Shown here: positions 1 to 64,000 of the stretch, one piece after another | Numbering within the stretch: position 1 is the stretch's first letter | Layout of the letters: each line of letters opens with the position of its first letter | Assembly (NCBI RefSeq): GCF_002154725.1 | Contig: NZ_MTAW01000119.1 | Location: 62,001 to 126,000 of the forward strand | Direction: 5' to 3' | Source: Nostoc sp. 106C | GTDB taxonomy: Bacteria > Cyanobacteriota > Cyanobacteriia > Cyanobacteriales > Nostocaceae | Length of the DNA stretch: 64,000 nucleotides | Notes under the pieces: generated by a model | What the model was told of the DNA's origin: nothing | Databases searched by the model: none | What the model saw: only the letters and a program-made list of their open reading frames with translations | Made by a program: the position numbers and the translations under genes

Positions 1-56
1 AAGTAAATTAGCTAATATTTATATAGGTAAAATTAGTATCATTTAAAATATTGACA

Positions 57-159
57 TAAGCTAACCCGCCTTTAAGTTGCATAATCCTTAGCCTCAGAAG
101 GACGCGGCGACGCGGAGAAAGGGAGACTCGGGGATGCAATTTGAATGATTATTAGCTTA
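57..159. repeat. 103-bp MITE-like repeat, copy 1
   Basis: The element is bounded by 8-bp inverted ends TAAGCTAA (57-64) and TTAGCTTA (152-159). An inverted second copy of the same length lies at 25972-26074. The two copies share nearly the whole sequence, including the core GACGCGGCGACGCGGAGAAA. It has no reading frame. It looks like a small non-autonomous dispersed element. The rest of bases 1-306 is AT-rich and shows no gene. Confidence 0.7.
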
Positions 160-306
160 ATAATCAAAGCGACAAATACTTAAAAACATTGTAAAATGTA
201 TAACTCTTATTTAAGAGAAGAAGTCTTTCTGAGGTTTACAAAGAGTTTTCAAAAACGCAGAAAAGACCTTTCGGCATTACTGCTAACCTCACATAAGTAG
301 CTCTGG

Positions 307-543
307 TTGGGTTCAAATGAAACTTCAACCATTGAAAGACTCTATTTAATAGATACTAACAACTTTGGAGACTATCAACACTTTCGAGTAGCAAAATTTA
401 TTAGTTTACCTGTACCAGAAACTGAGGAAATTAATATTGAAGGGCTTGCTTGTACAGATTATTACCTATGGTTTGTAGGTTCCCACAGCTACAAGCGTAA
501 AAAACCTAAATCCAATAATAGCCAAGAATCGGCTGGTAGATGA
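307..543 (+). pseudogene. Remnant of a DUF3616-like protein
   Basis: The 78-residue frame opens directly after a stop (298-300) with only a TTG as start, and closes after residue 78. Its stretch IEGLACTDYYLWFVGSHS followed by KRKKPK resembles the early part of DUF3616-family proteins, which are several hundred residues long. No continuation is visible after 543, so this looks like a fragment of a decayed gene next to a repeat. The family match is from memory and moderate. It might instead be a short unrelated ORF. Confidence 0.45.
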
Positions 544-719
544 TAACACAGTCATAGCCGATGTGTTCAACTTGACTAGTACAAAAAGATAGAGGAGTAG
601 GGGAGAAGTCAAAGGTGAACGAGCGTCGGTACGAGCATCACCCGTTCGACAAAGTCGTTCCCGCAGGGTAGGGAGGAAAAATGACTCTTGACAATTAACT
701 TCCTGATAGTGGAGGTAAT

Positions 720-1124
720 TTAAAGATTGGTGGAAATCGCCTGCACAGGACAGGTGGGGATACACTGTTCACAGACAATACAGCGCGATCGCGTGAATGT
801 CAGCTTGTATGTCTCTGGGTTTAGGGTTAGGGCTTCAGTCGGACAAACCCCAGTACACAAGCCACAGTCGACACACGCCTCTTCATCAATGATAATTTCA
901 CCCAATGTATGAGAAACATTAATATTTTGCGATCGCATCCACTCAATGGCAGCATCTAACTGATCGATGTCTCCTAAAAGTTCGACAACTAGTTTGCCAA
1001 TTTGATTGGGAGCGACTTGGGCACGGATAATATTGGCAGCAACATTGAACTCTTTTGCCAGCCGATAAGTAACTGGCATTTGTATGGCGCGTTTGGGAAA
1101 AGTAAGAGTAACTCGTTTTTTCAC
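720..1124 (-). CDS. NIL-domain ferredoxin, two 4Fe-4S clusters
   Basis: This is a small soluble electron-transfer protein of 134 residues. Residues 1-75 form a NIL domain, the ACT-like fold otherwise found at the C-terminus of methionine ABC ATPases. Residues 80-130 carry two 4Fe-4S motifs, C84-C87-C90-C94 and C115-C118-C121-C125, each of CxxCxxCxxxCP form. NIL-ferredoxin fusions are common in cyanobacteria; a link to sulfur or methionine metabolism is often supposed, but the electron partner is unknown. The gene stands alone and marks the chromosomal side of the accessory island that begins at about 1.2 kb. Confidence 0.88.
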   Translation of the reverse strand: MKKRVTLTFPKRAIQMPVTYRLAKEFNVAANIIRAQVAPNQIGKLVVELLGDIDQLDAAIEWMRSQNINVSHTLGEIIIDEEACVDCGLCTGVCPTEALTLNPETYKLTFTRSRCIVCEQCIPTCPVQAISTNL

Positions 1125-1238
1125 TGATTTCGCAGAGACTTTATCTCTGTTCTAACGTATCTTTATTTCTGTCGCGCTGTAGTGAGTCGCATTTTTTATC
1201 CCCTTGCCCCTGCTCATCTCCCTTATCCCCAATCCCCG

Positions 1239-1472
1239 TTAAACTGAATCCCCACTCGGTTCTACCGCAGTGAAGTCAAGGTAGTAATCTGTACCTACCT
1301 TAAAAAAGTCTTGGGCATCAGGATTAGTGATGCACATTTCTAATTTGCCATTTGGTGTGGCTCTCCAAAATCTTGTACTTTCATTGGGTCCCCTGGATAC
1401 TGCCATGAGAGTAACTGAAGTGCTACCGCTAGAATGCTTGGTTACGCTTTCTACATAAAATTTGGCTCGCAT
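1239..1472 (-). CDS. Hypothetical 77-aa island protein
   Basis: This small protein begins MRAKFYVESV and is rich in beta-forming residues with no membrane segment or cysteine cluster. I do not recognise a named family. It is the most downstream member of the minus-strand run reaching back to 7972, in which genes are spaced by a few to about 100 bases. An ATG start with AGGAGA a few bases upstream (minus strand, about 1479-1484) supports the start. It probably belongs with the fibre-like proteins of the island, but no function can be assigned. Confidence 0.6.
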   Translation of the reverse strand: MRAKFYVESVTKHSSGSTSVTLMAVSRGPNESTRFWRATPNGKLEMCITNPDAQDFFKVGTDYYLDFTAVEPSGDSV

Positions 1473-1522
1473 TATGAGTTCTCCTAACAGAAAATTTTTA
1501 TACAGTAGGAATTTCCAACAAT

Positions 1523-1720
1523 TTATACTTGCTTGGTCTGCCCGTCCAGGTGTTTCTCAATCCTGGTTACACGAAACACAATAATTTCAAGCTGACCTGA
1601 CGTGCGCTCACGATGCGTAGCAGCTTCAGCCGCATCTTTTTTCATTTCTCCAGTTGCCTTAAAGAAAAATGTGATTGCTGCCAAAAATAAACCAGCAGCG
1701 GCAACATCAATACCAATCAT
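1523..1720 (-). CDS. Small single-span membrane protein
   Basis: The 65-residue product has one hydrophobic helix at residues 5-20 (VAAAGLFLAAITFFF) followed by a charged, probably coiled-coil tail. The upstream GGAGTCCTCC on the minus strand is a plausible ribosome binding site. Its shape resembles small phage or mobile-element membrane proteins such as holin accessory proteins, but size and one helix alone do not establish that. It sits in the minus-strand fibre-like gene run. The opposite strand is also open here and is treated as a shadow. Confidence 0.5.
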   Translation of the reverse strand: MIGIDVAAAGLFLAAITFFFKATGEMKKDAAEAATHRERTSGQLEIIVFRVTRIEKHLDGQTKQV

Positions 1721-1763
1721 GGAGGACTCCTTAGAACATCAAATTAAATCTTTTGTAGGATTG

Positions 1764-2462
1764 TTACGAGAAGCTTATATCACCATATAATTCCAATCCA
1801 CCAATACAAAAATAGTATTGAGAGCTTGCATTTATACCGACTTGCTGAAACCTAAAATATCTATATGCGGTGCTAGAATTCACGTCCTCATGGTCCCAAG
1901 TGTTTTGAATTAAAGCAGCGCCATTTCTATCTTGTAATGTTGTCCACATAGTTTGGTCATTGGAACCTTTTACGAGCCAATGGAACGGGTGATTATCTGA
2001 CCAATTCCTACCTAGGACTGTGTAATCTTTTAGCTTCAGCCTGGCTGTTTTTAGGTCGATATCAATGTACCCATCGGGTACATTATTCGTAGCTATCTGG
2101 TCTGTCGGGTGCCTGTCTACAACTCTTGACTCCATTATCGTTGTGTCAAAACCAGCAAGCTTGGAACTCATTGATATTTCAAGAGCACCGGAGTTGTGCG
2201 GATTTATCCATCCCTGAGTTCCTTTACTTGTTCCCAGGTAATAAAAAACGCCGTTTGTATCACCATCTGAAACATAGCTCAAGGTATGCTCTTGTACTGG
2301 TACTACATAAAGTTGGGAGATTGAAATATCAGGTTTTACTAGCCAGCTTTCCTTACCGGTAATTTGCTTAATTTGATAGGCAAGGAGATTAATAGCTTTA
2401 ATGATGTTTGTAGGGTTGGGTAGATTGTTAGGGTCTAAATCATCATTGACTGTATACGGCAT
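1764..2462 (-). CDS. Putative fibre/adhesion protein with discoidin-like region
   Basis: The product has 232 residues and no signal peptide. The C-terminal two thirds, roughly residues 90-228, contain features recalling F5/8 type C (discoidin) modules: a stretch on deviation from expected position (RNWSDNHPFHWLVKGSND), then W and L positions, and a terminal YRYFRFQQVG with IGGLELYG. Such modules bind sugars or surfaces. The stop codon abuts the next gene region and the start follows directly after the upstream gene at 2463, which indicates co-transcription. The discoidin call is by pattern only. Confidence 0.55.
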   Translation of the reverse strand: MPYTVNDDLDPNNLPNPTNIIKAINLLAYQIKQITGKESWLVKPDISISQLYVVPVQEHTLSYVSDGDTNGVFYYLGTSKGTQGWINPHNSGALEISMSSKLAGFDTTIMESRVVDRHPTDQIATNNVPDGYIDIDLKTARLKLKDYTVLGRNWSDNHPFHWLVKGSNDQTMWTTLQDRNGAALIQNTWDHEDVNSSTAYRYFRFQQVGINASSQYYFCIGGLELYGDISFS

Positions 2463-2960
2463 TTAACCCCCCAACACATCATTAATAGAATCGATCTTCC
2501 CTTCAATCCTGGGTAAATCTACAGTCTTAATTTGGTTGATCAAATCTTCTGTAGTATCACTTTCAGTTCCAATGTACTGCCAAAGTACGAGCGATACTTG
2601 TTTAAACCATTTTGGAATAGCAACTTCTACAGAATAATTAGTGGTAAGTTTTGGCAGAATGAGTAAAGTTAAATGGTTGAGATAAAGCTTATATTTTTGG
2701 ATTGCTGCTGAATCAGGTAATCCGCCAACAGTTAACCCTAGTGCAACTTTTTGAGAAAGTAACCCGCCAAAATTCCAGCTACTTTTGGCATTAGTAGAAG
2801 TAATAGAAAGAGCGATTATATGGGATTCAATCAAAATGGGAACAGTGATAGGGGGAATGGGCACAAATAAAGCACTATTTGCACCCACCGCATCAACTGA
2901 CGTGAAATAAAGCTGTTCCCAATTAGCTGAATTACCCAGATCCAAAACTGGGTTACTCAT
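2463..2960 (-). CDS. Hypothetical island protein, 165 aa
   Basis: I recognise no family. The product is soluble, with no signal peptide; residues 25-120 are rich in hydrophobic beta-type stretches, and the C-terminus (EDLINQIKTVDLPRIEGK) looks helical and could oligomerise. It ends exactly where the discoidin-like gene starts (2462) and begins two bases after the next gene upstream ends (2963), so the three are almost certainly one transcript. A structural or fibre-associated role is inferred from position only. Confidence 0.55.
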   Translation of the reverse strand: MSNPVLDLGNSANWEQLYFTSVDAVGANSALFVPIPPITVPILIESHIIALSITSTNAKSSWNFGGLLSQKVALGLTVGGLPDSAAIQKYKLYLNHLTLLILPKLTTNYSVEVAIPKWFKQVSLVLWQYIGTESDTTEDLINQIKTVDLPRIEGKIDSINDVLGG

Positions 2961-2962
2961 AT

Positions 2963-3382
2963 TTAGTCAACAATTGCTGTTCTGGTTTCGATAACAGCGC
3001 CGACTGGCTTACCGTTGAATTTACCAGCGCCTTTCCAAGTCAGACCAACAATGCCACCGTCAGCAGTTTTGTTTTCAATTGTGGCCGCTTTAGTTCCGGC
3101 ATATCGTACACGTTTCGTTGCTAGAACTTTTTTGCTGTCAGAATCGATGAGTTCAACTTCTGCTGTTCTTAAAATGCCGTGTAAAAGCAAGTCGCCCACA
3201 TCTGTGAGAACAACTTGATTAGCATGAGTTGCGGTTACATCAGTAATGCCTGTGGCTGTCTTCCAAGTAGCATCTTCGTAAAGAGATTTAGCACCACGAA
3301 AATAAAAAGTGAAAGGCTTTTCAGTTCCATCAGTTGCCAATTGACTACCAGTAACCGCTAGTATTGCGTAAAGTCCTGCCAT
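2963..3382 (-). CDS. Hypothetical island protein, beta-rich, 139 aa
   Basis: The product starts MAGLYAILAVTGS and alternates short beta-type segments with glycine turns, as in small Ig-like or tail-associated proteins. Residues 84-110 (VLATKRVRYAGTKAATIENK) have no recognised motif. There is no cysteine or membrane helix. It is tightly packed with the downstream gene, separated by two bases. No function is assigned. Confidence 0.55.
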   Translation of the reverse strand: MAGLYAILAVTGSQLATDGTEKPFTFYFRGAKSLYEDATWKTATGITDVTATHANQVVLTDVGDLLLHGILRTAEVELIDSDSKKVLATKRVRYAGTKAATIENKTADGGIVGLTWKGAGKFNGKPVGAVIETRTAIVD

Positions 3383-3447
3383 ATATTGTTTCGATTATTC
3401 CTGATATTGTTCTTGATATTTATTGGAGATAATTACGACGTTATTTG

Positions 3448-3789
3448 TTAGATGAAATTACGGTGAGTTCTAACACTTGCAGACTTAACGTAAAGGCTAG
3501 CAATCTGTTTACCAATCATGTTTTTGAATGGTTTAGTAGATGGGCACATTACTATTTTTCGCTTTGTAATCTTGCCATTGGCTGTCGTTGCAAGTCCCAC
3601 ACTAATCTTGTGTGCTAGTCCATTTTTTTCTAGTTCAGCAATTGAAGTTTGTCGCAAAGATGCGGGAGGTGTGGCGGGCATGTCTTGAAGACCTACCATA
3701 TCTTTGATGCCTTCATATATATTGCTATCAAGGTGCAAAGCGTAATTGATAGAGTCTATTACTAGTAAATAAGATTTCAGATTAGCCAT
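3448..3789 (-). CDS. Hypothetical island protein, 113 aa
   Basis: The frame is open further upstream to 3834, but the methionine at 3789 (MANLKSYLLVIDSINYALHL) gives a cleaner N-terminus. The C-terminal half is basic, with a KITKRKIVMC stretch and a tail containing KSASVRTHRNF, which suggests contact with nucleic acid or an acidic partner. No family is recognised. A hairpin at 3850-3868 separates it from the collagen-like gene upstream on the same strand, so the two may have different transcript levels. Confidence 0.45.
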   Translation of the reverse strand: MANLKSYLLVIDSINYALHLDSNIYEGIKDMVGLQDMPATPPASLRQTSIAELEKNGLAHKISVGLATTANGKITKRKIVMCPSTKPFKNMIGKQIASLYVKSASVRTHRNFI

Positions 3790-3849
3790 ATGAGAAGTAT
3801 GTTTGAGGCTTTTCATCAAAGATAGCCTCGTCATCGACTCTCAAACGAA

Positions 3850-3868
3850 CGGAGCGCTTAAGGCTCCG
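3850..3868 (-). terminator. Hairpin after the collagen-like gene
   Basis: CGGAGC (3850-3855) and GCTCCG (3863-3868) form a perfect 6-bp stem with a 7-base loop, 27 bases beyond the stop of the collagen-like gene on the minus strand. No clear T-run follows, so it may be a weak or processing hairpin rather than a classical terminator. Confidence 0.35.
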
Positions 3869-3894
3869 TAGCAACGTATGCTCAACGAGAGCCG

Positions 3895-6147
<2,253 letters not shown>

Positions 6148-6723
6148 TTATGAATTTAATTGATTAGTTAAACTTTTAATTTTTGCTTCGTTTATGCAGC
6201 AGTAACCGGGATAACTTGGGCAATCAATCTTACAGTATCCATTAGGGCAATCATCATCACATGAAACGCTAAAATCACATTTATCTACATTGATGCTGTA
6301 AAGAACATTACCTAGCGAATCTGTGACAATTAATCCGCTTTGTAAATTTGCCGTAAAAGTATTTGATGTGATAGTGATAGCACCACAGTTAAAAGAAACG
6401 ATTGAACTTATCTGTCTTTCGCTACCGTCAGGACATTTACCCCATAGCTCGTATCTATTACCGTCATACGTGCCACTAGCTTGAGGAATCGCTTTAAAAA
6501 ATAGCGTTTCATCTCTAAAACTACTAAAAGATTCACCAGTGTTATTAATACAATTTGTACTAGGATTAGCACCGTAATATGTGATAGTCCTTGTACCCGA
6601 TTGTCCACAAACACCATTAGCACTACAGCTAATATTGAATGGAATTGTTGTTATTTCTATTTCCTGAGTAGTGTTATTTGCCTTAACAGTAATTTTGCCT
6701 TTTTTGGCATTTTGACAAAACAT
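6148..6723 (-). CDS. Cysteine-rich hypothetical protein, 191 aa
   Basis: I do not recognise the family. The product holds 13 cysteines; seven are packed in residues 148-176, where CDFSVSCDDDC is followed by CKIDC and a CC pair. There is no signal peptide, so the cysteines are more likely metal ligands, or disulfides formed after release from the cell. It lies three bases upstream of the collagen-like gene and is in the same transcript. An accessory or tip protein of a fibre is a reasonable guess, but only from context. Confidence 0.55.
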   Translation of the reverse strand: MFCQNAKKGKITVKANNTTQEIEITTIPFNISCSANGVCGQSGTRTITYYGANPSTNCINNTGESFSSFRDETLFFKAIPQASGTYDGNRYELWGKCPDGSERQISSIVSFNCGAITITSNTFTANLQSGLIVTDSLGNVLYSINVDKCDFSVSCDDDCPNGYCKIDCPSYPGYCCINEAKIKSLTNQLNS

Positions 6724-6729
6724 AATTAA

Positions 6730-7314
6730 TTATGAAAACTTTAATAAATCAGCAATCAGATAAATTTCATTCACACCAAAACTGACTGCATCGCCTAAGT
6801 TTGGTGATTGAATATTTGTACCTGATACCCTGTATTGAATTTGCAGATTTTTACTAGAACCGATTGTGAAACAACCACTTAAAAAATTAATTGAATCAAA
6901 GGAAGAATTGAACCCCCATGCACTTAAACCAAGTAGTATTGTTGTGTTGTCGGTAGTGTTCTGTAATCTTAGTTTTGTGGCGTTTCCTAGATAAAAAGCG
7001 GCTTTGCAATCCAACCAGTAAGTACCAGCCGGAAGCACAAAAGTATTACTAGAAAGAGTTACTTGGGAGGTTTGGTCTGTTGCGACTGTATTAACAGTCC
7101 TTGGTTGCCAAGAGCCGGAAGTAAAACTACCGCCAGCCGTACCACTGGTTCTAGAATCTAGAAGTTGAATGTATTTTAGATTTGTTCCAGTTGGGACAAG
7201 ACTTAATATTGAACTGATTGGGGCTGATTCATAGGAATTATCAGATGAATCTTGGAGCAGCAATAAATCTGAACCTACCGGAGAACTTTTAAGGGGATAA
7301 TCCTTAATTTGCAT
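6730..7314 (-). CDS. Hypothetical fibre-like protein, 194 aa
   Basis: The N-terminus (MQIKDYPLKSSPVGSDLLLLQDSSDN) is of the kind seen at the start of phage baseplate or fibre adaptor proteins, where a short conserved leader is followed by a receptor-binding beta domain. The rest is Ser/Thr/Asn-rich and beta-like, with no cysteine or membrane helix. It overlaps the next upstream gene by 11 bases and ends six bases before the next downstream one. The adaptor resemblance is from memory and uncertain. Confidence 0.55.
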   Translation of the reverse strand: MQIKDYPLKSSPVGSDLLLLQDSSDNSYESAPISSILSLVPTGTNLKYIQLLDSRTSGTAGGSFTSGSWQPRTVNTVATDQTSQVTLSSNTFVLPAGTYWLDCKAAFYLGNATKLRLQNTTDNTTILLGLSAWGFNSSFDSINFLSGCFTIGSSKNLQIQYRVSGTNIQSPNLGDAVSFGVNEIYLIADLLKFS

Positions 7315-7642
7315 AAGTCGAGTAGCTATCTAGCAAGAAAGTAAACCGACATTTATTGTTAAAAATTGCTGTCTGCCATTGATGTAAACCAGCTACGTCA
7401 TACAAAACACTGTTGTCATAATCAACGCTCATTTGATTGGGAGAAAGGACAGCGTTTCCAGATGGATCTGTTAAGTAGCCCTCAAAATTTTGAGTAGCTG
7501 TTTTGATAATTGCAGCGAAAATTTCTTCGGCTCGATTGTTGGCATTAGGAGTCAAGCCGACTAACCCAGATTTTTGAATCGTCACTGTGGTTGCAGTTTG
7601 GCTGGCTCCTGTGCCAAATACTTGAGCCAAAGTGAGATTCAT
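7304..7642 (-). CDS. Hypothetical protein with TLAQ-FG N-terminal module (paralogue A)
   Basis: The first 55 residues match the start of the protein encoded immediately upstream at 7643-7972: TLAQVFGTGASQTATTVTI here against TLAQIFGANAAQNSTTITI there, then a K-x-x-L and an AEEIFAAII or AESILAAIV helix. The C-terminal halves differ. I know no functional name. The shared N-terminal module with different tails suggests a common docking domain carrying different effectors or fibre parts. Confidence 0.6.
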   Translation of the reverse strand: MNLTLAQVFGTGASQTATTVTIQKSGLVGLTPNANNRAEEIFAAIIKTATQNFEGYLTDPSGNAVLSPNQMSVDYDNSVLYDVAGLHQWQTAIFNNKCRFTFLLDSYSTYAN

Positions 7643-7972
7643 TTAGTAGTCGCCAGGGTTGAATGTTGAACCAGAATCAGTCTTGTCAAAGGTGATAATT
7701 TTGGTTTTTCGGCGGTAAGTCACACTTGAACGAGTTGTTAGTGAATCGTTGCTATCGCTGATCGTTACTGATTGGTCTGTATTAGATGCTTGATTTGTGC
7801 TGGTTAGTGTTGGTTGGGCAAATGCAACGATGGCAGCAAGGATACTTTCAGCCGTGTTACTGCTTGAGGCAACAAATCCAGTACTAGTTAAATCTGCTTT
7901 GGCGATTGTGATAGTAGTAGAGTTTTGTGCGGCGTTCGCGCCAAAAATTTGCGCTAAAGTTGGTTCTGCCAT
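7643..7972 (-). CDS. Hypothetical protein with TLAQ-FG N-terminal module (paralogue B)
   Basis: The first 55 residues are paralogous to the downstream gene at 7304-7642. Residues 60-109 contain DQSVTISDSNDSL and a basic YRRKTKIITF segment. It is the first gene of the minus-strand run and begins about 215 bases from the divergent recombinase gene, so the promoter of the run should lie in 7973-8188. Its stop is one base from the start of paralogue A, which implies tight co-translation. No function is assigned. Confidence 0.6.
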   Translation of the reverse strand: MAEPTLAQIFGANAAQNSTTITIAKADLTSTGFVASSSNTAESILAAIVAFAQPTLTSTNQASNTDQSVTISDSNDSLTTRSSVTYRRKTKIITFDKTDSGSTFNPGDY

Positions 7973-8133
7973 AAAAGCTGATTTTTATTGAAGTGAATAA
8001 ATCAGTTTTATGAGTGATTCAAAGTTATGTAAATATTCCAGTTTTATGTAGAAGTGGCATATTCACCGATGGCGTGTAACTATTGTCAGCACTAGGATTG
8101 AGCAAATATTTACTAATAGTGAATATTAACAAA

Positions 8134-8170
8134 ATTCCGCTTTCACCTGTTCTTAAGGTAAAAGCGGAAT
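8134..8170. other. Long inverted repeat ahead of the recombinase gene
   Basis: ATTCCGCTTT (8134-8143) and AAAGCGGAAT (8161-8170) are a perfect 10-bp inverted repeat, extended by ACC/GGT after one mismatch. It lies 18 bases before the recombinase start and between two divergent transcription units. It could be a recombinase binding or attachment site, an operator, or a bidirectional terminator. The sequence alone does not decide. Confidence 0.5.
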
Positions 8171-8188
8171 ACGCGAAATTCAATTCTT

Positions 8189-8770
8189 ATGCCCAAGATT
8201 AACAGGAAAGGGAAAGCTGCTGTAATTACAGACAGTGAATATTCAAAAATTCGTCGCCAAATTAAAACTGATAAGTATAAATTACTTTGGGACTTGGCAT
8301 GGTACACGGGTGAGCGCTGGGGGGCGCTGATTCAGCTGAAGGTGAGTGATGTGTACCAGAAGAATGGCCGTCCCAAGGAGATGCTGATTTTTCGTGGCAT
8401 CATTCGCAAGCACCGACCAGATGGTAGTGCGGACAATGTAGAAATTCCAGTTCATGAGGTGTTGCGCGAATCGCTCTCTAGGTTTGAACCAGGCGAAAGC
8501 GAATGGCTTTTTCCTTCGCGCTGCGGGACTAAACCAATCACCTGGCGAAATGCCTACGATATTCTCCAAAGAGCTACTGAAGGGGCCGGACTCGGTTCAA
8601 AGGGAATTTCTACGCACACGCCCCGCCGGAGTCTGGTAAACAGACTTCGTAAAAAAGGCACTAAAACTGAAGTGATTCGCAAAATCACCGGACACCGTGA
8701 CAACAAAGGACTTGATCCTTATATAGATGTTGAAATTGATGAGGTCAAAGGGGCGATCGCAACTCTTTAA
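8189..8770 (+). CDS. Tyrosine recombinase, catalytic core only (193 aa)
   Basis: This site-specific recombinase carries the tyrosine-family catalytic set: R43 in TGERWGAL, a candidate lysine near residue 74, H143-x-x-R146 in HTPRRS, H169 in GHRD and nucleophile Y178. It cuts and rejoins DNA through a 3' phosphotyrosine. Integrases of this family usually have 300 or more residues, with an N-terminal core-binding domain; here the protein begins almost at the catalytic domain. Upstream in-frame sequence does not supply the missing domain. Such short forms occur in cyanobacterial mobile elements. It is the likely mobility gene of the island. Confidence 0.88.
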   Translation: MPKINRKGKAAVITDSEYSKIRRQIKTDKYKLLWDLAWYTGERWGALIQLKVSDVYQKNGRPKEMLIFRGIIRKHRPDGSADNVEIPVHEVLRESLSRFEPGESEWLFPSRCGTKPITWRNAYDILQRATEGAGLGSKGISTHTPRRSLVNRLRKKGTKTEVIRKITGHRDNKGLDPYIDVEIDEVKGAIATL

Positions 8771-8842
8771 ATAAACTTCATCTAAACTGTACTGATTTAT
8801 ACACGAATAACTGTTATTTAAACAGAAAAAACTAGCAACTTT

Positions 8843-9007
8843 ATGAACCAGACACTTGCAGCTGAAGTGATTATCTTCGCACCCAAGGTACTCAACGGAC
8901 GGATTACAGACTTAGAAACTATTAAGACTGAGCTACAACGGATTTTAGGCATTGCCTACGATGTGGCTGCTGATAGCCTGCAACCCAGTCTCAGAATTGA
9001 CCCCTAA
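8843..9007 (+). CDS. Small hypothetical protein, 54 aa
   Basis: The ATG at 8843 opens a 54-codon frame beginning MNQTLAAEVIIFAPKVL and closing at TAA 9005-9007. The sequence reads like a real helical protein (GRITDLETIKTELQRILGIA). A perfect inverted repeat, CCCCTAAA (9001-9008) with TTTAGGGG (9011-9018), overlaps the stop and could end the transcript. The gene is 72 bases after the recombinase on the same strand. No family is recognised. Confidence 0.5.
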   Translation: MNQTLAAEVIIFAPKVLNGRITDLETIKTELQRILGIAYDVAADSLQPSLRIDP

Positions 9008-9126
9008 AAATTTAGGGGTTATCGTGTAGTCGGTAGATGCACCCTGGTGTAAACCGCGATCGCTGCTGTGGATTTTGGCGATCGCTTTTACTGGGTTCAT
9101 TAACTGCATTAGAGGAAAGATTTACA

Positions 9127-9157
9127 ATATCTCCCGGCGCGTGGGGGATATTTTTTT
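9127..9157 (+). terminator. Terminator-like palindrome, copy 1
   Basis: ATATCTCCC (9127-9135) pairs with GGGGGATAT (9143-9151), with one G-U pair and a 7-base loop, and runs into seven T residues. This is a good factor-independent terminator for the plus strand. A near-identical copy at 10137-10167 lies inside a coding sequence. Confidence 0.65.
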
Positions 9158-9231
9158 GCTTAAACAAAGAAAGCATCTAGATTTTACCTAGATGCCAACA
9201 AGTGAGTTCTTGAATGGAAATATTTTAAAAA

Positions 9232-9498
9232 CTAAACTGCTGCTGGTTCGGTTGGGATGAGAATACCAGACAGTTGAGTAAGCTTATCGTGCAGTGAGGT
9301 GAGTTCGGCTGTATCTGCACTGACAAGAGCATTAGCTGTGGTAAGTTGCGCTTGTAAATCAGTTATTTGCTGGTCTTTTTGGACAAGTTGCTCGTCTTTT
9401 GCAGCTAACTGTTGCTTGTAGCTGTTTTCTCGCTCTACGGCAGCCAAGATGAAAGCTACAGCTGCATCGAACAGAGCGTTGATTGCGGTGAAGTCCAT
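9232..9498 (-). CDS. Small coiled-coil protein, 88 aa
   Basis: Residues 5-20 form an amphipathic or weakly hydrophobic helix (INALFDAAVAFILAAVE). Residues 22-75 are a continuous heptad-rich coiled coil (KDEQLVQKDQQITDLQAQL). There is no catalytic motif. Such short helical proteins occur beside phage or plasmid genes as scaffolds or antirepressors, but I cannot name this one. The gene stands alone and faces the plus-strand small gene. Confidence 0.55.
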   Translation of the reverse strand: MDFTAINALFDAAVAFILAAVERENSYKQQLAAKDEQLVQKDQQITDLQAQLTTANALVSADTAELTSLHDKLTQLSGILIPTEPAAV

Positions 9499-9685
9499 TT
9501 TTTTTACATCAGGTAGTTGAACTTCACATTTTTAGCATGGGCTTCTAAAAAAGGCGATCGCGTTTTTCATCAGACACTATTGGCATTAGCTAGCAATAAA
9601 AAATTTGCGTTTAAGCACTTTGCTAACAAAAAATCAATACTTTGACCGCTGTTGATGGGCCTCAAAAACGGCGATCGCCCAGCTT

Positions 9686-9895
9686 CTACTTATTGAGAAT
9701 GCTTGACACTAGGGATGATGTGATCTGAGTTTCTAAAACTGTGCAATTGATTTTGAGTTTAATGTTGCTTTGGATTTGAGCCAAAACTGCAACTTTGTAT
9801 TTAGGAATGTTCTGATATGGCAGGAGTTCAACTACCGTGCCCCATCTGCTATTACAAATACAAACTTGATCGCCAACTGAATAATAGTGTTCCAT
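9686..9895 (-). CDS. Hypothetical protein, 69 aa
   Basis: I chose the methionine at 9895 (MEHYYSVGDQVCICNSRWGT). The frame is open to 9952, but that extension is encoded by a CCTTGTC-type heptamer repeat at about 9902-9921 and is unlikely to be coding. The product resembles a small SH3-like barrel, with VGDQV followed by GTVVELLP and KYKVAVLAQ. Function is unknown. Confidence 0.5.
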   Translation of the reverse strand: MEHYYSVGDQVCICNSRWGTVVELLPYQNIPKYKVAVLAQIQSNIKLKINCTVLETQITSSLVSSILNK

Positions 9896-10000
9896 TGGGG
9901 CATAGGGGGACAAGGGGACAGGGAATATTGATGTCTTATTGCCAATTGGCAATAAACATCATGGTAAATTGCCGTGTAACACGGCATTTGAGGCGATAGC

Positions 10001-10339
10001 ATGGCAAGGACTAGCACGACCTGGGACAGTGGTAGCAGATGGCAGCATGGCGAAACTAAAACTATCCGCGTACCCATTGCCCTAGAAATACCAGTGATGG
10101 ATTATGCTAGAGCGATTGACTCACATAATGGAGGCGATATCTCCCAGCGCGCGGGGGATATTTTTTTGATTTTGCAAGTAATCGAAAAGTACATTGATTA
10201 CAAGCGTACCAACTACCACCCGAATCAAAATTCCAGAGAACTGGACATTAATACTCGTGCCTGGGATGAGTTGCGGAAGTTTAAGAAGCTGCTACAAGAG
10301 AATCCAGAAGCGCTAGGACTTACGCCAGGAGCAAATTAG
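10001..10339 (+). CDS. Hypothetical mobile-element protein, 112 aa
   Basis: The product begins MARTSTTWDSGSRW with a following GETKTIRVP, then a predicted helix ending in YKRTNYHPNQNSRELDIN and a C-terminal WDELRKFKKLL. Proteins of this look recur in cyanobacterial plasmids and islands; their function is unknown. Residues about 46-55 (DISQRAGDIF) are encoded by a palindrome that also exists outside genes at 9127, which looks like an in-frame insertion. The 3' end overlaps the convergent gene at 10313-10972 by 27 bases. Confidence 0.6.
   Translation: MARTSTTWDSGSRWQHGETKTIRVPIALEIPVMDYARAIDSHNGGDISQRAGDIFLILQVIEKYIDYKRTNYHPNQNSRELDINTRAWDELRKFKKLLQENPEALGLTPGAN
10137..10167 (+). repeat. Palindrome copy 2, inserted in frame in a gene
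   Basis: ATATCTCCC (10137-10145) and GGGGGATAT (10153-10161) plus T-run repeat the element at 9127-9157, with two base changes in the loop. Flanking DNA is unrelated. The reading frame of the 112-residue protein passes through it without a stop, although it has terminator form. Confidence 0.65.
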
Positions 10340-10972
10340 ATTTTCAATCTCTGTGGGCGATTCCCCATCAGCGATCGCACTTTCAACCTCAGATTTTCGA
10401 TTTTTGGCGATCGCACTCTCAACCGAGCCAATGTAGCGGCGGTGAATTTTTCGCCCGAGCATCCAGGCATAACGGTAATACCAATACTTGTTACCTTCAC
10501 GCTGTACCCAGTACTTCTCTACCCAATGGGTTTGCTTATCGTGTTGGTGAGCAGATTTTTTAGTATTAGTGGTAACTTGCTCACCAACAAGAGAATTTAC
10601 GGTATTGGGTTTAGTATCACTCTCTACTTGCTCACCAACACGTAATCGCCACTCGTACCAGGCTTGCTCATACTCAGCGAGATTTTGGTAATCGTCCGGA
10701 TCGGGCGGTTCGTTGCTGTCATCGTAGAAAATTGTCAGCTGATCGCCGTCTGCCTTGTGTGGCACTTCCCCGAAATCAGCAGGATTCCACCGATCGTCAG
10801 AAAAACACTCCTGAGATGATGGGCACTCAGGAGCAGAGGAATTATCTACCTTTTTACTGGCTAATTGATGGTCAAATGTATCATGTTTATCCCAAGCACG
10901 GTCATATACAGGGGCAGCCGCAACAGGAGCGATCGCGTCCAAATTAAACAAAGTTAGCTGCTCAGGACTCAT
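10313..10972 (-). CDS. Hypothetical island protein with Trp/Tyr-rich motif, 219 aa
   Basis: The N-terminal 100 residues are acidic and low in order. Residues 148-185 hold a dense aromatic and basic motif (HWVEKYWVQREGNKYWYYRY, then GRKIHRRYIGS) of the type found in cyanobacterial mobile-element proteins that may bind DNA. The C-terminus has two similar AIA-K/D segments. The start ATG overlaps the stop of the upstream gene (ATGA, 10969-10972), showing translational coupling. No enzyme motif is visible. Confidence 0.6.
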   Translation of the reverse strand: MSPEQLTLFNLDAIAPVAAAPVYDRAWDKHDTFDHQLASKKVDNSSAPECPSSQECFSDDRWNPADFGEVPHKADGDQLTIFYDDSNEPPDPDDYQNLAEYEQAWYEWRLRVGEQVESDTKPNTVNSLVGEQVTTNTKKSAHQHDKQTHWVEKYWVQREGNKYWYYRYAWMLGRKIHRRYIGSVESAIAKNRKSEVESAIADGESPTEIENLICSWRKS

Positions 10973-11169
10973 GACTCACCCCCACGGCGGTGAAACGGGA
11001 CTATGGAGTGAGTAACTGTCTCGGACAATTCTTTGAGTGCAGCTGACCAAGCCAGGGTAAAAGCTACTGGCATCTGTTGAAAGTCAACTTCATCAATGAA
11101 TCTTCTGCGAATCCAGTTTTTGAAAATTTCCACCTGTTGGTGGTCGAACAAGTAGTGTGAATCATTCAT
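10969..11169 (-). CDS. Small hypothetical protein, 66 aa
   Basis: The product (MNDSHYLFDHQQVEIFKNWI...) is helical with a basic FKNWIRRRF segment. AGGAGATTC precedes the start on the minus strand, a good ribosome binding site. It is coupled by a 4-base overlap to the 219-residue gene downstream. No family is recognised. Confidence 0.55.
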   Translation of the reverse strand: MNDSHYLFDHQQVEIFKNWIRRRFIDEVDFQQMPVAFTLAWSAALKELSETVTHSIVPFHRRGGES

Positions 11170-11229
11170 AATGTGAATCTCCTTTGAATAGTGCGCCGCT
11201 TTTCGCGGCTATTTTTTTCTCATTGGGTT

Positions 11230-12135
11230 TTAGGAATAATCTCTAGGGATGTTCTGTGGTAATAAATTGCCCAAGATATTGAAAAAGTCTTCAACTTTAT
11301 CCGGCCAAGTGAAGTACCAACATTCGCGTAAGCACTTAATTAACCAACCTTGAGGATTAGAAATAATTGGTTTGCCATTGCCGCGCTTTTCAAATCCACC
11401 AGCTTTAATGAAGTGTTTTATAGCTAGTTCAACTTCTTCAATCTGATAAGAGAATAGTTCTTGAGTGCCTGTCGTATGGGGATGGTAATAAATCCCATAG
11501 TCAGCACAAATTTTTAATATGTCGTAGCGTCTTTCTAATTCTTGGTATTGTTCACTTGACCATTGCTCTAAAGAAGCCTTGATTTCAGCAATGGAAAGGT
11601 TAACAGGTATTTTCGTAATAGGTGGTTGATAACCGTATTGTTCGCAGAGTTTAACTACCTCAAGTATCTTCCCTAACTCTTCACGTTCGCTCTCAGATAT
11701 CTTAGGAATATAAGTGTTGTTGTTGTTAACCCCGTCCCTTACTGATTGGTCGTTTGAGGTGGTTAAATCGCAAGACGAGTTGCAGTTTTGCAAGTGATTT
11801 TGCGAATTTTTTTTACGTGGTTTTAACCAGTCAAAGGGTCTTAAAACTATTCTGTAAGCTGTACTACTGAACTCTTTGATTACTTGGATTATTCTATGGT
11901 TTATCAGCCATTTGAAGCGCTTCTTGAGCCACCACCGAGCAAATTTAGTACCACGGTGTTTAGTTACAAATTGCTCAAACTCTTCTAAATCAATTTCTAT
12001 TTGTGTACCGATTTTTCCTTGTAATGCTATCCATTCCCACAGTGCTTGAGTCAATGGAATTGTGTTCTGTTCTAGGAAAAATGCGAGTTCTTTTTCTGTC
12101 CTGGGTGACAGAGTTTTTGATGCTTTTAATGTCAT
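11230..12135 (-). CDS. Winged-helix protein, possible replication initiator
   Basis: Residues 10-105 look like a winged helix-turn-helix region, with a basic helical stretch (RGTKFARWWLKKRFKWLINH) followed by IIQVIKEFSSTAYRIVL, which could be the wing. A low-complexity Asn/Ser linker spans about 110-140. Residues 145-290 are helical, with a C-terminal ISNPQGWLIKCLRE motif that recalls the end of DnaD-like or plasmid and phage replication proteins. Four 21-bp iteron-like repeats lie 1.1 kb away at 13204-13287. A replication role is therefore reasonable but inferred. It could also be a transcription regulator of the element. Confidence 0.5.
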   Translation of the reverse strand: MTLKASKTLSPRTEKELAFFLEQNTIPLTQALWEWIALQGKIGTQIEIDLEEFEQFVTKHRGTKFARWWLKKRFKWLINHRIIQVIKEFSSTAYRIVLRPFDWLKPRKKNSQNHLQNCNSSCDLTTSNDQSVRDGVNNNNTYIPKISESEREELGKILEVVKLCEQYGYQPPITKIPVNLSIAEIKASLEQWSSEQYQELERRYDILKICADYGIYYHPHTTGTQELFSYQIEEVELAIKHFIKAGGFEKRGNGKPIISNPQGWLIKCLRECWYFTWPDKVEDFFNILGNLLPQNIPRDYS

Positions 12136-12234
12136 AATGAGAGTAGAGATTTTGATGGTTTGCCTCTTAGTAGCTGGTAACTCTAGGAGGCATTTTAATT
12201 TTTTATGTATTAAAAATCAGGTTGTTAGCTGTTA

Positions 12235-12459
12235 CTAAGAGCCATACTCATAGCCATACTTTTCCTCAAAATAATCTGCACATTCTCGCCAACACCAACC
12301 CCCGAATTCAATCTGTGAGGGTTTTAACATCATTTCTAAAAGCAGTTCTCTGTCAACAATTTGTGGCTCATTAAGTCCAAGGTCTGGGGCGTATACCCAG
12401 ATTAAGTAGTTTGCTTGGGTGTATTTCTTTGGATCGAGGAAATCGGGGGAATTAGTCAT
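12235..12459 (-). CDS. Small hypothetical acidic protein, 74 aa
   Basis: The product ends in WRECADYFEEKYGYEYGS and has no recognised family. Its start codon lies inside a tandem GTCATTN heptamer array (12455-12482), so the first codons (MTNSP) derive from repeat sequence. This makes the exact start uncertain. It lies between the replication-like gene and the RHH locus on the same strand. Confidence 0.5.
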   Translation of the reverse strand: MTNSPDFLDPKKYTQANYLIWVYAPDLGLNEPQIVDRELLLEMMLKPSQIEFGGWCWRECADYFEEKYGYEYGS

Positions 12460-12482
12460 TGGTCATTGGTCATTAGTCAACG
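12455..12482. repeat. GTCATTN heptamer array
   Basis: Four 7-base units run in tandem: GTCATTG, GTCATTG, GTCATTA, GTCAACG. Related units GTCAATG, GTCAATA, GTTATTG, GTCATTA occur at about 13172-13199. Short tandemly repeated heptamers are known from heterocystous cyanobacteria. Confidence 0.7.
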
Positions 12483-12553
12483 GCGATCGCACTTTGAGGT
12501 GAGGGGCGATGCACCCATTAAAAACCGCCCTCACCCATGCGGGCAGGACGGTT

Positions 12554-12756
12554 TTACTTGACTTGTATTACGTCATCTCCAGTCTTTTCGCGAGCCACCA
12601 GGTGATAAATGTCGCTTTTTATCTGGTTTGACTCTTCCTTAAATTCATTTTCAGCTTCTTCACTTTCTCCCAGCCGCGCCCTTAGCCGAGCTTGGTGAGA
12701 ATGCACGTATTCTAAATGCCGCTTTTCCAGGGCTTCCAGGCGCTCTAGGATTTTCC
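12554..12756 (-). CDS. Coiled-coil extension read in the -1 frame of the RHH gene
   Basis: Downstream of the RHH stop, the -1 frame continues for about 67 codons with convincing protein sequence: ILERLEALEKRHLEYVHSHQ, then a charged helix to VIQVK. It has no ATG of its own near the junction. The RHH frame reads CTG GGA AAA TCC TAG, so the heptamer G-GGA-AAA (12751-12757, minus strand) could slip by -1 and join the RHH domain to this coiled coil, giving a fusion of about 130 residues. Alternatives are transcript slippage, a lost base in the A-run, or independent initiation. Confidence 0.5.
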
Positions 12757-12942
12757 CAGCAGTTGTGTCTCTGACTGTGGCAAGCTTCCAATCGGTATTT
12801 CCCCTGTTGCTATCTTCTCCACTAGCGCTGATCTTGTTAGTCCCATCGCTTTGGCTCTTTTCTGCAACTCCTCCCATGCGCTTTGACTCAGCTTGAGTCC
12901 CACTGTGGTTACGTCTTCTGCCGATTTCTTTGGTCTTGCCAT
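12745..12942 (-). CDS. Ribbon-helix-helix DNA-binding protein, 65 aa
   Basis: MARPKKSAEDVTTVGLKLS followed by two helices (AWEELQKRAKAMG and TRSALVEKIATG) fits a ribbon-helix-helix (CopG/Arc-like) repressor. It would act as a dimer on direct or inverted repeats and often represses its own promoter. Matching sites lie upstream at 12973-13031. The start ATG at 12942 has no ribosome binding site at normal distance: the strong GGAGG (12962-12966) is 19 bases away and better spaced for an out-of-frame ATG at 12955. The stop at 12745-12747 directly follows the slippery-looking heptamer GGGAAAA. Confidence 0.72.
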   Translation of the reverse strand: MARPKKSAEDVTTVGLKLSQSAWEELQKRAKAMGLTRSALVEKIATGEIPIGSLPQSETQLLGKS

Positions 12943-12972
12943 TTACGCTATCCATGCATTTCCTCCATTTTA

Positions 12973-13031
12973 CATGAGCAGAATAATTAAGCATGAGCAA
13001 AATGCTTGACAAGAGTTCTGCTCATGCTTAA
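12973..13031 (-). promoter_or_regulatory. Promoter and operator of the RHH gene
   Basis: On the minus strand, TTGTCA (13006-13011) and TAATTA are separated by 17 bases, a good -35/-10 pair. The region is covered by ATTAAGCATGAGCA (12987-13000), which is perfectly inverted as TGCTCATGCTTAAT (13019-13032). CATGAGCAGAA (12973-12983) is also inverted as TTCTGCTCATG (13016-13026). A looser copy GCATTAGCAAAATAC lies at about 13050. Repeated CATGAGCA boxes overlapping a promoter suit autorepression by the RHH protein. Confidence 0.65.
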
Positions 13032-13203
13032 TATACATTATGTATTCTGCATTAGCAAAATACTTTTTTTAACTCCCCCACGCCTAGACCTTGCGTGTGT
13101 TCCGGAGCAACTCACCCGCGCCACTGCCAAAGTGCCCCGGCGCGGAAACACCCTAAGTCAAAAGTCCAGAGTCAATGGTCAATAGTTATTGGTCATTAGC
13201 GCG

Positions 13204-13300
13204 GAGTTAACTGCGTAATCATCGGAGCTAACTTCGTAATCATCAGAGTTAACTGTGCAATGTTCGCAGTTAACTATGTAATGTTCGCAGTCAAATAGCG
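13204..13300. repeat. Four 21-bp iteron-like repeats
   Basis: Tandem units occupy 13204-13224, 13225-13245, 13246-13266 and 13267-13287, with a partial fifth from 13288. The common pattern is AG(T/C)TAACT-N-(C/T)G(T/C)AAT followed by (C/G)(A/T)TC. The 21-bp period is two helical turns, as in plasmid iterons that bind replication initiators. No spacers occur, so this is not a CRISPR array. A replication-like gene sits at 11230-12135. The rest of 13032-13533 shows no gene longer than 17 codons. Confidence 0.65.
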
Positions 13301-13476
13301 CTTTCGCTTCACCCGGCGCTGCACAGTCATGCTGTCTCGTTGGAGGTATAAATTTAGACGCTAATCTTTATCTCTCAGTTTGCGATTCAAAATCAAACCA
13401 TGATTCGCCAGTGGTTACTACTGGCGCTTTCCTCCACCTGGGGGAGCTTGTAATCTACAGACGCAATTGAGAAACA

Positions 13477-13513
13477 CCAGCGCTGGCTGGTAAAGCTTGC
13501 GCTGGCCTTTTTT
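13477..13513 (+). terminator. Terminator or attenuator before the 62-aa gene
   Basis: CCAGCGC (13477-13483) pairs with GCGCTGG (13499-13505), and CCTTTTTT follows at 13506-13513. This has factor-independent terminator form for the plus strand. It lies only 20 bases ahead of the start at 13534, so it may attenuate that gene. A further hairpin CGCCAGT/ACTGGCG lies at about 13407-13427. Confidence 0.5.
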
Positions 13514-13533
13514 GAAAAATTGGAAATTAAATT

Positions 13534-13722
13534 ATGACTTACCGCGCCGACCTCAAGCCGTGGGGTGTTTTTCGCTGTGAATCCACAGTTCAGAATGTCT
13601 GCGTTAATCGTTTTCGCGCTCGTTCTGACGCCGAAGCCTACATGAGCATTTTACGCGGGCTAAATCCTGGTGTCAGGTTTGAGGTGGTTTTCGATAAACC
13701 AGTTGAGGTTTCACAAGGATAA
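13534..13722 (+). CDS. Small hypothetical protein, 62 aa
   Basis: The product (MTYRADLKPWGVFRCESTVQ...) has the look of a compact alpha/beta domain: WGVFRCE strand, NRFRARSDAEAYMSILRG helix, then a FEVVFD strand. Such proteins recur in cyanobacterial mobile DNA. The family is not named to my knowledge. A HIP1-built hairpin follows the stop at 13730-13768. Confidence 0.55.
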   Translation: MTYRADLKPWGVFRCESTVQNVCVNRFRARSDAEAYMSILRGLNPGVRFEVVFDKPVEVSQG

Positions 13723-13729
13723 CTCACTC

Positions 13730-13768
13730 AAAAGCGATCGCGCTTTTTTTGGGAGTGCGATCGCTTTT
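13730..13768. terminator. HIP1-built hairpin after the 62-aa gene
   Basis: AAAAGCGATCGC (13730-13741) and GCGATCGCTTTT (13757-13768) form a perfect 12-bp inverted repeat with a 15-base loop. The stem is made from two HIP1 octamers, and A and T runs flank it, so it could end transcripts on either strand. Confidence 0.6.
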
Positions 13769-13802
13769 GATTCAAACACGTCAAACGTGTACAAGGTAAA
13801 TT

Positions 13803-14150
13803 ATGCAGCTTAAAAGTATCAGTTACAAACGAGTTTTAAACCTAGGGAATTACGAAAATAAGCACCTGGAGTTGTTTGCAGAAGTAGCGCTAGGTGAAGA
13901 TGAAAATGCTGCCATTTTGGAACTGATGGAATTGGTAGAGCGTAACATCCGTTCCCAGATTGGTAAGCAATTCCAGAAAGAGATTTTGGATTTAGAAGCC
14001 CAAAGAAACAAGTTATCTGACGAGGTTTATTACCTCAAGCAAGAGCTAATCAAGCTTGGAAAAATCAAGGATGAACCAGCAAAGGAGGATAACCCCGATA
14101 TCCCTTTTGAGACTGGGGGTACTGCAAGTAGCGACCCCGGCAATTTTTAA
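13803..14150 (+). CDS. Hypothetical coiled-coil protein, 115 aa
   Basis: Residues 1-35 are beta-like (MQLKSISYKRVLNLGNYENK) with an acidic following segment. Residues 45-90 are a coiled coil (LDLEAQRNKLSDEVYYLKQE). The C-terminus is acidic and flexible. The start resembles that of single-strand-DNA or plasmid maintenance accessory proteins in cyanobacteria, but I cannot name a family. It is flanked by HIP1 hairpins on both sides and so is probably a single-gene transcript. Confidence 0.55.
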   Translation: MQLKSISYKRVLNLGNYENKHLELFAEVALGEDENAAILELMELVERNIRSQIGKQFQKEILDLEAQRNKLSDEVYYLKQELIKLGKIKDEPAKEDNPDIPFETGGTASSDPGNF

Positions 14151-14157
14151 CTAATTT

Positions 14158-14199
14158 TTTTGCGATCGCGGTTTTTGGGAGAAGAGCGCGATCGCAAAA
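14158..14199. terminator. HIP1-built hairpin after the 115-aa gene
   Basis: TTTTGCGATCGCG (14158-14170) and CGCGATCGCAAAA (14187-14199) form a perfect 13-bp stem around a 16-base loop, starting eight bases after the stop codon. The form parallels the hairpin at 13730. Confidence 0.6.
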
Positions 14200-14237
14200 G
14201 CTCAACCCAACTTAGCTATTGGATTCAAGCCTGAACC

Positions 14238-14483
14238 ATGCACACCATAATATCAGTTCCCACCGTGTTCACTTGCAAAACCCCCGGTTCCGGATGGATA
14301 AATTTGGCCCAAATTCGCCAACTGCAATTTTCACCAGCCGGTGAGACTTTCAATGACGATTTAGTAGTCATCACCTGGGTTAACGGCGATAGTCAACCCT
14401 TTCAAGGTGAAGATGCTACAGCCATTCTCCAAGCTTGGCAGGATGCCCAAGACCGTTGTAATTGCACACCAGAGAAATTATGA
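14238..14483 (+). CDS. Small hypothetical protein, 81 aa
   Basis: The product (MHTIISVPTVFTCKTPGSGW...) contains an INLAQIRQLQF segment, then VVITWVNGDSQPF and a C-terminal helix ATAILQAWQDAQ. It reads as a small beta sheet followed by a helix. Its stop overlaps the start of the next gene (ATGA, 14480-14483), so the two are coupled. Unnamed family. Confidence 0.55.
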   Translation: MHTIISVPTVFTCKTPGSGWINLAQIRQLQFSPAGETFNDDLVVITWVNGDSQPFQGEDATAILQAWQDAQDRCNCTPEKL

Positions 14484-15136
14484 CTAAACATGATACCTGG
14501 GTGAAATTAAAACCCGGCAATCCTTATGAGCCAATTCTGGATTTATTCCCAGATGGCATGATTCCCATGCGCGATCCGTTCCCGCTTGAGCTATCAGCCG
14601 ATGCAAAAGTAGCTTTGATGATCATTGATTTAGAACGCCTCAGCAGTGTTCAAGCAATTGCACTCGCTCAAATTATCGCTCGCCATCGCGGCGCAACCCC
14701 AACTGAAGTTGCAGCCGAGGCAGCTTCCAAAGGTGGCTTTGCGATGAATTACCACTGGGTAGAATCAATGGCTTGTGGCCCCGAAGGTTTCCAGCGAGGT
14801 AAGGAAATGGCTGATTTCTTAGAAAGAAGAACTCAACCACTATCAACCGAAGCTTGGCAAGAATTTTACGACGACCAACACCAACGGTGGATCTCAGGTA
14901 ACGAGGAACCACAACCAATTAATTCAGTTGAAGATATCGACCCCCGCCTGCGAATGGACGGTCAGGAAGAAGCATTGGAACAAAACCGAATTAATCAAAT
15001 GCTTAGTGGTTACTCACTTTTTGATATGTTAACTGGTCGGGCAATGGTGGATATTCTCAATGCAACTGACCCTGATAACAATTATTCACTTGTGGGTTGG
15101 GATGAAGTAGATGAGGATGATGACATTTATGAATAG
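14480..15136 (+). CDS. Hypothetical island protein, 218 aa
   Basis: I use the ATG at 14480, which overlaps the upstream stop, rather than a TTG at 14462. Residues 35-75 are helical (AKVALMIIDLERLSSVQAIA) and hydrophobic but not clearly membrane spanning. The C-terminus is very acidic (DEVDEDDDIYE). There is no catalytic motif. It overlaps the next small gene by eight bases; the three genes 14238-15365 form a coupled operon. Confidence 0.55.
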   Translation: MTKHDTWVKLKPGNPYEPILDLFPDGMIPMRDPFPLELSADAKVALMIIDLERLSSVQAIALAQIIARHRGATPTEVAAEAASKGGFAMNYHWVESMACGPEGFQRGKEMADFLERRTQPLSTEAWQEFYDDQHQRWISGNEEPQPINSVEDIDPRLRMDGQEEALEQNRINQMLSGYSLFDMLTGRAMVDILNATDPDNNYSLVGWDEVDEDDDIYE

Positions 15137-15365
15137 TGAAAATTCAGAAATTGAAAATATTCCCCAACCAGATCCAGCATGGGATTACTACATTCTTTGG
15201 CATTCATTACATCATATTAAAGCCAAAATTAATGCTGCTTTAAAGCTCATAGCAAACAACGAGGATGCAGACTCTGAAATAGACGAGCAGATAAGAATTT
15301 TGCTTAATCCAACTTCTGAAAAGCTAACAGAAATTGTTGAGCAATTAGCTTATGACGATGACTAA
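15129..15365 (+). CDS. Small acidic hypothetical protein, 78 aa
   Basis: I chose the ATG at 15129 (MNSENSEIENIPQPDPAWDY), which overlaps the upstream gene by eight bases; further in-frame ATGs at 15114 and 15117 would only add residues read out of the neighbour. The body is helical with an acidic middle. It is the last gene before the structured non-coding region at 15378. Function unknown. Confidence 0.5.
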   Translation: MNSENSEIENIPQPDPAWDYYILWHSLHHIKAKINAALKLIANNEDADSEIDEQIRILLNPTSEKLTEIVEQLAYDDD

Positions 15366-15377
15366 CCGCCTGATGAT

Positions 15378-15648
15378 GGCTACCTGACACAGTAGCCGAA
15401 ACGGTGGGCAATACGTCCCACCGTCGCGGATTGTGTCCACAGCAATCCGCCCCACTGTTTTAGGAAGTGGGGCGTTAAAACTGAATCGCACGCCTATTTT
15501 TTGGGGTGTTGTGATCTTCAAGCGCACCAATCCTAAGGCTACCGGGTTAAACCCAGCGTTAAGAGTGAATCGCGCCCTTCTATTGATGGGGTGTTAGGGG
15601 ATTCAAGCGTCAAAACTGGGCTTTTAAATTTTCGTGGTGGCACACGAA
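15378..15648 (+). ncRNA. Structured non-coding region, bridge-RNA-like candidate
   Basis: The interval is packed with perfect inverted repeats: GGCTAC/GTAGCC (15378-15397), ACGGTGGG/CCCACCGT (15401-15424), GCGGATTG/CAATCCGC (15426-15450), CGCCCCACT/AGTGGGGCG (15448-15474) and TTCGTG/CACGAA (15631-15648). Between them lie two related units of about 53 bases, 15472-15524 and 15556-15609, each starting GCGTTAA, containing TGAATCGC, then GGGGTGTT, and ending TTCAAGCG, with different loops. It ends 28 bases before the IS110-like gene. IS110-group elements encode a bridge RNA with two guide loops upstream of the recombinase. This region matches that layout, but expression and guide pairing are inferred. 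Confidence 0.55.
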
Positions 15649-15675
15649 TAGCAAACCCCAATTATCAGCAGAACC

Positions 15676-17049
15676 ATGACAATTAAATCGATTACATCTT
15701 TGGGAGTTGATGTTAGTAAATCAAGCATTACTTGTCATATTTTAACATCATATCCAGTCGGAGGATTAAAGAACTATTGGCAAAAAACCAGGACTAAAGC
15801 TAATAATTTATTTCCCAGCTTCTACTCCAATCCTAAGCCTAAAAGCAATCAAAAATCAGCTTTTGACTTTGCTGATTATGTGCGAGAAAACAAGCCTGAT
15901 GTCTCTATTTTGGAACCTACAGGTAATCATTACTCTAGGCTGTGGGCAAGCATTCTCGAAAGCTTAGGAATAAAAATCCTTTGGGTTGGTCACATTGAAC
16001 TACGTCGCTATCGCGGTGGTAAAAACCTCCCAAACAAATCCGATGCTGCTGATGCTTTAGCTATGGCGTCCTATGCTTTGGATCAAGAAAACTATTTAGA
16101 AACTGGCGAACTTAACCCGCGATCGTTTCTTATGCACCGACCACAGTCAATTGACCAACTGCGGGAACTGGTACAGCAACTAGAACACCTTAACCGTGTG
16201 CAGAATCCAATTGTCAACTACACCCGTCAAGCACTAGCTTGGCAATTCCCAGAAAAGGCACACAGTAAGACCGAAAGCACCAAGCTGGGCAATGTCCCAC
16301 CGTTATGGGGTTGGTTAGCGCAGCGCGAATTGGAGGTACATCCCCAAAGTTACAAATCGCTTACCAAACAATACCAGCAATCCATAGCGGTACAACTTGG
16401 ACTGCAAATAGATCCACTTGTGCGACTTCATGCTGATTGGTTGTGTGACATCGATGTTGAGGAGCAGCGGCTAGAAGCCAAACTCAAACCCCTAGTCAAC
16501 GATGAGCAATTCAAAATTTACAACCAAATTTTTGATCAGTTCAATTTTGGGTTGAGAATTCGCGCCCGCCTGCTGAGTCGAATTTACCCATTTGAAGCGT
16601 TCCTTACCAACGGCAAGCCGTTGATTGAGCGGGAAGTGCGGGAAGTTAAGAAAAAACAGGTAAGCCGTGAAGATGGGAAATCTGTAGTTAAGTTTCTTCC
16701 TGGCGACGTGAAGCGGGTTAAACGCAATCGCTCCAGGGATGCTTTCAAGCTCAGGCTAGGTATGGGAACCGTTTTAGAGCAGTCGGGAGACAAGCTAGTT
16801 GAAAAAGGTAGTGGATCATCCCTATGCCGAATGAACTTTTGGCAGTACGTGATCACCAAAATTGAAATTGACGGACGCTTACCTGACAGTCCTATCGGTC
16901 AGGAAATAGGTGATTACAAGAACACGCTTAAAAGCACTGTTGATGCGTCTGGTAAGCAGTTACTTAACGGTAAGCATTTGCAAAATAAGCTGATGGCCAA
17001 AGTTGCCAATATTTTGTTTCGGGAGTTGTCCAGAGCGATCGCAAAATGA
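15676..17049 (+). CDS. IS110-like DEDD recombinase/transposase, 457 aa
   Basis: The N-terminus has the RuvC-like DEDD signature of IS110/Piv enzymes: GVDVSKSS (first Asp, residue about 12), ILEPTGNHY (Glu, about 79) and KSDAADALAMA (Asp pair, about 122-125). The C-terminal part has LGMGTVLEQSGDKL, where QSG could supply the catalytic serine of the IS110 Tnp domain; it is followed by SSLCRMNFW. About 60-80 residues of extra basic sequence (REVREVKKKQVSR) precede that motif, making it longer than typical family members (300-420). IS110 enzymes act with a bridge RNA; the related Piv is a DNA invertase. The stop overlaps the next gene by four bases, unusual for a lone insertion sequence. Confidence 0.78.
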   Translation: MTIKSITSLGVDVSKSSITCHILTSYPVGGLKNYWQKTRTKANNLFPSFYSNPKPKSNQKSAFDFADYVRENKPDVSILEPTGNHYSRLWASILESLGIKILWVGHIELRRYRGGKNLPNKSDAADALAMASYALDQENYLETGELNPRSFLMHRPQSIDQLRELVQQLEHLNRVQNPIVNYTRQALAWQFPEKAHSKTESTKLGNVPPLWGWLAQRELEVHPQSYKSLTKQYQQSIAVQLGLQIDPLVRLHADWLCDIDVEEQRLEAKLKPLVNDEQFKIYNQIFDQFNFGLRIRARLLSRIYPFEAFLTNGKPLIEREVREVKKKQVSREDGKSVVKFLPGDVKRVKRNRSRDAFKLRLGMGTVLEQSGDKLVEKGSGSSLCRMNFWQYVITKIEIDGRLPDSPIGQEIGDYKNTLKSTVDASGKQLLNGKHLQNKLMAKVANILFRELSRAIAK

Positions 17050-17276
17050 GTGAACAACAAGATTATCCAGTTTATGCCCGTCTGTCATCTCAAAAATTAA
17101 GTCAAATGAATACGGAGATGCAGTTTGGCTATGACCCAACGGACGATTTAGATAATGAGTGGTTAAGCGATAAACGCATTAATGAACCACAATACTGTCC
17201 AAGATGTCAGCAGTATTCTGTTTTCTGGGGAAGTTTTGACGAGGTTTGGTACTGTCAAAACTGTGATGATTTTTAA
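17046..17276 (+). CDS. Small zinc-ribbon protein, 76 aa
   Basis: Residues 52-74 hold two CxxC pairs (CPRC and CQNC), separated by about 17 residues, typical of a zinc ribbon. The N-terminal half is acidic. The ATG overlaps the stop of the IS110-like gene (ATGA), so the two are co-translated and the protein may assist the recombinase. A hairpin terminator follows at 17289. No named family is known to me. Confidence 0.6.
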   Translation: MSEQQDYPVYARLSSQKLSQMNTEMQFGYDPTDDLDNEWLSDKRINEPQYCPRCQQYSVFWGSFDEVWYCQNCDDF

Positions 17277-17288
17277 AACCTGATGCTA

Positions 17289-17312
17289 AACCCCTACAGT
17301 AATGTAGGGGTT
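17289..17312 (+). terminator. Terminator at the right edge of the island
   Basis: AACCCCTAC (17289-17297) and GTAGGGGTT (17304-17312) form a perfect 9-bp stem with a 6-base loop, 12 bases after the zinc-ribbon stop. Only a weak T-run (TTGTTAAT) follows. It separates island genes from txlA. Confidence 0.65.
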
Positions 17313-17377
17313 GTTAATATCCCAGTAACTTACTAGAGTGAAGATCATACTGCTTAATAAGTTTTAATAATTCTGTT

Positions 17378-17968
17378 ATGACTCCGGATTCACCTGTTAA
17401 TTCTCCAGCAAAGCCTGAATCTACTATGGGGGCGCGTGTGAGAAATTTCTTAATTGCGATAGTCGCGATCGCCCTCAGCGTCGCCCTGGTTTTAGGGCTG
17501 CGAACTGAGACAACTTCGGCTTCCCTGACTAAGTTAGATGAAGCCTCAATACCCTTAGAAGTCGCTATCAGCAACGGTAAGCCCTCGCTGGTGGAGTTTT
17601 ACGCTGATTGGTGTACTGTCTGCCAAAAAATGGCACCAGATATGGCTGAGTTAGAACAGCAATATGCTGACAAGCTAAATTTTGTCATGCTGAATGTGGA
17701 TAACACCAAGTGGCTGCCGGAAATGTTGAAATATCGGGTTGATGGAATTCCCCATTTTGTATTCTTGGGTAAAAACGGGGAAACTATAGCGCAGGCGATC
17801 GGCGATCAACCACGCGCTGTCATGGCTAGCAACTTAGAAGCTTTAGTAACTGATTCCTCTTTACCTTACGCCCAAGCTAGCGGACAAGTTTCCAAATTCT
17901 CAGCACCAGTTGCACCAACAACTAGCCAAGATGATCCACGCAGTCATGGTAGCCAGGTGGTAAATTAG
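17378..17968 (+). CDS. txlA: TxlA/HCF164-type membrane-anchored thioredoxin
   Basis: Residues 23-41 form one membrane helix (FLIAIVAIALSVALVLG); residues 60-165 are a thioredoxin fold whose active site is WCTVC (C79, C82) preceded by FYAD. The cis-proline motif appears as GIPH. Family members face the thylakoid lumen or periplasm and deliver reducing power for cytochrome assembly, as HCF164 does for cytochrome b6f. The C-terminal 30 residues are low complexity. The gene has its own promoter region after the island terminator, and marks return to core chromosome. Confidence 0.88.
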   Translation: MTPDSPVNSPAKPESTMGARVRNFLIAIVAIALSVALVLGLRTETTSASLTKLDEASIPLEVAISNGKPSLVEFYADWCTVCQKMAPDMAELEQQYADKLNFVMLNVDNTKWLPEMLKYRVDGIPHFVFLGKNGETIAQAIGDQPRAVMASNLEALVTDSSLPYAQASGQVSKFSAPVAPTTSQDDPRSHGSQVVN

Positions 17969-18778
17969 CAACGTAATTACTTATAGAAGTTTTGACTTCG
18001 ATAAACCACAGAAAGCAGGAAATAGGTAAGCATTACCTTAAAAATTTGTACTTTACTCAATTAGAAATCACTATATTTTTACCCTCTTAGGTAGGCAATA
18101 AATATGAAAAAATTACCACCTAACTAAGAGGAATTTTTATTGTTACTTTAATTACTAATTAGTTTTTATACCTATATAAATATCCATACATGAACTTGTT
18201 AATAATCAAACGTCAGCCTTGGATGAGTTTTTTTTAATATATGTAGATATAAGAACTCAGAGTAAAAACATCAAGCTCTAAAAAATTAAGTTATTTTAGC
18301 GCATTTTAGGTGGGAAAATATCTGAAATACAAAAAATTACTCTACGGATTGTAAGAATCCTACTTTGGTATTAGATAATTTTTTTGTTGGCAAGCCATAA
18401 CTTTATAAAATTTTCAGTTTGTTCTCATAAATACAATAGATTTCTCTTCAGCAAAGTATATTCAAAATAGACTGGCTTAAATCCTGGCTTTTCTAAACTT
18501 AGAAGCTAAAAATTTAACTGAAAGTTTGAGATTTCGTTAAATCTTTTGTGGCAATTTACTAGAGTCTTATGCGTACAAACTGAACATTTATTATCCAAGT
18601 GTTTGTCTTACTAGAACAATTTAAGCCTTAAGTACAACATCAAACAAGTATATATAAAAGTAACGACCAAAAACATTTCTTGTTTGTTCCAAGATTATTG
18701 TTAATAGCCACTATGGTAATAGAGCAATACTAGAAATGTATGAAAGCTTCATCAAGTAAAACTCACATATTTTCTATT
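17969..18778. other. AT-rich intergenic region, 0.8 kb
   Basis: No gene is visible. A hairpin CCTCTTAG (18083-18090) with CTAAGAGG (18124-18131), followed by AATTTTTATTG, may end the txlA transcript. The remainder is AT-rich with many stops in all frames and probably carries the promoter of the SDR gene downstream. Confidence 0.5.
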
Positions 18779-19582
18779 ATGAACACAACACATCAACGAA
18801 ACCCCAAAAAAACTGCTCTTATTACTGGAGCAGCTAATGGGATTGGCTACGAACTAGCATATATTTTTGCCTTTAATGGCTACAATCTGGTATTAGTAGA
18901 CAGAATGGCGCACAAATTAGCTGAAGTTGCTAATAAATTCCGAGACGAATTTGGTATTTCTGTTAAACCTATTGTCAAAGATTTATCTATAAAAACCTCA
19001 CCTGAAGAGATTTTTACTGAGTTACAACAAGAATTTATCAAAGTTGATGTGCTAGTGAATAATGCTGGATTTGGTATTTATGGATTATTTAATGAAACAA
19101 ACTTGAATACTGAATTAGAAATGCTACAGGTAAATTTAGTATGTCTTACCCATTTAACTAAGTTATTCCTGAAAGATATGGTAAAGCAAGGTGAAGGAAA
19201 AATATTAAATCTTTCCTCTGCTGCTGCTTTTCAACCAGGCCCTTTAATGGCAGTTTATTTCGCTACTAAAGCCTATATATTATCATTTTCACAAGCACTG
19301 GCGAGCGAATTAGAAGGTACAGGTGTTACTGTAACAGCCCTTTGTCCAGGCCCAACAGAATCAGCCTTTCATGAAAGAACAGGGATTGCGGGTGCTAAAC
19401 AGGTAGAAAATAATAACATGATGGAAGCAGCAACAGTAGCTAAAATCGGTTATCGCGCTTTAATGGAAGGTAAAACTGTTGCTATTCCTGGGTTAAAAAA
19501 TAAATTACTTGCTGAAATTGTTAGATTTACACCGAGAAATCTAGTAACGAAAATTGTGAAAAATATGCAAGAAATTAAATAG
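18779..19582 (+). CDS. Short-chain dehydrogenase/reductase, 267 aa
   Basis: This is a classical SDR oxidoreductase with a Rossmann fold. It has the cofactor motif TGAANGIG (residues 16-23), NNAG (94-97), catalytic serine in NLSSAA (146-147), Y160 and K164 in YFATK. Sequence LVLVDR after strand two, with no basic residue at the usual site, leaves NAD or NADP preference open. The substrate cannot be told. I use the ATG at 18779 (MNTTHQRNPKKTALI); an upstream in-frame ATG at 18740 would add 13 residues without obvious homology. It is monocistronic. Confidence 0.85.
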   Translation: MNTTHQRNPKKTALITGAANGIGYELAYIFAFNGYNLVLVDRMAHKLAEVANKFRDEFGISVKPIVKDLSIKTSPEEIFTELQQEFIKVDVLVNNAGFGIYGLFNETNLNTELEMLQVNLVCLTHLTKLFLKDMVKQGEGKILNLSSAAAFQPGPLMAVYFATKAYILSFSQALASELEGTGVTVTALCPGPTESAFHERTGIAGAKQVENNNMMEAATVAKIGYRALMEGKTVAIPGLKNKLLAEIVRFTPRNLVTKIVKNMQEIK

Positions 19583-19712
19583 TATAAACTAGCTACGAGC
19601 GATCGCCCCTGACTTGGCTTTGTTGTCACAGCTTTACAAGAGCGATCGCAGATTGTTTTGTTCCTTTTCTCTGGCTTTGCTAAGACAAAGATTAGTTTAA
19701 CTCCAGTACCCC

Positions 19713-19862
19713 TTATGGCATAGGATGGAAAAGCAGATCTGGAAAAATAAAGTTAAACACTGCCCAAGTAGAAAAAGCAATTGATATCGACAGAACCGCA
19801 AGCACAGGTGCGAGGGAAAGGTATTTCAGGAAATAGCCTTGTTGGTCATTTGCTTTTTGCAT
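19713..19862 (-). CDS. psaJ: Photosystem I subunit IX (PsaJ), lone copy
   Basis: A 49-residue frame starts MQKANDQQGYFLKYLSLAPV at 19862 and ends FPDLLFHPMP at 19713. One membrane helix spans residues 17-38. The FPDLLFHP ending is characteristic of PsaJ, which sits at the edge of photosystem I beside PsaF. AGAGG lies eight bases before the start. PsaJ is normally encoded directly after psaF. No psaF is found here, so this is probably a second, orphan copy. Its N-terminus differs from the common MADKADQS-type start, which suggests a divergent paralogue. Confidence 0.85.
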   Translation of the reverse strand: MQKANDQQGYFLKYLSLAPVLAVLSISIAFSTWAVFNFIFPDLLFHPMP

Positions 19863-19961
19863 AGAGTAACCTCTCAAACAAGTTCGGTAATTAAATTTGA
19901 ATAGTGCAGGTTAAGTAAAAAACCTTCATCTGTGATAAGTAACCACGCAAAATTAATTACA

Positions 19962-20144
19962 GTCATTGCGAGCGAAGCGTAAAGCCTTCTCCTAGCGGGC
20001 ATAGCTTCGCTTAGCGCCGAAGGCGTTCCCCCAGGGTAGCAATCATGGGGGTTGGGATTGCTACCCTGCGGGAAGCCGCTGCGCGTCTACATTTCGCTTT
20101 GCTACATAAAGCCCTTCGGGCATGGCTTCGCTTAGCGCAATGAC
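19962..20144. mobile_element. 183-bp MITE-like repeat
   Basis: GTCATTGCG (19962-19970) and CGCAATGAC (20136-20144) are perfect 9-bp terminal inverted repeats. The inside contains GCGAAGC-type repeats and a strong internal stem (GGGTAGCAATC with GATTGCTACCC, about 20034-20066). No ORF is present. The sequence type is a common interspersed repeat in Nostoc-like genomes. Confidence 0.7.
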
Positions 20145-20562
20145 ATTGGGTAATTAATTATGTTTAACTACTTATGTATGTCCCTGAAAAATAGCTCTGG
20201 TTGTTCCTTAGAAGCAAAATTTTCAGAATCAGAAATTTAAGTTAACTGCACAACAAATAGATTAATAGTTAATTATTTACTAAACTTCTAACTAAAGTGC
20301 TGTTTTATATTAAGTTGCTTTGTAATTAAATATATTATAAATATATCTTATGAATCATTCTCATACCCCAAGAGGCTGAGGAGAAATTAATAATAATGTA
20401 TAAATCAGGAAATTAGAAATTTTTAGACATTCTACGAGATTTAATGCTTGACGTGACTAGATAAATATACATAACCATAACTATATTTTGCTTGGGGAAA
20501 GTAAAAAATCCTTTCCCTGAGAAAACTATATATACTTCGGTTTAACTCCACCCACTTAGTTA
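20145..20562. other. Intergenic region, no gene seen
   Basis: This is AT-rich sequence with stops in every frame. I see no convincing promoter, hairpin or repeat beyond the element to its left. Confidence 0.4.
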
Positions 20563-20808
20563 TCAATCGTCTAAAATGTTACTTTGATATGAATCCAAAA
20601 TGCCACTACGAATAATTAGTTGCGGCCAGATTAATATAAAAAAGCCCATCCATATCAATATAGGTATAGAGATTAGAACTGTTAGCCAGATGATTTTAAA
20701 TATTAACCAACTACCACTAATTATGCTTACACCTGTGAGCAGTATAGACCAGGGCTGACACCACCACGGTTTGTAATTCCAAGGACTTACGGGCTTTTTG
20801 TCGGACAT
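20563..20808 (-). CDS. DUF6737-like membrane protein, 81 aa
   Basis: The product begins MSDKKPVSPWNYKPWWCQPW and then has two adjacent hydrophobic helices (residues 21-45 and 47-68). The NPWNYKPWWCQPW-type start is a conserved feature of a small cyanobacterial membrane-protein family, which I recall as DUF6737. I chose the ATG at 20808 over a TTG four codons earlier. The gene is monocistronic. Function is not known. Confidence 0.65.
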   Translation of the reverse strand: MSDKKPVSPWNYKPWWCQPWSILLTGVSIISGSWLIFKIIWLTVLISIPILIWMGFFILIWPQLIIRSGILDSYQSNILDD

Positions 20809-21026
20809 TGTTGTGAACAACCAAAGTTAAGAATTATCTTTTAAACCTTGTCCATTTTGAAACCTGGAGTAGTGCGCGCATCTTTCCCGCTACGAAGAGC
20901 AGAGAGCAAGATGCTCCCACTACTTTTAAAACTATGGTTCTCAAAATAGATGTAGTTTAACAAGTTTTAGCTTAACAGCTATTTGCTCGCTCCATCTCAA
21001 CTGTGTAGCGAAATCCAACAATTACC

Positions 21027-21060
21027 AGATTCCCGACTTCTTGAAAAAGTCAGGAATCTT
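21027..21060. terminator. Hairpin between two minus-strand genes
   Basis: AGATTCC plus GACTT (21027-21039) pair with AAGTC plus GGAATCT (21047-21059) with one mismatch. It lies about 60 bases after the stop of the secreted-protein gene on the minus strand and is a likely terminator or small repeat. Confidence 0.45.
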
Positions 21061-21120
21061 ACTACTCATCAAAAGTCGATATTCTGGATATCAAAGCACA
21101 GATATTTATCTGTTTTAAAA

Positions 21121-21597
21121 TCAGTTAGGTTTCCAATCTTGTAATGATATATATTCATCCTTGAGAATATCGTAAACTTGGATGACGCCAGTAGGATTTA
21201 AGACACGAAATAAATATATTGTGTCAACGTGGTCTACATGATTTTCCACTACTCGAATTGTGTAGTAAGGCGTTTCTGGGGTTGGTGAACTATCAACAAT
21301 TGCCGCAACGCGGATAGTTCCTTTGGAAAGGCGTTCAATTTCCTTTGCTTTACGTTTGACTTGAGGAAGTTTCCAAACTAAGTTAAAAGCTGCTTTTTCA
21401 TCAATTCTGCTACTTGTCTGTGAAACTTTTATATCAGTGTTATTATCTAACTCGGTAGATATTTGTGAATACTTGATCCCCATTTGAGGATGATTTATCG
21501 GACTTTGCGCCATAGCGGACTGTCCTGCTATTGCTAGGAAAGATGTAATAATTAGAGAACTACAGGTCAATCGTTGCATGACGCTACTTGTAAGCAT
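21121..21597 (-). CDS. Secreted hypothetical protein, 158 aa
   Basis: With the ATG at 21597 the N-terminus (MLTSSVMQRLTCSSLIITSF) gives a basic start, a hydrophobic core and an ASAMAQ-like cleavage region (QSAMAQS), a Sec signal peptide. The mature part begins with a disordered Ser/Thr/Gln stretch. It then has a folded domain from about residue 65 (FNLVWKLPQVKRKAKE) with a YTIRVVENH strand and a DTIYLFRV strand. No named family; probably periplasmic. Another in-frame ATG at 21618 would lengthen the n-region. Confidence 0.6.
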   Translation of the reverse strand: MLTSSVMQRLTCSSLIITSFLAIAGQSAMAQSPINHPQMGIKYSQISTELDNNTDIKVSQTSSRIDEKAAFNLVWKLPQVKRKAKEIERLSKGTIRVAAIVDSSPTPETPYYTIRVVENHVDHVDTIYLFRVLNPTGVIQVYDILKDEYISLQDWKPN

Positions 21598-22537
21598 TCT
21601 GGTTCGCTCTAAATGCAAATTCGTTATAAATTAAGCATATCGGCAGAGGAATCGAAATGTCATCTTCATTTGGCATAATGCTGATGATTATGGTAAAGAT
21701 TGGATAAAGCTAAAGGAAAAGCTCTCCAACTGGGTAAGAGGGAAAATGTAAGTTTTATGTCTTGGATAAATGGATACAATGATACTAAAAAATCTATTTA
21801 TCTTACTTATAAATACGGTTTAATTTAAAATTTGTGTTAGAAAGAGCCTTGGGTATGATTTGCGATCGCCTGATTACTGTAGATGTCTGCATTAGGATAT
21901 AGCGATCGCATCTGTAATATCATGTTCAGCAAATTACTTGTGATCTGTCCGCAGCGAGTGCAACGAAGTGGAGGTTAGACGCAAAGAGGCTTCCCACTGT
22001 TCTGCGATTATTACTTCAACCTGAGTTCGGGATAAGAAATCCTCAAACCCCTTGATTTTTCGTTGTCCGGTCTGAAACTTTGTTTTCATATATTTTCAAA
22101 AAGGCATGTTGTTGATATTAATCTCATTTGTGAACCTTATTGACGAAACGATTCCACTTTAATCACTTCTTTTACCACTTAGAATTTTGCTCAATCTATA
22201 CACAATAAGCTTTTTAGCTTCTGGCTTAACCCGAACTCAGGTTACTTCACTAAGTATAGAAATGTTATTCAATTTTTCTTTTTCCAGAGTGATGGAACAC
22301 CATTAATAGTGACAGCAATTAGCAGCTGGTTTACAAAATCGCATTTTTTTAAAAAAATCTACCTTCTAAAGAAGGAAGTTATCAATATTATTCATACGAT
22401 ATTTCCATCTAAAAGCAGATATAGCTTAAAAAAACCTAAAAATTGCCTAAAAATGCCCTAAGGGGGCATTGCTTGACCAAACTAGAAATTGGTCTACTGA
22501 TAATTTAGTTATCAAAATTTTCATTAATTATTTAGAA
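21598..22537. other. Intergenic region with a decayed element
   Basis: No supported gene. AACCTGAGTTCGGG-ATAAG (22018-22036) and its inverse CTTAACCCGAACTCAGGTT (22225-22243) match at 18 of 19 positions, giving a 226-bp segment with terminal inverted repeats that looks like the shell of an insertion sequence or a MITE. The rest is AT-rich, with HIP1 sites near 21860 and 21900. The binding-protein promoter must lie just before 22538. Confidence 0.5.
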
Positions 22538-23608
22538 ATGAAACAGATCTCTGCATTGCTGTTAGTAATGAATTTAACACTGGTAGCTTGCAGTGCGCCT
22601 CAGAACACAGCTGTAGCTCCTAGCCCATCAGAAAATTCCACGGCTGCAAAACCTGTAAACAACCACCAAAATAAACTTTTAGTGGTCACAACAGTAGCTC
22701 CACTGACCAATATTGTTAGTAATATTGCAGGCGATCGCGTGGAAGTTAAAGGTATCATTCCTGAAGGCACCGACTCCCACACTTTTGAACCACGTCCTAG
22801 CGATAGTGATGTGCTGTCCAAGGCTAATTTGGTAATTGTTAATGGATTACACTTGGAAAGCCCCACGGAAAAACTAGCTAAAGCTTCTAAACCTAAAGAC
22901 ACTAAAATCTACGAACTTGGTGGTAATACAATCACTAAAGACCAATGGTTATTTGATTTCAGTTTTCCTAAAGAAAAGGGAGACCCTAACCCACATTTAT
23001 GGGTAAATCCCAAGTATGCTGAGGCTTACGCTAAACTAGCGGCTCAACAGTTAACTGCGTTAGACCCTGCTGGTAAGGATTACTATGCAACTAATTTGAA
23101 AAACTACCTGCAACGTCTTGATGCACTCGACAAAGTAACAAGAGAAGTTGTAGCCAGTATTCCTGCCAAGAACCGCAAACTTTTGACCTACCATGACTCT
23201 TGGGCTTATTGGGCACGAGAATATGGTTTTGAAGTAATTGGTGCTATTCAACCTTCAGATTTTAAGGAACCTTCCGCCCAAGATGTGGCAAAGCTGATCG
23301 ATCAGGTGCGTAAAGTCGGCGTTCCAGCAATTTTTGGCTCTGAAGTCTACCCTAGCAAGGTAGAAGAGCAAATTGCCCGCGAAGCTAAGGTCAAAACAGC
23401 CAACACTGCTGATGACGAGTTACCTGGACAGGGAGCGGCGAATGCAATGCAAAATACTAATCCTCAGCACACCTACATTGGCATGATGGCTAACAATATG
23501 CGAATTATCGCTGATGGTTTGAAGGGTAACTCCAAGCTAGTTGACAGTCTCAATACAACCAATGTCGTAGGCCCAACAGCAACCGCCACAACCACAACAG
23601 CTAAGTAA
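22538..23608 (+). CDS. Metal ABC transporter binding lipoprotein (ZnuA/MntC type)
   Basis: This is a cluster A-I periplasmic binding protein that passes Zn or Mn to the adjacent transporter. The ATG at 22538 gives a lipoprotein signal with lipobox LVAC (C18). Likely ligands are H81 in SHTFEP, H153 in NPHLWVNP, H219 in TYHDSWAY and an acidic residue at 269 (GSEVYP) or 292-293 (TADDE). A histidine at the third site favours zinc; Mn-specific relatives usually have glutamate. No long His-rich loop is present. Order binding protein, ATPase, permease matches known mnt and znu operons. The symbol is left open because the metal is uncertain. Confidence 0.85.
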   Translation: MKQISALLLVMNLTLVACSAPQNTAVAPSPSENSTAAKPVNNHQNKLLVVTTVAPLTNIVSNIAGDRVEVKGIIPEGTDSHTFEPRPSDSDVLSKANLVIVNGLHLESPTEKLAKASKPKDTKIYELGGNTITKDQWLFDFSFPKEKGDPNPHLWVNPKYAEAYAKLAAQQLTALDPAGKDYYATNLKNYLQRLDALDKVTREVVASIPAKNRKLLTYHDSWAYWAREYGFEVIGAIQPSDFKEPSAQDVAKLIDQVRKVGVPAIFGSEVYPSKVEEQIAREAKVKTANTADDELPGQGAANAMQNTNPQHTYIGMMANNMRIIADGLKGNSKLVDSLNTTNVVGPTATATTTTAK

Positions 23609-23625
23609 AAAGGTATCGCAATTAA

Positions 23626-24468
23626 ATGCAACCAATACTTGAAGTTAAAAACTTAGCTTGCGGTTATCAAAATCAGCCAGTATTTACGGCGGTAGATTTG
23701 AAGCTATATCCTGGTCAACTTTCTGGCTTGGTGGGGCCTTCAGGCTGCGGTAAAAGCACTTTCATCAAAGCAATTTTAGGGTTAGTTCATCCTTGGGCTG
23801 GGGAAATTTGGTTCCGGGGAAGGCGGCTAAAACCAGGAGTAGCACCGCCAAAGGTGGGTTACGTACCGCAAGTGGAAACAGTCGATTGGACTTTTCCAGT
23901 CACAGCTTTGGAAGTGGTGATGATGGGGCGTTACCAAAAGCAGAAGATGTTTCCTTGGGCTTCATTAAGCGATCGCCTTGCGGCGCAAGAACTTCTAGAA
24001 CGTGTGGGAGTTGCTAATGTTGCCCATAAACCTATCGGCGATTTATCTGGCGGACAGCAACAACGGGTTTTTATCGCCCGCGCTTTAGTGGGAGAACCAG
24101 AAATCGTCCTTCTTGATGAACCAACAAGTAGTTCTGACTTACACGTTCAACACGAACTTTTGCATCTGTTGGCTAATTTGAATCAGCAAGGCTTAACAAT
24201 TTTGCTCTCTACCCACGACCTCAATTCAGTAGCAACACATTTACCTTGGGTGATATGTTTCAACCACGGCTTAATCAGTCAAGGTCAACCGATTGATATC
24301 TTTACTCCCGCCAATCTAGAAAAGACTTTTGGTGGAGAAATGGTAGTTTTTCAACAAGAAGACCGGATTTTAATTGCTAGTGGCGGGACTTCCCTACGCC
24401 ATCAAATGCAAGACAACTTGCCTCAAATCTTGAAGCAAGCAAATTCAAATCACAAAATCCAAAATTGA
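23626..24468 (+). CDS. Metal ABC transporter ATPase
   Basis: This ATPase of 280 residues drives the metal importer. Walker A is GPSGCGKST (37-45), the signature is LSGGQQQR, Walker B is IVLLDEPT and the switch histidine is in STHD. The sequence closely fits the ZnuC/MntA family, including VPQVETVDWTFPVTA, which carries the Q-loop. The C-terminal 35 residues are an extra, poorly ordered tail. It follows the binding protein by 17 bases and precedes the permease by three, so the three genes are one operon. Confidence 0.92.
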   Translation: MQPILEVKNLACGYQNQPVFTAVDLKLYPGQLSGLVGPSGCGKSTFIKAILGLVHPWAGEIWFRGRRLKPGVAPPKVGYVPQVETVDWTFPVTALEVVMMGRYQKQKMFPWASLSDRLAAQELLERVGVANVAHKPIGDLSGGQQQRVFIARALVGEPEIVLLDEPTSSSDLHVQHELLHLLANLNQQGLTILLSTHDLNSVATHLPWVICFNHGLISQGQPIDIFTPANLEKTFGGEMVVFQQEDRILIASGGTSLRHQMQDNLPQILKQANSNHKIQN

Positions 24469-24471
24469 CTT

Positions 24472-25326
24472 ATGGATTTTCTTCTAGCGCCCTTTCGTTA
24501 CGATTTTTTTAGTCGTGCCATCTTAGTTGGGATGATGGCGGGATTATTATGCGGTGTGATGGGAGTTTATATCACAACTCGTCGCATGAGCTACATTGCT
24601 CACGGTCTATCTCATGCGATTTTGGGAGGAGCTGTGCTGAGTTACGTGCTGGGCTTAAACTTCTATATTGGTTCTGGAATTTGGGGTTTTGCTGCCGCTT
24701 TACTAATTCAGTACTTGACAGGGCGCAAAGTCTACTCGGATGCAGCCATTGGAATTGTCACAACAGCTAGCTTTGCCTTAGGGGTAGCCGTCATCAGCAC
24801 TTATCGCAAGTTTAGCCAAAACTTTGAAGCGGCTCTATTTGGTAATGTCTTGGGTGTTTCACCTAGTGATTTGTGGGTGGTGACGGTAGTAACTGTTGTG
24901 CTTTTGAGTTTGGTATTTTTCTTTTATCGCCCTTTACTGTTTTGGTCTTTTGACCGAGAAGTTGCTCAAGTTCATGGTGTCCCTGTAGTTGCAATGGATA
25001 CCTTATTTGCTTTGATGCTAGCAACTTTACTAGTGGCAACATTGAATGTGTTGGGAGTAACTTTAATTATCTCTGCGGTAGTGATCCCCGCATCAATTGC
25101 TCGGCTGCTCAGCGATCGCTTTGGTCTGATGATGATTCTTTCTGGGATTTTAGGCGCTGCGATCGCCTTTGTAGGCATCTACCTCAGCTACTACTTAGAC
25201 ATCGCCTCTGGAGCTAGTGTAGTGTTACTTTCAACCCTGGTGTTCGCCTGCGTGTTGCTGTGGACTCGGCTTCAACGTTGGCGAAAACGCCGACTCCCAA
25301 GCCTTCCTACAAAACACTACCAGTAA
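24472..25326 (+). CDS. Metal ABC transporter permease (ABC-3 family)
   Basis: This 284-residue membrane protein has about eight hydrophobic helices and belongs to the ABC-3 (ZnuB/MntB/TroC) family. It has the early motif RRMSYIAHGLSHAILGG and the late VSVVIPASIAR-like segment (SAVVIPASIARLLSDRF) that contacts the ATPase. It forms the channel of the importer encoded by the two preceding genes. The start lies three bases after the ATPase stop. The C-terminus is basic (LQRWRKRRLP), on the cytoplasmic side. Confidence 0.92.
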   Translation: MDFLLAPFRYDFFSRAILVGMMAGLLCGVMGVYITTRRMSYIAHGLSHAILGGAVLSYVLGLNFYIGSGIWGFAAALLIQYLTGRKVYSDAAIGIVTTASFALGVAVISTYRKFSQNFEAALFGNVLGVSPSDLWVVTVVTVVLLSLVFFFYRPLLFWSFDREVAQVHGVPVVAMDTLFALMLATLLVATLNVLGVTLIISAVVIPASIARLLSDRFGLMMILSGILGAAIAFVGIYLSYYLDIASGASVVLLSTLVFACVLLWTRLQRWRKRRLPSLPTKHYQ

Positions 25327-26466
25327 TCAGCAAAGATTTAAAAAATTTACTAAACTGCGTCTACTTTGAAACCCAGAGTTTTTTCTTGAGCAAGTTTTGC
25401 TTCCAAATTCTATACTATAGCAATCTGATTTGATTCTTGAATCAATCTAAGTATGTGTAGAGTGTATTATGGCGTAGCCTAACACACCAATCAAAGGTTT
25501 TGGTGCGTTACGCCAAAGGCTAACGCAACGTCAGTCGCCTCAACGGGGGGAACCCACGCACGGCGCTGGCTCCCCTACGTCTAATTTCAAAAATCAAATA
25601 TAAGTCCTATATTCCCAATTTTCTATTCCCTTTTGAAAAACTTGAATTCTCAACTTGGATGAGGTTTAATTCTAGATTTAGGTAATAAATTCCTACTAAC
25701 AAATTACTAATCTTAACTATTTTCTGATTTCCTCATATTTTCCACATATTTGAATGTTAAAATCAAGGATTTTATAAATTATAAACTTAATTAATATTAA
25801 TAATTTTCTGACAGTCAGAGGCAAAGTTATTATCTGATTCGTCAATCTTTACATTTTCTGCAAGATAAGGAACTTGCATGAAAATAAAGTACCAGTAAAC
25901 CGAGCTTCGACTGCGCTCAACTCTCGACGGCTGAGGGTTGAGCGCAGTCAAAACCCAGCTGCTTGGGACACTAAGCTAATAATCATTAAAATTGCATCTC
26001 CGCGTCTCCCTTTCTCCGCGTCGCCGCGTCTTTCTGAGGCTAAGGATTCTGCAACTTAAAGGCGGGTTAGCTTATTAATCCGCAGATTCCTAACCTCTTC
26101 AATCACTTTAAAAATATATGAGCTATAGATATAGGAATCCGTTTTGATGCCTGAAATTATTTGCGTAGGGAGGGAACAGGGAACAGTGAAGAAGGAATAA
26201 AAGTGTACTGAGTTTTTTTCAAAAATCAAATATGAGTCCTATATTACCAAACTGTTAATTGAGTACATTTTTTGGGAATTATTGAATATGGGCCGGAACT
26301 GAAGCATTTAGTAATGCCTTTCAGGGTAGCGTAGTTGCACATCTAAGGTGTGGAATTGCTGAACAACACCCCTCATTTAGTTATTACTGAATTCAGCCTT
26401 ATATCTGCTCAGTTTTACTAATTAAGTAGCATACCTAATTGAAGAAGAGTGATGTAACCAATTTCT
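25327..26466. other. Intergenic, repeat-rich region, 1.1 kb
   Basis: No gene is supported. The stretch holds a direct repeat of about 33 bases (25586-25618 and 26218-26250, both with AAAAATCAAATAT and GTCCTATATT), a 13-bp hairpin GACTGCGCTCAAC/GTTGAGCGCAGTC (25909-25949), palindromic GTGCGTTACG-type sequence near 25500, and the second copy of the 103-bp element. The kinase promoter should lie near 26380-26460. Confidence 0.6.
25972..26074. repeat. 103-bp MITE-like repeat, copy 2 (inverted)
   Basis: TAAGCTAA (25972-25979) and TTAGCTTA (26067-26074) bound the inverse of the element at 57-159. The copies differ by only a few bases and small changes, which suggests fairly recent spread. Confidence 0.7.
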
Positions 26467-28827
26467 ATGTACAAAAGATTTAAATTTATTACAGACCGCG
26501 CTGTATTAATAGCCTTTATAATTCTTCCTGTTATTCACTTTTGTCTTGGTAAGTTATCAGCAACAATCGCTTTTCAAGATGGAACAGCGCCAATTTGGCC
26601 ATCAACAGGTGTCTATTTAGGTACTATTCTAGTGTTTGGGTACCGTATTTGGCCTGCTATTCTTCTGAGTGAATTAATTGCTAATTTTTTAATTTTTTAT
26701 CAAAACAACTTTCTAAGCAGTATCAGCATCTCCTTGATCGACATGAGTGATCCATTAATGATGGCTTTTTTGATCAATCGCTTTATCGGTCGTCGCAATT
26801 TGCTGGAGAGGGCACAGGATGTTTTCAAATTTGTGGTGCTGATTGTACCTTATCCTGTGATTAGCTCTACTGTTGCCATTGGTGTACTCTGTCTAACTGG
26901 CAGTACTCCTTGGGCAGAATATGGAAATGTCTGGCGGGCTTGGTTGACAGCGGTTCTTGCCGGTACACTGATCGTTACACCAGTAGTCCTAGCATGGTTA
27001 CTAGAGCCACCACAGGAGCAAAGACTCCAAAAACAACAGATTATAGAGTTTGCACTGTTACTGTTATCGTTGATTGTTATCAGTCGGATAGCCTTTTGGG
27101 GTGGGTTTCCTGTGGAATATATGATGATTCCACTGTTACTCTGGTCAGCTTTTAGATTTAGACAACGGGAATCAACGTTGCTTGTGATTGTCATCTCAGC
27201 GATCGCAGTTTTTGGAACAGCTCGCGGTTTTGGATCTTTTGCAAAAGAATCAGTATATCAATCTCTTTTGCTACTGCAATCTTTTATATGTGTTGTTGCC
27301 TTAACTACCTTTGTACTCTCGGCTGTACTCAATGAAAATAGGAAAGCACAAGCAAAACTCAAACAAGCAAAAGATGAATTAGAACAACGGGTAGAAGAGC
27401 GTACTGCTGAACTCAAAGCAGCTAAAATTCTGGCTGATGGTGCAAGCCAAGCCAAAAGCGAATTCTTGGCAAACATGAGCCATGAACTACGTACCCCCCT
27501 CAACGGTATCCTCGGCTATGCTCAAATCTTCCAACGCTCCCAAACTTTAACAGAGAAGGAACACAAAGGTATTGATATTATTCATCAGTGTGCTTCTCAG
27601 CTACTGACACTAATTAACGATATCCTTGACCTCTCGAAAATCGAAGCTAGAAAAATGGAACTTCATGCTCAAGATTTTCCATTTCTCAACTTCCTGCAAG
27701 GTGTAGTGGAAATTTGTCGCATCCGGGCTGAACAGAAGGGAATTTACTTCATTTATCAGCCAAGTAAACAACTTCCTCGAAACATCTGTGCTGATGAAAA
27801 ACGTCTGCGACAGGTTTTGATTAACCTTTTGGGTAATGCGATTAAGTTCACCGATCGCGGTGGCGTTACTTTTAATGTTGAGGTCGTAGGCGATCGCCAA
27901 CAAAATCTGCAAAAAATTCGCTTTCAAATTGCAGACACCGGCGTAGGTATGACTCCCCAACAACTAGAGAAAATCTTCCGGCCCTTTGAGCAAGCTGGTA
28001 GCGTTGAACAGCAAGCAGAAGGTACAGGGTTGGGGTTAGCTATTAGCCAAAAGGTTGTGGCTCTCATGGGCAGTACAATTAATGTCCAAAGTCAATACAA
28101 AGAAGGTAGCGTTTTCTGGTTTGAGGTAGAGCTAGCTGAAACTGAAGAATGGACACAAGCATCTATCATTGCTCCTAAAAGTAATATTGTCGGTTTTCAA
28201 GGCGAAACCAGGAAAATCTTGATTGTGGACGATCGTTGGGAAAATCGTTCGGTTGTAGTGAATTTACTCGAACCCATCGGTTTTGAAATTTTTGAAGCTA
28301 GCAACGGTCAAGAAGGTTTAGAACAAGCTGCCAAACTTCTGCCAGACTTAATAATTACCGACTTGGCAATGCCTGTCATGGATGGGTTGACGATGACTCA
28401 ACACCTACGCCAGTCAAAGGCTCTGCAAAATGCGATCGTCATAAGTTCTTCAGCAAGTGTATTTGACATCGATCGCCAAAAAGCTCTAGACGCTGGCTGC
28501 AATGATTTTCTGCCTAAACCCATACAAGCTCAAGAGTTGCTGGATAAATTACAAAACCATTTGCAGTTGACATGGATTTATGAATATGAAAATCAAAATG
28601 CTTCAGCTTCGGTTACAGAAATGGTTATACCTCCTGCATCCGAACTCATGGCGCTTTATCAAGCTGTTCAACGTTGTGATGTTGCCAATATCCAATTAGA
28701 GACTAACCACATCAAGCAAATAGATACGAAGTATACAGCTTTTGCTGATAAGTTATTGGCGCTTGCTGAGGAGTTTGAAATAGAAGCGATCGCTTCCTTA
28801 GTCGAAGTATATATATCAAATAAATAA
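26467..28827 (+). CDS. MASE1 hybrid sensor histidine kinase, 786 aa
   Basis: Residues 10-290 form a MASE1 membrane sensor of about eight helices, with the typical [11 protein letters not shown] segment. A coiled coil (295-325) leads to HisKA with phosphoacceptor H339 in [11 protein letters not shown], then an ATPase domain with N-box [10 protein letters not shown] (about 452), DTGVGM and GTGLGLAI. A receiver domain starts at ILIVDD (about 584) with phospho-accepting D632 in [10 protein letters not shown] and a lysine in LPKP. The ligand is unknown. The stop is three bases before the next kinase gene, so signals probably pass from this receiver or kinase to that partner. Confidence 0.9.
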
Positions 28828-28830
28828 ATT

Positions 28831-30150
28831 ATGGAAACTGTTGAAAAAAACTCTATTTTAATTGTTGACGATACTCCAATGAATATCCGGTTGCTATTTG
28901 ATATTTTACACGCAGATGGCTTCGATATTTCAGTCGTTAAGAGTGGTGAAATGGCATTAGAAAAAGTGCCAATAATCCAGCCAGACCTGATTTTACTAGA
29001 TGTGATGATGCCTGGTATTGATGGATTTGAAACCTGCCGTCGGTTGAAAGCAGATGCAAGCCTAAAAGATATTCCTATAATGTTTATGACTGCTTTATCT
29101 GATGTAGAGCATAAAGTAAAAGGGCTACAAATGGGAGCAGTAGATTACATTACTAAACCAATTCAAGTTGAAGAAGTTCTAGCCCGTGTTAATGTTCACT
29201 TAGCACTTAGGAATGCTCAAGAAAAATTGCTCCAAGAAGTAACAGAACGCAGACAAGCAGAAATTGAACTCCAGAAAATACTCCAAGAATTACAACAAGC
29301 ACAAACCCAGCTTATCCAGAGTGAGAAGATGTCTAGCCTGGGTGAATTGGTAGCAGGTGTGGCCCATGAAATTAACAACCCAGTTAATTTTATCTATGGC
29401 AACCTCACCTATGCTCAAGAATATATTCATAACTTACTTAGAATAGTACAAGTTTATCAACAGTATTACCCCAATCCTGTTTCTGAGGTTCAGGCAGAAA
29501 TAGAAGCAAACGATTTGAATTTTCTCATTGAGGACTTACCCAAATTACTCGACTCAATGAAAATTGGAGCGAAACGGATTCGAGATATTGTTCTTTCTTT
29601 GCGAATTTTCTCTCGCTTAGACGAATCGGAAATTAAAGATGTTGATATTCATGAGGGTATTGATAGTACACTGATGATCCTGGGGCATAGGCTGAAGGGT
29701 AAGCCTGGTAACTCTGGAATTCAGGTCATTAAAGAATACGGCAGCCTGCCTCTAGTAGAGTGTTTTGCTGGGCAAATAAATCAGGTATTCATGAATATTA
29801 TTAGTAATGCTATTGATGCTTTGGAAGAATCATTACGTAGTTGCCCATTATTAACTATCAATCAGAAAAATAATGAACATCCCACAATTCACATTCGTAC
29901 TGAAGCAACAGATAATCAAGTTCTAATTCGCATTGCTGATAATGGACCAGGAATACCAAAAGAGCTTCAAAAAAAGATATTTGATCCCTTTTTTACAACT
30001 AAACCAATTGGTGTAGGAACTGGAATGGGATTGGCAATCAGTTATCAGATTGTTAAAGAAAAACATGGTGGTTCATTACAATGCGTCTCTTGTCCAGAAG
30101 GTGGCACTGAATTTATAATTTCGATTCCCCAAAATTTAGATTTTTCATAA
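28831..30150 (+). CDS. Receiver-histidine kinase, 439 aa
   Basis: The product starts with a receiver domain (ILIVDDTPMN, D57 in LLDVMMPGIDG, lysine in TKPI). A coiled coil at about 125-165 follows, then a kinase core with H179 in GVAHEINNPVNF and an ATPase domain with NAIDAL, DNGPGIP and GTGMGLAI. It has no membrane helix. This RR-HK form is common in cyanobacteria; it takes a phosphate from an upstream hybrid kinase and signals on. It overlaps no gene but is three bases behind the MASE1 kinase and so is its probable partner. Confidence 0.9.
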   Translation: METVEKNSILIVDDTPMNIRLLFDILHADGFDISVVKSGEMALEKVPIIQPDLILLDVMMPGIDGFETCRRLKADASLKDIPIMFMTALSDVEHKVKGLQMGAVDYITKPIQVEEVLARVNVHLALRNAQEKLLQEVTERRQAEIELQKILQELQQAQTQLIQSEKMSSLGELVAGVAHEINNPVNFIYGNLTYAQEYIHNLLRIVQVYQQYYPNPVSEVQAEIEANDLNFLIEDLPKLLDSMKIGAKRIRDIVLSLRIFSRLDESEIKDVDIHEGIDSTLMILGHRLKGKPGNSGIQVIKEYGSLPLVECFAGQINQVFMNIISNAIDALEESLRSCPLLTINQKNNEHPTIHIRTEATDNQVLIRIADNGPGIPKELQKKIFDPFFTTKPIGVGTGMGLAISYQIVKEKHGGSLQCVSCPEGGTEFIISIPQNLDFS

Positions 30151-30171
30151 AATTCCAGTTCTGATTTTAGT

Positions 30172-31980
30172 TTATTCCATCAAAATCAAGCGTAGGGAAT
30201 CTAAACGCACATACCAAGGAAAAGGCTGGTCTTTCATGGTTGCCCATTTTTCTTTGAAGACTTCTGCTTGTAAATGATAATCATGAGGGCTAGTAGCAGG
30301 AGAATGCAGTTTTAAAAACAAAGTTATCCGGTGGGGTGTTTCACTAGTTCTGACTAACCAACAGGAAAATGTATTTTCTTGGTTGGAGTCTGTGGTAAAG
30401 GTGATTTGATGGGCACGAATACCGACGTGAGATAATTCCTGAGGAATGGGTTCCAGAACTTGGAGGCTACAGCCCCAATCAATCGCTTCTATTTGTGATG
30501 CTTGCAAAAGCACTGCACGGGAAAAGTTTTTGCAACCAGTGATTTGAGCAACACTTACAGTTACAGGATGCTCGAAAATATCGTATTTGGAATCATGTTG
30601 AACTGCTCTACCATGTTCTAATACCAACAAATTAGGACAAATCCGGTAAGCTTCTTCCATATTATGGGTGACAAACAAAGCTACACCTTGGTAATTAGCT
30701 AGAGTTTCTGTCATTTGCTGTTCTAGTTGACTCCGCAGGTGGGTATCGAGTGCAGAGAAAGGTTCATCTAAAAGCAATGCTTCCGGCTGACTAGCTAACG
30801 CCCTTGCTAAAGCTACTCTTTGCTGCTGTCCGCCAGAAAGTTGGTGCGGATAGCGTTCACTCAATCCCTGTAACTGCATCGCTAATAATTGCTCTTCAAC
30901 CTGTATGCGGATACTGCCGTTAGATAGTCCCTTGGGTAAACCAAAAGCGATATTTTCACCCACAGTCATGTGTGGGAACAAAGCATAATTCTGCACTAAA
31001 AAACCGATGCGGCGATCGCGGCTAGGCAGATTAATTCCTTGTTCTGAATCAAACAGTACTCTACCATTTAAAACTATGCGTCCTCTGGTCGGTGTTTCTA
31101 TCCCAGCAATACAACGCAGAATCATGCTTTTACCTGCACCAGATCTCCCCAACAATCCCAAGGGTTGCCGATCAGTATTAAAGGTAACTTTGAGATGAAA
31201 ACTCGGCAGTCGTTTTTCAATATCTACAAATAGCCCTACTGAAGAGGATGGTGTATATAACAAAGATAATTCACTCCCCTGTCCCCCTTGTCCTCTTGTC
31301 CCCTTGTCCTTTAGCCTCCCAATCCCCCTAACTTCCTGCCAGAAATTGACTGCAATAATTCCCGATAGAGAAATTACCATAATTGCGATCGCCCAAAACC
31401 AGGCCTCTTCCATTGCACCTGCTTCTACGGCAAAGTAAATCGCCATTGGGATCGTCTGGGTTTGCCCAGGAATGTTACCAGCCAACATCAAGGTTGCACC
31501 AAATTCTCCCAAAGCCCTTGCAAAAGCCAAAGTTGTGGCGGCGATAATTCCTGGCAGTGCTAAGGGTAAACTGATGCGCCAAAAGATATTATTCTCTGTA
31601 GCACCCAAAGTTTTCGCTACTCGCAGCAGATTTCTATCAATCTGTTCAAAGGCTCCTAATGCAGTTTTATACATTAAGGGAAAAGATACAACTGTAGCTG
31701 CGATCGCTGCACCATACCAAGTAAAAACTATTGTGAAGTCAAACTGCTGCATAAGTTTCCCTACAGGGCCATTTTTGCCAAAAAACAGCAGTAACAAAAA
31801 GCCGACAACTGTAGGAGGCAAAATTAAAGGCGCAATAAATATACCCTCAATTAATGATTTACCTTTGCCGCGATATTCCAACATCCAATAGGCAGCAGCA
31901 ATACCTAAAAAGAAAGTAATGAATGTTGCTAACAAAGAAGTTTTCAGTGATATCCACAGAGGAGATAAATCCTGGGGCAT
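30172..31980 (-). CDS. modBC: Fused molybdate transporter permease-ATPase ModBC, 602 aa
   Basis: Residues 1-215 are a ModB-type permease with five or six helices and an EAA loop (RVAKTLGATENNIFWRISLP). Residues about 255-460 are a ModC ATPase with Walker A GRSGAGKS, signature LSGGQQQR and Walker B ALLLDEPFSALD. Residues 465-602 are a degenerate C-terminal domain in the place of a molybdate-binding TOBE region. Fused ModBC is known from Anabaena. The linker near residue 220-235 (KDKGTRGQGGQGS) is encoded by a heptamer repeat, CCTTGTC type. Molybdate serves nitrogenase and nitrate reductase. modA is 134 bases upstream on the same strand. Confidence 0.9.
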   Translation of the reverse strand: MPQDLSPLWISLKTSLLATFITFFLGIAAAYWMLEYRGKGKSLIEGIFIAPLILPPTVVGFLLLLFFGKNGPVGKLMQQFDFTIVFTWYGAAIAATVVSFPLMYKTALGAFEQIDRNLLRVAKTLGATENNIFWRISLPLALPGIIAATTLAFARALGEFGATLMLAGNIPGQTQTIPMAIYFAVEAGAMEEAWFWAIAIMVISLSGIIAVNFWQEVRGIGRLKDKGTRGQGGQGSELSLLYTPSSSVGLFVDIEKRLPSFHLKVTFNTDRQPLGLLGRSGAGKSMILRCIAGIETPTRGRIVLNGRVLFDSEQGINLPSRDRRIGFLVQNYALFPHMTVGENIAFGLPKGLSNGSIRIQVEEQLLAMQLQGLSERYPHQLSGGQQQRVALARALASQPEALLLDEPFSALDTHLRSQLEQQMTETLANYQGVALFVTHNMEEAYRICPNLLVLEHGRAVQHDSKYDIFEHPVTVSVAQITGCKNFSRAVLLQASQIEAIDWGCSLQVLEPIPQELSHVGIRAHQITFTTDSNQENTFSCWLVRTSETPHRITLFLKLHSPATSPHDYHLQAEVFKEKWATMKDQPFPWYVRLDSLRLILME

Positions 31981-32114
31981 AGCTTTTTATGGAGAATTTC
32001 AGTAGAAGGTAGAGTTGTCAGTTGGGCAATACTCACCATAATTCTTCGTCTAACTTTTAAGGCTTAAAAAAGTACTAAAGTAATTAATACATAGCCGTCA
32101 AAAATTATCTTTTT

Positions 32115-32930
32115 TTAACTTCCAGCTAGGCTAAAACCCTGTTTTTCAAATACATTTTTGGCTGCATTTCCAGATAAAAATTGCACAAAATTTTTCGCAG
32201 CATCAAGATGCTTACTGCTTTTGAGTACAGCAATGGGATAAACAATGGGGGAATGGCTATTTTCAGGTGCAGTTGCTACAACTTTTGCTTTTTGAGTGCT
32301 TTTCGTGTCTGAAAGGTAGACTATCCCAGCATCAGCATTACCAGACTCTACATAATTAAGGGCTTGACGAACGTCTTTGGCATAAACTGATTTGCTTTTG
32401 ATTTGGTCGGCAATTTTTAAGGAAGTGAGAACTTGTTGGGCATATTGTCCCGCCGGTACACTCTTGGGTTCACCCAAAGCAATTTTCTTAATGCGTGAGG
32501 AAGTTAAATCTTTGAAATCAGTTACATCATTAGAACTTTGAGGCACAATTAACACTAATTTATTTTTTAATAAGTCCTTGCGGGTGCCATCAACTAATAA
32601 ACCTTTTTGATTTAAGGCATCTATTTGCTTATTTGCTGCTGAAATGAAAATGTCAACTCCTGCACCTTGTTCAATCTGTTGTTGCAAAGCACCTGATGAA
32701 CCAAAGTTATAGGTGAGTTTTACCGTTGGCTGCTCTTTGCTGTAAAGAGGCTTGATTTCGTTCATTGCATCTTTTAAGCTAGCGGCGGCTGATACCGTCA
32801 AACTTACCGCTTGGGCTTTTGGATTAGCAATTGAGGTAGGGTTAGGTGTACTCGTCTGATTGCAGGCAATGAATAGTACCAACGAGGCTAGCACCCAACT
32901 TACAAAAGCCAAGATACGTTTACTATGCAT
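32115..32930 (-). CDS. modA: Molybdate-binding lipoprotein ModA
   Basis: The 271-residue protein has a lipoprotein signal (residues 1-23, LFIAC with C23). The mature part is a type II periplasmic binding fold with SAAASLKDAMNEI, NFGSSGALQQQIEQGA and GVDIFISAA, the known ModA motifs where serines hold the oxyanion. The late SGNADAGIVYLSD is also typical. It hands molybdate or tungstate to ModBC, encoded just downstream on the same strand. I see no clear ModE-type site. Confidence 0.92.
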   Translation of the reverse strand: MHSKRILAFVSWVLASLVLFIACNQTSTPNPTSIANPKAQAVSLTVSAAASLKDAMNEIKPLYSKEQPTVKLTYNFGSSGALQQQIEQGAGVDIFISAANKQIDALNQKGLLVDGTRKDLLKNKLVLIVPQSSNDVTDFKDLTSSRIKKIALGEPKSVPAGQYAQQVLTSLKIADQIKSKSVYAKDVRQALNYVESGNADAGIVYLSDTKSTQKAKVVATAPENSHSPIVYPIAVLKSSKHLDAAKNFVQFLSGNAAKNVFEKQGFSLAGS

Positions 32931-33115
32931 TTACAGTATCTCAAGGTTTTTTAATTTATTAGTTCATAATCTACCAACTAAAAGTTCCAAAAAGTTGGTA
33001 AAGCCCAATAAATTACTGAATAATCAAGAAATCCTCACAGCAGGATATTAAACCCAAACACTTACAAAATAAGCTTCTGGGCAATATTTATAATTCACCT
33101 TACCTATTTTAAAGT

Positions 33116-33150
33116 GCGATCGCTTCTGGATTTTTGGGAAAAGCGATCGC
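33116..33150. terminator. HIP1-built hairpin
   Basis: GCGATCGCTT (33116-33125) and AAGCGATCGC (33141-33150) form a perfect 10-bp stem with a 15-base loop. It lies about 50 bases after the stop of the minus-strand PRISE-like gene and ahead of modA. Confidence 0.55.
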
Positions 33151-33199
33151 TCTTTGTACACTTAGAGCGTGCAAGTTCATCTCAATCAAACAAGCTGTT

Positions 33200-34261
33200 C
33201 TAAACCGGGATGATCTTTTGTTCCTTCAAATAGCTCATTAACTTTACAATCTCCTCGCCGCTGTCGAGGTGCATCTCGTGAAAACCAAAGCGCCGCGCCT
33301 TATTCACGTCGAAGAAAGCGTCATTCTCGACGTTGAAGATGAAGTCGCCAAACGGCCAGTTAGCAAGGTCTTTCAGTGAATTCGGTGCAAGTCCATATTT
33401 TTGCACCATCTCGAACCAGATTGGTTCCTTATCCTGCATCGCCTCAGTCAGTGAGAAGGTCTGCGGATCGGCGCATTTGATGCCAAAGGATTCGGCAATC
33501 TGTGGGAAGACTTGGCTCCAGCGAAACACGTCGCCATTGGTGATGTTGAAGATCTCGCCATAGCACGCTTCGTTCAACGCTGCCCATTCCATCGCTTTCG
33601 CTAGCAAGGTTGCGTCAGTGCCATTGGCGAGAATCTGGTAGGCTTTAGGGCTAGCGGGATAGCGCAACGGCACGCCTAGCTCCTTGCACAGGCTCGCATA
33701 GACGGCAATCAAGTTGCTGAGATTCATCGGGTTGCCAACTGCAAACCCAAAGATGATGTCAGGTCGCAGCGCCGTCCATCCCCAACGCTTGCCCTTGGCT
33801 GCATCGCGCAGGTAATCTTCTTGGTCGTAATAGAAGTTGGGAGGGAAATGGCGTGGGTCGGTTTCCTTCGCTGGCGTTTTGTACAGTCCGAAATGCGCAC
33901 CATAAGCCTTGCCGCCCTGGATGAATGTGATATGGCGGAAGCCGTCTGCTGCCTTTTCCACCGCTTCGACAATATTACGCAGCATACCAACATTATATTT
34001 CGATAGATCGGCGGCAGTTTTATATTCTTGATAGGCAGCATAAAAAATATGTGTGATGTCCTTGAGCCAGTCGTGTTTCTTGGCGATCGCATCTGGATCA
34101 AGCAAATCGATAGATTGGAAATCTGCGCGCGTTTCAAAACCAGGAGCGCGGCGGGAAATAGCCTTGATTCGCCATGTTTCCCTGCCCTCAAGGTAATGGA
34201 TCAAATTGCGCCCAATAATGCCTTGTCCACCCAGTACCAGCGCTGTGTTCTTCGCTGTCAT
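33200..34261 (-). CDS. PRISE-like NAD(P)-dependent reductase/epimerase-type SDR, 353 aa
   Basis: The N-terminus has the extended-SDR motif GGQGIIGRN (residues 11-19). FIQGGKAYGAHFG (about 113-126) and the central PNFYYDQEDYL, with a tyrosine in place for catalysis, resemble the progesterone 5-beta-reductase/iridoid-synthase-like (PRISE) group, which reduces activated C=C bonds. Bacterial members have unknown substrates. The gene is visibly GC-richer than its neighbours: a 60-base sample at 33661 has 35 G or C. That and its isolated family suggest transfer. It is divergent from a FabG-like gene with 129 bases between, so the two may share regulation. Confidence 0.75.
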   Translation of the reverse strand: MTAKNTALVLGGQGIIGRNLIHYLEGRETWRIKAISRRAPGFETRADFQSIDLLDPDAIAKKHDWLKDITHIFYAAYQEYKTAADLSKYNVGMLRNIVEAVEKAADGFRHITFIQGGKAYGAHFGLYKTPAKETDPRHFPPNFYYDQEDYLRDAAKGKRWGWTALRPDIIFGFAVGNPMNLSNLIAVYASLCKELGVPLRYPASPKAYQILANGTDATLLAKAMEWAALNEACYGEIFNITNGDVFRWSQVFPQIAESFGIKCADPQTFSLTEAMQDKEPIWFEMVQKYGLAPNSLKDLANWPFGDFIFNVENDAFFDVNKARRFGFHEMHLDSGEEIVKLMSYLKEQKIIPV

Positions 34262-34390
34262 GTATCTGCTCCTTTTGTGGATTGCTGCGGCAAATGTAAA
34301 GCTTGGTATTCGCTAATCCCAGTCTGGTGAAAACTGTTACCAGCTTATACTATTTTTAATTTTAGATTTTGGTACGTGCTGATTTGACAT

Positions 34391-35122
34391 ATGGATTCTA
34401 TTTCAGGCAAAGTAGCACTTGTGACTGGGGCAAATCGCGGGATTGGGCGAGCAATTGCTCAAGCTTTGGCTCAAGTTGGGGCTAACGTCGCAATTAACTA
34501 TCGCAATGGTGAGCACGAAGCGAATAGCCTATGCGAACAAATTGAACAATTCGGCGGTCGCTCAATTGCCGTGCAAGCGGATGTCTCAAACTCGGCTGAT
34601 GTCGATCGCCTTGTGGAAACAATTGAGCAAAGTTTGGGAACAGTGGCGATTCTCGTCAACAACGCAGGTATTGCACGTCCTCAACCATTAGAGGCGATCG
34701 GCGTTGCCGACTGGGATGAATTAATTAACGTGAACCTTAAATCTGCTTTTTTGGTCACTCAGGCAGTTTTACCGCCTATGCGACAGCAGCAATGGGGCCG
34801 AATTATCAATTTGTCTTCGGTTGCGGCTCAAGTAGGTGGGGTGATTGGTCCGCACTATGCCGCTTCCAAAGCTGGTCTTTTGGGGCTAACGCACGCTTAT
34901 GCTTCTATTTTGGCGAAAGAAGGAATTACAGTGAACGCGATCGCTCCTGCACTGATTGCTACAGACATGATCTCCGATAATCCTCGTATCCGTCCTGACC
35001 TAATTCCAGTCGGTCGATTTGGGGAGGTCGAAGAAGTGGCAGACGTGGCAGTGATGCTTGCCCGAAATGCTTACATCACAGGGCAAACAATAAACGTCAA
35101 TGGTGGTTGGTACATGAGTTGA
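34391..35122 (+). CDS. FabG-like short-chain reductase, 243 aa
   Basis: This is a classical SDR with TGANRGIG (residues 14-21), NNAG (about 90), serine in NLSSVAAQ, and YAASK as catalytic Y and K. The ending ITGQTINVNGGWYMS matches the 3-oxoacyl-ACP reductase class. The arginine-bearing cofactor motif suggests NADPH. It may reduce oxoacyl chains but not necessarily in primary fatty acid synthesis, for which cyanobacteria already hold fabG elsewhere. It is divergent from the PRISE-like gene. Confidence 0.85.
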   Translation: MDSISGKVALVTGANRGIGRAIAQALAQVGANVAINYRNGEHEANSLCEQIEQFGGRSIAVQADVSNSADVDRLVETIEQSLGTVAILVNNAGIARPQPLEAIGVADWDELINVNLKSAFLVTQAVLPPMRQQQWGRIINLSSVAAQVGGVIGPHYAASKAGLLGLTHAYASILAKEGITVNAIAPALIATDMISDNPRIRPDLIPVGRFGEVEEVADVAVMLARNAYITGQTINVNGGWYMS

Positions 35123-35307
35123 GGCATCATTGGGTTTCAAATCAGCATCATCCGCATAACGTTATTAATATCGCGGCAATCATTACTAACATCACGGCTA
35201 GCGGCTGATGTCTCATTGGTGATTCTTCTACTATTCTTTTAGGCGTAGTTCATCTCAAATGTGTCCAGAACCACTGGTGTTGAGACTAACACAAGGAGAA
35301 AAAACTT

Positions 35308-35829
35308 ATGGGACTTTTTGATCAAATTCTCGGTGCCGTTGCTAATCCCAATCAACAAGGCAGTTTAGGGCAATTGGGAAGTATTATTAGCACTGTAGAT
35401 CAGTTGAGTAATCGCACTGGTGTAGACCCTTCTACTATCCAATCGGTGTTGTCAGTTGTGGGTAGTCAAGTGCGATCGTCTTTACAACAAAAGCAAGCCA
35501 CACAGGGCAATGAAGAAGTGCAATCTATAGTCAATCAATTTGCAGGTACTTCTCCTAACTCTCAAGCTGTTGATTCAGTATTTGGTGGTGGTATTCAACA
35601 AGTGGCTGAGGTTGTTGCTCAGCGGACTGGCTTGGATACTGGTATGATTCAACAATTACTACCTTTCGTAGTGCCTGTGGTACTGAATTTCTTACAGTCT
35701 GGTGCGAATGCACAAAATCCCCAATCAGGCGGAAATCCAGTACTTAACTCATTCCTGGATGCAGACAATGATGGCGATGTTGATATCTCTGACGCCATTC
35801 AACTGGCTAGTCGTCATATCGGACGGTAG
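35308..35829 (+). CDS. DUF937 protein with EF-hand-like tail, 173 aa
   Basis: Residues 1-130 match the DUF937 (YidB-like) pattern: MGLFDQILGAVANPNQQGSL start, VDPSTIQSVLSVVG, and a second similar half ending LPFVVPVVLNFLQSGA. The C-terminus carries DADNDGDVDISDAIQLA, which has the spacing of a calcium-binding EF-hand or dockerin-like loop. An AAGGAGAAAA site precedes the ATG. Function is unknown. The gene is monocistronic. Confidence 0.8.
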   Translation: MGLFDQILGAVANPNQQGSLGQLGSIISTVDQLSNRTGVDPSTIQSVLSVVGSQVRSSLQQKQATQGNEEVQSIVNQFAGTSPNSQAVDSVFGGGIQQVAEVVAQRTGLDTGMIQQLLPFVVPVVLNFLQSGANAQNPQSGGNPVLNSFLDADNDGDVDISDAIQLASRHIGR

Positions 35830-36192
35830 TCAAATCGGGTTTTCTTGCCAGGATTAAAAAAAGAAGAAACAGGAAAGTAGGAAGACGGGGAGGACAAGGG
35901 GGATTTAGTGAAGAAATTCCTCCCTGGTTTTCCTTGTACCCTTGGGGAAGGCTTCGCCTAGGCAATGAAAAGTGTTCAAACGGACTTGATATGACGCACA
36001 AATTTTTCACACCCGAAACAGTGAAAGTGCGTAGACGCGTAGCGGCTTGTCGTGAAACATCGCAATTCAGAGTTCTGCGCCGCAATCACAAGCTAGTCCT
36101 CAGTATCATACCGTAAGAATTTCCGCAGTAGGGAATGGGAGGACAAGAGAGACAAATTACCAATGACAAAGAACAAATGACTAATGCCCAAT
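35830..36192. other. Intergenic region, no gene supported
   Basis: Repeat-type fragments occur, such as GGCTTCGCCTAGGCAATG near 35950 and heptamer-like CAAATGAC units near 36170. Short open frames on both strands here have no protein-like composition. Confidence 0.4.
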
Positions 36193-36723
36193 TTAACCAT
36201 TCTCATCCAAGATTGTGCCTTCCAAATTAGCTTTATCTAGATTTGCACCGCTTAAATTGGCTTGGTTCAAGTCCGCTTGAGCAAGATTCGCCTGAGTCAA
36301 GTCAGCTACAGTTAAGTCTGCACCACTTAAATCAGCCCCATCTAAATTTGCAGCTACCAAAGTTGCTTCATGCAATTCTGCTTCGCTGAGGTTAGCTTCA
36401 ATCAGCTTGGCGACAGTTAAATCAGCCTGACTCAAATTTGCTCCATCCAAAACTGCACCATCTAAAATGGCTCCATCTAAGATGGCTCCAGTGAGATTAC
36501 TACCAGTGAGATCGGCATTGCTTAAATCTGCTCCGTTCAGATCTGCCTCAATCAAACTAGTTTTGGTTAAATTAGCATGGCTGAGCTTAGCACCATCTAA
36601 AATCGCTCTATTTAAAATTGCTCCACTGAGATTGGCTTCTCTCAAATTTGCTTCGCTGAGGTTAACACCAGTAAAGTCTCTTGTGCCTGCGGCATAGTTT
36701 TTTAGAAGTTCATCTGGCTTCAT
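36193..36723 (-). CDS. Pentapeptide repeat protein, 176 aa
   Basis: From about residue 20 nearly the entire protein is built on A(D/N)Lxx pentapeptides (SEANL, REANL, SGAIL, DGADL), about 29 units, which fold into a right-handed quadrilateral beta helix. No signal peptide or membrane helix is present, so it should be cytosolic. Cyanobacteria hold many such proteins with mostly unknown roles. It is monocistronic. The plus-strand frame opposite is a shadow of the repeats. Confidence 0.9.
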   Translation of the reverse strand: MKPDELLKNYAAGTRDFTGVNLSEANLREANLSGAILNRAILDGAKLSHANLTKTSLIEADLNGADLSNADLTGSNLTGAILDGAILDGAVLDGANLSQADLTVAKLIEANLSEAELHEATLVAANLDGADLSGADLTVADLTQANLAQADLNQANLSGANLDKANLEGTILDENG

Positions 36724-37195
36724 AGATTATGCTCCGCTAGTTTTTATTGCTTTTCGAGTCACGGCAATCTATTACCCAGCATTGGCAACAGAAGATTTCA
36801 AAGTATATTTAAGCTATGTTATCTATGTTGTATTTTTTCTGTTACTAGCTAAAGTTATTAATTAATTTCATACCTAAGATAGTAGGCGTTGTTGATATCG
36901 CTAAACCCAAATGCGGCTACACTTCATTAAGATGCTTTTAGGCAAAATAGTGAAACTATCTAATCATCAAAAGTTAGTAAAAGTCCAAATCAATAACGTA
37001 AATTCCCCAAAAACAGTCGCGATCGCTAGTAATTAACAGTCCTGCAATACCCAAAGTATTAAAAATTACAGCAATTATGGACTCAAAAAGCAAAATATTA
37101 AGCGACCATTTGAAGCTACCATTCCTTTTAGTAGCAAAATCTTTGAAATGTTTGCTTTGTTGTTGAACTTGACCTCAGCGAACTCTCCAAAGCAG
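36724..37195. other. Intergenic region, no gene seen
   Basis: This is AT-rich with one HIP1-like site near 37018. It holds the promoter of the pentapeptide gene and the 3' end of the kinase transcript; no hairpin stands out. Confidence 0.4.
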
Positions 37196-39418
37196 TTATA
37201 CCTTGGGAGAATCTTTGACATCATTAGCGATCGCGCCAATTAAATTCAACTTGCTCAAAATGTCTCTAGCTTGAATTAGTTCAGTTTGAGTAATCTGACC
37301 CATACGCCCTACCAACACAATCCCATTACATAAGGATGCCACGATTCTGGCATCAACTGTGTCCAAAATTGCCGGAGCATCTATTAGCACTAAATCGTAG
37401 GTTTGCTCAAACACCTCAATTAGCTCTTTCATCCGTGCCGAACTGAGTAGCTTGACTGTATCTTCTGGTGTAGGGCCAGCAGTTAACACGTCAATGTCTG
37501 GATGAATAGGTTGAATGTAATCTGCAACCGGGGTATTAGTTTCATCGACTAATAACAGAGATAAACCCCAGTCGTTGGAAAGTTCAAGGATGTTGTGCAG
37601 GCTAGGATGCTGCAAATTGGCATCAATCACTAGTACCCGGCGATGCATGTGAGCCGCGCTAGCCGCAAGTCCCAAAGTAATGGTAGTTTTTCCTTCACTT
37701 GCTAGTGTTGAAGTCAACATTAGCGATTTAAAAGGCAGAGGATACTTTAATATTTGAATGTTTTGGTAGACCATATCTAAATTTTCGTGATATGGCAACC
37801 TGGGGCTAGTTTCTACTCCTAAAGGACTTATTTTTTGCTGCTTATTCCAAGAAAGCCGAGAAAGGCGCTTCTTCAGACCACGTTCGGCAATATTTGGCAC
37901 TGTTCCCAGTAATCGCAGGTTTGTCAGCCTTTGTAATTGTCGTGGCGAATAGATAACATCATGAAATAGTTCCCAAATCAAGGCTGCCACAATACCTAAA
38001 ATCGGGCCAATAATTAATCCCCCAGCTAACAAGAATAATCTGCCACTACCTATATAGGTTCCCCGATCTGGTTCTTCTAATACTTGCCAATCAAATCCTC
38101 CCTGAGCAATTTTTAGCCCTAAAGACTGTTGCGCTTGGAGCAGTTGTTCCAGGGTTTTACGATTTGTTTCCACCTGTGGCAACAGACGATTGTACTCGGC
38201 TATGAGGCGAGGATATTTATTAAGTTCAGAGCGGAGTCGCTGTTCGGACTCAACTAAACTCTTTTCATTCGCAAGTAGCCCTAGGGAAGTTGTTTGTACT
38301 TCAATTACCTCTTCTACCAGTTTCAAGTCGACACCTACCATCTGCCCTTGGGTCAATAGCGGTTGCCGGGGATTTGGTGTAACTGTAATTTTATCTCCTA
38401 AAGATCTTCCTACCTCTTGCCGGAGTAGCGCCACTTGACTCTGGCGTTGCTGCTTGAGATTTTGGATTACTGGAGAATTATCTGTATACCGTAGCCGCTG
38501 CTGAGCCAGCTCTAGTTCAGTCTTTTGAATCTCATTCAGTAGCGTTTGGTAGCGTGTTGACTGACTCAAACGAGAAGAAACTATGGCGTTTTGGGATGAA
38601 GACGCCATTTTTTGCTCTAAGTTTGCTTGGCGAGCTCGTATATCTTGAAGTTGGGCGCGAGTAGTTTGTAACTGTTTTTGAATATCCGCCAAAGATTCTA
38701 GCAGAATTTTGCTTTGTACTTCTGGATCGAGTAAATTATGCTTGCTGCGGAATTCTTCTAAATTTTTTTCAGATTGGCTGACTTCTTTTTTGATTTCGGG
38801 TAAGCGAGCATTAACGAAAGAAAGTCCTTTATGTAAACGCTCGTTTTGTTGTTCTATGTTGTAGTTTTGATAAACAGTTTGTAGTGCTTGCAGTACCTTT
38901 TGTGCTTTAACTGGATCTTTATCTTTGAATGAAACCTCAAATACTTGGCTGGGTACTTTATTAATCCCCGTTCCACCTTCTATCTGCGTTACATCTAAAG
39001 GTGATTTTTGTCCCTTTTCTTTTTTTCCTTTGATATCTTCTAAACTAATATTTGGATAATTAGGACGCAGCACATCTACAGCTTTCTGGATTAACTTAGA
39101 ACTCAGCATTAGTTTTAACTGAGCTGTATAGTCCACAACTTGAAAGTTAGGATCTGTAAAATCGCTGTCTGCACCTCCTTGAACATTATTTGAGCGTACT
39201 CCTTCATATAAGTTAGAACTTACCAGTATCTGCATCGAGCTTTGGTAAGTCGGTTTGGCAAAGATAGCCAACAGGGTTGCAACTGACATCACTGCACAGG
39301 AAATACCCAATATAAGATAACGTCTGTGAAACAGAATTGTAGTGAGTTGTTTGATGTCAACCGCGTTTTGTGGAGAGTTATTGAGCATTTGCCCTTGATT
39401 TAGACTAGTGTTAGTCAC
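37196..39418 (-). CDS. Polysaccharide co-polymerase/BY-kinase (Wzc-like), 740 aa
   Basis: Residues 20-60 hold the first membrane helix of a Wzz domain, a long periplasmic coiled coil spans about 170-430, and a second helix lies near 455-478. The C-terminal 200 residues form a BY-kinase with Walker A TLASEGKTT (about 570-577), A' motif VLVIDANLQHP and Walker B LVLIDAPA. The usual C-terminal tyrosine cluster is absent; the chain ends at NDVKDSPKV. Such proteins set polysaccharide chain length and couple it to export. It heads the exopolysaccharide locus on the minus strand. Confidence 0.88.
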   Translation of the reverse strand: MTNTSLNQGQMLNNSPQNAVDIKQLTTILFHRRYLILGISCAVMSVATLLAIFAKPTYQSSMQILVSSNLYEGVRSNNVQGGADSDFTDPNFQVVDYTAQLKLMLSSKLIQKAVDVLRPNYPNISLEDIKGKKEKGQKSPLDVTQIEGGTGINKVPSQVFEVSFKDKDPVKAQKVLQALQTVYQNYNIEQQNERLHKGLSFVNARLPEIKKEVSQSEKNLEEFRSKHNLLDPEVQSKILLESLADIQKQLQTTRAQLQDIRARQANLEQKMASSSQNAIVSSRLSQSTRYQTLLNEIQKTELELAQQRLRYTDNSPVIQNLKQQRQSQVALLRQEVGRSLGDKITVTPNPRQPLLTQGQMVGVDLKLVEEVIEVQTTSLGLLANEKSLVESEQRLRSELNKYPRLIAEYNRLLPQVETNRKTLEQLLQAQQSLGLKIAQGGFDWQVLEEPDRGTYIGSGRLFLLAGGLIIGPILGIVAALIWELFHDVIYSPRQLQRLTNLRLLGTVPNIAERGLKKRLSRLSWNKQQKISPLGVETSPRLPYHENLDMVYQNIQILKYPLPFKSLMLTSTLASEGKTTITLGLAASAAHMHRRVLVIDANLQHPSLHNILELSNDWGLSLLLVDETNTPVADYIQPIHPDIDVLTAGPTPEDTVKLLSSARMKELIEVFEQTYDLVLIDAPAILDTVDARIVASLCNGIVLVGRMGQITQTELIQARDILSKLNLIGAIANDVKDSPKV

Positions 39419-39703
39419 TATAAAATCCTCTAATCTTGAAATAATAAATCAGGAAGATTTTAAAAAAATCTTTTTGAGGTGAATTTTGATTAAACTATAG
39501 ACGCCATTTTAGTCTAAAGGATTCCTCACGCAAAGAAATAAACAATTTTCAATGATTACACTGAGACTAATTATAATTGATGTTTTATATCTAACTAAAA
39601 TAAAAACAATTTGATAAATCTCTTTTGCTGTAATTGATACCAAACATTCTATGTAAAAATCTGCATAGCTTGGCTAAAATATTATCAAGCAAATAAAAAG
39701 CAA

Positions 39704-40636
39704 TTAGCTGGTTTTTAGTAAACGAAAATAACTCTTGACAAGTAGATTTCTAATTTTGCTTTTCAGTCTAAATATTAGACTCAAATGAAACTGAGTTTGC
39801 TGTGTAAATTTATCAGCCTTTGTATCTCGAATCATAAATTGTGGATGTTTAATAGGAAATTCCATTGCTTGCGCAGGATGATTGGCAAAGGGGCTGTAAA
39901 TATCTTTCGTATTGTGAGCTTCGGTACTAAAGCCAATGTTAGAAACTAAGTTAATATTTGGCAGAATAGTTAAACCATTTTGTAGCCAAGATGTCAAAGT
40001 CCAGGGATAATCCCAAGTATCAATGTTGCCTTGATAGCAAGTTTGAAATATTTTTGTCCAGTAGCGAACAGCGGTTGAATCATCAAGTATATCTTGTAGC
40101 CAGTTACCATCTCTAATAGCTATCCAATGCTTCATTTCTAAATCATACTGTTGCCATGCTCTTCGCCAAGTTGCCCATCCCCAAATTAGTGGATAGCGAG
40201 AAAAGTAATAGCTATCTTCGGTACGTCGGCGACCAAACTGAAAATTATTACCGGAGATTGTCATGATGCGTTGGTCGTGGCGATACTTATCTAATAATTC
40301 CTCACAATATTTAAAAAATGTCGGATGTGGTAAACAATCATCTTCTAAAATAATTGCTTCTTCTACTTGCTGAAATACCCAGTTTAGTCCTGTTGCTATA
40401 CGTATCTTAGTTCCTAAATTTTTATCAGAGTAGTTTTTTAATACTTTGCAATCCCAATCAAGTTGTTCAATAATTTTTCGAGTAGCAATACACTTGTGTA
40501 CATCATCAGGGCGATGCGGACGAGGCCCATCAGCAATGACTAAGAGTTTGGGAGGTTGAATCTGACGAATGACCTCAAACACTTTTGCAGTGGTGTCTGG
40601 TTTATTAAAGATGATAAAAACAACAGCAGTTTTCAT
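39704..40636 (-). CDS. Glycosyltransferase, tandem copy 1, 310 aa
   Basis: The protein starts MKTAVVFIIFNKPDTTAKVF and carries an acidic EEAIILEDDCLPHP segment that could bind metal and sugar nucleotide, then FGRRRTEDSYYFSRYPLIWG, as in GT-A type enzymes related to methyltransferase-linked sugar transferases. The donor and acceptor are unknown. The central part is almost identical to the next gene at 40702-41613. It has no membrane helix and would act on the cytoplasmic face. Confidence 0.75.
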   Translation of the reverse strand: MKTAVVFIIFNKPDTTAKVFEVIRQIQPPKLLVIADGPRPHRPDDVHKCIATRKIIEQLDWDCKVLKNYSDKNLGTKIRIATGLNWVFQQVEEAIILEDDCLPHPTFFKYCEELLDKYRHDQRIMTISGNNFQFGRRRTEDSYYFSRYPLIWGWATWRRAWQQYDLEMKHWIAIRDGNWLQDILDDSTAVRYWTKIFQTCYQGNIDTWDYPWTLTSWLQNGLTILPNINLVSNIGFSTEAHNTKDIYSPFANHPAQAMEFPIKHPQFMIRDTKADKFTQQTQFHLSLIFRLKSKIRNLLVKSYFRLLKTS

Positions 40637-40701
40637 AATTTATGTTGTCACATAAAATACTTGTAGGATGAGCATTGCCTACCCTACTTGTAAACAATGA
40701 A

Positions 40702-41613
40702 TTAACTGAAAAATTGCAGTTTTTTTTTGACTTGACTTTTAAGCTGGGATATCAGACTAAAACGAAACTGAGTTTGCTGTGTAAATTTGTCAGCCTGTGC
40801 ATCACGAATTATAAACTGGGGATGTTTAATAGGAAATTCCATTGCTTGAGTTGGATGATTAGCAAAGGGGCTGTAAATATCTTTTGTATTGTGAGCTTCG
40901 GTACTAAAGCCAATGTTAGAAACTAAGTTAATATTTGGCAGAATAGTTAAACCATTTTGTAGCCAAGATGTCAAAGTCCAGGAAAAAGCCCAGGAATCAA
41001 TATTGCCTAGATAACAATTTTGAAAAATTCTATGCCAGTAGCGAACAGCGGTTGAATCATCAAGTATATCTTGTAGCCAATTACCATCTCTAATAGCTAT
41101 CCAATGCTTCATTTCTAAATCATACTGTTGCCATGCTCTTCGCCAAGTTGCCCATCCCCAAATTAGTGGATAGCGAGAAAAGTAATAGCTATCTTCGGTA
41201 CGTCGGCGACCAAACTGAAAATTATTACCGGAGATTGTCATGATGCGTTGGTCGTGGCGATACTTATCTAATAATTCCTCACAATAGTCAAAAAATGTCG
41301 GATGCGGTAAACAATCATCTTCTAAAATAATTGCTTCTTCTACTTGCTGAAATACCCAATCAAGACCAGTTGCTATCCGCTGTTTACAGCCAAGATTGAT
41401 ATGAGAAGATTTTATAATTACTTGACAATTCCAATCAATTCTCTCCAAAATTTTATTGGCAGCAGCACACTTTTCGATATCTTCTGGATGGTGTGAACGA
41501 GGCCCATCAGCAATCACTAAAAGTTTGGGAGGTTTAACCTGACGAATTACCTCAAACACTTTTGCCGTAGTAGCTGGTTTATTAAAGATGATTAAGGCAA
41601 CAGCCGTGTTCAT
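40702..41613 (-). CDS. Glycosyltransferase, tandem copy 2, 303 aa
   Basis: This is the paralogue of the preceding gene, offset by 977 bases. The DNA is nearly base-identical for 41038-41357 against 40061-40380, and for 40908-40985 against 39931-40008, while the 5' part (residues 45-75) and C-terminal 20 residues differ. The same EDDCLPHP motif is kept. The pattern indicates duplication followed by gene conversion. Different ends may give different acceptors. It belongs to the minus-strand exopolysaccharide cluster. Confidence 0.75.
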   Translation of the reverse strand: MNTAVALIIFNKPATTAKVFEVIRQVKPPKLLVIADGPRSHHPEDIEKCAAANKILERIDWNCQVIIKSSHINLGCKQRIATGLDWVFQQVEEAIILEDDCLPHPTFFDYCEELLDKYRHDQRIMTISGNNFQFGRRRTEDSYYFSRYPLIWGWATWRRAWQQYDLEMKHWIAIRDGNWLQDILDDSTAVRYWHRIFQNCYLGNIDSWAFSWTLTSWLQNGLTILPNINLVSNIGFSTEAHNTKDIYSPFANHPTQAMEFPIKHPQFIIRDAQADKFTQQTQFRFSLISQLKSQVKKKLQFFS

Positions 41614-41768
41614 AACTACATTTTCAAATCTATTTGATTCATGAGAACATGAGATTTTTTGAAATATGAGTTAAAAATATAGCAATCCGATTTGATTACT
41701 GAACTTAAACGTAGAGGTATAGGAGATAAAAAGTAGTTTTGAAGTTCCGCAGCAGCTTAATTGAATTT

Positions 41769-43625
41769 TCAATTAGAGCTAATTTGGCCTAACTGATACT
41801 GCATTTGGTGATATTGCCAGAATTTGCCACGCTGTTGCAAAAGTTCTTGGTATCCTCCCTGTTCTACGATGTGCCCTTGTTCTAGTACGATAATTTTGTC
41901 TGCTCTAAAAATAGTAGATAGCCGATGGGCGATCGCAATTACTGTTCTACCCACCGCTAGCTTTTCCAGTGAATCCTGAATCAAGCGTTCGGAAACGGAA
42001 TCGAGGGCGCTGGTGGCTTCATCAAGAATCAAAATTTCTGGGTTGCGTAACAGGGCGCGGGCTATAGCAATGCGTTGGCGTTGTCCCCCAGATAAACGAA
42101 CTCCGCGATCGCCTAGTTTTGTATTAAATCCTTGCGGTAACTCTAAAATAAATTCCAGCGCATTCGCCTGTATAGCAGCTTTCTCAATTTCTGCATCGTC
42201 CACTCCTTCTAAGCCATAGGCAATATTGTTGTGTACGGTTGTATTGAAAATAAACGTATCTTGACTGACTACCGCCATGCGCGATCGCAGTGATTTTAGC
42301 CGGAATTGCCGCAAGTCCATACCATCAACTAAAATCTTGCCTGCTGTCGGATCGTAAAAGCGCATCAGCAAGTCTGCTAGGGTAGTCTTACCTGAACCAG
42401 AAGCCCCCACCAATGCTACCATCTGATTGCGTTCGATGCTCAGCGTGATATCCTCTAATACTAACTTGCGATCGTCGTAGCTAAAATATACACATATAAA
42501 TTCGAGCGATCGCTTTAATCCAGAAAACTCTAATTCCCCATTTTCCAGGTAAGTTTTATTATCAGTTCTTAACAGTTCTTGGACATTTTTTGTTGAACCG
42601 TAATAAGTAGCAATTAAGCCCCAAGAACTGTTCATATGGGCAATAATCGGTAACAGGCGAAACAGGGCAAACAGAAAAGCTAGCAACAAGACTACATGCA
42701 GTTTACCACTAGCTACGAGGGTAGTGACTGCCACTAGAATCATCGCAATTAAAATCGTTGTTGCAATCGCCTCAATTAATGGTTGAACAACTCCACTAAT
42801 TGAATTCATTTTCATCCAAGCTTTGAAAACCTTCCCTGCGACTTTATAAAAACGTCTACGTTCAAAATCTTGAGTCCAGAATGCTTGTACAGTGCGCACG
42901 CCCCCAACATATTCTACAGCCGTAGATGCTAACTCACTGGCAGCAGTTGTCATTTCTACGCTAGCTGCGCGAACTCGCCGGATTAAATTTGACGCTCCTG
43001 CTGCTAGTAAGCTAAATAGAATGACTGTGGCTAAGGTCAATTGCCAAGAAATTACAAACATGGCAATAGTATATGCCAAAATAATGCAGCTTTTGCTAAC
43101 AAAATTGATCGCTTCATTTAAAGCGTAGCTAATTTCACTCACTTCAGTTGAAAATGTGTGAAATAGTTCTCCAGAACGCTTTTGTGTGTAGTAACTTAAG
43201 CTGAGATTTTGAAACTGCTCAAAAATCTGTTTTCGCAGACTATCTATTAAACTTACTTCACAGTATTTTGCGCAATAACGTCCCAAGTAAGTAAAGATAG
43301 CACGCGCCCAAACGTTGATTAAAATCAACCCGGATATGCGATATATTCGCTCAGATACAGTAGCATTTGTCCCTAAAATCCAAATATCTAACCAACCGAT
43401 ACCAGTTTGTAGCGGTGGCTGGTTAGTATTGGTTAAACATTGTAATAAAAATGCCACCAAACCAATCCCAGTTGCCTCTAGAAACGCTCCTATCAAGGTG
43501 AGTACTACCGCTATAGTGGCAATTCCTTTCAATGGCTGAAACAATTTGATAATTAGATAGTTTTCCTGCCAAAATTTGGTTTTTAAGAGGATTCTGTGGA
43601 TAAGTTTAGGCAGCACAATTTGCAT
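41769..43625 (-). CDS. hepA: HepA-like ABC exporter, 618 aa
   Basis: The N-terminal 340 residues form six membrane helices of the ABC exporter type. The C-terminal nucleotide-binding domain has Walker A GASGSGKTT, signature RLSGGQRQR, Walker [13 protein letters not shown] and switch H in AHRLST. The start MQIVLPKLIHRILLKTKFWQ with QENYLIIKLF resembles HepA, the exporter needed for the heterocyst envelope polysaccharide. The nearby HepC-like gene supports this. Orthology is from recall and not tested; it could be a paralogue that exports another polymer or lipid-linked sugar. The GT2 gene at 43655 is 29 bases upstream. Confidence 0.65.
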   Translation of the reverse strand: MQIVLPKLIHRILLKTKFWQENYLIIKLFQPLKGIATIAVVLTLIGAFLEATGIGLVAFLLQCLTNTNQPPLQTGIGWLDIWILGTNATVSERIYRISGLILINVWARAIFTYLGRYCAKYCEVSLIDSLRKQIFEQFQNLSLSYYTQKRSGELFHTFSTEVSEISYALNEAINFVSKSCIILAYTIAMFVISWQLTLATVILFSLLAAGASNLIRRVRAASVEMTTAASELASTAVEYVGGVRTVQAFWTQDFERRRFYKVAGKVFKAWMKMNSISGVVQPLIEAIATTILIAMILVAVTTLVASGKLHVVLLLAFLFALFRLLPIIAHMNSSWGLIATYYGSTKNVQELLRTDNKTYLENGELEFSGLKRSLEFICVYFSYDDRKLVLEDITLSIERNQMVALVGASGSGKTTLADLLMRFYDPTAGKILVDGMDLRQFRLKSLRSRMAVVSQDTFIFNTTVHNNIAYGLEGVDDAEIEKAAIQANALEFILELPQGFNTKLGDRGVRLSGGQRQRIAIARALLRNPEILILDEATSALDSVSERLIQDSLEKLAVGRTVIAIAHRLSTIFRADKIIVLEQGHIVEQGGYQELLQQRGKFWQYHQMQYQLGQISSN

Positions 43626-43654
43626 AAATAATTTTAGGTTGCTGGTAGTACTGA

Positions 43655-44590
43655 TTAAATCGGTCGCCTGATAGAAACAATATTTTTTTGCAACCTTCGA
43701 GGTATGACTGAGGTTAGTAACCGCAGAGAATTTTTTACTTTAGAATTCATCTCTAGCAGCCAGAGTACTAACTGCCATCTTTTTTGATAAGGTCTATATT
43801 TAGCAAAAAACTTCAAGGCTGAAACTATATGTACTAGCCGCAGGTAGTTAAATAGTGAACTGGTACTCGAGCGTTGATAAAGATGTAGTGCAGATGCTTC
43901 GGGTTGAAATAAAACTCTATAACCGTTTTGCCAAGCATCCAAACATAAACTTACATCTTCAAAGTATAAGAAAAAACGTTCATCAAATAAACCATACCGT
44001 GCAATGTACTCTCCTGATACCATCATAAAAGCTCCTATTGCCCAGTTGACCTCAACCGCTTTTTGAGGAGGAGGCATCTGATCGTAGTAGTAGTCAAAGG
44101 GATGTAATAAAGTTTGCAGCGTTTCACCTAATAACTGCTTGAGCAATAAGTAACTAAAGGTAGGAAATCTACGGATTGAAGGTTGTACTGAACGATCAAG
44201 ATAAACTAGCTTGGGGCAAACGATCGCAATATCTCGATCTGAATTTAATGTGGTTGCTAACTTGGTAATTACCTCAGCCTTAAATGTGACATCTGGATTT
44301 ACCAATACATACATTCTGCTGGGTGAAGCTGCAACTGCTCGATTATTACCTGTAGCGAAGCCCAAGTTTTGCTTACCTTTAATTCCAATAAACGTGTGGG
44401 GATATTTTCTGGTAAATTCATCAAGAATTTGAGGGCAAGTATCAATAGAGGCATTGTCATAAACTACAATTCTGCCTGTACGTGGATAGTATTGGTGAAT
44501 TACAGTCAAGCATGACTCGATTGCACCTCTTAAAGTCTGAGCCGAGTTCCACGAAACAATAATAAAAGAAAGCTCGTTGATCAATGTCAT
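43655..44590 (-). CDS. GT2 family glycosyltransferase, 311 aa
   Basis: The protein has the GT-A fold of rhamnosyltransferase-type enzymes: SFIIVSWNSAQTLRGAIES near the start, VVYDNASIDTC, a NLGFATGNNRAV motif, VNPDVTF (DxD-like) and YFEDVSLCLDAWQNGY. It would add a sugar, perhaps rhamnose, to a lipid-linked oligosaccharide at the inner membrane. It lies 29 bases before the HepA-like gene, so both are likely co-expressed. It is the first gene of the minus-strand unit next to the long divergent gap. Confidence 0.85.
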   Translation of the reverse strand: MTLINELSFIIVSWNSAQTLRGAIESCLTVIHQYYPRTGRIVVYDNASIDTCPQILDEFTRKYPHTFIGIKGKQNLGFATGNNRAVAASPSRMYVLVNPDVTFKAEVITKLATTLNSDRDIAIVCPKLVYLDRSVQPSIRRFPTFSYLLLKQLLGETLQTLLHPFDYYYDQMPPPQKAVEVNWAIGAFMMVSGEYIARYGLFDERFFLYFEDVSLCLDAWQNGYRVLFQPEASALHLYQRSSTSSLFNYLRLVHIVSALKFFAKYRPYQKRWQLVLWLLEMNSKVKNSLRLLTSVIPRRLQKNIVSIRRPI

Positions 44591-45831
44591 TTATCTACAC
44601 ACCTTAATAAACACTCCTTTGTGTGTAAAGGCGATGACGCTGCCTTCTGCATCCAATTAACTAAATTTTGGATAAATTGATACCGACAATAATTTACGGT
44701 TTTACCTCCACGAAGTTAATTTGGAAACATCTTGGCAGTAAAATACAACGTTTAATTACTGAATTATTTTCTACCTATATATAGCTATATAGATAGCAAT
44801 CCATGCTACACACTTAGGATATTCAAGCAACTTTGTCAACTAGTTATGTTAGATAATCACAATTTTCCTCATCGAAGTATTAATTTTATTCAACTGAGAA
44901 TATCGAGATTAGAATAAAAGTCTTTACAGAGTCAACTCTTTCTACTGAATTTTACTATCTTCTCACTAATTTACTACTTTACAACCTCAGTAAAATCATA
45001 TTTTTTTATACATTTTTTTGGTGATGATATTGTAGAAAATCCTGTTGACTAGCCGAAAAACTTCAGATCTAACTGTTAACATTAAATATTTTTATGTATT
45101 TTATTTTACAAAAAAATATTTATCTATCTAAATTTTTAGCCCACAAAGTAATACCAATCTAAAAAATAATTGCAACGACTGAATTCAGCAAACCCAGGCG
45201 CAGAAGGCGATTCCAAATCTCAAATCTCAAATTTAAAATCCAAACTTGTATAAGTAAAATCCAGCTTTTTGAGAAAATACACATAAGTACCCAGTTAATA
45301 AGTTAACTTTCCTGTATAATCAAAGTTATAATTCCGTAGGGAATTTATTTAGCAAGTAAAAAGAGTAGATTTAAAAAATTGCTTGCTGGAAGTTATATAC
45401 CAATGAGGCTTGATTAATATACCTAAGGATCTCTGCGGTAATATAGCTAGAATTTTGAGTCAAGTTGTGTTAGATCAAGCAATGGAGTTAGTGAGATGCT
45501 CATTAATTGTTTTTATGTTTACTTTGAAGAAGCTATAGGTATTACTAATCATTTGTAAACAGTGGAAAGATATCTGCTGAGGCTGTTGAACATGTTTAAA
45601 ATACTACAGAATATATAACCTTGCTTTACTAAGTCCAAATAGATTCTTTATTCCTTATGATAAGTATGAAATTAAGCAAGGTACACAGTATTTTAGCTAG
45701 CTTTGATTCAACTGATGCAGATATTCGGACGTCTATCCACCTGTGATTGGGATAGCAAAGTCTATGCAATTATCAGTTTTAGCAGATAGCCTTGTAAATG
45801 ACCTGTATACATAGGTGATAAAAATATTACT
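44591..45831. other. Long AT-rich divergent intergenic region, 1.24 kb
   Basis: No gene is seen. The region separates the GT2/HepA-like unit from the HepC-like unit and must hold both promoters. It has T-runs near 45000, short tandem CAAATCTCAAATCTCAAAT near 45219-45237 and many stops. I looked for a strict NtcA site (GTA-N8-TAC) in the right half (45300-45831) and did not see one. Long leaders are known for heterocyst envelope genes. Confidence 0.5.
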
Positions 45832-46761
45832 GTGCAAAATATGGCTGATTCACACAAGTCAACATCTGCGACTGCTACACCTGACTTGGATAAGCAGTTA
45901 TTTGGTAAGAACAAATTTTTAGCACAGGTGAATTGGGATTATCAAGCTACTAGCTTTAAAGAATACGCTACTCAATCTAGTGTCGGAAATACCAGCCTCG
46001 GCTACAAAGTCAAACTTCGTCAAGGACAACTGCTAGTCAGACAGGCTGATAAAATAGAAGAAATTCATCTGCTGTCGTATCGCAATGAGCAATTTTTGGC
46101 TGAGTGGTTGCAATACTCTCCAGCTGGTTTGGTACGTATAGATACAGCTTTTGGCGAGTTAAAGCTAAAAACTTGGGCAAACCTATGTAACCGTTTTGGG
46201 AAAAGAATATTCTTGCGGATACCACGATACCGACAACTACCTGAATACTTTAGCCCAATTCGCTGGTGCTTAAAGCGATCGCTTGACTGGGCGATCGCAG
46301 CGAGTTTATTAATTATACTGAGTCCGCTTTTTATCGTGCTGGCTGCCCTAATTCGCATCAGTTCAGCAGAACCAGTAATAACTAAGCAATGGTGCGTAGG
46401 CAAACGAGGCCAACTATTTTACCTTTACAACTTTCGCACTACAACCTGGGGGAGTTGGATGCTGAAATACAACTTAGATAAATTACCCCAGTTATTCAAT
46501 GTCCTTCAAGGCAACATGAGTTTTGTGGGACGATACCGTCAGACTTTGTACGACGCTATCAATATTAGCCCACAACAGCAGTTATTAAATGCTTTGCCAG
46601 GTATTACAGGAGTATGGCAAGTAAAAAAACAATTTGGCTTATCGCTAGCAGATAAATTTAATGCAGAACAGCAGTACTTAAAACATTGGTCTTTGTGGCA
46701 AGATTTTAAAATTTTCTTAATCACAATTACCCAGCTATTTTGCCGGAAAGCCAACTCTTAA
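45832..46761 (+). CDS. hepC: HepC-like priming sugar transferase, 309 aa
   Basis: Residues 150-305 match the bacterial sugar transferase (WcaJ/WbaP) domain: a hydrophobic hairpin at about 152-176 (AIAASLLIILSPLFIVLAAL), VGKRGQLFYLYNFRT, DKLPQLFNVLQGNMSFVG and LPGITGVWQVKK. The variable loop between the strands is shorter than usual. The enzyme would attach the first sugar phosphate to undecaprenyl phosphate. The 150-residue N-terminal region without other helices recalls HepC of Anabaena. The start may be GTG 45832 or ATG 45841; neither has a strong ribosome site. Confidence 0.65.
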   Translation: MQNMADSHKSTSATATPDLDKQLFGKNKFLAQVNWDYQATSFKEYATQSSVGNTSLGYKVKLRQGQLLVRQADKIEEIHLLSYRNEQFLAEWLQYSPAGLVRIDTAFGELKLKTWANLCNRFGKRIFLRIPRYRQLPEYFSPIRWCLKRSLDWAIAASLLIILSPLFIVLAALIRISSAEPVITKQWCVGKRGQLFYLYNFRTTTWGSWMLKYNLDKLPQLFNVLQGNMSFVGRYRQTLYDAINISPQQQLLNALPGITGVWQVKKQFGLSLADKFNAEQQYLKHWSLWQDFKIFLITITQLFCRKANS

Positions 46762-46840
46762 TTACACCTCTGCGTCTCAGCGTGATAAAAAATTCTTTAA
46801 ACTCACTAGAGTTTTTGCATCTCCTCAATACATTAGCCAG

Positions 46841-47605
46841 ATGAAACTTATCAATGTAGTTCCAAGAGTTCTCCAAAACTTAGACAATCACCAATTTGGT
46901 AAATGTAATATCTGTGGTAAAAACACTGCTTTTCTTTGTATTGATGTTCAATCGATTCGCAATAATATGTATTGCCCCTTTTGCCGCAGTTCATCACGTA
47001 AAAGACACGTGGCTAAAATCATTATTCATGAAGTTATTAAAACTGTCTCTACAATAGCCGAGATTCCCCAAACACAAGCATTGAGTATTTATAATGCCGA
47101 TATCGATGATGCATTTTATCAAGTATTACATCAACGCAACTTATATATCTGTTCTACATTTTCTCCTGAATTTAAACCTGGCTCAGAAATGCGTCCAAGA
47201 GTATTTTGCCAAGATTTAGAAAATTTGACTTTTGCAGATGAAACATTTGATATTGTCATTACCGAAGATATATTTGAACATGTCAGAAATCATCAACAGG
47301 GATTCAAGGAAGTACACCGCATTTTAAAACCGGGTAGTTATCATATTTTTACAGTTCCTTGTAACTTTGATAGAGAAACTATTGTTCGTGTTGATACTTC
47401 TGGGAAAGAAGATATTCATCTCCTACCGCCAGAATATCATGGAGACAAAATTCGCGGAAAGATTTTGGCATATCGAACATTTGGCATTGATATTTTTGAT
47501 TTACTAAAAAATATCGGTTTTGTAACAAAAATAGATTTTTCTAATTATCTCGATAGGAAAAATGGCATATTTGATAGCTACGTTTTCTGCTCCAAAAAGG
47601 TGTAA
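46841..47605 (+). CDS. SAM-dependent methyltransferase with N-terminal zinc finger
   Basis: The N-terminus has two CxxC pairs (CNIC, CPFC) within residues 22-55, a likely zinc site. Residues 85-200 form a class I methyltransferase: DLENLTFADETFDIVITEDI and a FEHVRNHQQGF helix, then RILKPGSYHIFTVP. The glycine-rich motif I is poorly conserved. It probably methylates a sugar in the polysaccharide, judging from context. It is six bases before the next glycosyltransferase gene and 79 after the HepC-like gene. Confidence 0.75.
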   Translation: MKLINVVPRVLQNLDNHQFGKCNICGKNTAFLCIDVQSIRNNMYCPFCRSSSRKRHVAKIIIHEVIKTVSTIAEIPQTQALSIYNADIDDAFYQVLHQRNLYICSTFSPEFKPGSEMRPRVFCQDLENLTFADETFDIVITEDIFEHVRNHQQGFKEVHRILKPGSYHIFTVPCNFDRETIVRVDTSGKEDIHLLPPEYHGDKIRGKILAYRTFGIDIFDLLKNIGFVTKIDFSNYLDRKNGIFDSYVFCSKKV

Positions 47606-47610
47606 TTTAA

Positions 47611-48852
47611 ATGAAATCTCTACTTCTTAGTACTTTTGATATCACTGGCGGCGCGGCGCGTGCAGCGTTTCGTCTTCACCAAGGACTAAGAAAAATAAAT
47701 ATAGATTCCCAAATGCTAGTACAGTATAAGACTAGCAGCGATCGCACAGTAATTGGTGCGCAAAACAAGCCAGAGAAATGGCTTAATCAGATGCGACCAA
47801 CTTTAGATAACTTACCACTAAATTTGTATGCAAATGATACCATTGGGAAATTTTCTCCCCAATGGTTCCCTGATTTAATTCAATCTAAAATAAAACGACT
47901 ATCTCTAGATATTATTAATATCCACTGGGCTTGCGGTTATCTACAAATTGAGACTGTTGCTAAGTTTACTCAGCCATTGGTTTGGACATTGCATGATATG
48001 TGGATGTTTACAGGTGGCTGCTATTATAGTTTGGATTGCGATCGCTACCTCAAATCCTGTGGTGCTTGTGTACAACTTCAAAGTCAAAAACAGCAGGATT
48101 TATCGCGGTGGATCTGGCAACGCAAAGCTAAAGCATGGAAGCAGATGAATTGTACAATTGTCACACCAAGTATTTGGTTGGCTGATTGTGCTAAAAAAAG
48201 TTCTCTGTTGCAAAACTTTCGTATTGAAGTTATCCCCAACGGCTTAGATATTCAAAGATACAAACCGATAGATAGAAAAATAGCAAGGGAATGGCTAAAT
48301 CTCCCCCAAGATAAGCAACTACTAATATTTGGTGCCGCCTCAACCAATCATCCCAGAAAAGGTTTCCACTACTTATTATCGGCAATAGAAAGTTTACACA
48401 AAGCTGGATATCAAGACAAGATTGAATTAGTTGTTTTTGGTTCATCCCCACCCAACGAACAGAAAAATTTAGGCTTTAAGTTACATTACTTAGGCAACCT
48501 CAACGATGATATAACCTTGGCGCTAGTGTATGCAGCTGGAGATATTTTTGTCGCCCCATCCGTGCAAGATAACTTGCCAAATACTGTTATGGAAGCGCTA
48601 AGTTGCGGTACTCCCTGTGTCGCCTTCAACATTGGCGGAATGCCCGATATGATTGAACACCAGCAAAATGGCTACCTTGCTCAACCTTTTGAAGTAGAAA
48701 GCTTTGCACATGGCATTGCTTGGATTTTAGCAGATAGTGATCGCCTACAACGCCTCAGACAACGTGCCCGTGAAAAAGCCGAACAAGAATTCTCACAAGA
48801 TTTGCAAGCACGACGCTACTCTCATTTGTTTAGTGAGATGCTTAGTAAGTAA
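47611..48852 (+). CDS. GT4 glycosyltransferase, 413 aa
   Basis: This is a GT-B type retaining transferase. The N-terminal domain starts MKSLLLSTFDITGGAARAAF and has WTLHDMWMFTGGCYY, typical of the WcaC-like group. The C-terminal domain has VIPNGLD, PRKGFHYLL, VAPSVQDNLPNTVMEALSCG and TPCVAFNIGGMPDMIEH, with the E-x7-E donor motif. It would act in assembling the repeat unit. It follows the methyltransferase by five bases. Confidence 0.85.
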   Translation: MKSLLLSTFDITGGAARAAFRLHQGLRKINIDSQMLVQYKTSSDRTVIGAQNKPEKWLNQMRPTLDNLPLNLYANDTIGKFSPQWFPDLIQSKIKRLSLDIINIHWACGYLQIETVAKFTQPLVWTLHDMWMFTGGCYYSLDCDRYLKSCGACVQLQSQKQQDLSRWIWQRKAKAWKQMNCTIVTPSIWLADCAKKSSLLQNFRIEVIPNGLDIQRYKPIDRKIAREWLNLPQDKQLLIFGAASTNHPRKGFHYLLSAIESLHKAGYQDKIELVVFGSSPPNEQKNLGFKLHYLGNLNDDITLALVYAAGDIFVAPSVQDNLPNTVMEALSCGTPCVAFNIGGMPDMIEHQQNGYLAQPFEVESFAHGIAWILADSDRLQRLRQRAREKAEQEFSQDLQARRYSHLFSEMLSK

Positions 48853-48912
48853 CACTTACAACGATACCAATATTCAACTCTGCATCTAAAATCAAATCCT
48901 AGAGAGGATATC

Positions 48913-50055
48913 TTGAATATCAACACCAACATAACCAAGACAGAAACCAACTATTTTTTCTACAGCTTAATTTTTTATAGCATAGTAGTTTTATATCTTA
49001 TTCCCTATGAACTAAAACTGCCATACGCAAAAGTTTGTCTACCTTTACTGACAATTATTTTAATTCTCCAACTCTGTTATTACAGAAGTAAATTACTAAT
49101 TGTTGATATTTTAGCTGTATGTCTTGTTCTAGTAGTAACGTTCTTGAATTTTTCTACATATCAGCTATTTCGATATAGTTTACCCATTTGTCTAATTGCC
49201 ATCTGTTTTAGTGGTAGCCCTCAAATTCATATCAAACGCAGCTATTTAGTTGGCTTATGTTGGTGCGCTACTGTAGCGATGATTTACCAAATGATATTTT
49301 ATAGACGTTTAGAGTTTGATGGTAGCCAAAGAATCGCTTTAAGTAATGGCGATCCTAATGTCTCCGGCTTATTTATGCTGATTTTCTTCTTTTTATGTAT
49401 AAAAATTAAATTTAAACCAGGTATAATTTTAGCTTTGGTATCTACAGTTTTATTCGCCAGCCGTAATTATTTTATCAGTTTATGCATCTTCTTTATTTTA
49501 ACTTCTTTAGAAAAACCATTATTTAGAATAGTCAATAAAATTAATATCTCTATTATCTTTATCCTAGGTAATCTATTTGGTTTGCTTGTAGGAGAGTTTT
49601 TTTTAAACAGAGTCGAAGTTGGATTTGCTTACGATACAAGTATAAATCGCTTATTTTCTTTCAACGACCAATCCAATTTATTTAGATTTGAAGCAAATCG
49701 GTTTTTAATTAATTCTTATGCTAACAATTTAGATTTAGCATTAAAAGGCTACGGTGAAAACTACGAATCTGTATTCAGACCAATTGGTGCGATTATCCAT
49801 AACTCATTTTTAGAAGTAATGGCCTATACTGGTATTCCTCTGGGAATCCTTTACTTTTTCATCTTTTTAAGAATAGTTAGCGGCTACTGCACTCAAGAAA
49901 ATTTTAAGTTTATTTTTTCCTATCTATTTTTCTGTTTATTCCTACACACTGGACTGCAAGGAATTGCTCCATTGCTTTTTATTAGTATTTTAGCCATGTC
50001 TATTGATAATGAGAAACAAAATAGAATAGCATTATTCAATAGGCTTGGATATTAA
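48913..50055 (+). CDS. Wzy/O-antigen polymerase-like membrane protein, 380 aa
   Basis: About ten to eleven hydrophobic helices cover the chain, with a loop near residues 275-300 (GYGENYESVFRPIGAIIHNS) typical of Wzy/WaaL-type proteins. The H in IHNSFLEV is commonly conserved. It would join repeat units at the outer face of the membrane. I accept TTG at 48913 as start because GAGAGG lies just upstream and no early in-frame ATG exists. The gene is very AT-rich: 39 of 60 bases at 49021 are A or T. Confidence 0.75.
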   Translation: MNINTNITKTETNYFFYSLIFYSIVVLYLIPYELKLPYAKVCLPLLTIILILQLCYYRSKLLIVDILAVCLVLVVTFLNFSTYQLFRYSLPICLIAICFSGSPQIHIKRSYLVGLCWCATVAMIYQMIFYRRLEFDGSQRIALSNGDPNVSGLFMLIFFFLCIKIKFKPGIILALVSTVLFASRNYFISLCIFFILTSLEKPLFRIVNKINISIIFILGNLFGLLVGEFFLNRVEVGFAYDTSINRLFSFNDQSNLFRFEANRFLINSYANNLDLALKGYGENYESVFRPIGAIIHNSFLEVMAYTGIPLGILYFFIFLRIVSGYCTQENFKFIFSYLFFCLFLHTGLQGIAPLLFISILAMSIDNEKQNRIALFNRLGY

Positions 50056-50056
50056 G

Positions 50057-50905
50057 ATGAAAATCACTGTCATCACTCCCAGTTTTAATTCGGAAAGAAC
50101 TATTGAAAAAACAATACTGAGCGTGATTTCTCAAAAAAATAATTCATCGATAGAATATATCATAATTGATGGCGGTTCTACAGATAGCACCTGTGAAATC
50201 ATCAAAAGATATTTAAACCTAATAGATTTATTTATTTCTGAGCCTGACGCCGGACCTTATGATGCCATGAATAAAGGAGTTAGCCGTTCCACAGGAGACA
50301 TTATCGGGATTATTAACTCTGATGATTGGTATTATGAAGGTACAATTAAAATAATAGAAACAGAATTTAGTAAAAAACCAGATATTGATATCATTTATGC
50401 ACCTGTAGATAACTATTTCTCTGGAAAGTATATTGCTACCTTTCTTCCAGGTAATTTAAATAAATTACCAATTAGATTTACACTAAATCATCCTAGCTGC
50501 TTTATTAAAAAAACAGCTTATAACTTAGTAGGATTATATGACTTACAATATAAAATTACAGCAGATTATGATTTAATTTTGCGTTTATATTTGTCTAATC
50601 TCAAGTTTCATTTTGTTAATTCTCCTCTGGCTGCTTATTCGCTAAATGGAATGAGTTCCTCTACTAAACCTTGGGATAGAGCCAGATTAATTAGAGAATC
50701 TTGGTTAGTGAGTAACAAAGCATATTTACACTTGGGTAGAGAATTACAATCACAAAGGATACAAGCTTATATAATATGGATATTTCATGAGATATTTGCA
50801 ATTCCAGCCAGATATTTTCTCAAACCACCCTTAGCAAGAAAAGCGAAAAAATTTATTAATAGATATATTAAAAGCCCTATTTCCGATGATTACGGTAAAT
50901 GGTAG
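50057..50905 (+). CDS. GT2 glycosyltransferase, WcaE-like, 282 aa
   Basis: The protein starts MKITVITPSFNSERTIEKTI and has IIIDGGSTDSTCEII, then SEPDAGPYDAMNKGV and IINSDDWYYEGTI, with the DD metal site. This is a typical GT-A fold enzyme of the WcaE/Amylovoran type. I use the ATG at 50057, one base after the polymerase stop, rather than a TTG at 50045. The C-terminal 40 residues are basic and may bind the membrane. It is part of the plus-strand exopolysaccharide operon. Confidence 0.85.
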   Translation: MKITVITPSFNSERTIEKTILSVISQKNNSSIEYIIIDGGSTDSTCEIIKRYLNLIDLFISEPDAGPYDAMNKGVSRSTGDIIGIINSDDWYYEGTIKIIETEFSKKPDIDIIYAPVDNYFSGKYIATFLPGNLNKLPIRFTLNHPSCFIKKTAYNLVGLYDLQYKITADYDLILRLYLSNLKFHFVNSPLAAYSLNGMSSSTKPWDRARLIRESWLVSNKAYLHLGRELQSQRIQAYIIWIFHEIFAIPARYFLKPPLARKAKKFINRYIKSPISDDYGKW

Positions 50906-50912
50906 TTAATTT

Positions 50913-52004
50913 ATGGCAAAAATTTTGTTTATCTGTGCTCATGCTCCTACAGAAATCTATCCTCAAGCTGGGCAAAAGATAGCATTGAGGCATCTTAAGA
51001 ACTATATTAGTACTGGGGTAAATGTTGATGTTCTAGTTATTGCTAATCAAATAGAAATCACTACTGCTACAGACTTATTTTCGCTAGTTGGCATTAATGT
51101 TTATACTTATCCAATTAAAAGAATCAATAAAATTATAAGTTGTTTATCTCATTTTTATGTTCCCTTTAAGTTTGCTACTCGTTGGCAAAATGCAGTATTA
51201 GAAAAATTGCTAGAGTTGCTGCAAAACAATCACTATGATGTAATTCATTTTGAATATTCTCATGCAGCTGTTTACTTTGAATATGTAAAACAGCTAATTA
51301 GTTTACAGTCTACTAAAACTATAATTAGTATACATGATATTATTTTTCAATCTTTTTTAAGAAAAGCAGAGAATAATCTACTTTTTGGCATAGAAGCAGC
51401 CAGATTATTTTCTTATGAAAGAACCTTATACTATTCTGTCAATGAACTATGGGTACTATCTAAAAAAGACCGCGATATTTTGAACTCTCTATTTAGCATT
51501 CCTGAAGCAAAAATTTTTATTAAACCTCCCAAAATCAGTAGTTTTGTTTATCAAGTCCAGCGTCATCCAGCCAAAATTGAAAAAAAAAGTTTGCTATTTT
51601 GGGCAGCTATGAATAGGCCAGAAAATGAACAAGCCATTTTGATATTTATCAATAAATGTTTTAGACCTTTGCAGCAGCAAGATCCAAAATTTAAACTTTA
51701 TATTGTTGGTGCTAGTCCCTCTAAAAAAGTTTTAGCATTAGCCAGCCAGCAGATTATGATCGCAGGTTTTGTAGAAAATCCTACTCCATATTTTGAGAAA
51801 GCGGAGGTAGGGATTGTACCTTTATTGCAAGGGGCTGGTATTAAGTTAAAAACTCTGGAAATGTTAGAGGCAGGTTTACCTGTAATTGCTACTACTGTAG
51901 GATCTGAAGGAGTAGACGCTATAGATAAGAATTTACTGGTAAATGATAACTTTGATGAATGGTTAAGTTTGCTAAGAAATTCTGAGTTATGGAAGCAAAA
52001 TTGA
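50913..52004 (+). CDS. GT4-like glycosyltransferase, 363 aa
   Basis: The N-terminus (MAKILFICAHAPTEIYPQAG) and C-terminal LKTLEMLEAGLPVIATTVG with GSEGVD mark a GT-B enzyme with an acidic donor motif. VGIVPLLQGAGIK is typical of the C-terminal domain. The chain ends soon after and is shorter than most GT4 enzymes. It lies seven bases after the GT2 gene and is the last gene of the plus-strand cluster; a hairpin terminator follows at 52043. Confidence 0.8.
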   Translation: MAKILFICAHAPTEIYPQAGQKIALRHLKNYISTGVNVDVLVIANQIEITTATDLFSLVGINVYTYPIKRINKIISCLSHFYVPFKFATRWQNAVLEKLLELLQNNHYDVIHFEYSHAAVYFEYVKQLISLQSTKTIISIHDIIFQSFLRKAENNLLFGIEAARLFSYERTLYYSVNELWVLSKKDRDILNSLFSIPEAKIFIKPPKISSFVYQVQRHPAKIEKKSLLFWAAMNRPENEQAILIFINKCFRPLQQQDPKFKLYIVGASPSKKVLALASQQIMIAGFVENPTPYFEKAEVGIVPLLQGAGIKLKTLEMLEAGLPVIATTVGSEGVDAIDKNLLVNDNFDEWLSLLRNSELWKQN

Positions 52005-52042
52005 TAATCATGTACTTGTAGCAATCAGAATTTAAAGTAAGT

Positions 52043-52071
52043 GTAGGTGGGCAATGCCAACCCTACTTTTT
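52043..52071 (+). terminator. Terminator of the exopolysaccharide operon
   Basis: GTAGG and TGG (52043-52050) pair with CCA and CCTAC (52057-52066) and lead into TTTTT. Related GTAGG...GCATTGCC...CCCTAC sequence lies at 40663-40687 and a looser form near 57163, so the hairpin may also be a small dispersed repeat. Confidence 0.65.
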
Positions 52072-52145
52072 AGAGAAAAATTTCAACTCAACATTCGCCT
52101 GGGAAATAGCTAAAATCAAATTGTTTACTTATTTACGCTTAAGTT

Positions 52146-52517
52146 GTGGCTACTGTATCTTGTCCCCGCTGCCATCAAGCCGTCGATGGTCAGGCTATAA
52201 CTTGTCCTTATTGCCGCATGACTCTCAAAGCTTACGGGCATCCTGGTATTCCATTGCACCGTGCTGCTGGAAACGAGTATCTGTGCGATAGCTGCACCTA
52301 TCATGCTGATGATACTTGCAATTTTCCCCAACGTCCCTACGCTAAAGATTGTACTCTTTACCAAAATATTGAAGAGAGTAAATTACAATCACAACAGCAG
52401 GATTCTCATAAAAGCTTTGGCATAACTGTAAAAACTTGGATAAAACGCAATCAAGCCTTGCTTTTGCTCTTAGCTTTAGTATTTATCTGTTTACTTATTG
52501 CGCTGTCAACATCTTGA
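52146..52517 (+). CDS. Zinc-ribbon protein with C-terminal membrane anchor, 123 aa
   Basis: CPRC and CPYC (residues 6-23) form a zinc ribbon; CDSC and further cysteines (residues 47-69, with C-x7-C and DCTLY) may hold a second metal. A membrane helix lies at 104-120 (ALLLLLALVFICLLIALS). The start is GTG at 52146. The form is common in cyanobacteria, with no known role. The convergent purT gene ends 34 bases away. Confidence 0.75.
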   Translation: MATVSCPRCHQAVDGQAITCPYCRMTLKAYGHPGIPLHRAAGNEYLCDSCTYHADDTCNFPQRPYAKDCTLYQNIEESKLQSQQQDSHKSFGITVKTWIKRNQALLLLLALVFICLLIALSTS

Positions 52518-52551
52518 GGATTAGCAGATCACAAATTCTTAAAGAAGTCTA

Positions 52552-53721
52552 TCAAACTAATTTAATTTTACTGGCTGCTCTCGTTGCTTTTTCTCGTGCC
52601 TCTTGCACATTCACACCTTTCGCCAAAGCTACTCCCATGCGTCGATAAGGATAGGCGCTTGGTTTACCAAATAGCCGGATATCTACATCTTTTTCTGATA
52701 AAGCATTTGCTACGCCTGTAAAAGCAATCGAATCTGATTCTTCAGAAGCTAAGATTACGGCACTAGCTGATGGTCCGAATTGTTCTATGTTAGGAATGGG
52801 TAACCCTAAAACAGCTCTTAAATGTAGTTCAAACTCATTGAGATTTTGTGAAATTAATGTCACCATGCCTGTATCGTGGGGCCTGGGGGAAAGTTCCGAA
52901 AAAATTACTTCATCTTTGGTGATAAAAAACTCTACGCCAAAAATTCCGGCTCCTCCTAAGGCATCGGTAACTTTTCTAGCAATTATTTGAGATTCTAATA
53001 GTTTGGCTTCAGAAATTGCTGCTGGTTGCCAAGATTCTTGATAATCTCCCCTTTCTTGGCGATGACCAATAGGAGCACAGAAAATTGTCGGTGCATTCCA
53101 CTGTTTAATTGTTAATAAAGTAATCTCAATTTCAAAATCAATAAATTCTTCGACAATTACCTTTTGGGTATCTCCGCGAGAATTCGCGATCGCATAATTC
53201 CAAGCCTGCTCAACCTCATCTTTATTATGCACTACAGACTGACCTTTTCCCGAGGATGACATCACAGGTTTCAGCACATTTGGAAACCCAATTAAATCAG
53301 AAGCTACTATCAACTCTTCCAAGCTAGTTGCATAACCATATCTAGCAGTTCTGATAGCTAATTCCTGATTTGCTAAGTCCCTAATTCTGTCACGATTCAT
53401 TGTGTAGTTAGTGGCAGCGGCAGTAGGAATAACTGTAATTCCTCGTTGCTCAAATTCCACAAGTTTTGCTGTTCTGATCGCTTCAATTTCTGGTACGATT
53501 AAATCAGGTTGATGCTTGCTCACAATAGCTTCTAAATCATCAGCACTCAGCATGGAAATTACTTCCGAGCAATCAGCAACTTGCATTGCTGGAGCATTAG
53601 CATAGCGATCGACGGCAATTATATAATTACCCAGGCGTTGAGCAGCAATTACAAACTCCTTGCCTAATTCTCCTGCACCTAAGAGCATCAGTTTTTTAGG
53701 TAATTTAATCGAATTATTCAT
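52552..53721 (-). CDS. purT: Formate-dependent GAR transformylase PurT
   Basis: This ATP-grasp enzyme makes formyl-GAR from GAR, formate and ATP in purine synthesis. [20 protein letters not shown] opens the N-domain; [20 protein letters not shown] and [14 protein letters not shown] are the known PurT motifs. I place the start at ATG 53721 ([10 protein letters not shown]). The frame is open to 53820 but that part overlaps the pentapeptide gene and has no family character. The length of 389 residues fits the family. Confidence 0.93.
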
Positions 53722-53743
53722 AAATCTGAGTAATATTAGGCAT

Positions 53744-54241
53744 TTAATTATCATCTGCTGAAGTGTTAAAACTAGCGCCACGCATTTGTAAATCTTTACG
53801 TTGTTGATGAGACAAACCAATACCCACGCCTAACTGACATTTATCTACTAGTGCATCTAACCAAATAGTTTCATTTAACGTTGCACCTGTTAAATCTGCA
53901 TTTCTCAAATTGGCTCTAGTAAAATTCGCAAATAATAGGTCTGCATTGACTAAACTGCTACCTTGCAGGTTTGCGTCCGATAAATTACCGCGAATAAAAT
54001 TTACTGCATCTAATTTTAAACTAGATAAATCTGCGCCACTTAAGTTAGGAAACTTGACTTGACTAGGATTATTTAAAAACCTGATTATACAGATAATATT
54101 CGCTTCATTCAGATGCATTTGAGTTAAAAAACTATATCGAGATATACCTAATTCTTGGAGAATTTGCAGCCGTTGTAGAGGAGTTTGTTCTAAAAAATGA
54201 ATAGCGCGATCGCGTAACTCTTGAGTCGGGAGATTGAGCAT
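53744..54241 (-). CDS. Pentapeptide repeat protein, short, 165 aa
   Basis: Residues 1-60 are helical with [20 protein letters not shown]. Residues 65-130 hold about 11 A(D/N)Lxx units ([15 protein letters not shown]). The C-terminus is mixed. It is cytosolic, of unknown role. It ends 22 bases before the PurT start on the same strand and may share its transcript. Confidence 0.85.
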
Positions 54242-54364
54242 AATTTTTATTCATTAATTTATGATAAGAGGCTAAATCTGAATTATATCGGATGGAGAAG
54301 TATTCTGATGAGTCAGATCAACCTATGCTGATATGTCAGCAAGAATAATTTCTGAGAATTCACA

Positions 54365-54381
54365 GGTGCCATTTTGGCACC
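54365..54381. promoter_or_regulatory. Candidate operator of the toxin-antitoxin locus
   Basis: GGTGCC (54365-54370) and GGCACC (54376-54381) are a perfect 6-bp inverted repeat with 5-base spacer, 40 bases before the RHH antitoxin start. Antitoxins of this class repress their own promoter through such palindromes. Confidence 0.45.
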
Positions 54382-54420
54382 ATTTAGCTAAAATTAAGAG
54401 AACATAAGGCTTAATTCTCC

Positions 54421-54561
54421 ATGTCTAACAGACACGAAAATACAGTTAGGATAACCGCTAGAGTTCCTGTGAGGATTCAAGAAACTCTACAAAAAGCGGC
54501 AGAATTATCAGGTGCTACCTTGAATCAGTTTATGATTCAGGCAGCATTGAAAGAAGCATAA
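54421..54561 (+). CDS. Truncated DUF1778 (TacA-type) antitoxin, DNA-binding part
   Basis: The 46-residue product (NTVRITARVPVRIQETLQKA, then ELSGATLNQFMIQAA) is the ribbon-helix-helix half of a DUF1778 antitoxin. It stops at TAA 54559-54561 after LKEA. The same frame then continues directly with KVIEDERVILLSQTDADTVF, the expected antitoxin C-terminal half. A single G-to-T change in a GAA codon would explain the stop. The truncated product may still bind the operator but lacks the toxin-neutralising part. Confidence 0.7.
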   Translation: MSNRHENTVRITARVPVRIQETLQKAAELSGATLNQFMIQAALKEA

Positions 54562-54582
54562 AAAGTTATAGAAGATGAAAGA

Positions 54583-55176
54583 GTGATTCTTTTGTCACAA
54601 ACTGATGCTGATACGGTCTTTAGCCTGATTGAAAATCCTCCTGTAGCAAATGCAAAGTTAAAAGCAGCTTTGAAAAGCACAAGGAATTTTTTAGTGAGAG
54701 CCATTGAATTGCTGGGTAAGCAGCACGATCGAGATTGCTTTGATTGTGGTAATGAAGCACTAAATCAATTTCTTAAACAAACAGCAAGACAGCATATCCA
54801 AAAAGGTATTTCCCGTACTTTTGTTTTAGTTGATACAGAACAGCCAGAGATCGTAATTAGTTTCTTCACATTGACATTATGTGAAGTACGTGTAGACAAA
54901 TTTCCAGCGAAATTCTTCAAGAAATATCCTTCTAAAGTTCCTGGTGTCAAACTGGCAAGATTAGCAGTTGACCAAGCTTATCAGCGACAAGGAATTGGCG
55001 AAGTTTTGATGGTTGAGGCAATGCAGTGTGCTCTAATTGTTGCGGAGAATGCGGGAGGTATTCGCTTATTTGTTGATGCAAAAGATGAAAGTGCAAAAAC
55101 TTACTACTCTCGTTATGGTTTCGTAAGTCTGGAAGATGCATCTTTGGAACTATTTTTGCCATTGTCAGTAATTTAG
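54583..55176 (+). CDS. GNAT toxin (TacT-like) fused to antitoxin C-terminal half
   Basis: The first 37 residues (ILLSQTDADTVFSLIENPPV...) are the toxin-binding half of a DUF1778 antitoxin. From about residue 40, IELLGKQHDRDCFDCGNEAL and the acetyl-CoA motif AYQRQGIGEVLM, with a tyrosine in YYSRYGF, give a GNAT acetyltransferase like TacT, which blocks translation by acetylating charged tRNA. There is no stop between the halves. A GTG at 54694 with AGGA eight bases before it could still start a stand-alone toxin (VRAIELLGKQ). Confidence 0.78.
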   Translation: MILLSQTDADTVFSLIENPPVANAKLKAALKSTRNFLVRAIELLGKQHDRDCFDCGNEALNQFLKQTARQHIQKGISRTFVLVDTEQPEIVISFFTLTLCEVRVDKFPAKFFKKYPSKVPGVKLARLAVDQAYQRQGIGEVLMVEAMQCALIVAENAGGIRLFVDAKDESAKTYYSRYGFVSLEDASLELFLPLSVI

Positions 55177-55203
55177 CAAATCCTTTAATCTCAAAGCTGT
55201 AAT

Positions 55204-57132
55204 TTAAGACTCAATCTCAGCTAACTCCAACCACCTCTCAGTCGCTGTATCAATAGCTTGCTTGAGTGCTTCTACCTGCTCGTACAATTTTTGTACCTGG
55301 CTATAATTTCCTGGCGGTACATTTAATAAAGCTTTTTCTACTTCTGCTTTCTCTACTTCTAACTGAGCAATTTTTCCTTCCAACTTTTCAAACTCTTGCT
55401 TTTCCCAATTTGAGAGTCTGCGTCGCTTTTTATTTTCTGAATCGTTTGGTTGAGATGCAATTTTTTCCACCTCTACCTTGTTAGACTTTTCTTTGATAGC
55501 AGTTTCTTGCTGTGTTGCTTCCTCAGCTTTTTTATAGTCAAGATAAACTGAGTAATTTCCAGGATATTGGCGGAGAATCCCGCCTTCTTCAAAGGCAAAA
55601 ATTGTGTCTATAGTTCTGTCTAAGAAGTAGCGATCGTGGGAAACTACAATTACACAACCTGAAAAATCTTCTAAATAATCTTCTAGGACAGCTAATGTCT
55701 GCACATCTAAATCATTGGTCGGTTCATCTAAAATTAAGACATTGGGTGCACTCATGAGTACGCGTAACAGAAATAACCGCCGTTTTTCCCCACCAGATAG
55801 TTTATGAATTGGTGCATACTGCTGGTTACCAGGAAATAAAAATCGCTCCAGCATTTGCGAAGCAGTAATTTTAGTACCGTCGGCTATTTGCACAAATTCG
55901 CCTTCTTCTTTGATGTAGTCAATCACGCGCTGATTTTCGTTCAAAGCTGTGAGCAATTCTTCAGAATGTTGGTCAAAATAACCGATATGAATTGTCGCAC
56001 CAATTTCTACATTACCCGCATCTGGTTGAACTCGCCCGGTAATCATATCCATTAATGTGGATTTACCTGCACCATTAGCACCGATAATCCCAACTCTGTC
56101 TTCTGGACTAAATTCGTAGGTAAAATCCTTAATTAACGTACGCTCATTGTATGCTTTAGAAATATTGTTGATAGCAATAACTTTTTTGCCAATCCGCCGA
56201 CTAACTGTAGAAATATCTACTTTACCGTTAGCCTGTTTAAACTCAGTTTCTCGCATCGCGTGAACGCGATCGATTCTAGCTTTTTGTTTGGTACTCCGGG
56301 CTTTAGGTCCGCGTTTGAGCCATTCTAATTCTCGGCGTAATACGCCTTGGTGTTTACGTTGAGTACTGACAGCAGATTCTTCAGCTAAAGCCTTCTTTTC
56401 AAGGTAATATGAATAATTACCTGTATAGCTGTAAATATCACCTCGGTCAATTTCGATAATCCGATTGGTGACACGATCCAAAAAGTAGCGATCGTGGGTA
56501 ATTAAAAACAATGCGCCACGATAGCGATTCAAATAACTTTGCAACCACTCCACAGAAAGAGCATCAAGATGGTTTGTTGGCTCATCCATGAGTAAAACAT
56601 CTGGTTCTGATAGCAAAGCTGTTGCTAGAGCAATCCGCTTGCGATAACCTCCAGATAAAGTACCGATGACGGCATTAAAGTCAGAAATACCTAACTTGGT
56701 AAGGATAATTTTGGCGTTTGTTTCTAATTCCCAAGCGCCATTTGCATCCATCCGTTGCATTACTGCTGAAAGACGAGACATCAGCTGACTATCTTCAGGA
56801 TAGTGGGCTAATTTATCGGAAAGTTCTTCATACTCCCGCACTAAAGCCATGTGTTCGCCACTATCGGCAAAAATCTGCTCTAAGACTGTGTGATTTTCGT
56901 CTAAATCTGGCTGTTGGGGCAAATAGATAACTTTAGAACTAGAGTTAACTAAAATTTGACCGCTATCAACTGGTTCTAGCCCAGCGATCATTTTTAATAG
57001 AGTTGATTTACCAGAACCGTTAGTACCAATTAAGCCAACTTTATCAGTAGCATCTAAGCTAAAGTTAGCATCTTTTAAAATTTCTTTGATGCCAAAGTCT
57101 TTATTAACTGATTGGAGGGTAATAATACTCAT
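55204..57132 (-). CDS. ABC-F ATPase, Uup-like, 642 aa
   Basis: Two nucleotide-binding domains lack membrane helices: Walker A GTNGSGKST with LSGGYRKR and GANGAGKST with LSGGEKRR; both have DEPTNHLD or DEPTNDLD. The linker has the ABC-F pattern (KKALAEESAVSTQRKHQGVL). The C-terminus is a coiled coil (residues 555-640), as in Uup, which binds DNA or ribosome. ABC-F proteins act on ribosomes. I place the start at 57132 (MSIITLQSVNKDFG); the longer ATG at 57156 adds eight non-family residues. Confidence 0.88.
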   Translation of the reverse strand: MSIITLQSVNKDFGIKEILKDANFSLDATDKVGLIGTNGSGKSTLLKMIAGLEPVDSGQILVNSSSKVIYLPQQPDLDENHTVLEQIFADSGEHMALVREYEELSDKLAHYPEDSQLMSRLSAVMQRMDANGAWELETNAKIILTKLGISDFNAVIGTLSGGYRKRIALATALLSEPDVLLMDEPTNHLDALSVEWLQSYLNRYRGALFLITHDRYFLDRVTNRIIEIDRGDIYSYTGNYSYYLEKKALAEESAVSTQRKHQGVLRRELEWLKRGPKARSTKQKARIDRVHAMRETEFKQANGKVDISTVSRRIGKKVIAINNISKAYNERTLIKDFTYEFSPEDRVGIIGANGAGKSTLMDMITGRVQPDAGNVEIGATIHIGYFDQHSEELLTALNENQRVIDYIKEEGEFVQIADGTKITASQMLERFLFPGNQQYAPIHKLSGGEKRRLFLLRVLMSAPNVLILDEPTNDLDVQTLAVLEDYLEDFSGCVIVVSHDRYFLDRTIDTIFAFEEGGILRQYPGNYSVYLDYKKAEEATQQETAIKEKSNKVEVEKIASQPNDSENKKRRRLSNWEKQEFEKLEGKIAQLEVEKAEVEKALLNVPPGNYSQVQKLYEQVEALKQAIDTATERWLELAEIES

Positions 57133-57203
57133 AAAAGTTAGTAATTGGTCATGCAAATTTAGTTCGTAGGTAAGGTATTTGCCCTACCTAGAACCGCCAA
57201 ATT

Positions 57204-57620
57204 CTAGATAAATAAATCGAGGGGTAAATGTCCATACATTTCGTTGATTCCCCCAGGATTGTGAGATTGGCAAGAGACTAATACTCCACGATGATGTCCT
57301 GAATAGGAATCGATATAACACAAGCCGTTTTTGCCATTTAATTTGATATAAACCGGACCATCAATTTCGGGTAGATTGCTAGGTACTTCATAGCCCAAAG
57401 CCTGTGAATAAGTTTTCATGGCTAGCTTTCCTTCCTCTGCCGTATCAGCACAAATACCCAAAATTTGATAATCAGTAAGACTGGTGATCAAAATTAATGC
57501 CCGCCTAACTGAAACTTTTTCTGATGGCTTGAGAACAGGAGCAATATCGAGACAGTTGAATTTATTGAGAATTTTTCTGGCGTCTTCAGCCGTGAGATTG
57601 GGATGATTAGGAGTTGACAT
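57204..57620 (-). CDS. DUF1824 family protein, 138 aa
   Basis: The protein starts with LTAEDARKILNKFNCLDI and has the family-like segments LITSLTDYQILGICAD and KTYSQALGYE, then YIKLNGKNGLCYIDSY and HRGVLVSCQS. DUF1824 is restricted mainly to cyanobacteria and plastids. It is soluble and of unknown role. It lies 71 bases upstream of the ABC-F gene on the same strand. Confidence 0.8.
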   Translation of the reverse strand: MSTPNHPNLTAEDARKILNKFNCLDIAPVLKPSEKVSVRRALILITSLTDYQILGICADTAEEGKLAMKTYSQALGYEVPSNLPEIDGPVYIKLNGKNGLCYIDSYSGHHRGVLVSCQSHNPGGINEMYGHLPLDLFI

Positions 57621-57702
57621 GAATCTAGTTTATTGAGGTTCTTGGTGATGATTTTGGATCTGAAGTTGAGATTGCCTACTATACTAAGATGATTTACTCA
57701 AA

Positions 57703-58581
57703 TTAGGGCTGATTTTGAGTATTACCTAGATTGAAAATAAAGGGTACGCTGCTTTTTGCGTCATTACCCATAACTAGAACGTTCGGCATTTGAGCACCGC
57801 CAGTTTTCCAAGCTTCGATCGCTTCCTTTTGCAGCACTAATTGCCCACCTTGGGCTTTGAGAGTTTCTGCCAAGAGCCTTTGAGCCTCCGCCTTACCTTT
57901 AGCACGATTAATTTCTGCTTGTGCTTCCTGTTCTGCTTCTCGCGCTACATAAACGGCTCTTTGCGCTCGCTGTTCAGCGATTTGTTTTTCTTCCACTGCT
58001 TTGGCAAATTCTGGGGAAAAAGTCAAGTCAACTACACTAGTATCCAACACAATTATCCCATATTTATCTAAGCGATCGCCTAAAGCATTATCAAAGTCTT
58101 CCTTCAATTCGCTACGTTTGGTAATTGCTTCTTCTACAGTTCTTCTGGCAGCTGCAATTTTAAATGCTTCTTGCGTTTGCGGTGCAATAATTTTCGAGAC
58201 AATATTTTCTAAAGTACCTTGTTTTCTTCTCACCTCCACTACCTGAGTCGGATCGAGGCGAAAGTTAATGGCAAATCTTGCAGATAAATTTTGTAGATCT
58301 TTCGTAGAACTCTCCGCCGGTACTTCAAATTTTTGCACAGTTAAATCATATACATCTATAAACGAAATGAAGGGTGGTTTTAGGTGGATACCCTCCAGTA
58401 AGGCACCATCTCTCGCTTTACCCAAGATACTGATTACTCCTGCTTGTCCTGGGTTAATAATGATAAACGAATTCAGTCCGATACTCACCAGTATTGCCAA
58501 CAGCACGCCTAAAACTGTGGTTTGCCAATTCGCAAATTGCTGATTTTTCAAGTTTTCATCTCCTTTGTTCTCCGCAAGCAA
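57703..58581 (-). CDS. Prohibitin-like SPFH protein, 292 aa
   Basis: One membrane anchor lies at residues 22-42 (VLGVLLAILVSIGLNSFIII). An SPFH/prohibitin domain covers 43-190 (NPGQAGVISILGKARDGALL). A long Ala/Glu-rich coiled coil (195-245) follows, with KQIAEQRAQRAVYVAREAEQ. It should form membrane rings that hold proteases or organise membranes, as prohibitins do; cyanobacterial homologues exist near thylakoids. Monocistronic. Confidence 0.88.
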   Translation of the reverse strand: MLAENKGDENLKNQQFANWQTTVLGVLLAILVSIGLNSFIIINPGQAGVISILGKARDGALLEGIHLKPPFISFIDVYDLTVQKFEVPAESSTKDLQNLSARFAINFRLDPTQVVEVRRKQGTLENIVSKIIAPQTQEAFKIAAARRTVEEAITKRSELKEDFDNALGDRLDKYGIIVLDTSVVDLTFSPEFAKAVEEKQIAEQRAQRAVYVAREAEQEAQAEINRAKGKAEAQRLLAETLKAQGGQLVLQKEAIEAWKTGGAQMPNVLVMGNDAKSSVPFIFNLGNTQNQP

Positions 58582-58617
58582 CTTCTGTATTATGGTGACA
58601 CGTAGTTAGCTTGAAGA

Positions 58618-58652
58618 GTCATTTGTCATTGGTCATTTGTCATTTGTTAGTG
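58618..58652. repeat. GTCATTN heptamer array
   Basis: Five 7-base units run in tandem: GTCATTT, GTCATTG, GTCATTT, GTCATTT, GTTAGTG. A C-rich CCCCACACT-type tract follows at about 58739-58790 and recurs near 63470-63500. These are typical short tandem repeats of heterocystous cyanobacteria. Confidence 0.75.
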
Positions 58653-58825
58653 GTCAAGCTCAAACTTTCAGGCTAGTCTCGTTCACCGAGCTAAAAGCCT
58701 CAAAAGGCATCATCAATTTATAATGCAGTTTGTCTCCCTTCCCTCATCTCCCACACTCCCCACACTCCCCACACTTCCTCATCCCCTCTCGTGGTAATAT
58801 CAATTGCACGTGACTGAGACTAACT

Positions 58826-60634
58826 GTGGCTACAGCATCTAAATCTCATCAGGTATCAAGAAAACGTAGACATTCTGTGCATCCCCTCCAGCGTCTGTTT
58901 GATTATGGGCATCAGTATCGTCAACAAATTTGGCTAGCAACTGGTGCTTCGATTTTAAATAAACTTTTTGACTTAGCACCACCGGCATTAGTGGGGATTG
59001 CCGTAGATGTGGTAGTTAAGAAACAAGATTCGATTATTGCTCAGTTAGGAATCAAGGATATCTTTGGGCAATTTTTAATTCTTTCTTTAATCACCGTCAT
59101 TACTTGGATACTAGAATCGACTTTTGAGTATCGCTACAAGTTGATTTGGCGCAACTTGGCGCAAAATATTCAGCATAACTTGCGTCTGGATGCATACAAA
59201 CACCTTCAAGAGTTGGAGTTAGCTTATTTTGAAGAACGTAGCACTGGCGGTTTAATGTCCATCCTCAGTGATGATGTTAACCAATTAGAGCGCTTTTTGG
59301 ATGTGGGAGCAAACGACATCATCCAGGTAGTCACAACTATTGTAGTAGTTGGCGGTGGCTTCTTTATTTTGGCTCCCAATATAGCTTGGATGGCAATCAT
59401 ACCTATACCTTTTATTCTTTGGGGTTCGGTAGCTTTTCAGAAATTGCTAGCGCCGCGTTACGCCGATGTGCGGGAAAAAGTCGGTTTAATCAATGGACGG
59501 TTATCTAATAATCTGAGCGGGATCACTACGATCAAAAGTTTCACAGCCGAAGATTATGAGTCGGCGCGGGTGGCGGTGGAAAGTAACGCCTATCGCCAGA
59601 GTAACGTCAAAGCGATCGCACTTTCTGCGGCTTTTATCCCTTTAATTCGGATGCTGATTTTGGCAGCTTTTACAGTATTGCTGCTATTTGGCGGTATGGA
59701 AGCAGTCGCCGGGAGAATTTCTGTTGGTGCTTACAGTTCATTAGTATTCTTAGTTCAGCTTTTACTCTGGCCCTTAACTAGATTAGGCGATACCTTCGAT
59801 TTATATCAACGGGCAATGGCTTCTACTAATCGCATCATGGATTTGTTGGATACTCCTATTGCAATTCATCCAGGAAATATCGCCTTACCTGTTGAGACAG
59901 TACGAGGAGAAGTGGAATTTAAAAATGTGACTTTTGCTTATAAAGATAGATTACCAGTAGTGAAAAATCTGTCTTTGCAAATTCCGGCAGGTAATACCAT
60001 TGCGATTGTGGGTTCCACTGGTTCCGGTAAAAGCACGTTAGTCAAACTTTTGTTGCGATTTTACGAATTGCGCACCGGCAGCATTACTTTGGATGGTATT
60101 GAGCTACAAAACTTAAACTTGCGGGATTTACGCCGCTGTATTGGTTTAGTCAGTCAAGATGTATTTTTATTTCATGGTACTGTCGCAGAGAATATTGCAT
60201 ACGGCAGCTTTGATGCGACAGAACAAGAAATCATCATGGCAGCTAAGGTAGCTGAGGCACACGAATTTATTACTCACCTGCCCCAAGGTTATGAGACAAT
60301 CGTCGGGGAGCGAGGGCAAAAGTTGTCTGGTGGACAACGACAAAGAATTGCGATCGCGCGTGCAGTATTGAAAAATCCGCCAATTTTGATCTTAGATGAA
60401 GCGACCTCGGCGGTAGATAATGAAACAGAAGCCGCAATTCAGCGATCGCTGGAACGAATTACAGTCAATAGAACCACAATTGCGATCGCTCATCGTCTTT
60501 CTACTATTCGCAATGCCAATTGCATTTATGTCATGGAACATGGAAAACTAGTAGAGTCCGGAACCCATGAACAATTGCTAGAGGAAGATGGTATTTACGC
60601 TAGTCTCTGGCGTGTCCAAAGTGGTTTGAGATAA
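58826..60634 (+). CDS. ABC exporter half-transporter, 602 aa
   Basis: Residues 30-335 form six membrane helices; the C-terminal domain has Walker [10 protein letters not shown], signature KLSGGQRQR, Walker [13 protein letters not shown] and switch AHRLST. It is an MsbA-like or lipid/drug exporter that works as a dimer. The start is GTG at 58826 ([10 protein letters not shown]). It is followed 50 bases on by the CcmS-like gene. The substrate is unknown. Confidence 0.88.
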
Positions 60635-60684
60635 CTCAGAGATTCTCTGTCTTTTAATTACGAATTATCAATTACGAATTATTT

Positions 60685-61113
60685 ATGTTTTTTGGTAGTA
60701 CTCAGCCGGAATCAGCAGATAGTAAGTGGCGTGGCCAATTGGATAGATTTGTCAAAGCAAATCAACAAGAATTAGCGGCGCTATTTTGGGGATTATGGTT
60801 AGCAAATGGTAATAGCCTGGGTACTATCGGCATTGATTTACAACCAGCGCCGCATTTTGTTTATTGTCCTAAAGATGAGATAGAGAAATTAAATAGTAAA
60901 GTTGAAAATCGGCTGCAAGAAATATTAGGAATTGTCGAGAATCACAAACCAGAAGTTGAAGTTGTGATGATTGGTATTGGTAAAGGTGAAATTAAGTTAA
61001 TTCAGTTTGCACCAGAACCAGCACCACCCACTTGTTTTGAGCAAGTTGGTAAAGATGTCGATGGGTTATTGGAATTGTTAGAACAGCGGATGAGTGAGCA
61101 GATTGGTGTTTAA
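60685..61113 (+). CDS. ccmS: CcmS-like beta-carboxysome assembly chaperone, 142 aa
   Basis: The sequence (MFFGSTQPESADSKWRGQLD start; LAALFWGLWLANGN; GTIGIDLQPAPHFVYCPK; EVVMIGIGKGEIKLIQFAPE) agrees with what I recall of the cyanobacterial CcmS family, which helps carboxysome shell assembly by binding CcmK1. It has no signal peptide. No carboxysome genes are adjacent. The call is from memory of the family and should be confirmed; otherwise it is a conserved cyanobacterial hypothetical. Confidence 0.6.
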   Translation: MFFGSTQPESADSKWRGQLDRFVKANQQELAALFWGLWLANGNSLGTIGIDLQPAPHFVYCPKDEIEKLNSKVENRLQEILGIVENHKPEVEVVMIGIGKGEIKLIQFAPEPAPPTCFEQVGKDVDGLLELLEQRMSEQIGV

Positions 61114-61288
61114 CGCAGAGTTGCGCAGAGGTGTGTAGAGAAAAAGCTCTCTATTTAAGGGGTAGCTATAAAATCCTAATTTTAGATAAATAGTGTTTAC
61201 ACGGGAGAAAATACGCTTTTTGGGGAAAGCTAACTAATATGACGGGTGATAAAGTACCCGTCTGATTTACCCAATGCTGTAAACCGTT

Positions 61289-61906
61289 ATGAAACAGATA
61301 AAAAATAAAGTTACTAATAAATTGGAGCGTTTATTAGAACAAAGTTTAATACCTCGCATGGTACGGTGGAGTGAATACTTAGAACCTAAGATCAGACATT
61401 ATAAACATCAGAAACTGAAGGATCAATTGCAGCTTTGTGGTTTAGGTGTTCGGTTTAAGCGAGATATTATAGTTAATTACCCGCAAAATATATCTTTGGG
61501 AAATAAAGTATATATTGGACAAAATGTTTTATTGGATGGTCGTGGTGGAATCACGATTGGGGATAATACCACAGTAGGATTTAACGTTGTTATCCTCTCT
61601 GCAAACCATGACTATCAAAGTAACGACCTTCCCTATGAACATAACGTCTATATTCATAAACCTATAGTTATCGGTTGCAATGTTTGGATTGGCGGAAATG
61701 TCCTAATTATTCCAGGAGTCACGATTGGGGATGGTGCAATTGTAGCAGCTGGTACTGTTGTAACGGCTAATGTTGAACCCTTAGCAATTGTAGGAAATCA
61801 ACCTATGAGAACAATCAAATACCGCGATCGAGAACACTATGAACGACTAGCTCGTGAGCAAAGCAAAACTGAAGTATTAACTAATAATTTTGATAATCAA
61901 CTCTAA
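61289..61906 (+). CDS. Hexapeptide-repeat acyltransferase, 205 aa
   Basis: From about residue 70 the chain follows hexapeptide-repeat pattern of a left-handed beta helix (LGNKVYIGQNVLLDG, IGDNTTVGFNVVI). Catalytic H is in SANHDYQSND. IGCNVWIGGNVLIIPGVTIG and DGAIVAAGTVVT match maltose/colanic acid acetyltransferase-type enzymes. It should move acetyl or another acyl group from CoA to a sugar. The N-terminal 60 residues are helical and basic. It is convergent with the P450 gene. Confidence 0.85.
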   Translation: MKQIKNKVTNKLERLLEQSLIPRMVRWSEYLEPKIRHYKHQKLKDQLQLCGLGVRFKRDIIVNYPQNISLGNKVYIGQNVLLDGRGGITIGDNTTVGFNVVILSANHDYQSNDLPYEHNVYIHKPIVIGCNVWIGGNVLIIPGVTIGDGAIVAAGTVVTANVEPLAIVGNQPMRTIKYRDREHYERLAREQSKTEVLTNNFDNQL

Positions 61907-61921
61907 ATATAGAGCATTGAA

Positions 61922-61965
61922 AAATTTCCCCCTTTCAAAAATAAATTGAAATTCTGGGGGAATTT
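61922..61965. terminator. Bidirectional terminator
   Basis: AAATT and CCCCC (61922-61932, one bulged T) pair with GGGGG and AATTT (61956-61965) between two convergent genes. A and T runs on both sides fit a shared terminator. Confidence 0.6.
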
Positions 61966-61974
61966 GTTTCTTAC

Positions 61975-63354
61975 TTACACCACTACTGGCGTACTTGCAC
62001 GCTTTACTTGCGGTCTTGCAATCATCCGCATTCCTGCGGGTGGGGCGACAGTTAAACCACGACGCACAGGATTTACAGGACGCTTGTTGAGCAATGAAAC
62101 TTGAAAATGCGACAGAATTGTTGCTAAGACGATTTTCATTTCATACTGAGCAAATGCTAAACCGATACAGCGACGATTACCACCACCAAAAGGTAAATAT
62201 TCGTATGAAGAAAACTGCCTTTCTAAAAAGCGTTCTGGTTTGAATTGTTTTGGATTTGGATAAACTTCTGGGCGATGATGTGCTAAGTAAATACCGGGAA
62301 TAATTACATTTCCTTCAGGAATGTTGTAGCCCGTAATTTCAATTGGGGATTTGACAATCCGTGGTACACCATTCATCACAATTGGATAAATCCGCAAGGT
62401 TTCCTGACAAACTGCTGTCAAATAAGGTAACTTGGCAATGCTACTCGGGTCTGAGTTGATACTAATAGTATCCAGTTCTCGCAGCAACTTTTCACGCACT
62501 TCTGGTAACTGGTCAATCCAGTAAAAAGCCCAAGTTAATGCAGAAGCAGTAGTTTCATGTCCTGCAACTAACAATGTCATTAATTCATCACGCAATTCTA
62601 TATCAGACATTGGTTGCCCATCGTTATAACGAGCAGCCATCATTAAACTGAGGATATCTTGCCGATGTTGCTGAGTTTCAGTGCGACGTTCTTTAATCAG
62701 TGCATAAATAAGTCGATCAATTTGCTGTATTAAGCGAATTACTCGACCCCACGGACTCCACGCACCTAAATCTTTTCGTAAGAAGTTAAAAATTAAGGCG
62801 GTGGACATTAAGGGCGTACCCATGAAATCTAATAGAGAAGATAGCAAATGCTGAAGTTCTTGAAAACGCTGTCCTTCATCTAAGCCAAACACCACCCGTA
62901 AAATGACGCGCAAAGTGATTTCTTGCATCGAACTACGGATATTGAAAGGTCTGTCTATATTCCATTCATTGCTTACCTGCTCAGTTATTTGACGAATGTC
63001 TTCACCGTAGGCGCGCATTCTTTCCCCATGAAAGGGAGGAGTTAGTAATTGACGCTGGCGCTGATGGCGATCGCCATCCAGTAAAATTAAAGAGTTGTCA
63101 CCCAGTAAAAATCCTAAACCCCCATTACCTGTCCCAGAAGCAAAATGCTTAGGATCGGCAGTAAAAATCTGTTCTAGTGCTTCAGGTTGGCTAAAGTAGA
63201 TAATATGAGTATCTTTGCTACCCCAAATAGTAAAGCGATCGCCATAAATTTTGGCAAAATCTTCGACGTATTTCACTGGCTGAGTAATAAACTTTACCAA
63301 CCGCAAAAAGCGCGACATTCGAGGGCCATCCGGTAGGCTGTTAGTGACTGTCAT
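61975..63354 (-). CDS. Cytochrome P450, CYP110-like, 459 aa
   Basis: Motifs are complete: I-helix AGHETTAS, K-helix ETLR, and the heme loop FGGGNRRCIG with the ligating cysteine near residue 402. PERF precedes the heme loop. The N-terminus has no membrane anchor, so it is soluble. The overall pattern fits CYP110, a cyanobacterial family that hydroxylates fatty acids, alkanes or terpenes. Electron donors are not encoded nearby. The start is ATG at 63354. It is monocistronic. Confidence 0.9.
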   Translation of the reverse strand: MTVTNSLPDGPRMSRFLRLVKFITQPVKYVEDFAKIYGDRFTIWGSKDTHIIYFSQPEALEQIFTADPKHFASGTGNGGLGFLLGDNSLILLDGDRHQRQRQLLTPPFHGERMRAYGEDIRQITEQVSNEWNIDRPFNIRSSMQEITLRVILRVVFGLDEGQRFQELQHLLSSLLDFMGTPLMSTALIFNFLRKDLGAWSPWGRVIRLIQQIDRLIYALIKERRTETQQHRQDILSLMMAARYNDGQPMSDIELRDELMTLLVAGHETTASALTWAFYWIDQLPEVREKLLRELDTISINSDPSSIAKLPYLTAVCQETLRIYPIVMNGVPRIVKSPIEITGYNIPEGNVIIPGIYLAHHRPEVYPNPKQFKPERFLERQFSSYEYLPFGGGNRRCIGLAFAQYEMKIVLATILSHFQVSLLNKRPVNPVRRGLTVAPPAGMRMIARPQVKRASTPVVV

Positions 63355-63595
63355 ATCAACACAGATGATGAGTTCCGGATTTTATTGTGACAAGTTTTTC
63401 GATGATTGACAGTCAATGGGCATTTGTCATTTGTCATCAGTCAAGGATCAATGGTTATTATTTATTTCTCCCCACACTTCCCACCCTCCCCACACTCCCC
63501 CATCTCCTATTTCCCGATTGTAAGCAAGTGTTAGCAAAATAAGTCTTGGAGGCACAAAGCAGTATATTCTTGTATGGCAGCGTCGGAAGTAAGCA

Positions 63596-64000
63596 GTGCC
63601 AAAGATCATCGCTATACTCAACGGTAAAGGAGGCGTCGGTAAAACGACTACCGCAGTCAATCTGGCTGCAAACTTTGCCCAAGAACAAAAGGTGATTCTG
63701 ATTGACGCAGATATTCAAGGATCTGCCAGTTGGTGGTTTGGGCGTAATCAGAATGGTATGGGATTTGATCTGTCTCAAGAAACCAATCCAAAACTTTTAA
63801 GTGATTTAACAAAGCTAACAGGTTACGATTTAGTAGTAGTGGATACGCCTCCGGCGCTGCGCTCTGAAGCATTGGCGACGGTAGTAGCGATCGCAGATTA
63901 TCTGGTTTTACCTACACCCCCAGCAGCAATGGATCTAGCTGTTCTAGTTGAGACAGTCAGAAAAGCTGTCACTCCTGTGGGAGTTACTCACCGGGTGCTG
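63596..64000 (+). CDS. ParA-family ATPase, partial (runs off window)
   Basis: The GTG at 63596 opens a frame of 135 codons that has no stop before the window end. It has the deviant Walker [11 protein letters not shown], Walker A' [13 protein letters not shown] and Walker B VVVDTPP. Such ParA/MinD-like ATPases segregate plasmids, chromosomes or carboxysomes. No parB is seen within the window. The short form with [10 protein letters not shown] is common in cyanobacterial chromosomes; the role here is undecided. Confidence 0.88.

What the first reader, a model, noticed from the sequence alone, without database searches (positions are those of the whole stretch)
15378..17276. IS110-like recombinase preceded by a dense array of RNA hairpins: candidate bridge-RNA system
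Four perfect stems of 6-9 bp are packed into 97 bases (15378-15474), more stems follow, and the region ends 28 bases before a DEDD recombinase with GVDVSK, EPTG and DAAD motifs. IS110-group elements are known to carry a bridge RNA just upstream of the gene, which pairs with both donor and target DNA. Here the enzyme is longer than usual and overlaps (ATGA) a zinc-ribbon gene, so the unit may be an adapted, non-IS RNA-guided recombinase or Piv-like invertase of the island.
Basis: partly seen in the sequence, partly recalled or inferred. Interest (0 to 1): 0.75.

Follow-up and report, generated by a model that had tools for sequence, protein, structure and literature searches.

The report
RNA-guided recombinase moving 16-kb element
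A structured RNA in front of an IS110-type recombinase gene carries one loop that spells the insertion site and another that spells the ends of a 16-kilobase, many-gene mobile element in a Nostoc-like cyanobacterium, so RNA-guided recombination appears to move large natural cargo and not only tiny insertion sequences.

Summary
The hairpin array is real (fold z -3.87; 14 of 48 consensus pairs with compensatory changes in 24 sequences) and is best read as a bridge RNA. An empty site in a relative shows that the mobile unit is window 1246-17342: 16,097 bp with many genes, the DEDD gene at its right end. All four guides match the expected DNA (left target, right target, both element ends) over 8 of 8 nt, 3 of them the shared GAA core. 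In relatives the target guides vary, and each RNA predicts its own element's flanks: right 161 of 180 nt over 36 elements (re-paired mean 53.6, maximum 85), left 5 of 5 nt in 15 of 17. Two elements found later obeyed at both ends. Donor-guide matches are perfect only in the window's subgroup. Fifteen elements measured are 10.1-16.7 kb; all have a tyrosine recombinase, family F1 and the DEDD gene. This is a multi-gene variant of the IS110 bridge system, whose published elements are called minimal, with the RNA in a non-coding end. The zinc-ribbon gene is not a conserved partner; nothing supports an invertase. Transcription and activity are untested.

The parts
1246..17342 (+). Whole mobile element, 16,097 bp, from the left-end core GAA to the right-end core GAA
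   Evidence: Empty site in L064 (genome G006): L064 918-1465 = window 687-1248 and L064 1462-3588 = window 17339-19468; junction letters
1246..1253 (+). Left end of the element, GAATCCCC; equals the reverse complement of the right donor guide
17335..17342 (+). Right end of the element, AGAGTGAA; equals the left donor guide
1241..1248 (+). Left target half plus core, AAACTGAA; equals the left target guide
17340..17347 (+). Core plus right target half, GAAGATCA; equals the reverse complement of the right target guide
15378..15680 (+). Bridge RNA region (5' stem-loops, target-binding loop, donor-binding loop, 3' hairpin); true transcript ends unknown
   Evidence: Covariance model R1 match, 270.9 bits (the window is one of the model's own sequences); fold and covariation
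15478..15485 (+). Left target guide, AAACTGAA
   Evidence: Same letters as the left target, 8 of 8 including the core GAA; the next base outward differs
15512..15519 (+). Right target guide, TGATCTTC
   Evidence: Reverse complement of the right target, 8 of 8 including the core; the next base differs
15562..15569 (+). Left donor guide, AGAGTGAA
   Evidence: Same letters as the element's right end, 8 of 8 including the core
15597..15604 (+). Right donor guide, GGGGATTC
   Evidence: Reverse complement of the element's left end, 8 of 8 including the core
15676..17049 (+). DEDD (IS110-type) recombinase, 457 aa; D12, E80, D123, D126 and S370 invariant in the alignment
   Evidence: AlphaFold2 model (pLDDT 87.6) has IS621 and ISCro4 chains as its five best PDB matches
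17046..17276 (+). Zinc-ribbon-like small ORF, overlapping ATGA; accessory
8189..8770 (+). Short tyrosine recombinase, 193 aa; a relative in 15 of 15 elements examined
1239..7972 (-). Run of minus-strand ORFs, including a collagen-like 749-aa protein and a tail-fibre-like protein; the leftmost ORF (1239-1472) runs 7 bp past the element's left end
10313..12135 (-). Backbone genes: F1 (8 of 8 clustered elements and 7 of 7 further ones), F14 (3 of 8), F3 (7 of 8)
13534..15365 (+). Small genes upstream of the bridge RNA (F5 in 6, F10 in 4, F6 in 5, F11 in 4, F12 in 4 of 8 clustered elements)

Best explanation
Window 1246-17342 is a 16-kb mobile element whose own IS110-type DEDD recombinase integrates and excises it under the direction of a bridge RNA encoded just upstream of the recombinase gene. 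The RNA's first internal loop pairs with the two halves of the chromosomal target around a GAA core, one guide to each strand; its second loop pairs with the joined right and left ends of the element. The enzyme exchanges strands at the core, leaving one GAA at each junction. Different copies have rewritten the target loop and so sit at different sites, while the donor loop stays close to the element ends. Shown by sequence: element boundaries, empty sites, guide matches, their variation in step with the flanks, RNA structure, predicted enzyme fold. Inferred: transcription of the RNA, its binding by the enzyme, a circular intermediate, the strand exchange itself and present activity.
For: Empty site exact to the base; two more elements have uninterrupted joined-flank matches in other genomes: 183 of 183 nt at 99% in G003 and G007, and 181 nt at 95% in G002. 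Four guides match 8 of 8 nt each in the window, 3 of the 8 being the shared core. Right flank against guide, first 5 nt after the core: 24 of 25 first-set elements had a right-end motif; 104 of 120 nt, 18 of 24 exact; re-paired mean 35.3, maximum 63 in 100,000. With 12 further loci: 161 of 180 nt, 28 of 36 exact; mean 53.6, maximum 85. Left flank: 17 of 37 elements have a left-end motif in held DNA, 15 of them match 5 of 5 (79 of 85 nt; re-paired exact mean 1.06, maximum 8; best site taken where two motifs occur). Two elements found later by the RNA model (G297, G330) obey at both ends; their guides were read before their ends were searched. Of six more loci, 4 of 4 right ends and 3 of 3 left ends that the motifs located fit, read not blind. 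Covariation: 97.6% of cells paired, 70 cells changed on both sides against 19.3 shuffled, 0 of 500 shuffles reach it. Fold: IS621 8wt9, E 7e-10.
Against: 8 of 36 right flanks are not exact: 3 or 4 of 5 nt in six, 1 of 5 in G106 (fits only with a shift of one base), 0 of 5 in G103:C455 (a left end follows instead). Two elements of genome G102 show no left end that fits their guide in about 39 kb. Donor guides are perfect (8 of 8) for the right end in 10 of 24 first-set elements, 7 of 8 in seven and 6 of 8 in seven; for GAATCCCC 8 of 8 in 10 of 25 and 7 of 8 in 15. The left junction predicted for the G105 element was not among the 16 left-end motifs of that assembly. No sigma-70-like promoter was found in 15100-15700. 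The right end of one subgroup (GTTACCCTGAA) was first located with the guide itself in six elements, so their right-flank match is partly circular; G297 is the independent check of that subgroup. No RNA or activity data exist here.
Confidence: 0.93

Rival explanations
1. The 16-kb element is moved by its short tyrosine recombinase, and the DEDD gene with its RNA is a passenger IS nested at its right end.
For: A tyrosine recombinase relative is present in 15 of 15 elements examined, and related operons on two plasmids go with annotated integrases but no DEDD gene.
Against: A nested IS would have its left end near the DEDD gene. The donor loop instead matches the outer ends of the whole element, with the left end 8.9-15.4 kb upstream and the right end 33-449 bp downstream in the 24 first-set elements, and the target loop matches the outer flanks. 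Target sequences differ between copies, as guide rewriting predicts.
Confidence: 0.04
2. Plain IS110-family insertion sequence that happens to lie in an island.
For: Enzyme family, predicted fold and RNA upstream of the gene are those of the IS110 group.
Against: All 15 elements measured are 10.1-16.7 kb; the empty sites lack the whole element, not just the recombinase gene. For 20 of 37 elements the left end is not in held DNA, so a short copy among those is not excluded by measurement.
Confidence: 0.02
3. Piv-like DNA invertase that switches cargo genes.
For: Piv enzymes share the DEDD fold (recalled; Piv appears in the references of PMC11208160, passage seen).
Against: The five inverted pairs of at least 20 nt in 1000-18000 are 74-87% alike and none joins the element ends; the flanks behave as insertion junctions.
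Confidence: 0.01

Closest known systems
IS621 / IS110 group with bridge RNA (Durrant et al. 2024, PMC11208160; abstract, sections 12 and 13 and found passages read)
   Same: DEDD enzyme with a conserved serine; RNA upstream of the gene with a target loop and a donor loop, each with guides to opposite strands; donor more conserved than target; short shared core
   Different: Element of 10-17 kb with many genes against a 'minimal' element; RNA internal (14.1 kb from the left end in the window) and not in a non-coding left end, so a promoter rebuilt at the joined ends is unlikely to drive it (inference); shared GAA against a CT core; extra strands at 317-351 in the predicted model
IS1111 and IS110 seekRNA elements (Siddiquee et al. 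2024, PMC11187229; found passages read)
   Same: Non-coding RNA from the element guides a DEDD enzyme; engineered cargo genes can be moved
   Different: IS1111 has its RNA downstream of the gene and sub-terminal inverted repeats; here the RNA is upstream, and exact inverted matches between the two 60-nt ends are within shuffle range
Piv/MooV invertases (recalled)
   Same: DEDD recombinase class
   Different: No invertible segment seen; here an insertion element
Plasmids pHT582-1 and pHT582-2 (CP019637, CP019638) with related operons
   Same: Related minus-strand operon genes; on pHT582-1 also a relative of the tyrosine recombinase
   Different: No DEDD gene by tblastn and no bridge RNA by model search

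Membership tests
IS110-group bridge-RNA element | DEDD RuvC-like domain plus Tnp domain with conserved serine | tested here: met
   D12, E80, D123, D126, S370 invariant in 20 sequences; Pfam and NCBIfam above cut-off; IS621 and ISCro4 top Foldseek hits. Which serine is catalytic is recalled; S370 lies in the SG motif aligned with ISCro4.
[quoted passage not shown]
IS110-group bridge-RNA element | Target-loop guides match the element's own flanks and vary with them | tested here: met
   exceptions listed under evidence against
IS110-group bridge-RNA element | Donor-loop guides match the element's ends | tested here: met
   8 of 8 nt in the window's subgroup, 6-7 of 8 in the other subgroups
IS110-group bridge-RNA element | Minimal single-gene element with the RNA inside a non-coding left end | tested here: not met
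   16,097 bp, RNA 14,132 nt from the left end; 15 elements of 10.1-16.7 kb
IS110-group bridge-RNA element | Circular intermediate with joined right and left ends | tested here: inconclusive
   Right end directly followed by a left end in G103:C455 and G105:C20; a circle or a head-to-tail tandem would both look so
IS110-group bridge-RNA element | RNA transcribed and bound by the enzyme | not testable with these tools
   No expression or binding data
IS1111 group | RNA downstream of the gene; sub-terminal inverted repeats of 7-17 bp | tested here: not met
   RNA upstream; longest exact inverted match between end 60-mers 4-7 nt in 15 elements, shuffle means 5.3-5.8
Piv/MooV invertase | Inverts a segment between inverted sites | tested here: not met
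   No inverted pair joining the ends; flanks are insertion junctions; both orientations were not looked for in other genomes

The most novel reading that the evidence does not exclude
Bridge-RNA recombination has become the integration module of a whole lineage of virus-like or plasmid-like elements in Nostocaceae and related cyanobacteria: a 10-17 kb element with its own structural-type operon (collagen-like and tail-fibre-like proteins, a large coiled protein that weakly resembles tape measures) chooses its chromosomal site by rewriting an RNA loop. If particles are made, it would be an RNA-guided provirus.
Probability: 0.2. Interest if true: 0.92.

Novelty: new variant of a known kind. Interest (0 to 1): 0.8.

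Why it matters
Bridge recombination is known from insertion sequences described as minimal, and its capacity for larger cargo has been shown by engineering (PMC11208160, PMC11187229, passages). Here nature appears to have used it to move 10-17 kb gene sets to many different sites by rewriting an address of about 13 nt (5 on each side of a 3-nt core). That gives a set of natural target and donor pairs with known outcomes (36 right and 17 left junctions, plus those), a new enzyme subfamily to try for large inserts, and a testable question of how an internal RNA is expressed without the promoter formed at the joined ends.

Tried and rejected
Rfam search of the window at gathering thresholds: no match. 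Piv-like inversion: rejected. Zinc-ribbon partner: rejected as a conserved part. Pattern-based IMG/VR scans with the recombinase and with one cargo family (F13) gave no confirmed relative; the phage collection had none for the same two proteins. Structure of the cargo protein F7 (pLDDT 73.1) gave only weak viral matches (best E 5e-4): not used. PADLOC on ten small proteins: one weak hit, E 0.009. Promoter scan of 15100-15700: nothing. A single-sequence search of solved structures found nothing; the profile did. Prediction that the G105 element sits in the right end of an older element: right flank fits, its left junction was not found. Literature: (open-licence PMC only; no preprints; most subscription papers missing) listed no paper whose title or shown abstract reports natural multi-gene IS110 bridge elements. 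Only PMC11208160, PMC11187229 and PMC12045711 were opened; the 14 papers that hold both 'IS110' and 'passenger genes' were seen as a listing only, so an earlier IS110 element with passenger genes is not excluded.

Rows left out before the counts: the first set holds 25 upstream regions; three recombinase loci were left out of it (G001, no recognisable RNA upstream; G105:C36 and G107:C68, 3' fragments), and shorter fragments in the lists were not entered. Truncated or frame-shifted genes with an upstream region (L054, L055, L039, G103:C384) were kept. The right donor guide of L055 was typed, not extracted. Of the 14 sources with a match, six with long flanks and not counted before were examined.

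Full report
Observation. The packed stems at 15378-15474 and the hairpins that follow are present. As RNA, 15378-15668 folds 3.87 standard deviations better than 200 dinucleotide-preserving shuffles, none of which is as good. The protein at 15676-17049 belongs to NCBIfam NF051857 'transpos_IS110_2' and to Pfam DEDD_Tnp_IS110. The window's genome gave one match to it.

The unit is an element of 16 kb. In the related genome G006 the DNA left of window 1248 and right of window 17339 is continuous (L064). The empty site reads GTTAAACTGAAGATGATACTGC; the window has GTTAAACT|GAATCCCCACTCGG on the left and TTACTAGAGTGAA|GATCATACTGC on the right. The host gene to the right is a thioredoxin-like gene (the name txlA is recalled) with strong relatives (E < 1e-50) in 55 of 58 genomes searched and weaker ones in 3. 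The element is therefore 1246-17342, 16,097 bp; a mechanical rule finds 27 ORFs of 60 aa or more in it. The recombinase gene ends 293 bp from its right end.

The RNA spells both partners. The upstream region holds two similar internal loops. In the first, AAACTGAA (15478-15485) equals the left target and TGATCTTC (15512-15519) is the reverse complement of the right target. In the second, AGAGTGAA (15562-15569) equals the element's right end and GGGGATTC (15597-15604) is the reverse complement of its left end. Each match is 8 of 8 nt, of which 3 are the shared core GAA; the next base outward differs in each. This is the layout published for IS621: one guide to each strand of target and donor.

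Test in relatives. An alignment of 25 upstream regions shows target guides that differ in nearly every copy and donor guides that are conserved within subgroups. Ends were located by short end motifs, and the 5 nt beside the core were compared with the guide. Right flanks: 24 of 25 had the motif, 104 of 120 nt equal the guide, 18 of 24 exactly; 100,000 re-pairings of guides and flanks gave a mean of 35.3 and a maximum of 63. With 12 more loci brought in by the RNA model, 161 of 180 nt match, 28 of 36 exactly, against a mean of 53.6 and a maximum of 85. Left flanks: 17 of the 37 elements have a left-end motif in the DNA held, and 15 of these match 5 of 5 (re-paired mean of exact matches 1.06, maximum 8). 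In the other 20 the held upstream DNA (336 to 8,963 nt) is shorter than the shortest distance seen (8,974 nt). The two misses are both in genome G102, with about 39 kb held. Two elements, G297 and G330, were found after the rule was set, their guides were read before their ends were searched, and both ends of both were right. Six further loci gave 4 of 4 exact right ends and 3 of 3 exact left ends where a motif was found; two had no recognisable right end, three no left end, and one (L162) had a second left-end motif that does not fit. In those six, guide and flank were seen in the same output, so the reading was not blind.

Limits of this test. For the subgroup with right end GTTACCCTGAA the end was first found by looking for the guide (six elements), so those six right flanks are not independent; G297 belongs to that subgroup and is. 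The guides of ten of the later loci were read by pattern. In two left-flank cases with two motifs the better one was taken (G326 fits, G102:C70 does not). Three loci without a usable RNA were dropped beforehand. G103:C455 has a left end where its target should be, and G106 matches only with a shift of one base. Donor guides fit perfectly only in part: left donor guide against right end 8 of 8 in 10, 7 of 8 in 7 and 6 of 8 in 7 of 24 elements; right donor guide against GAATCCCC 8 of 8 in 10 and 7 of 8 in 15 of 25. Where the right end itself changes by one base, as in G042, G242a and G242b, the donor guide carries the same change, but those sites were sought with the guide.

Empty sites elsewhere. 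Joined flanks of the G004 element match uninterrupted over 183 nt at 99% in two other genomes, and those of the G007 element at 95% over 181 nt in G002; the unfilled targets carry the predicted words AATGAGAATCTAG and GGAGAGAACATTAA.

Structure and enzyme. On 24 sequences the consensus structure has 48 pairs, 14 with compensatory changes; 97.6% of cells are paired and 70 cells change on both sides (shuffled mean 19.3; 0 of 500 shuffles reach it); sliding the partners by one to three columns lowers the paired cells to 36-48%. The four acidic residues and a serine of an SG motif are invariant in 20 sequences, 28-88% identical to the window's. A predicted structure (pLDDT 87.6) has IS621 and ISCro4 complexes as its five best PDB matches. 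A profile search by sequence also reaches ISCro4 (E 0.00036) and, weakly, IS621 (E 0.041); a single-sequence search reached neither.

A family of large elements. Fifteen elements with both ends were cut out and measured: 10,142 to 16,682 bp; a sixteenth, in L162, was seen but not measured. Eight of them were clustered by gene: tyrosine recombinase 8 of 8, family F1 8 of 8, recombinase 8 of 8, F3 7 of 8, F4 and F5 6 of 8. In the other seven, tblastn finds the tyrosine recombinase, F1 and the DEDD gene in 7 of 7 and F3 in 4 of 7; G297, G330 and G012 show most of the order, G326 least. One sits on a sequenced plasmid, CP150887.1, annotated as hypothetical proteins, a site-specific integrase, a regulator and a transposase. 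The RNA model finds matches in 20 of 291 sampled genomes of the window's order and 18 of 339 of its phylum; 16 of these 18 are of the same order, and the other two are 47-nt partial matches, likely chance. These searches used strict filters and are lower bounds. Named relatives are mostly Nostoc, with Amazonocrinis, Dendronalium and Desmonostoc.

Cargo. The operon includes collagen-like and tail-fibre-like proteins and large proteins with weak tape-measure similarity; a collagen-like and a laminin-G-like protein also match PHROG families labelled virion structural protein. No terminase, portal or major capsid gene was recognised among the proteins scanned, which are a part of the cargo, and no relatives were found in the viral collections for the two proteins tried. 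Related operons occur on plasmids pHT582-1 and pHT582-2 without recombinase or bridge RNA. Whether the element makes a particle is open.

Mechanism and what is inferred. Boundaries, guide matches, their variation with flanks, RNA structure and predicted fold are shown. Transcription, binding, the circular intermediate and present activity are inferred from IS621 (PMC11208160). In IS110 the RNA promoter forms at the joined ends; here the RNA is 14.1 kb from the left end, so expression probably comes from elsewhere, perhaps by read-through from the genes just upstream; no sigma-70-like promoter was seen nearby.

Verdict. A member of the IS110 bridge-recombinase class by enzyme and RNA, but not by element anatomy: a large, multi-gene variant. 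The paper searches listed no report of such natural elements, within the limits told under Tried and rejected.

Noticed in passing
L040, L041, L042, L045, L057, L060, L062 (relatives' loci): These loci hold only the 3' part of the recombinase gene, reaching to or near its end, some next to other element genes; decayed elements are the simple reading, but the regular 3' retention is unexplained.
   Followed up: partly
G103:C455 (L106) and G105:C20 (L250): A right end directly followed by a left end, as in a circular form or a head-to-tail tandem; in G105 it lies 250 bp after another left-end motif.
   Followed up: partly
L101/L135 (G105:C61): By reading the letters, an element of another subgroup sits upstream of what looks like the same thioredoxin-like gene as the window's element; its left target guide equals the right end of the window's subgroup, which suggests insertion into the end of an older element, but the predicted left junction was not found.
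   Followed up: partly
CP019637.1 and CP019638.1 (L263, L262): Two plasmids of Nostocales cyanobacterium HT-58-2 carry relatives of the structural-type operon beside annotated integrases and ParB (also ParA on pHT582-2), without a DEDD gene or bridge RNA; the operon seems to be a module shared by plasmids and bridge elements.
   Followed up: partly
window 8189-8770: A 193-aa tyrosine recombinase has a relative in 15 of 15 elements examined although the bridge system seems to do the integration; its role is unknown.
   Followed up: no
window 3895-6144 (- strand): 749-aa protein with collagen repeats, conserved at its C-terminal end in other elements.
   Followed up: no
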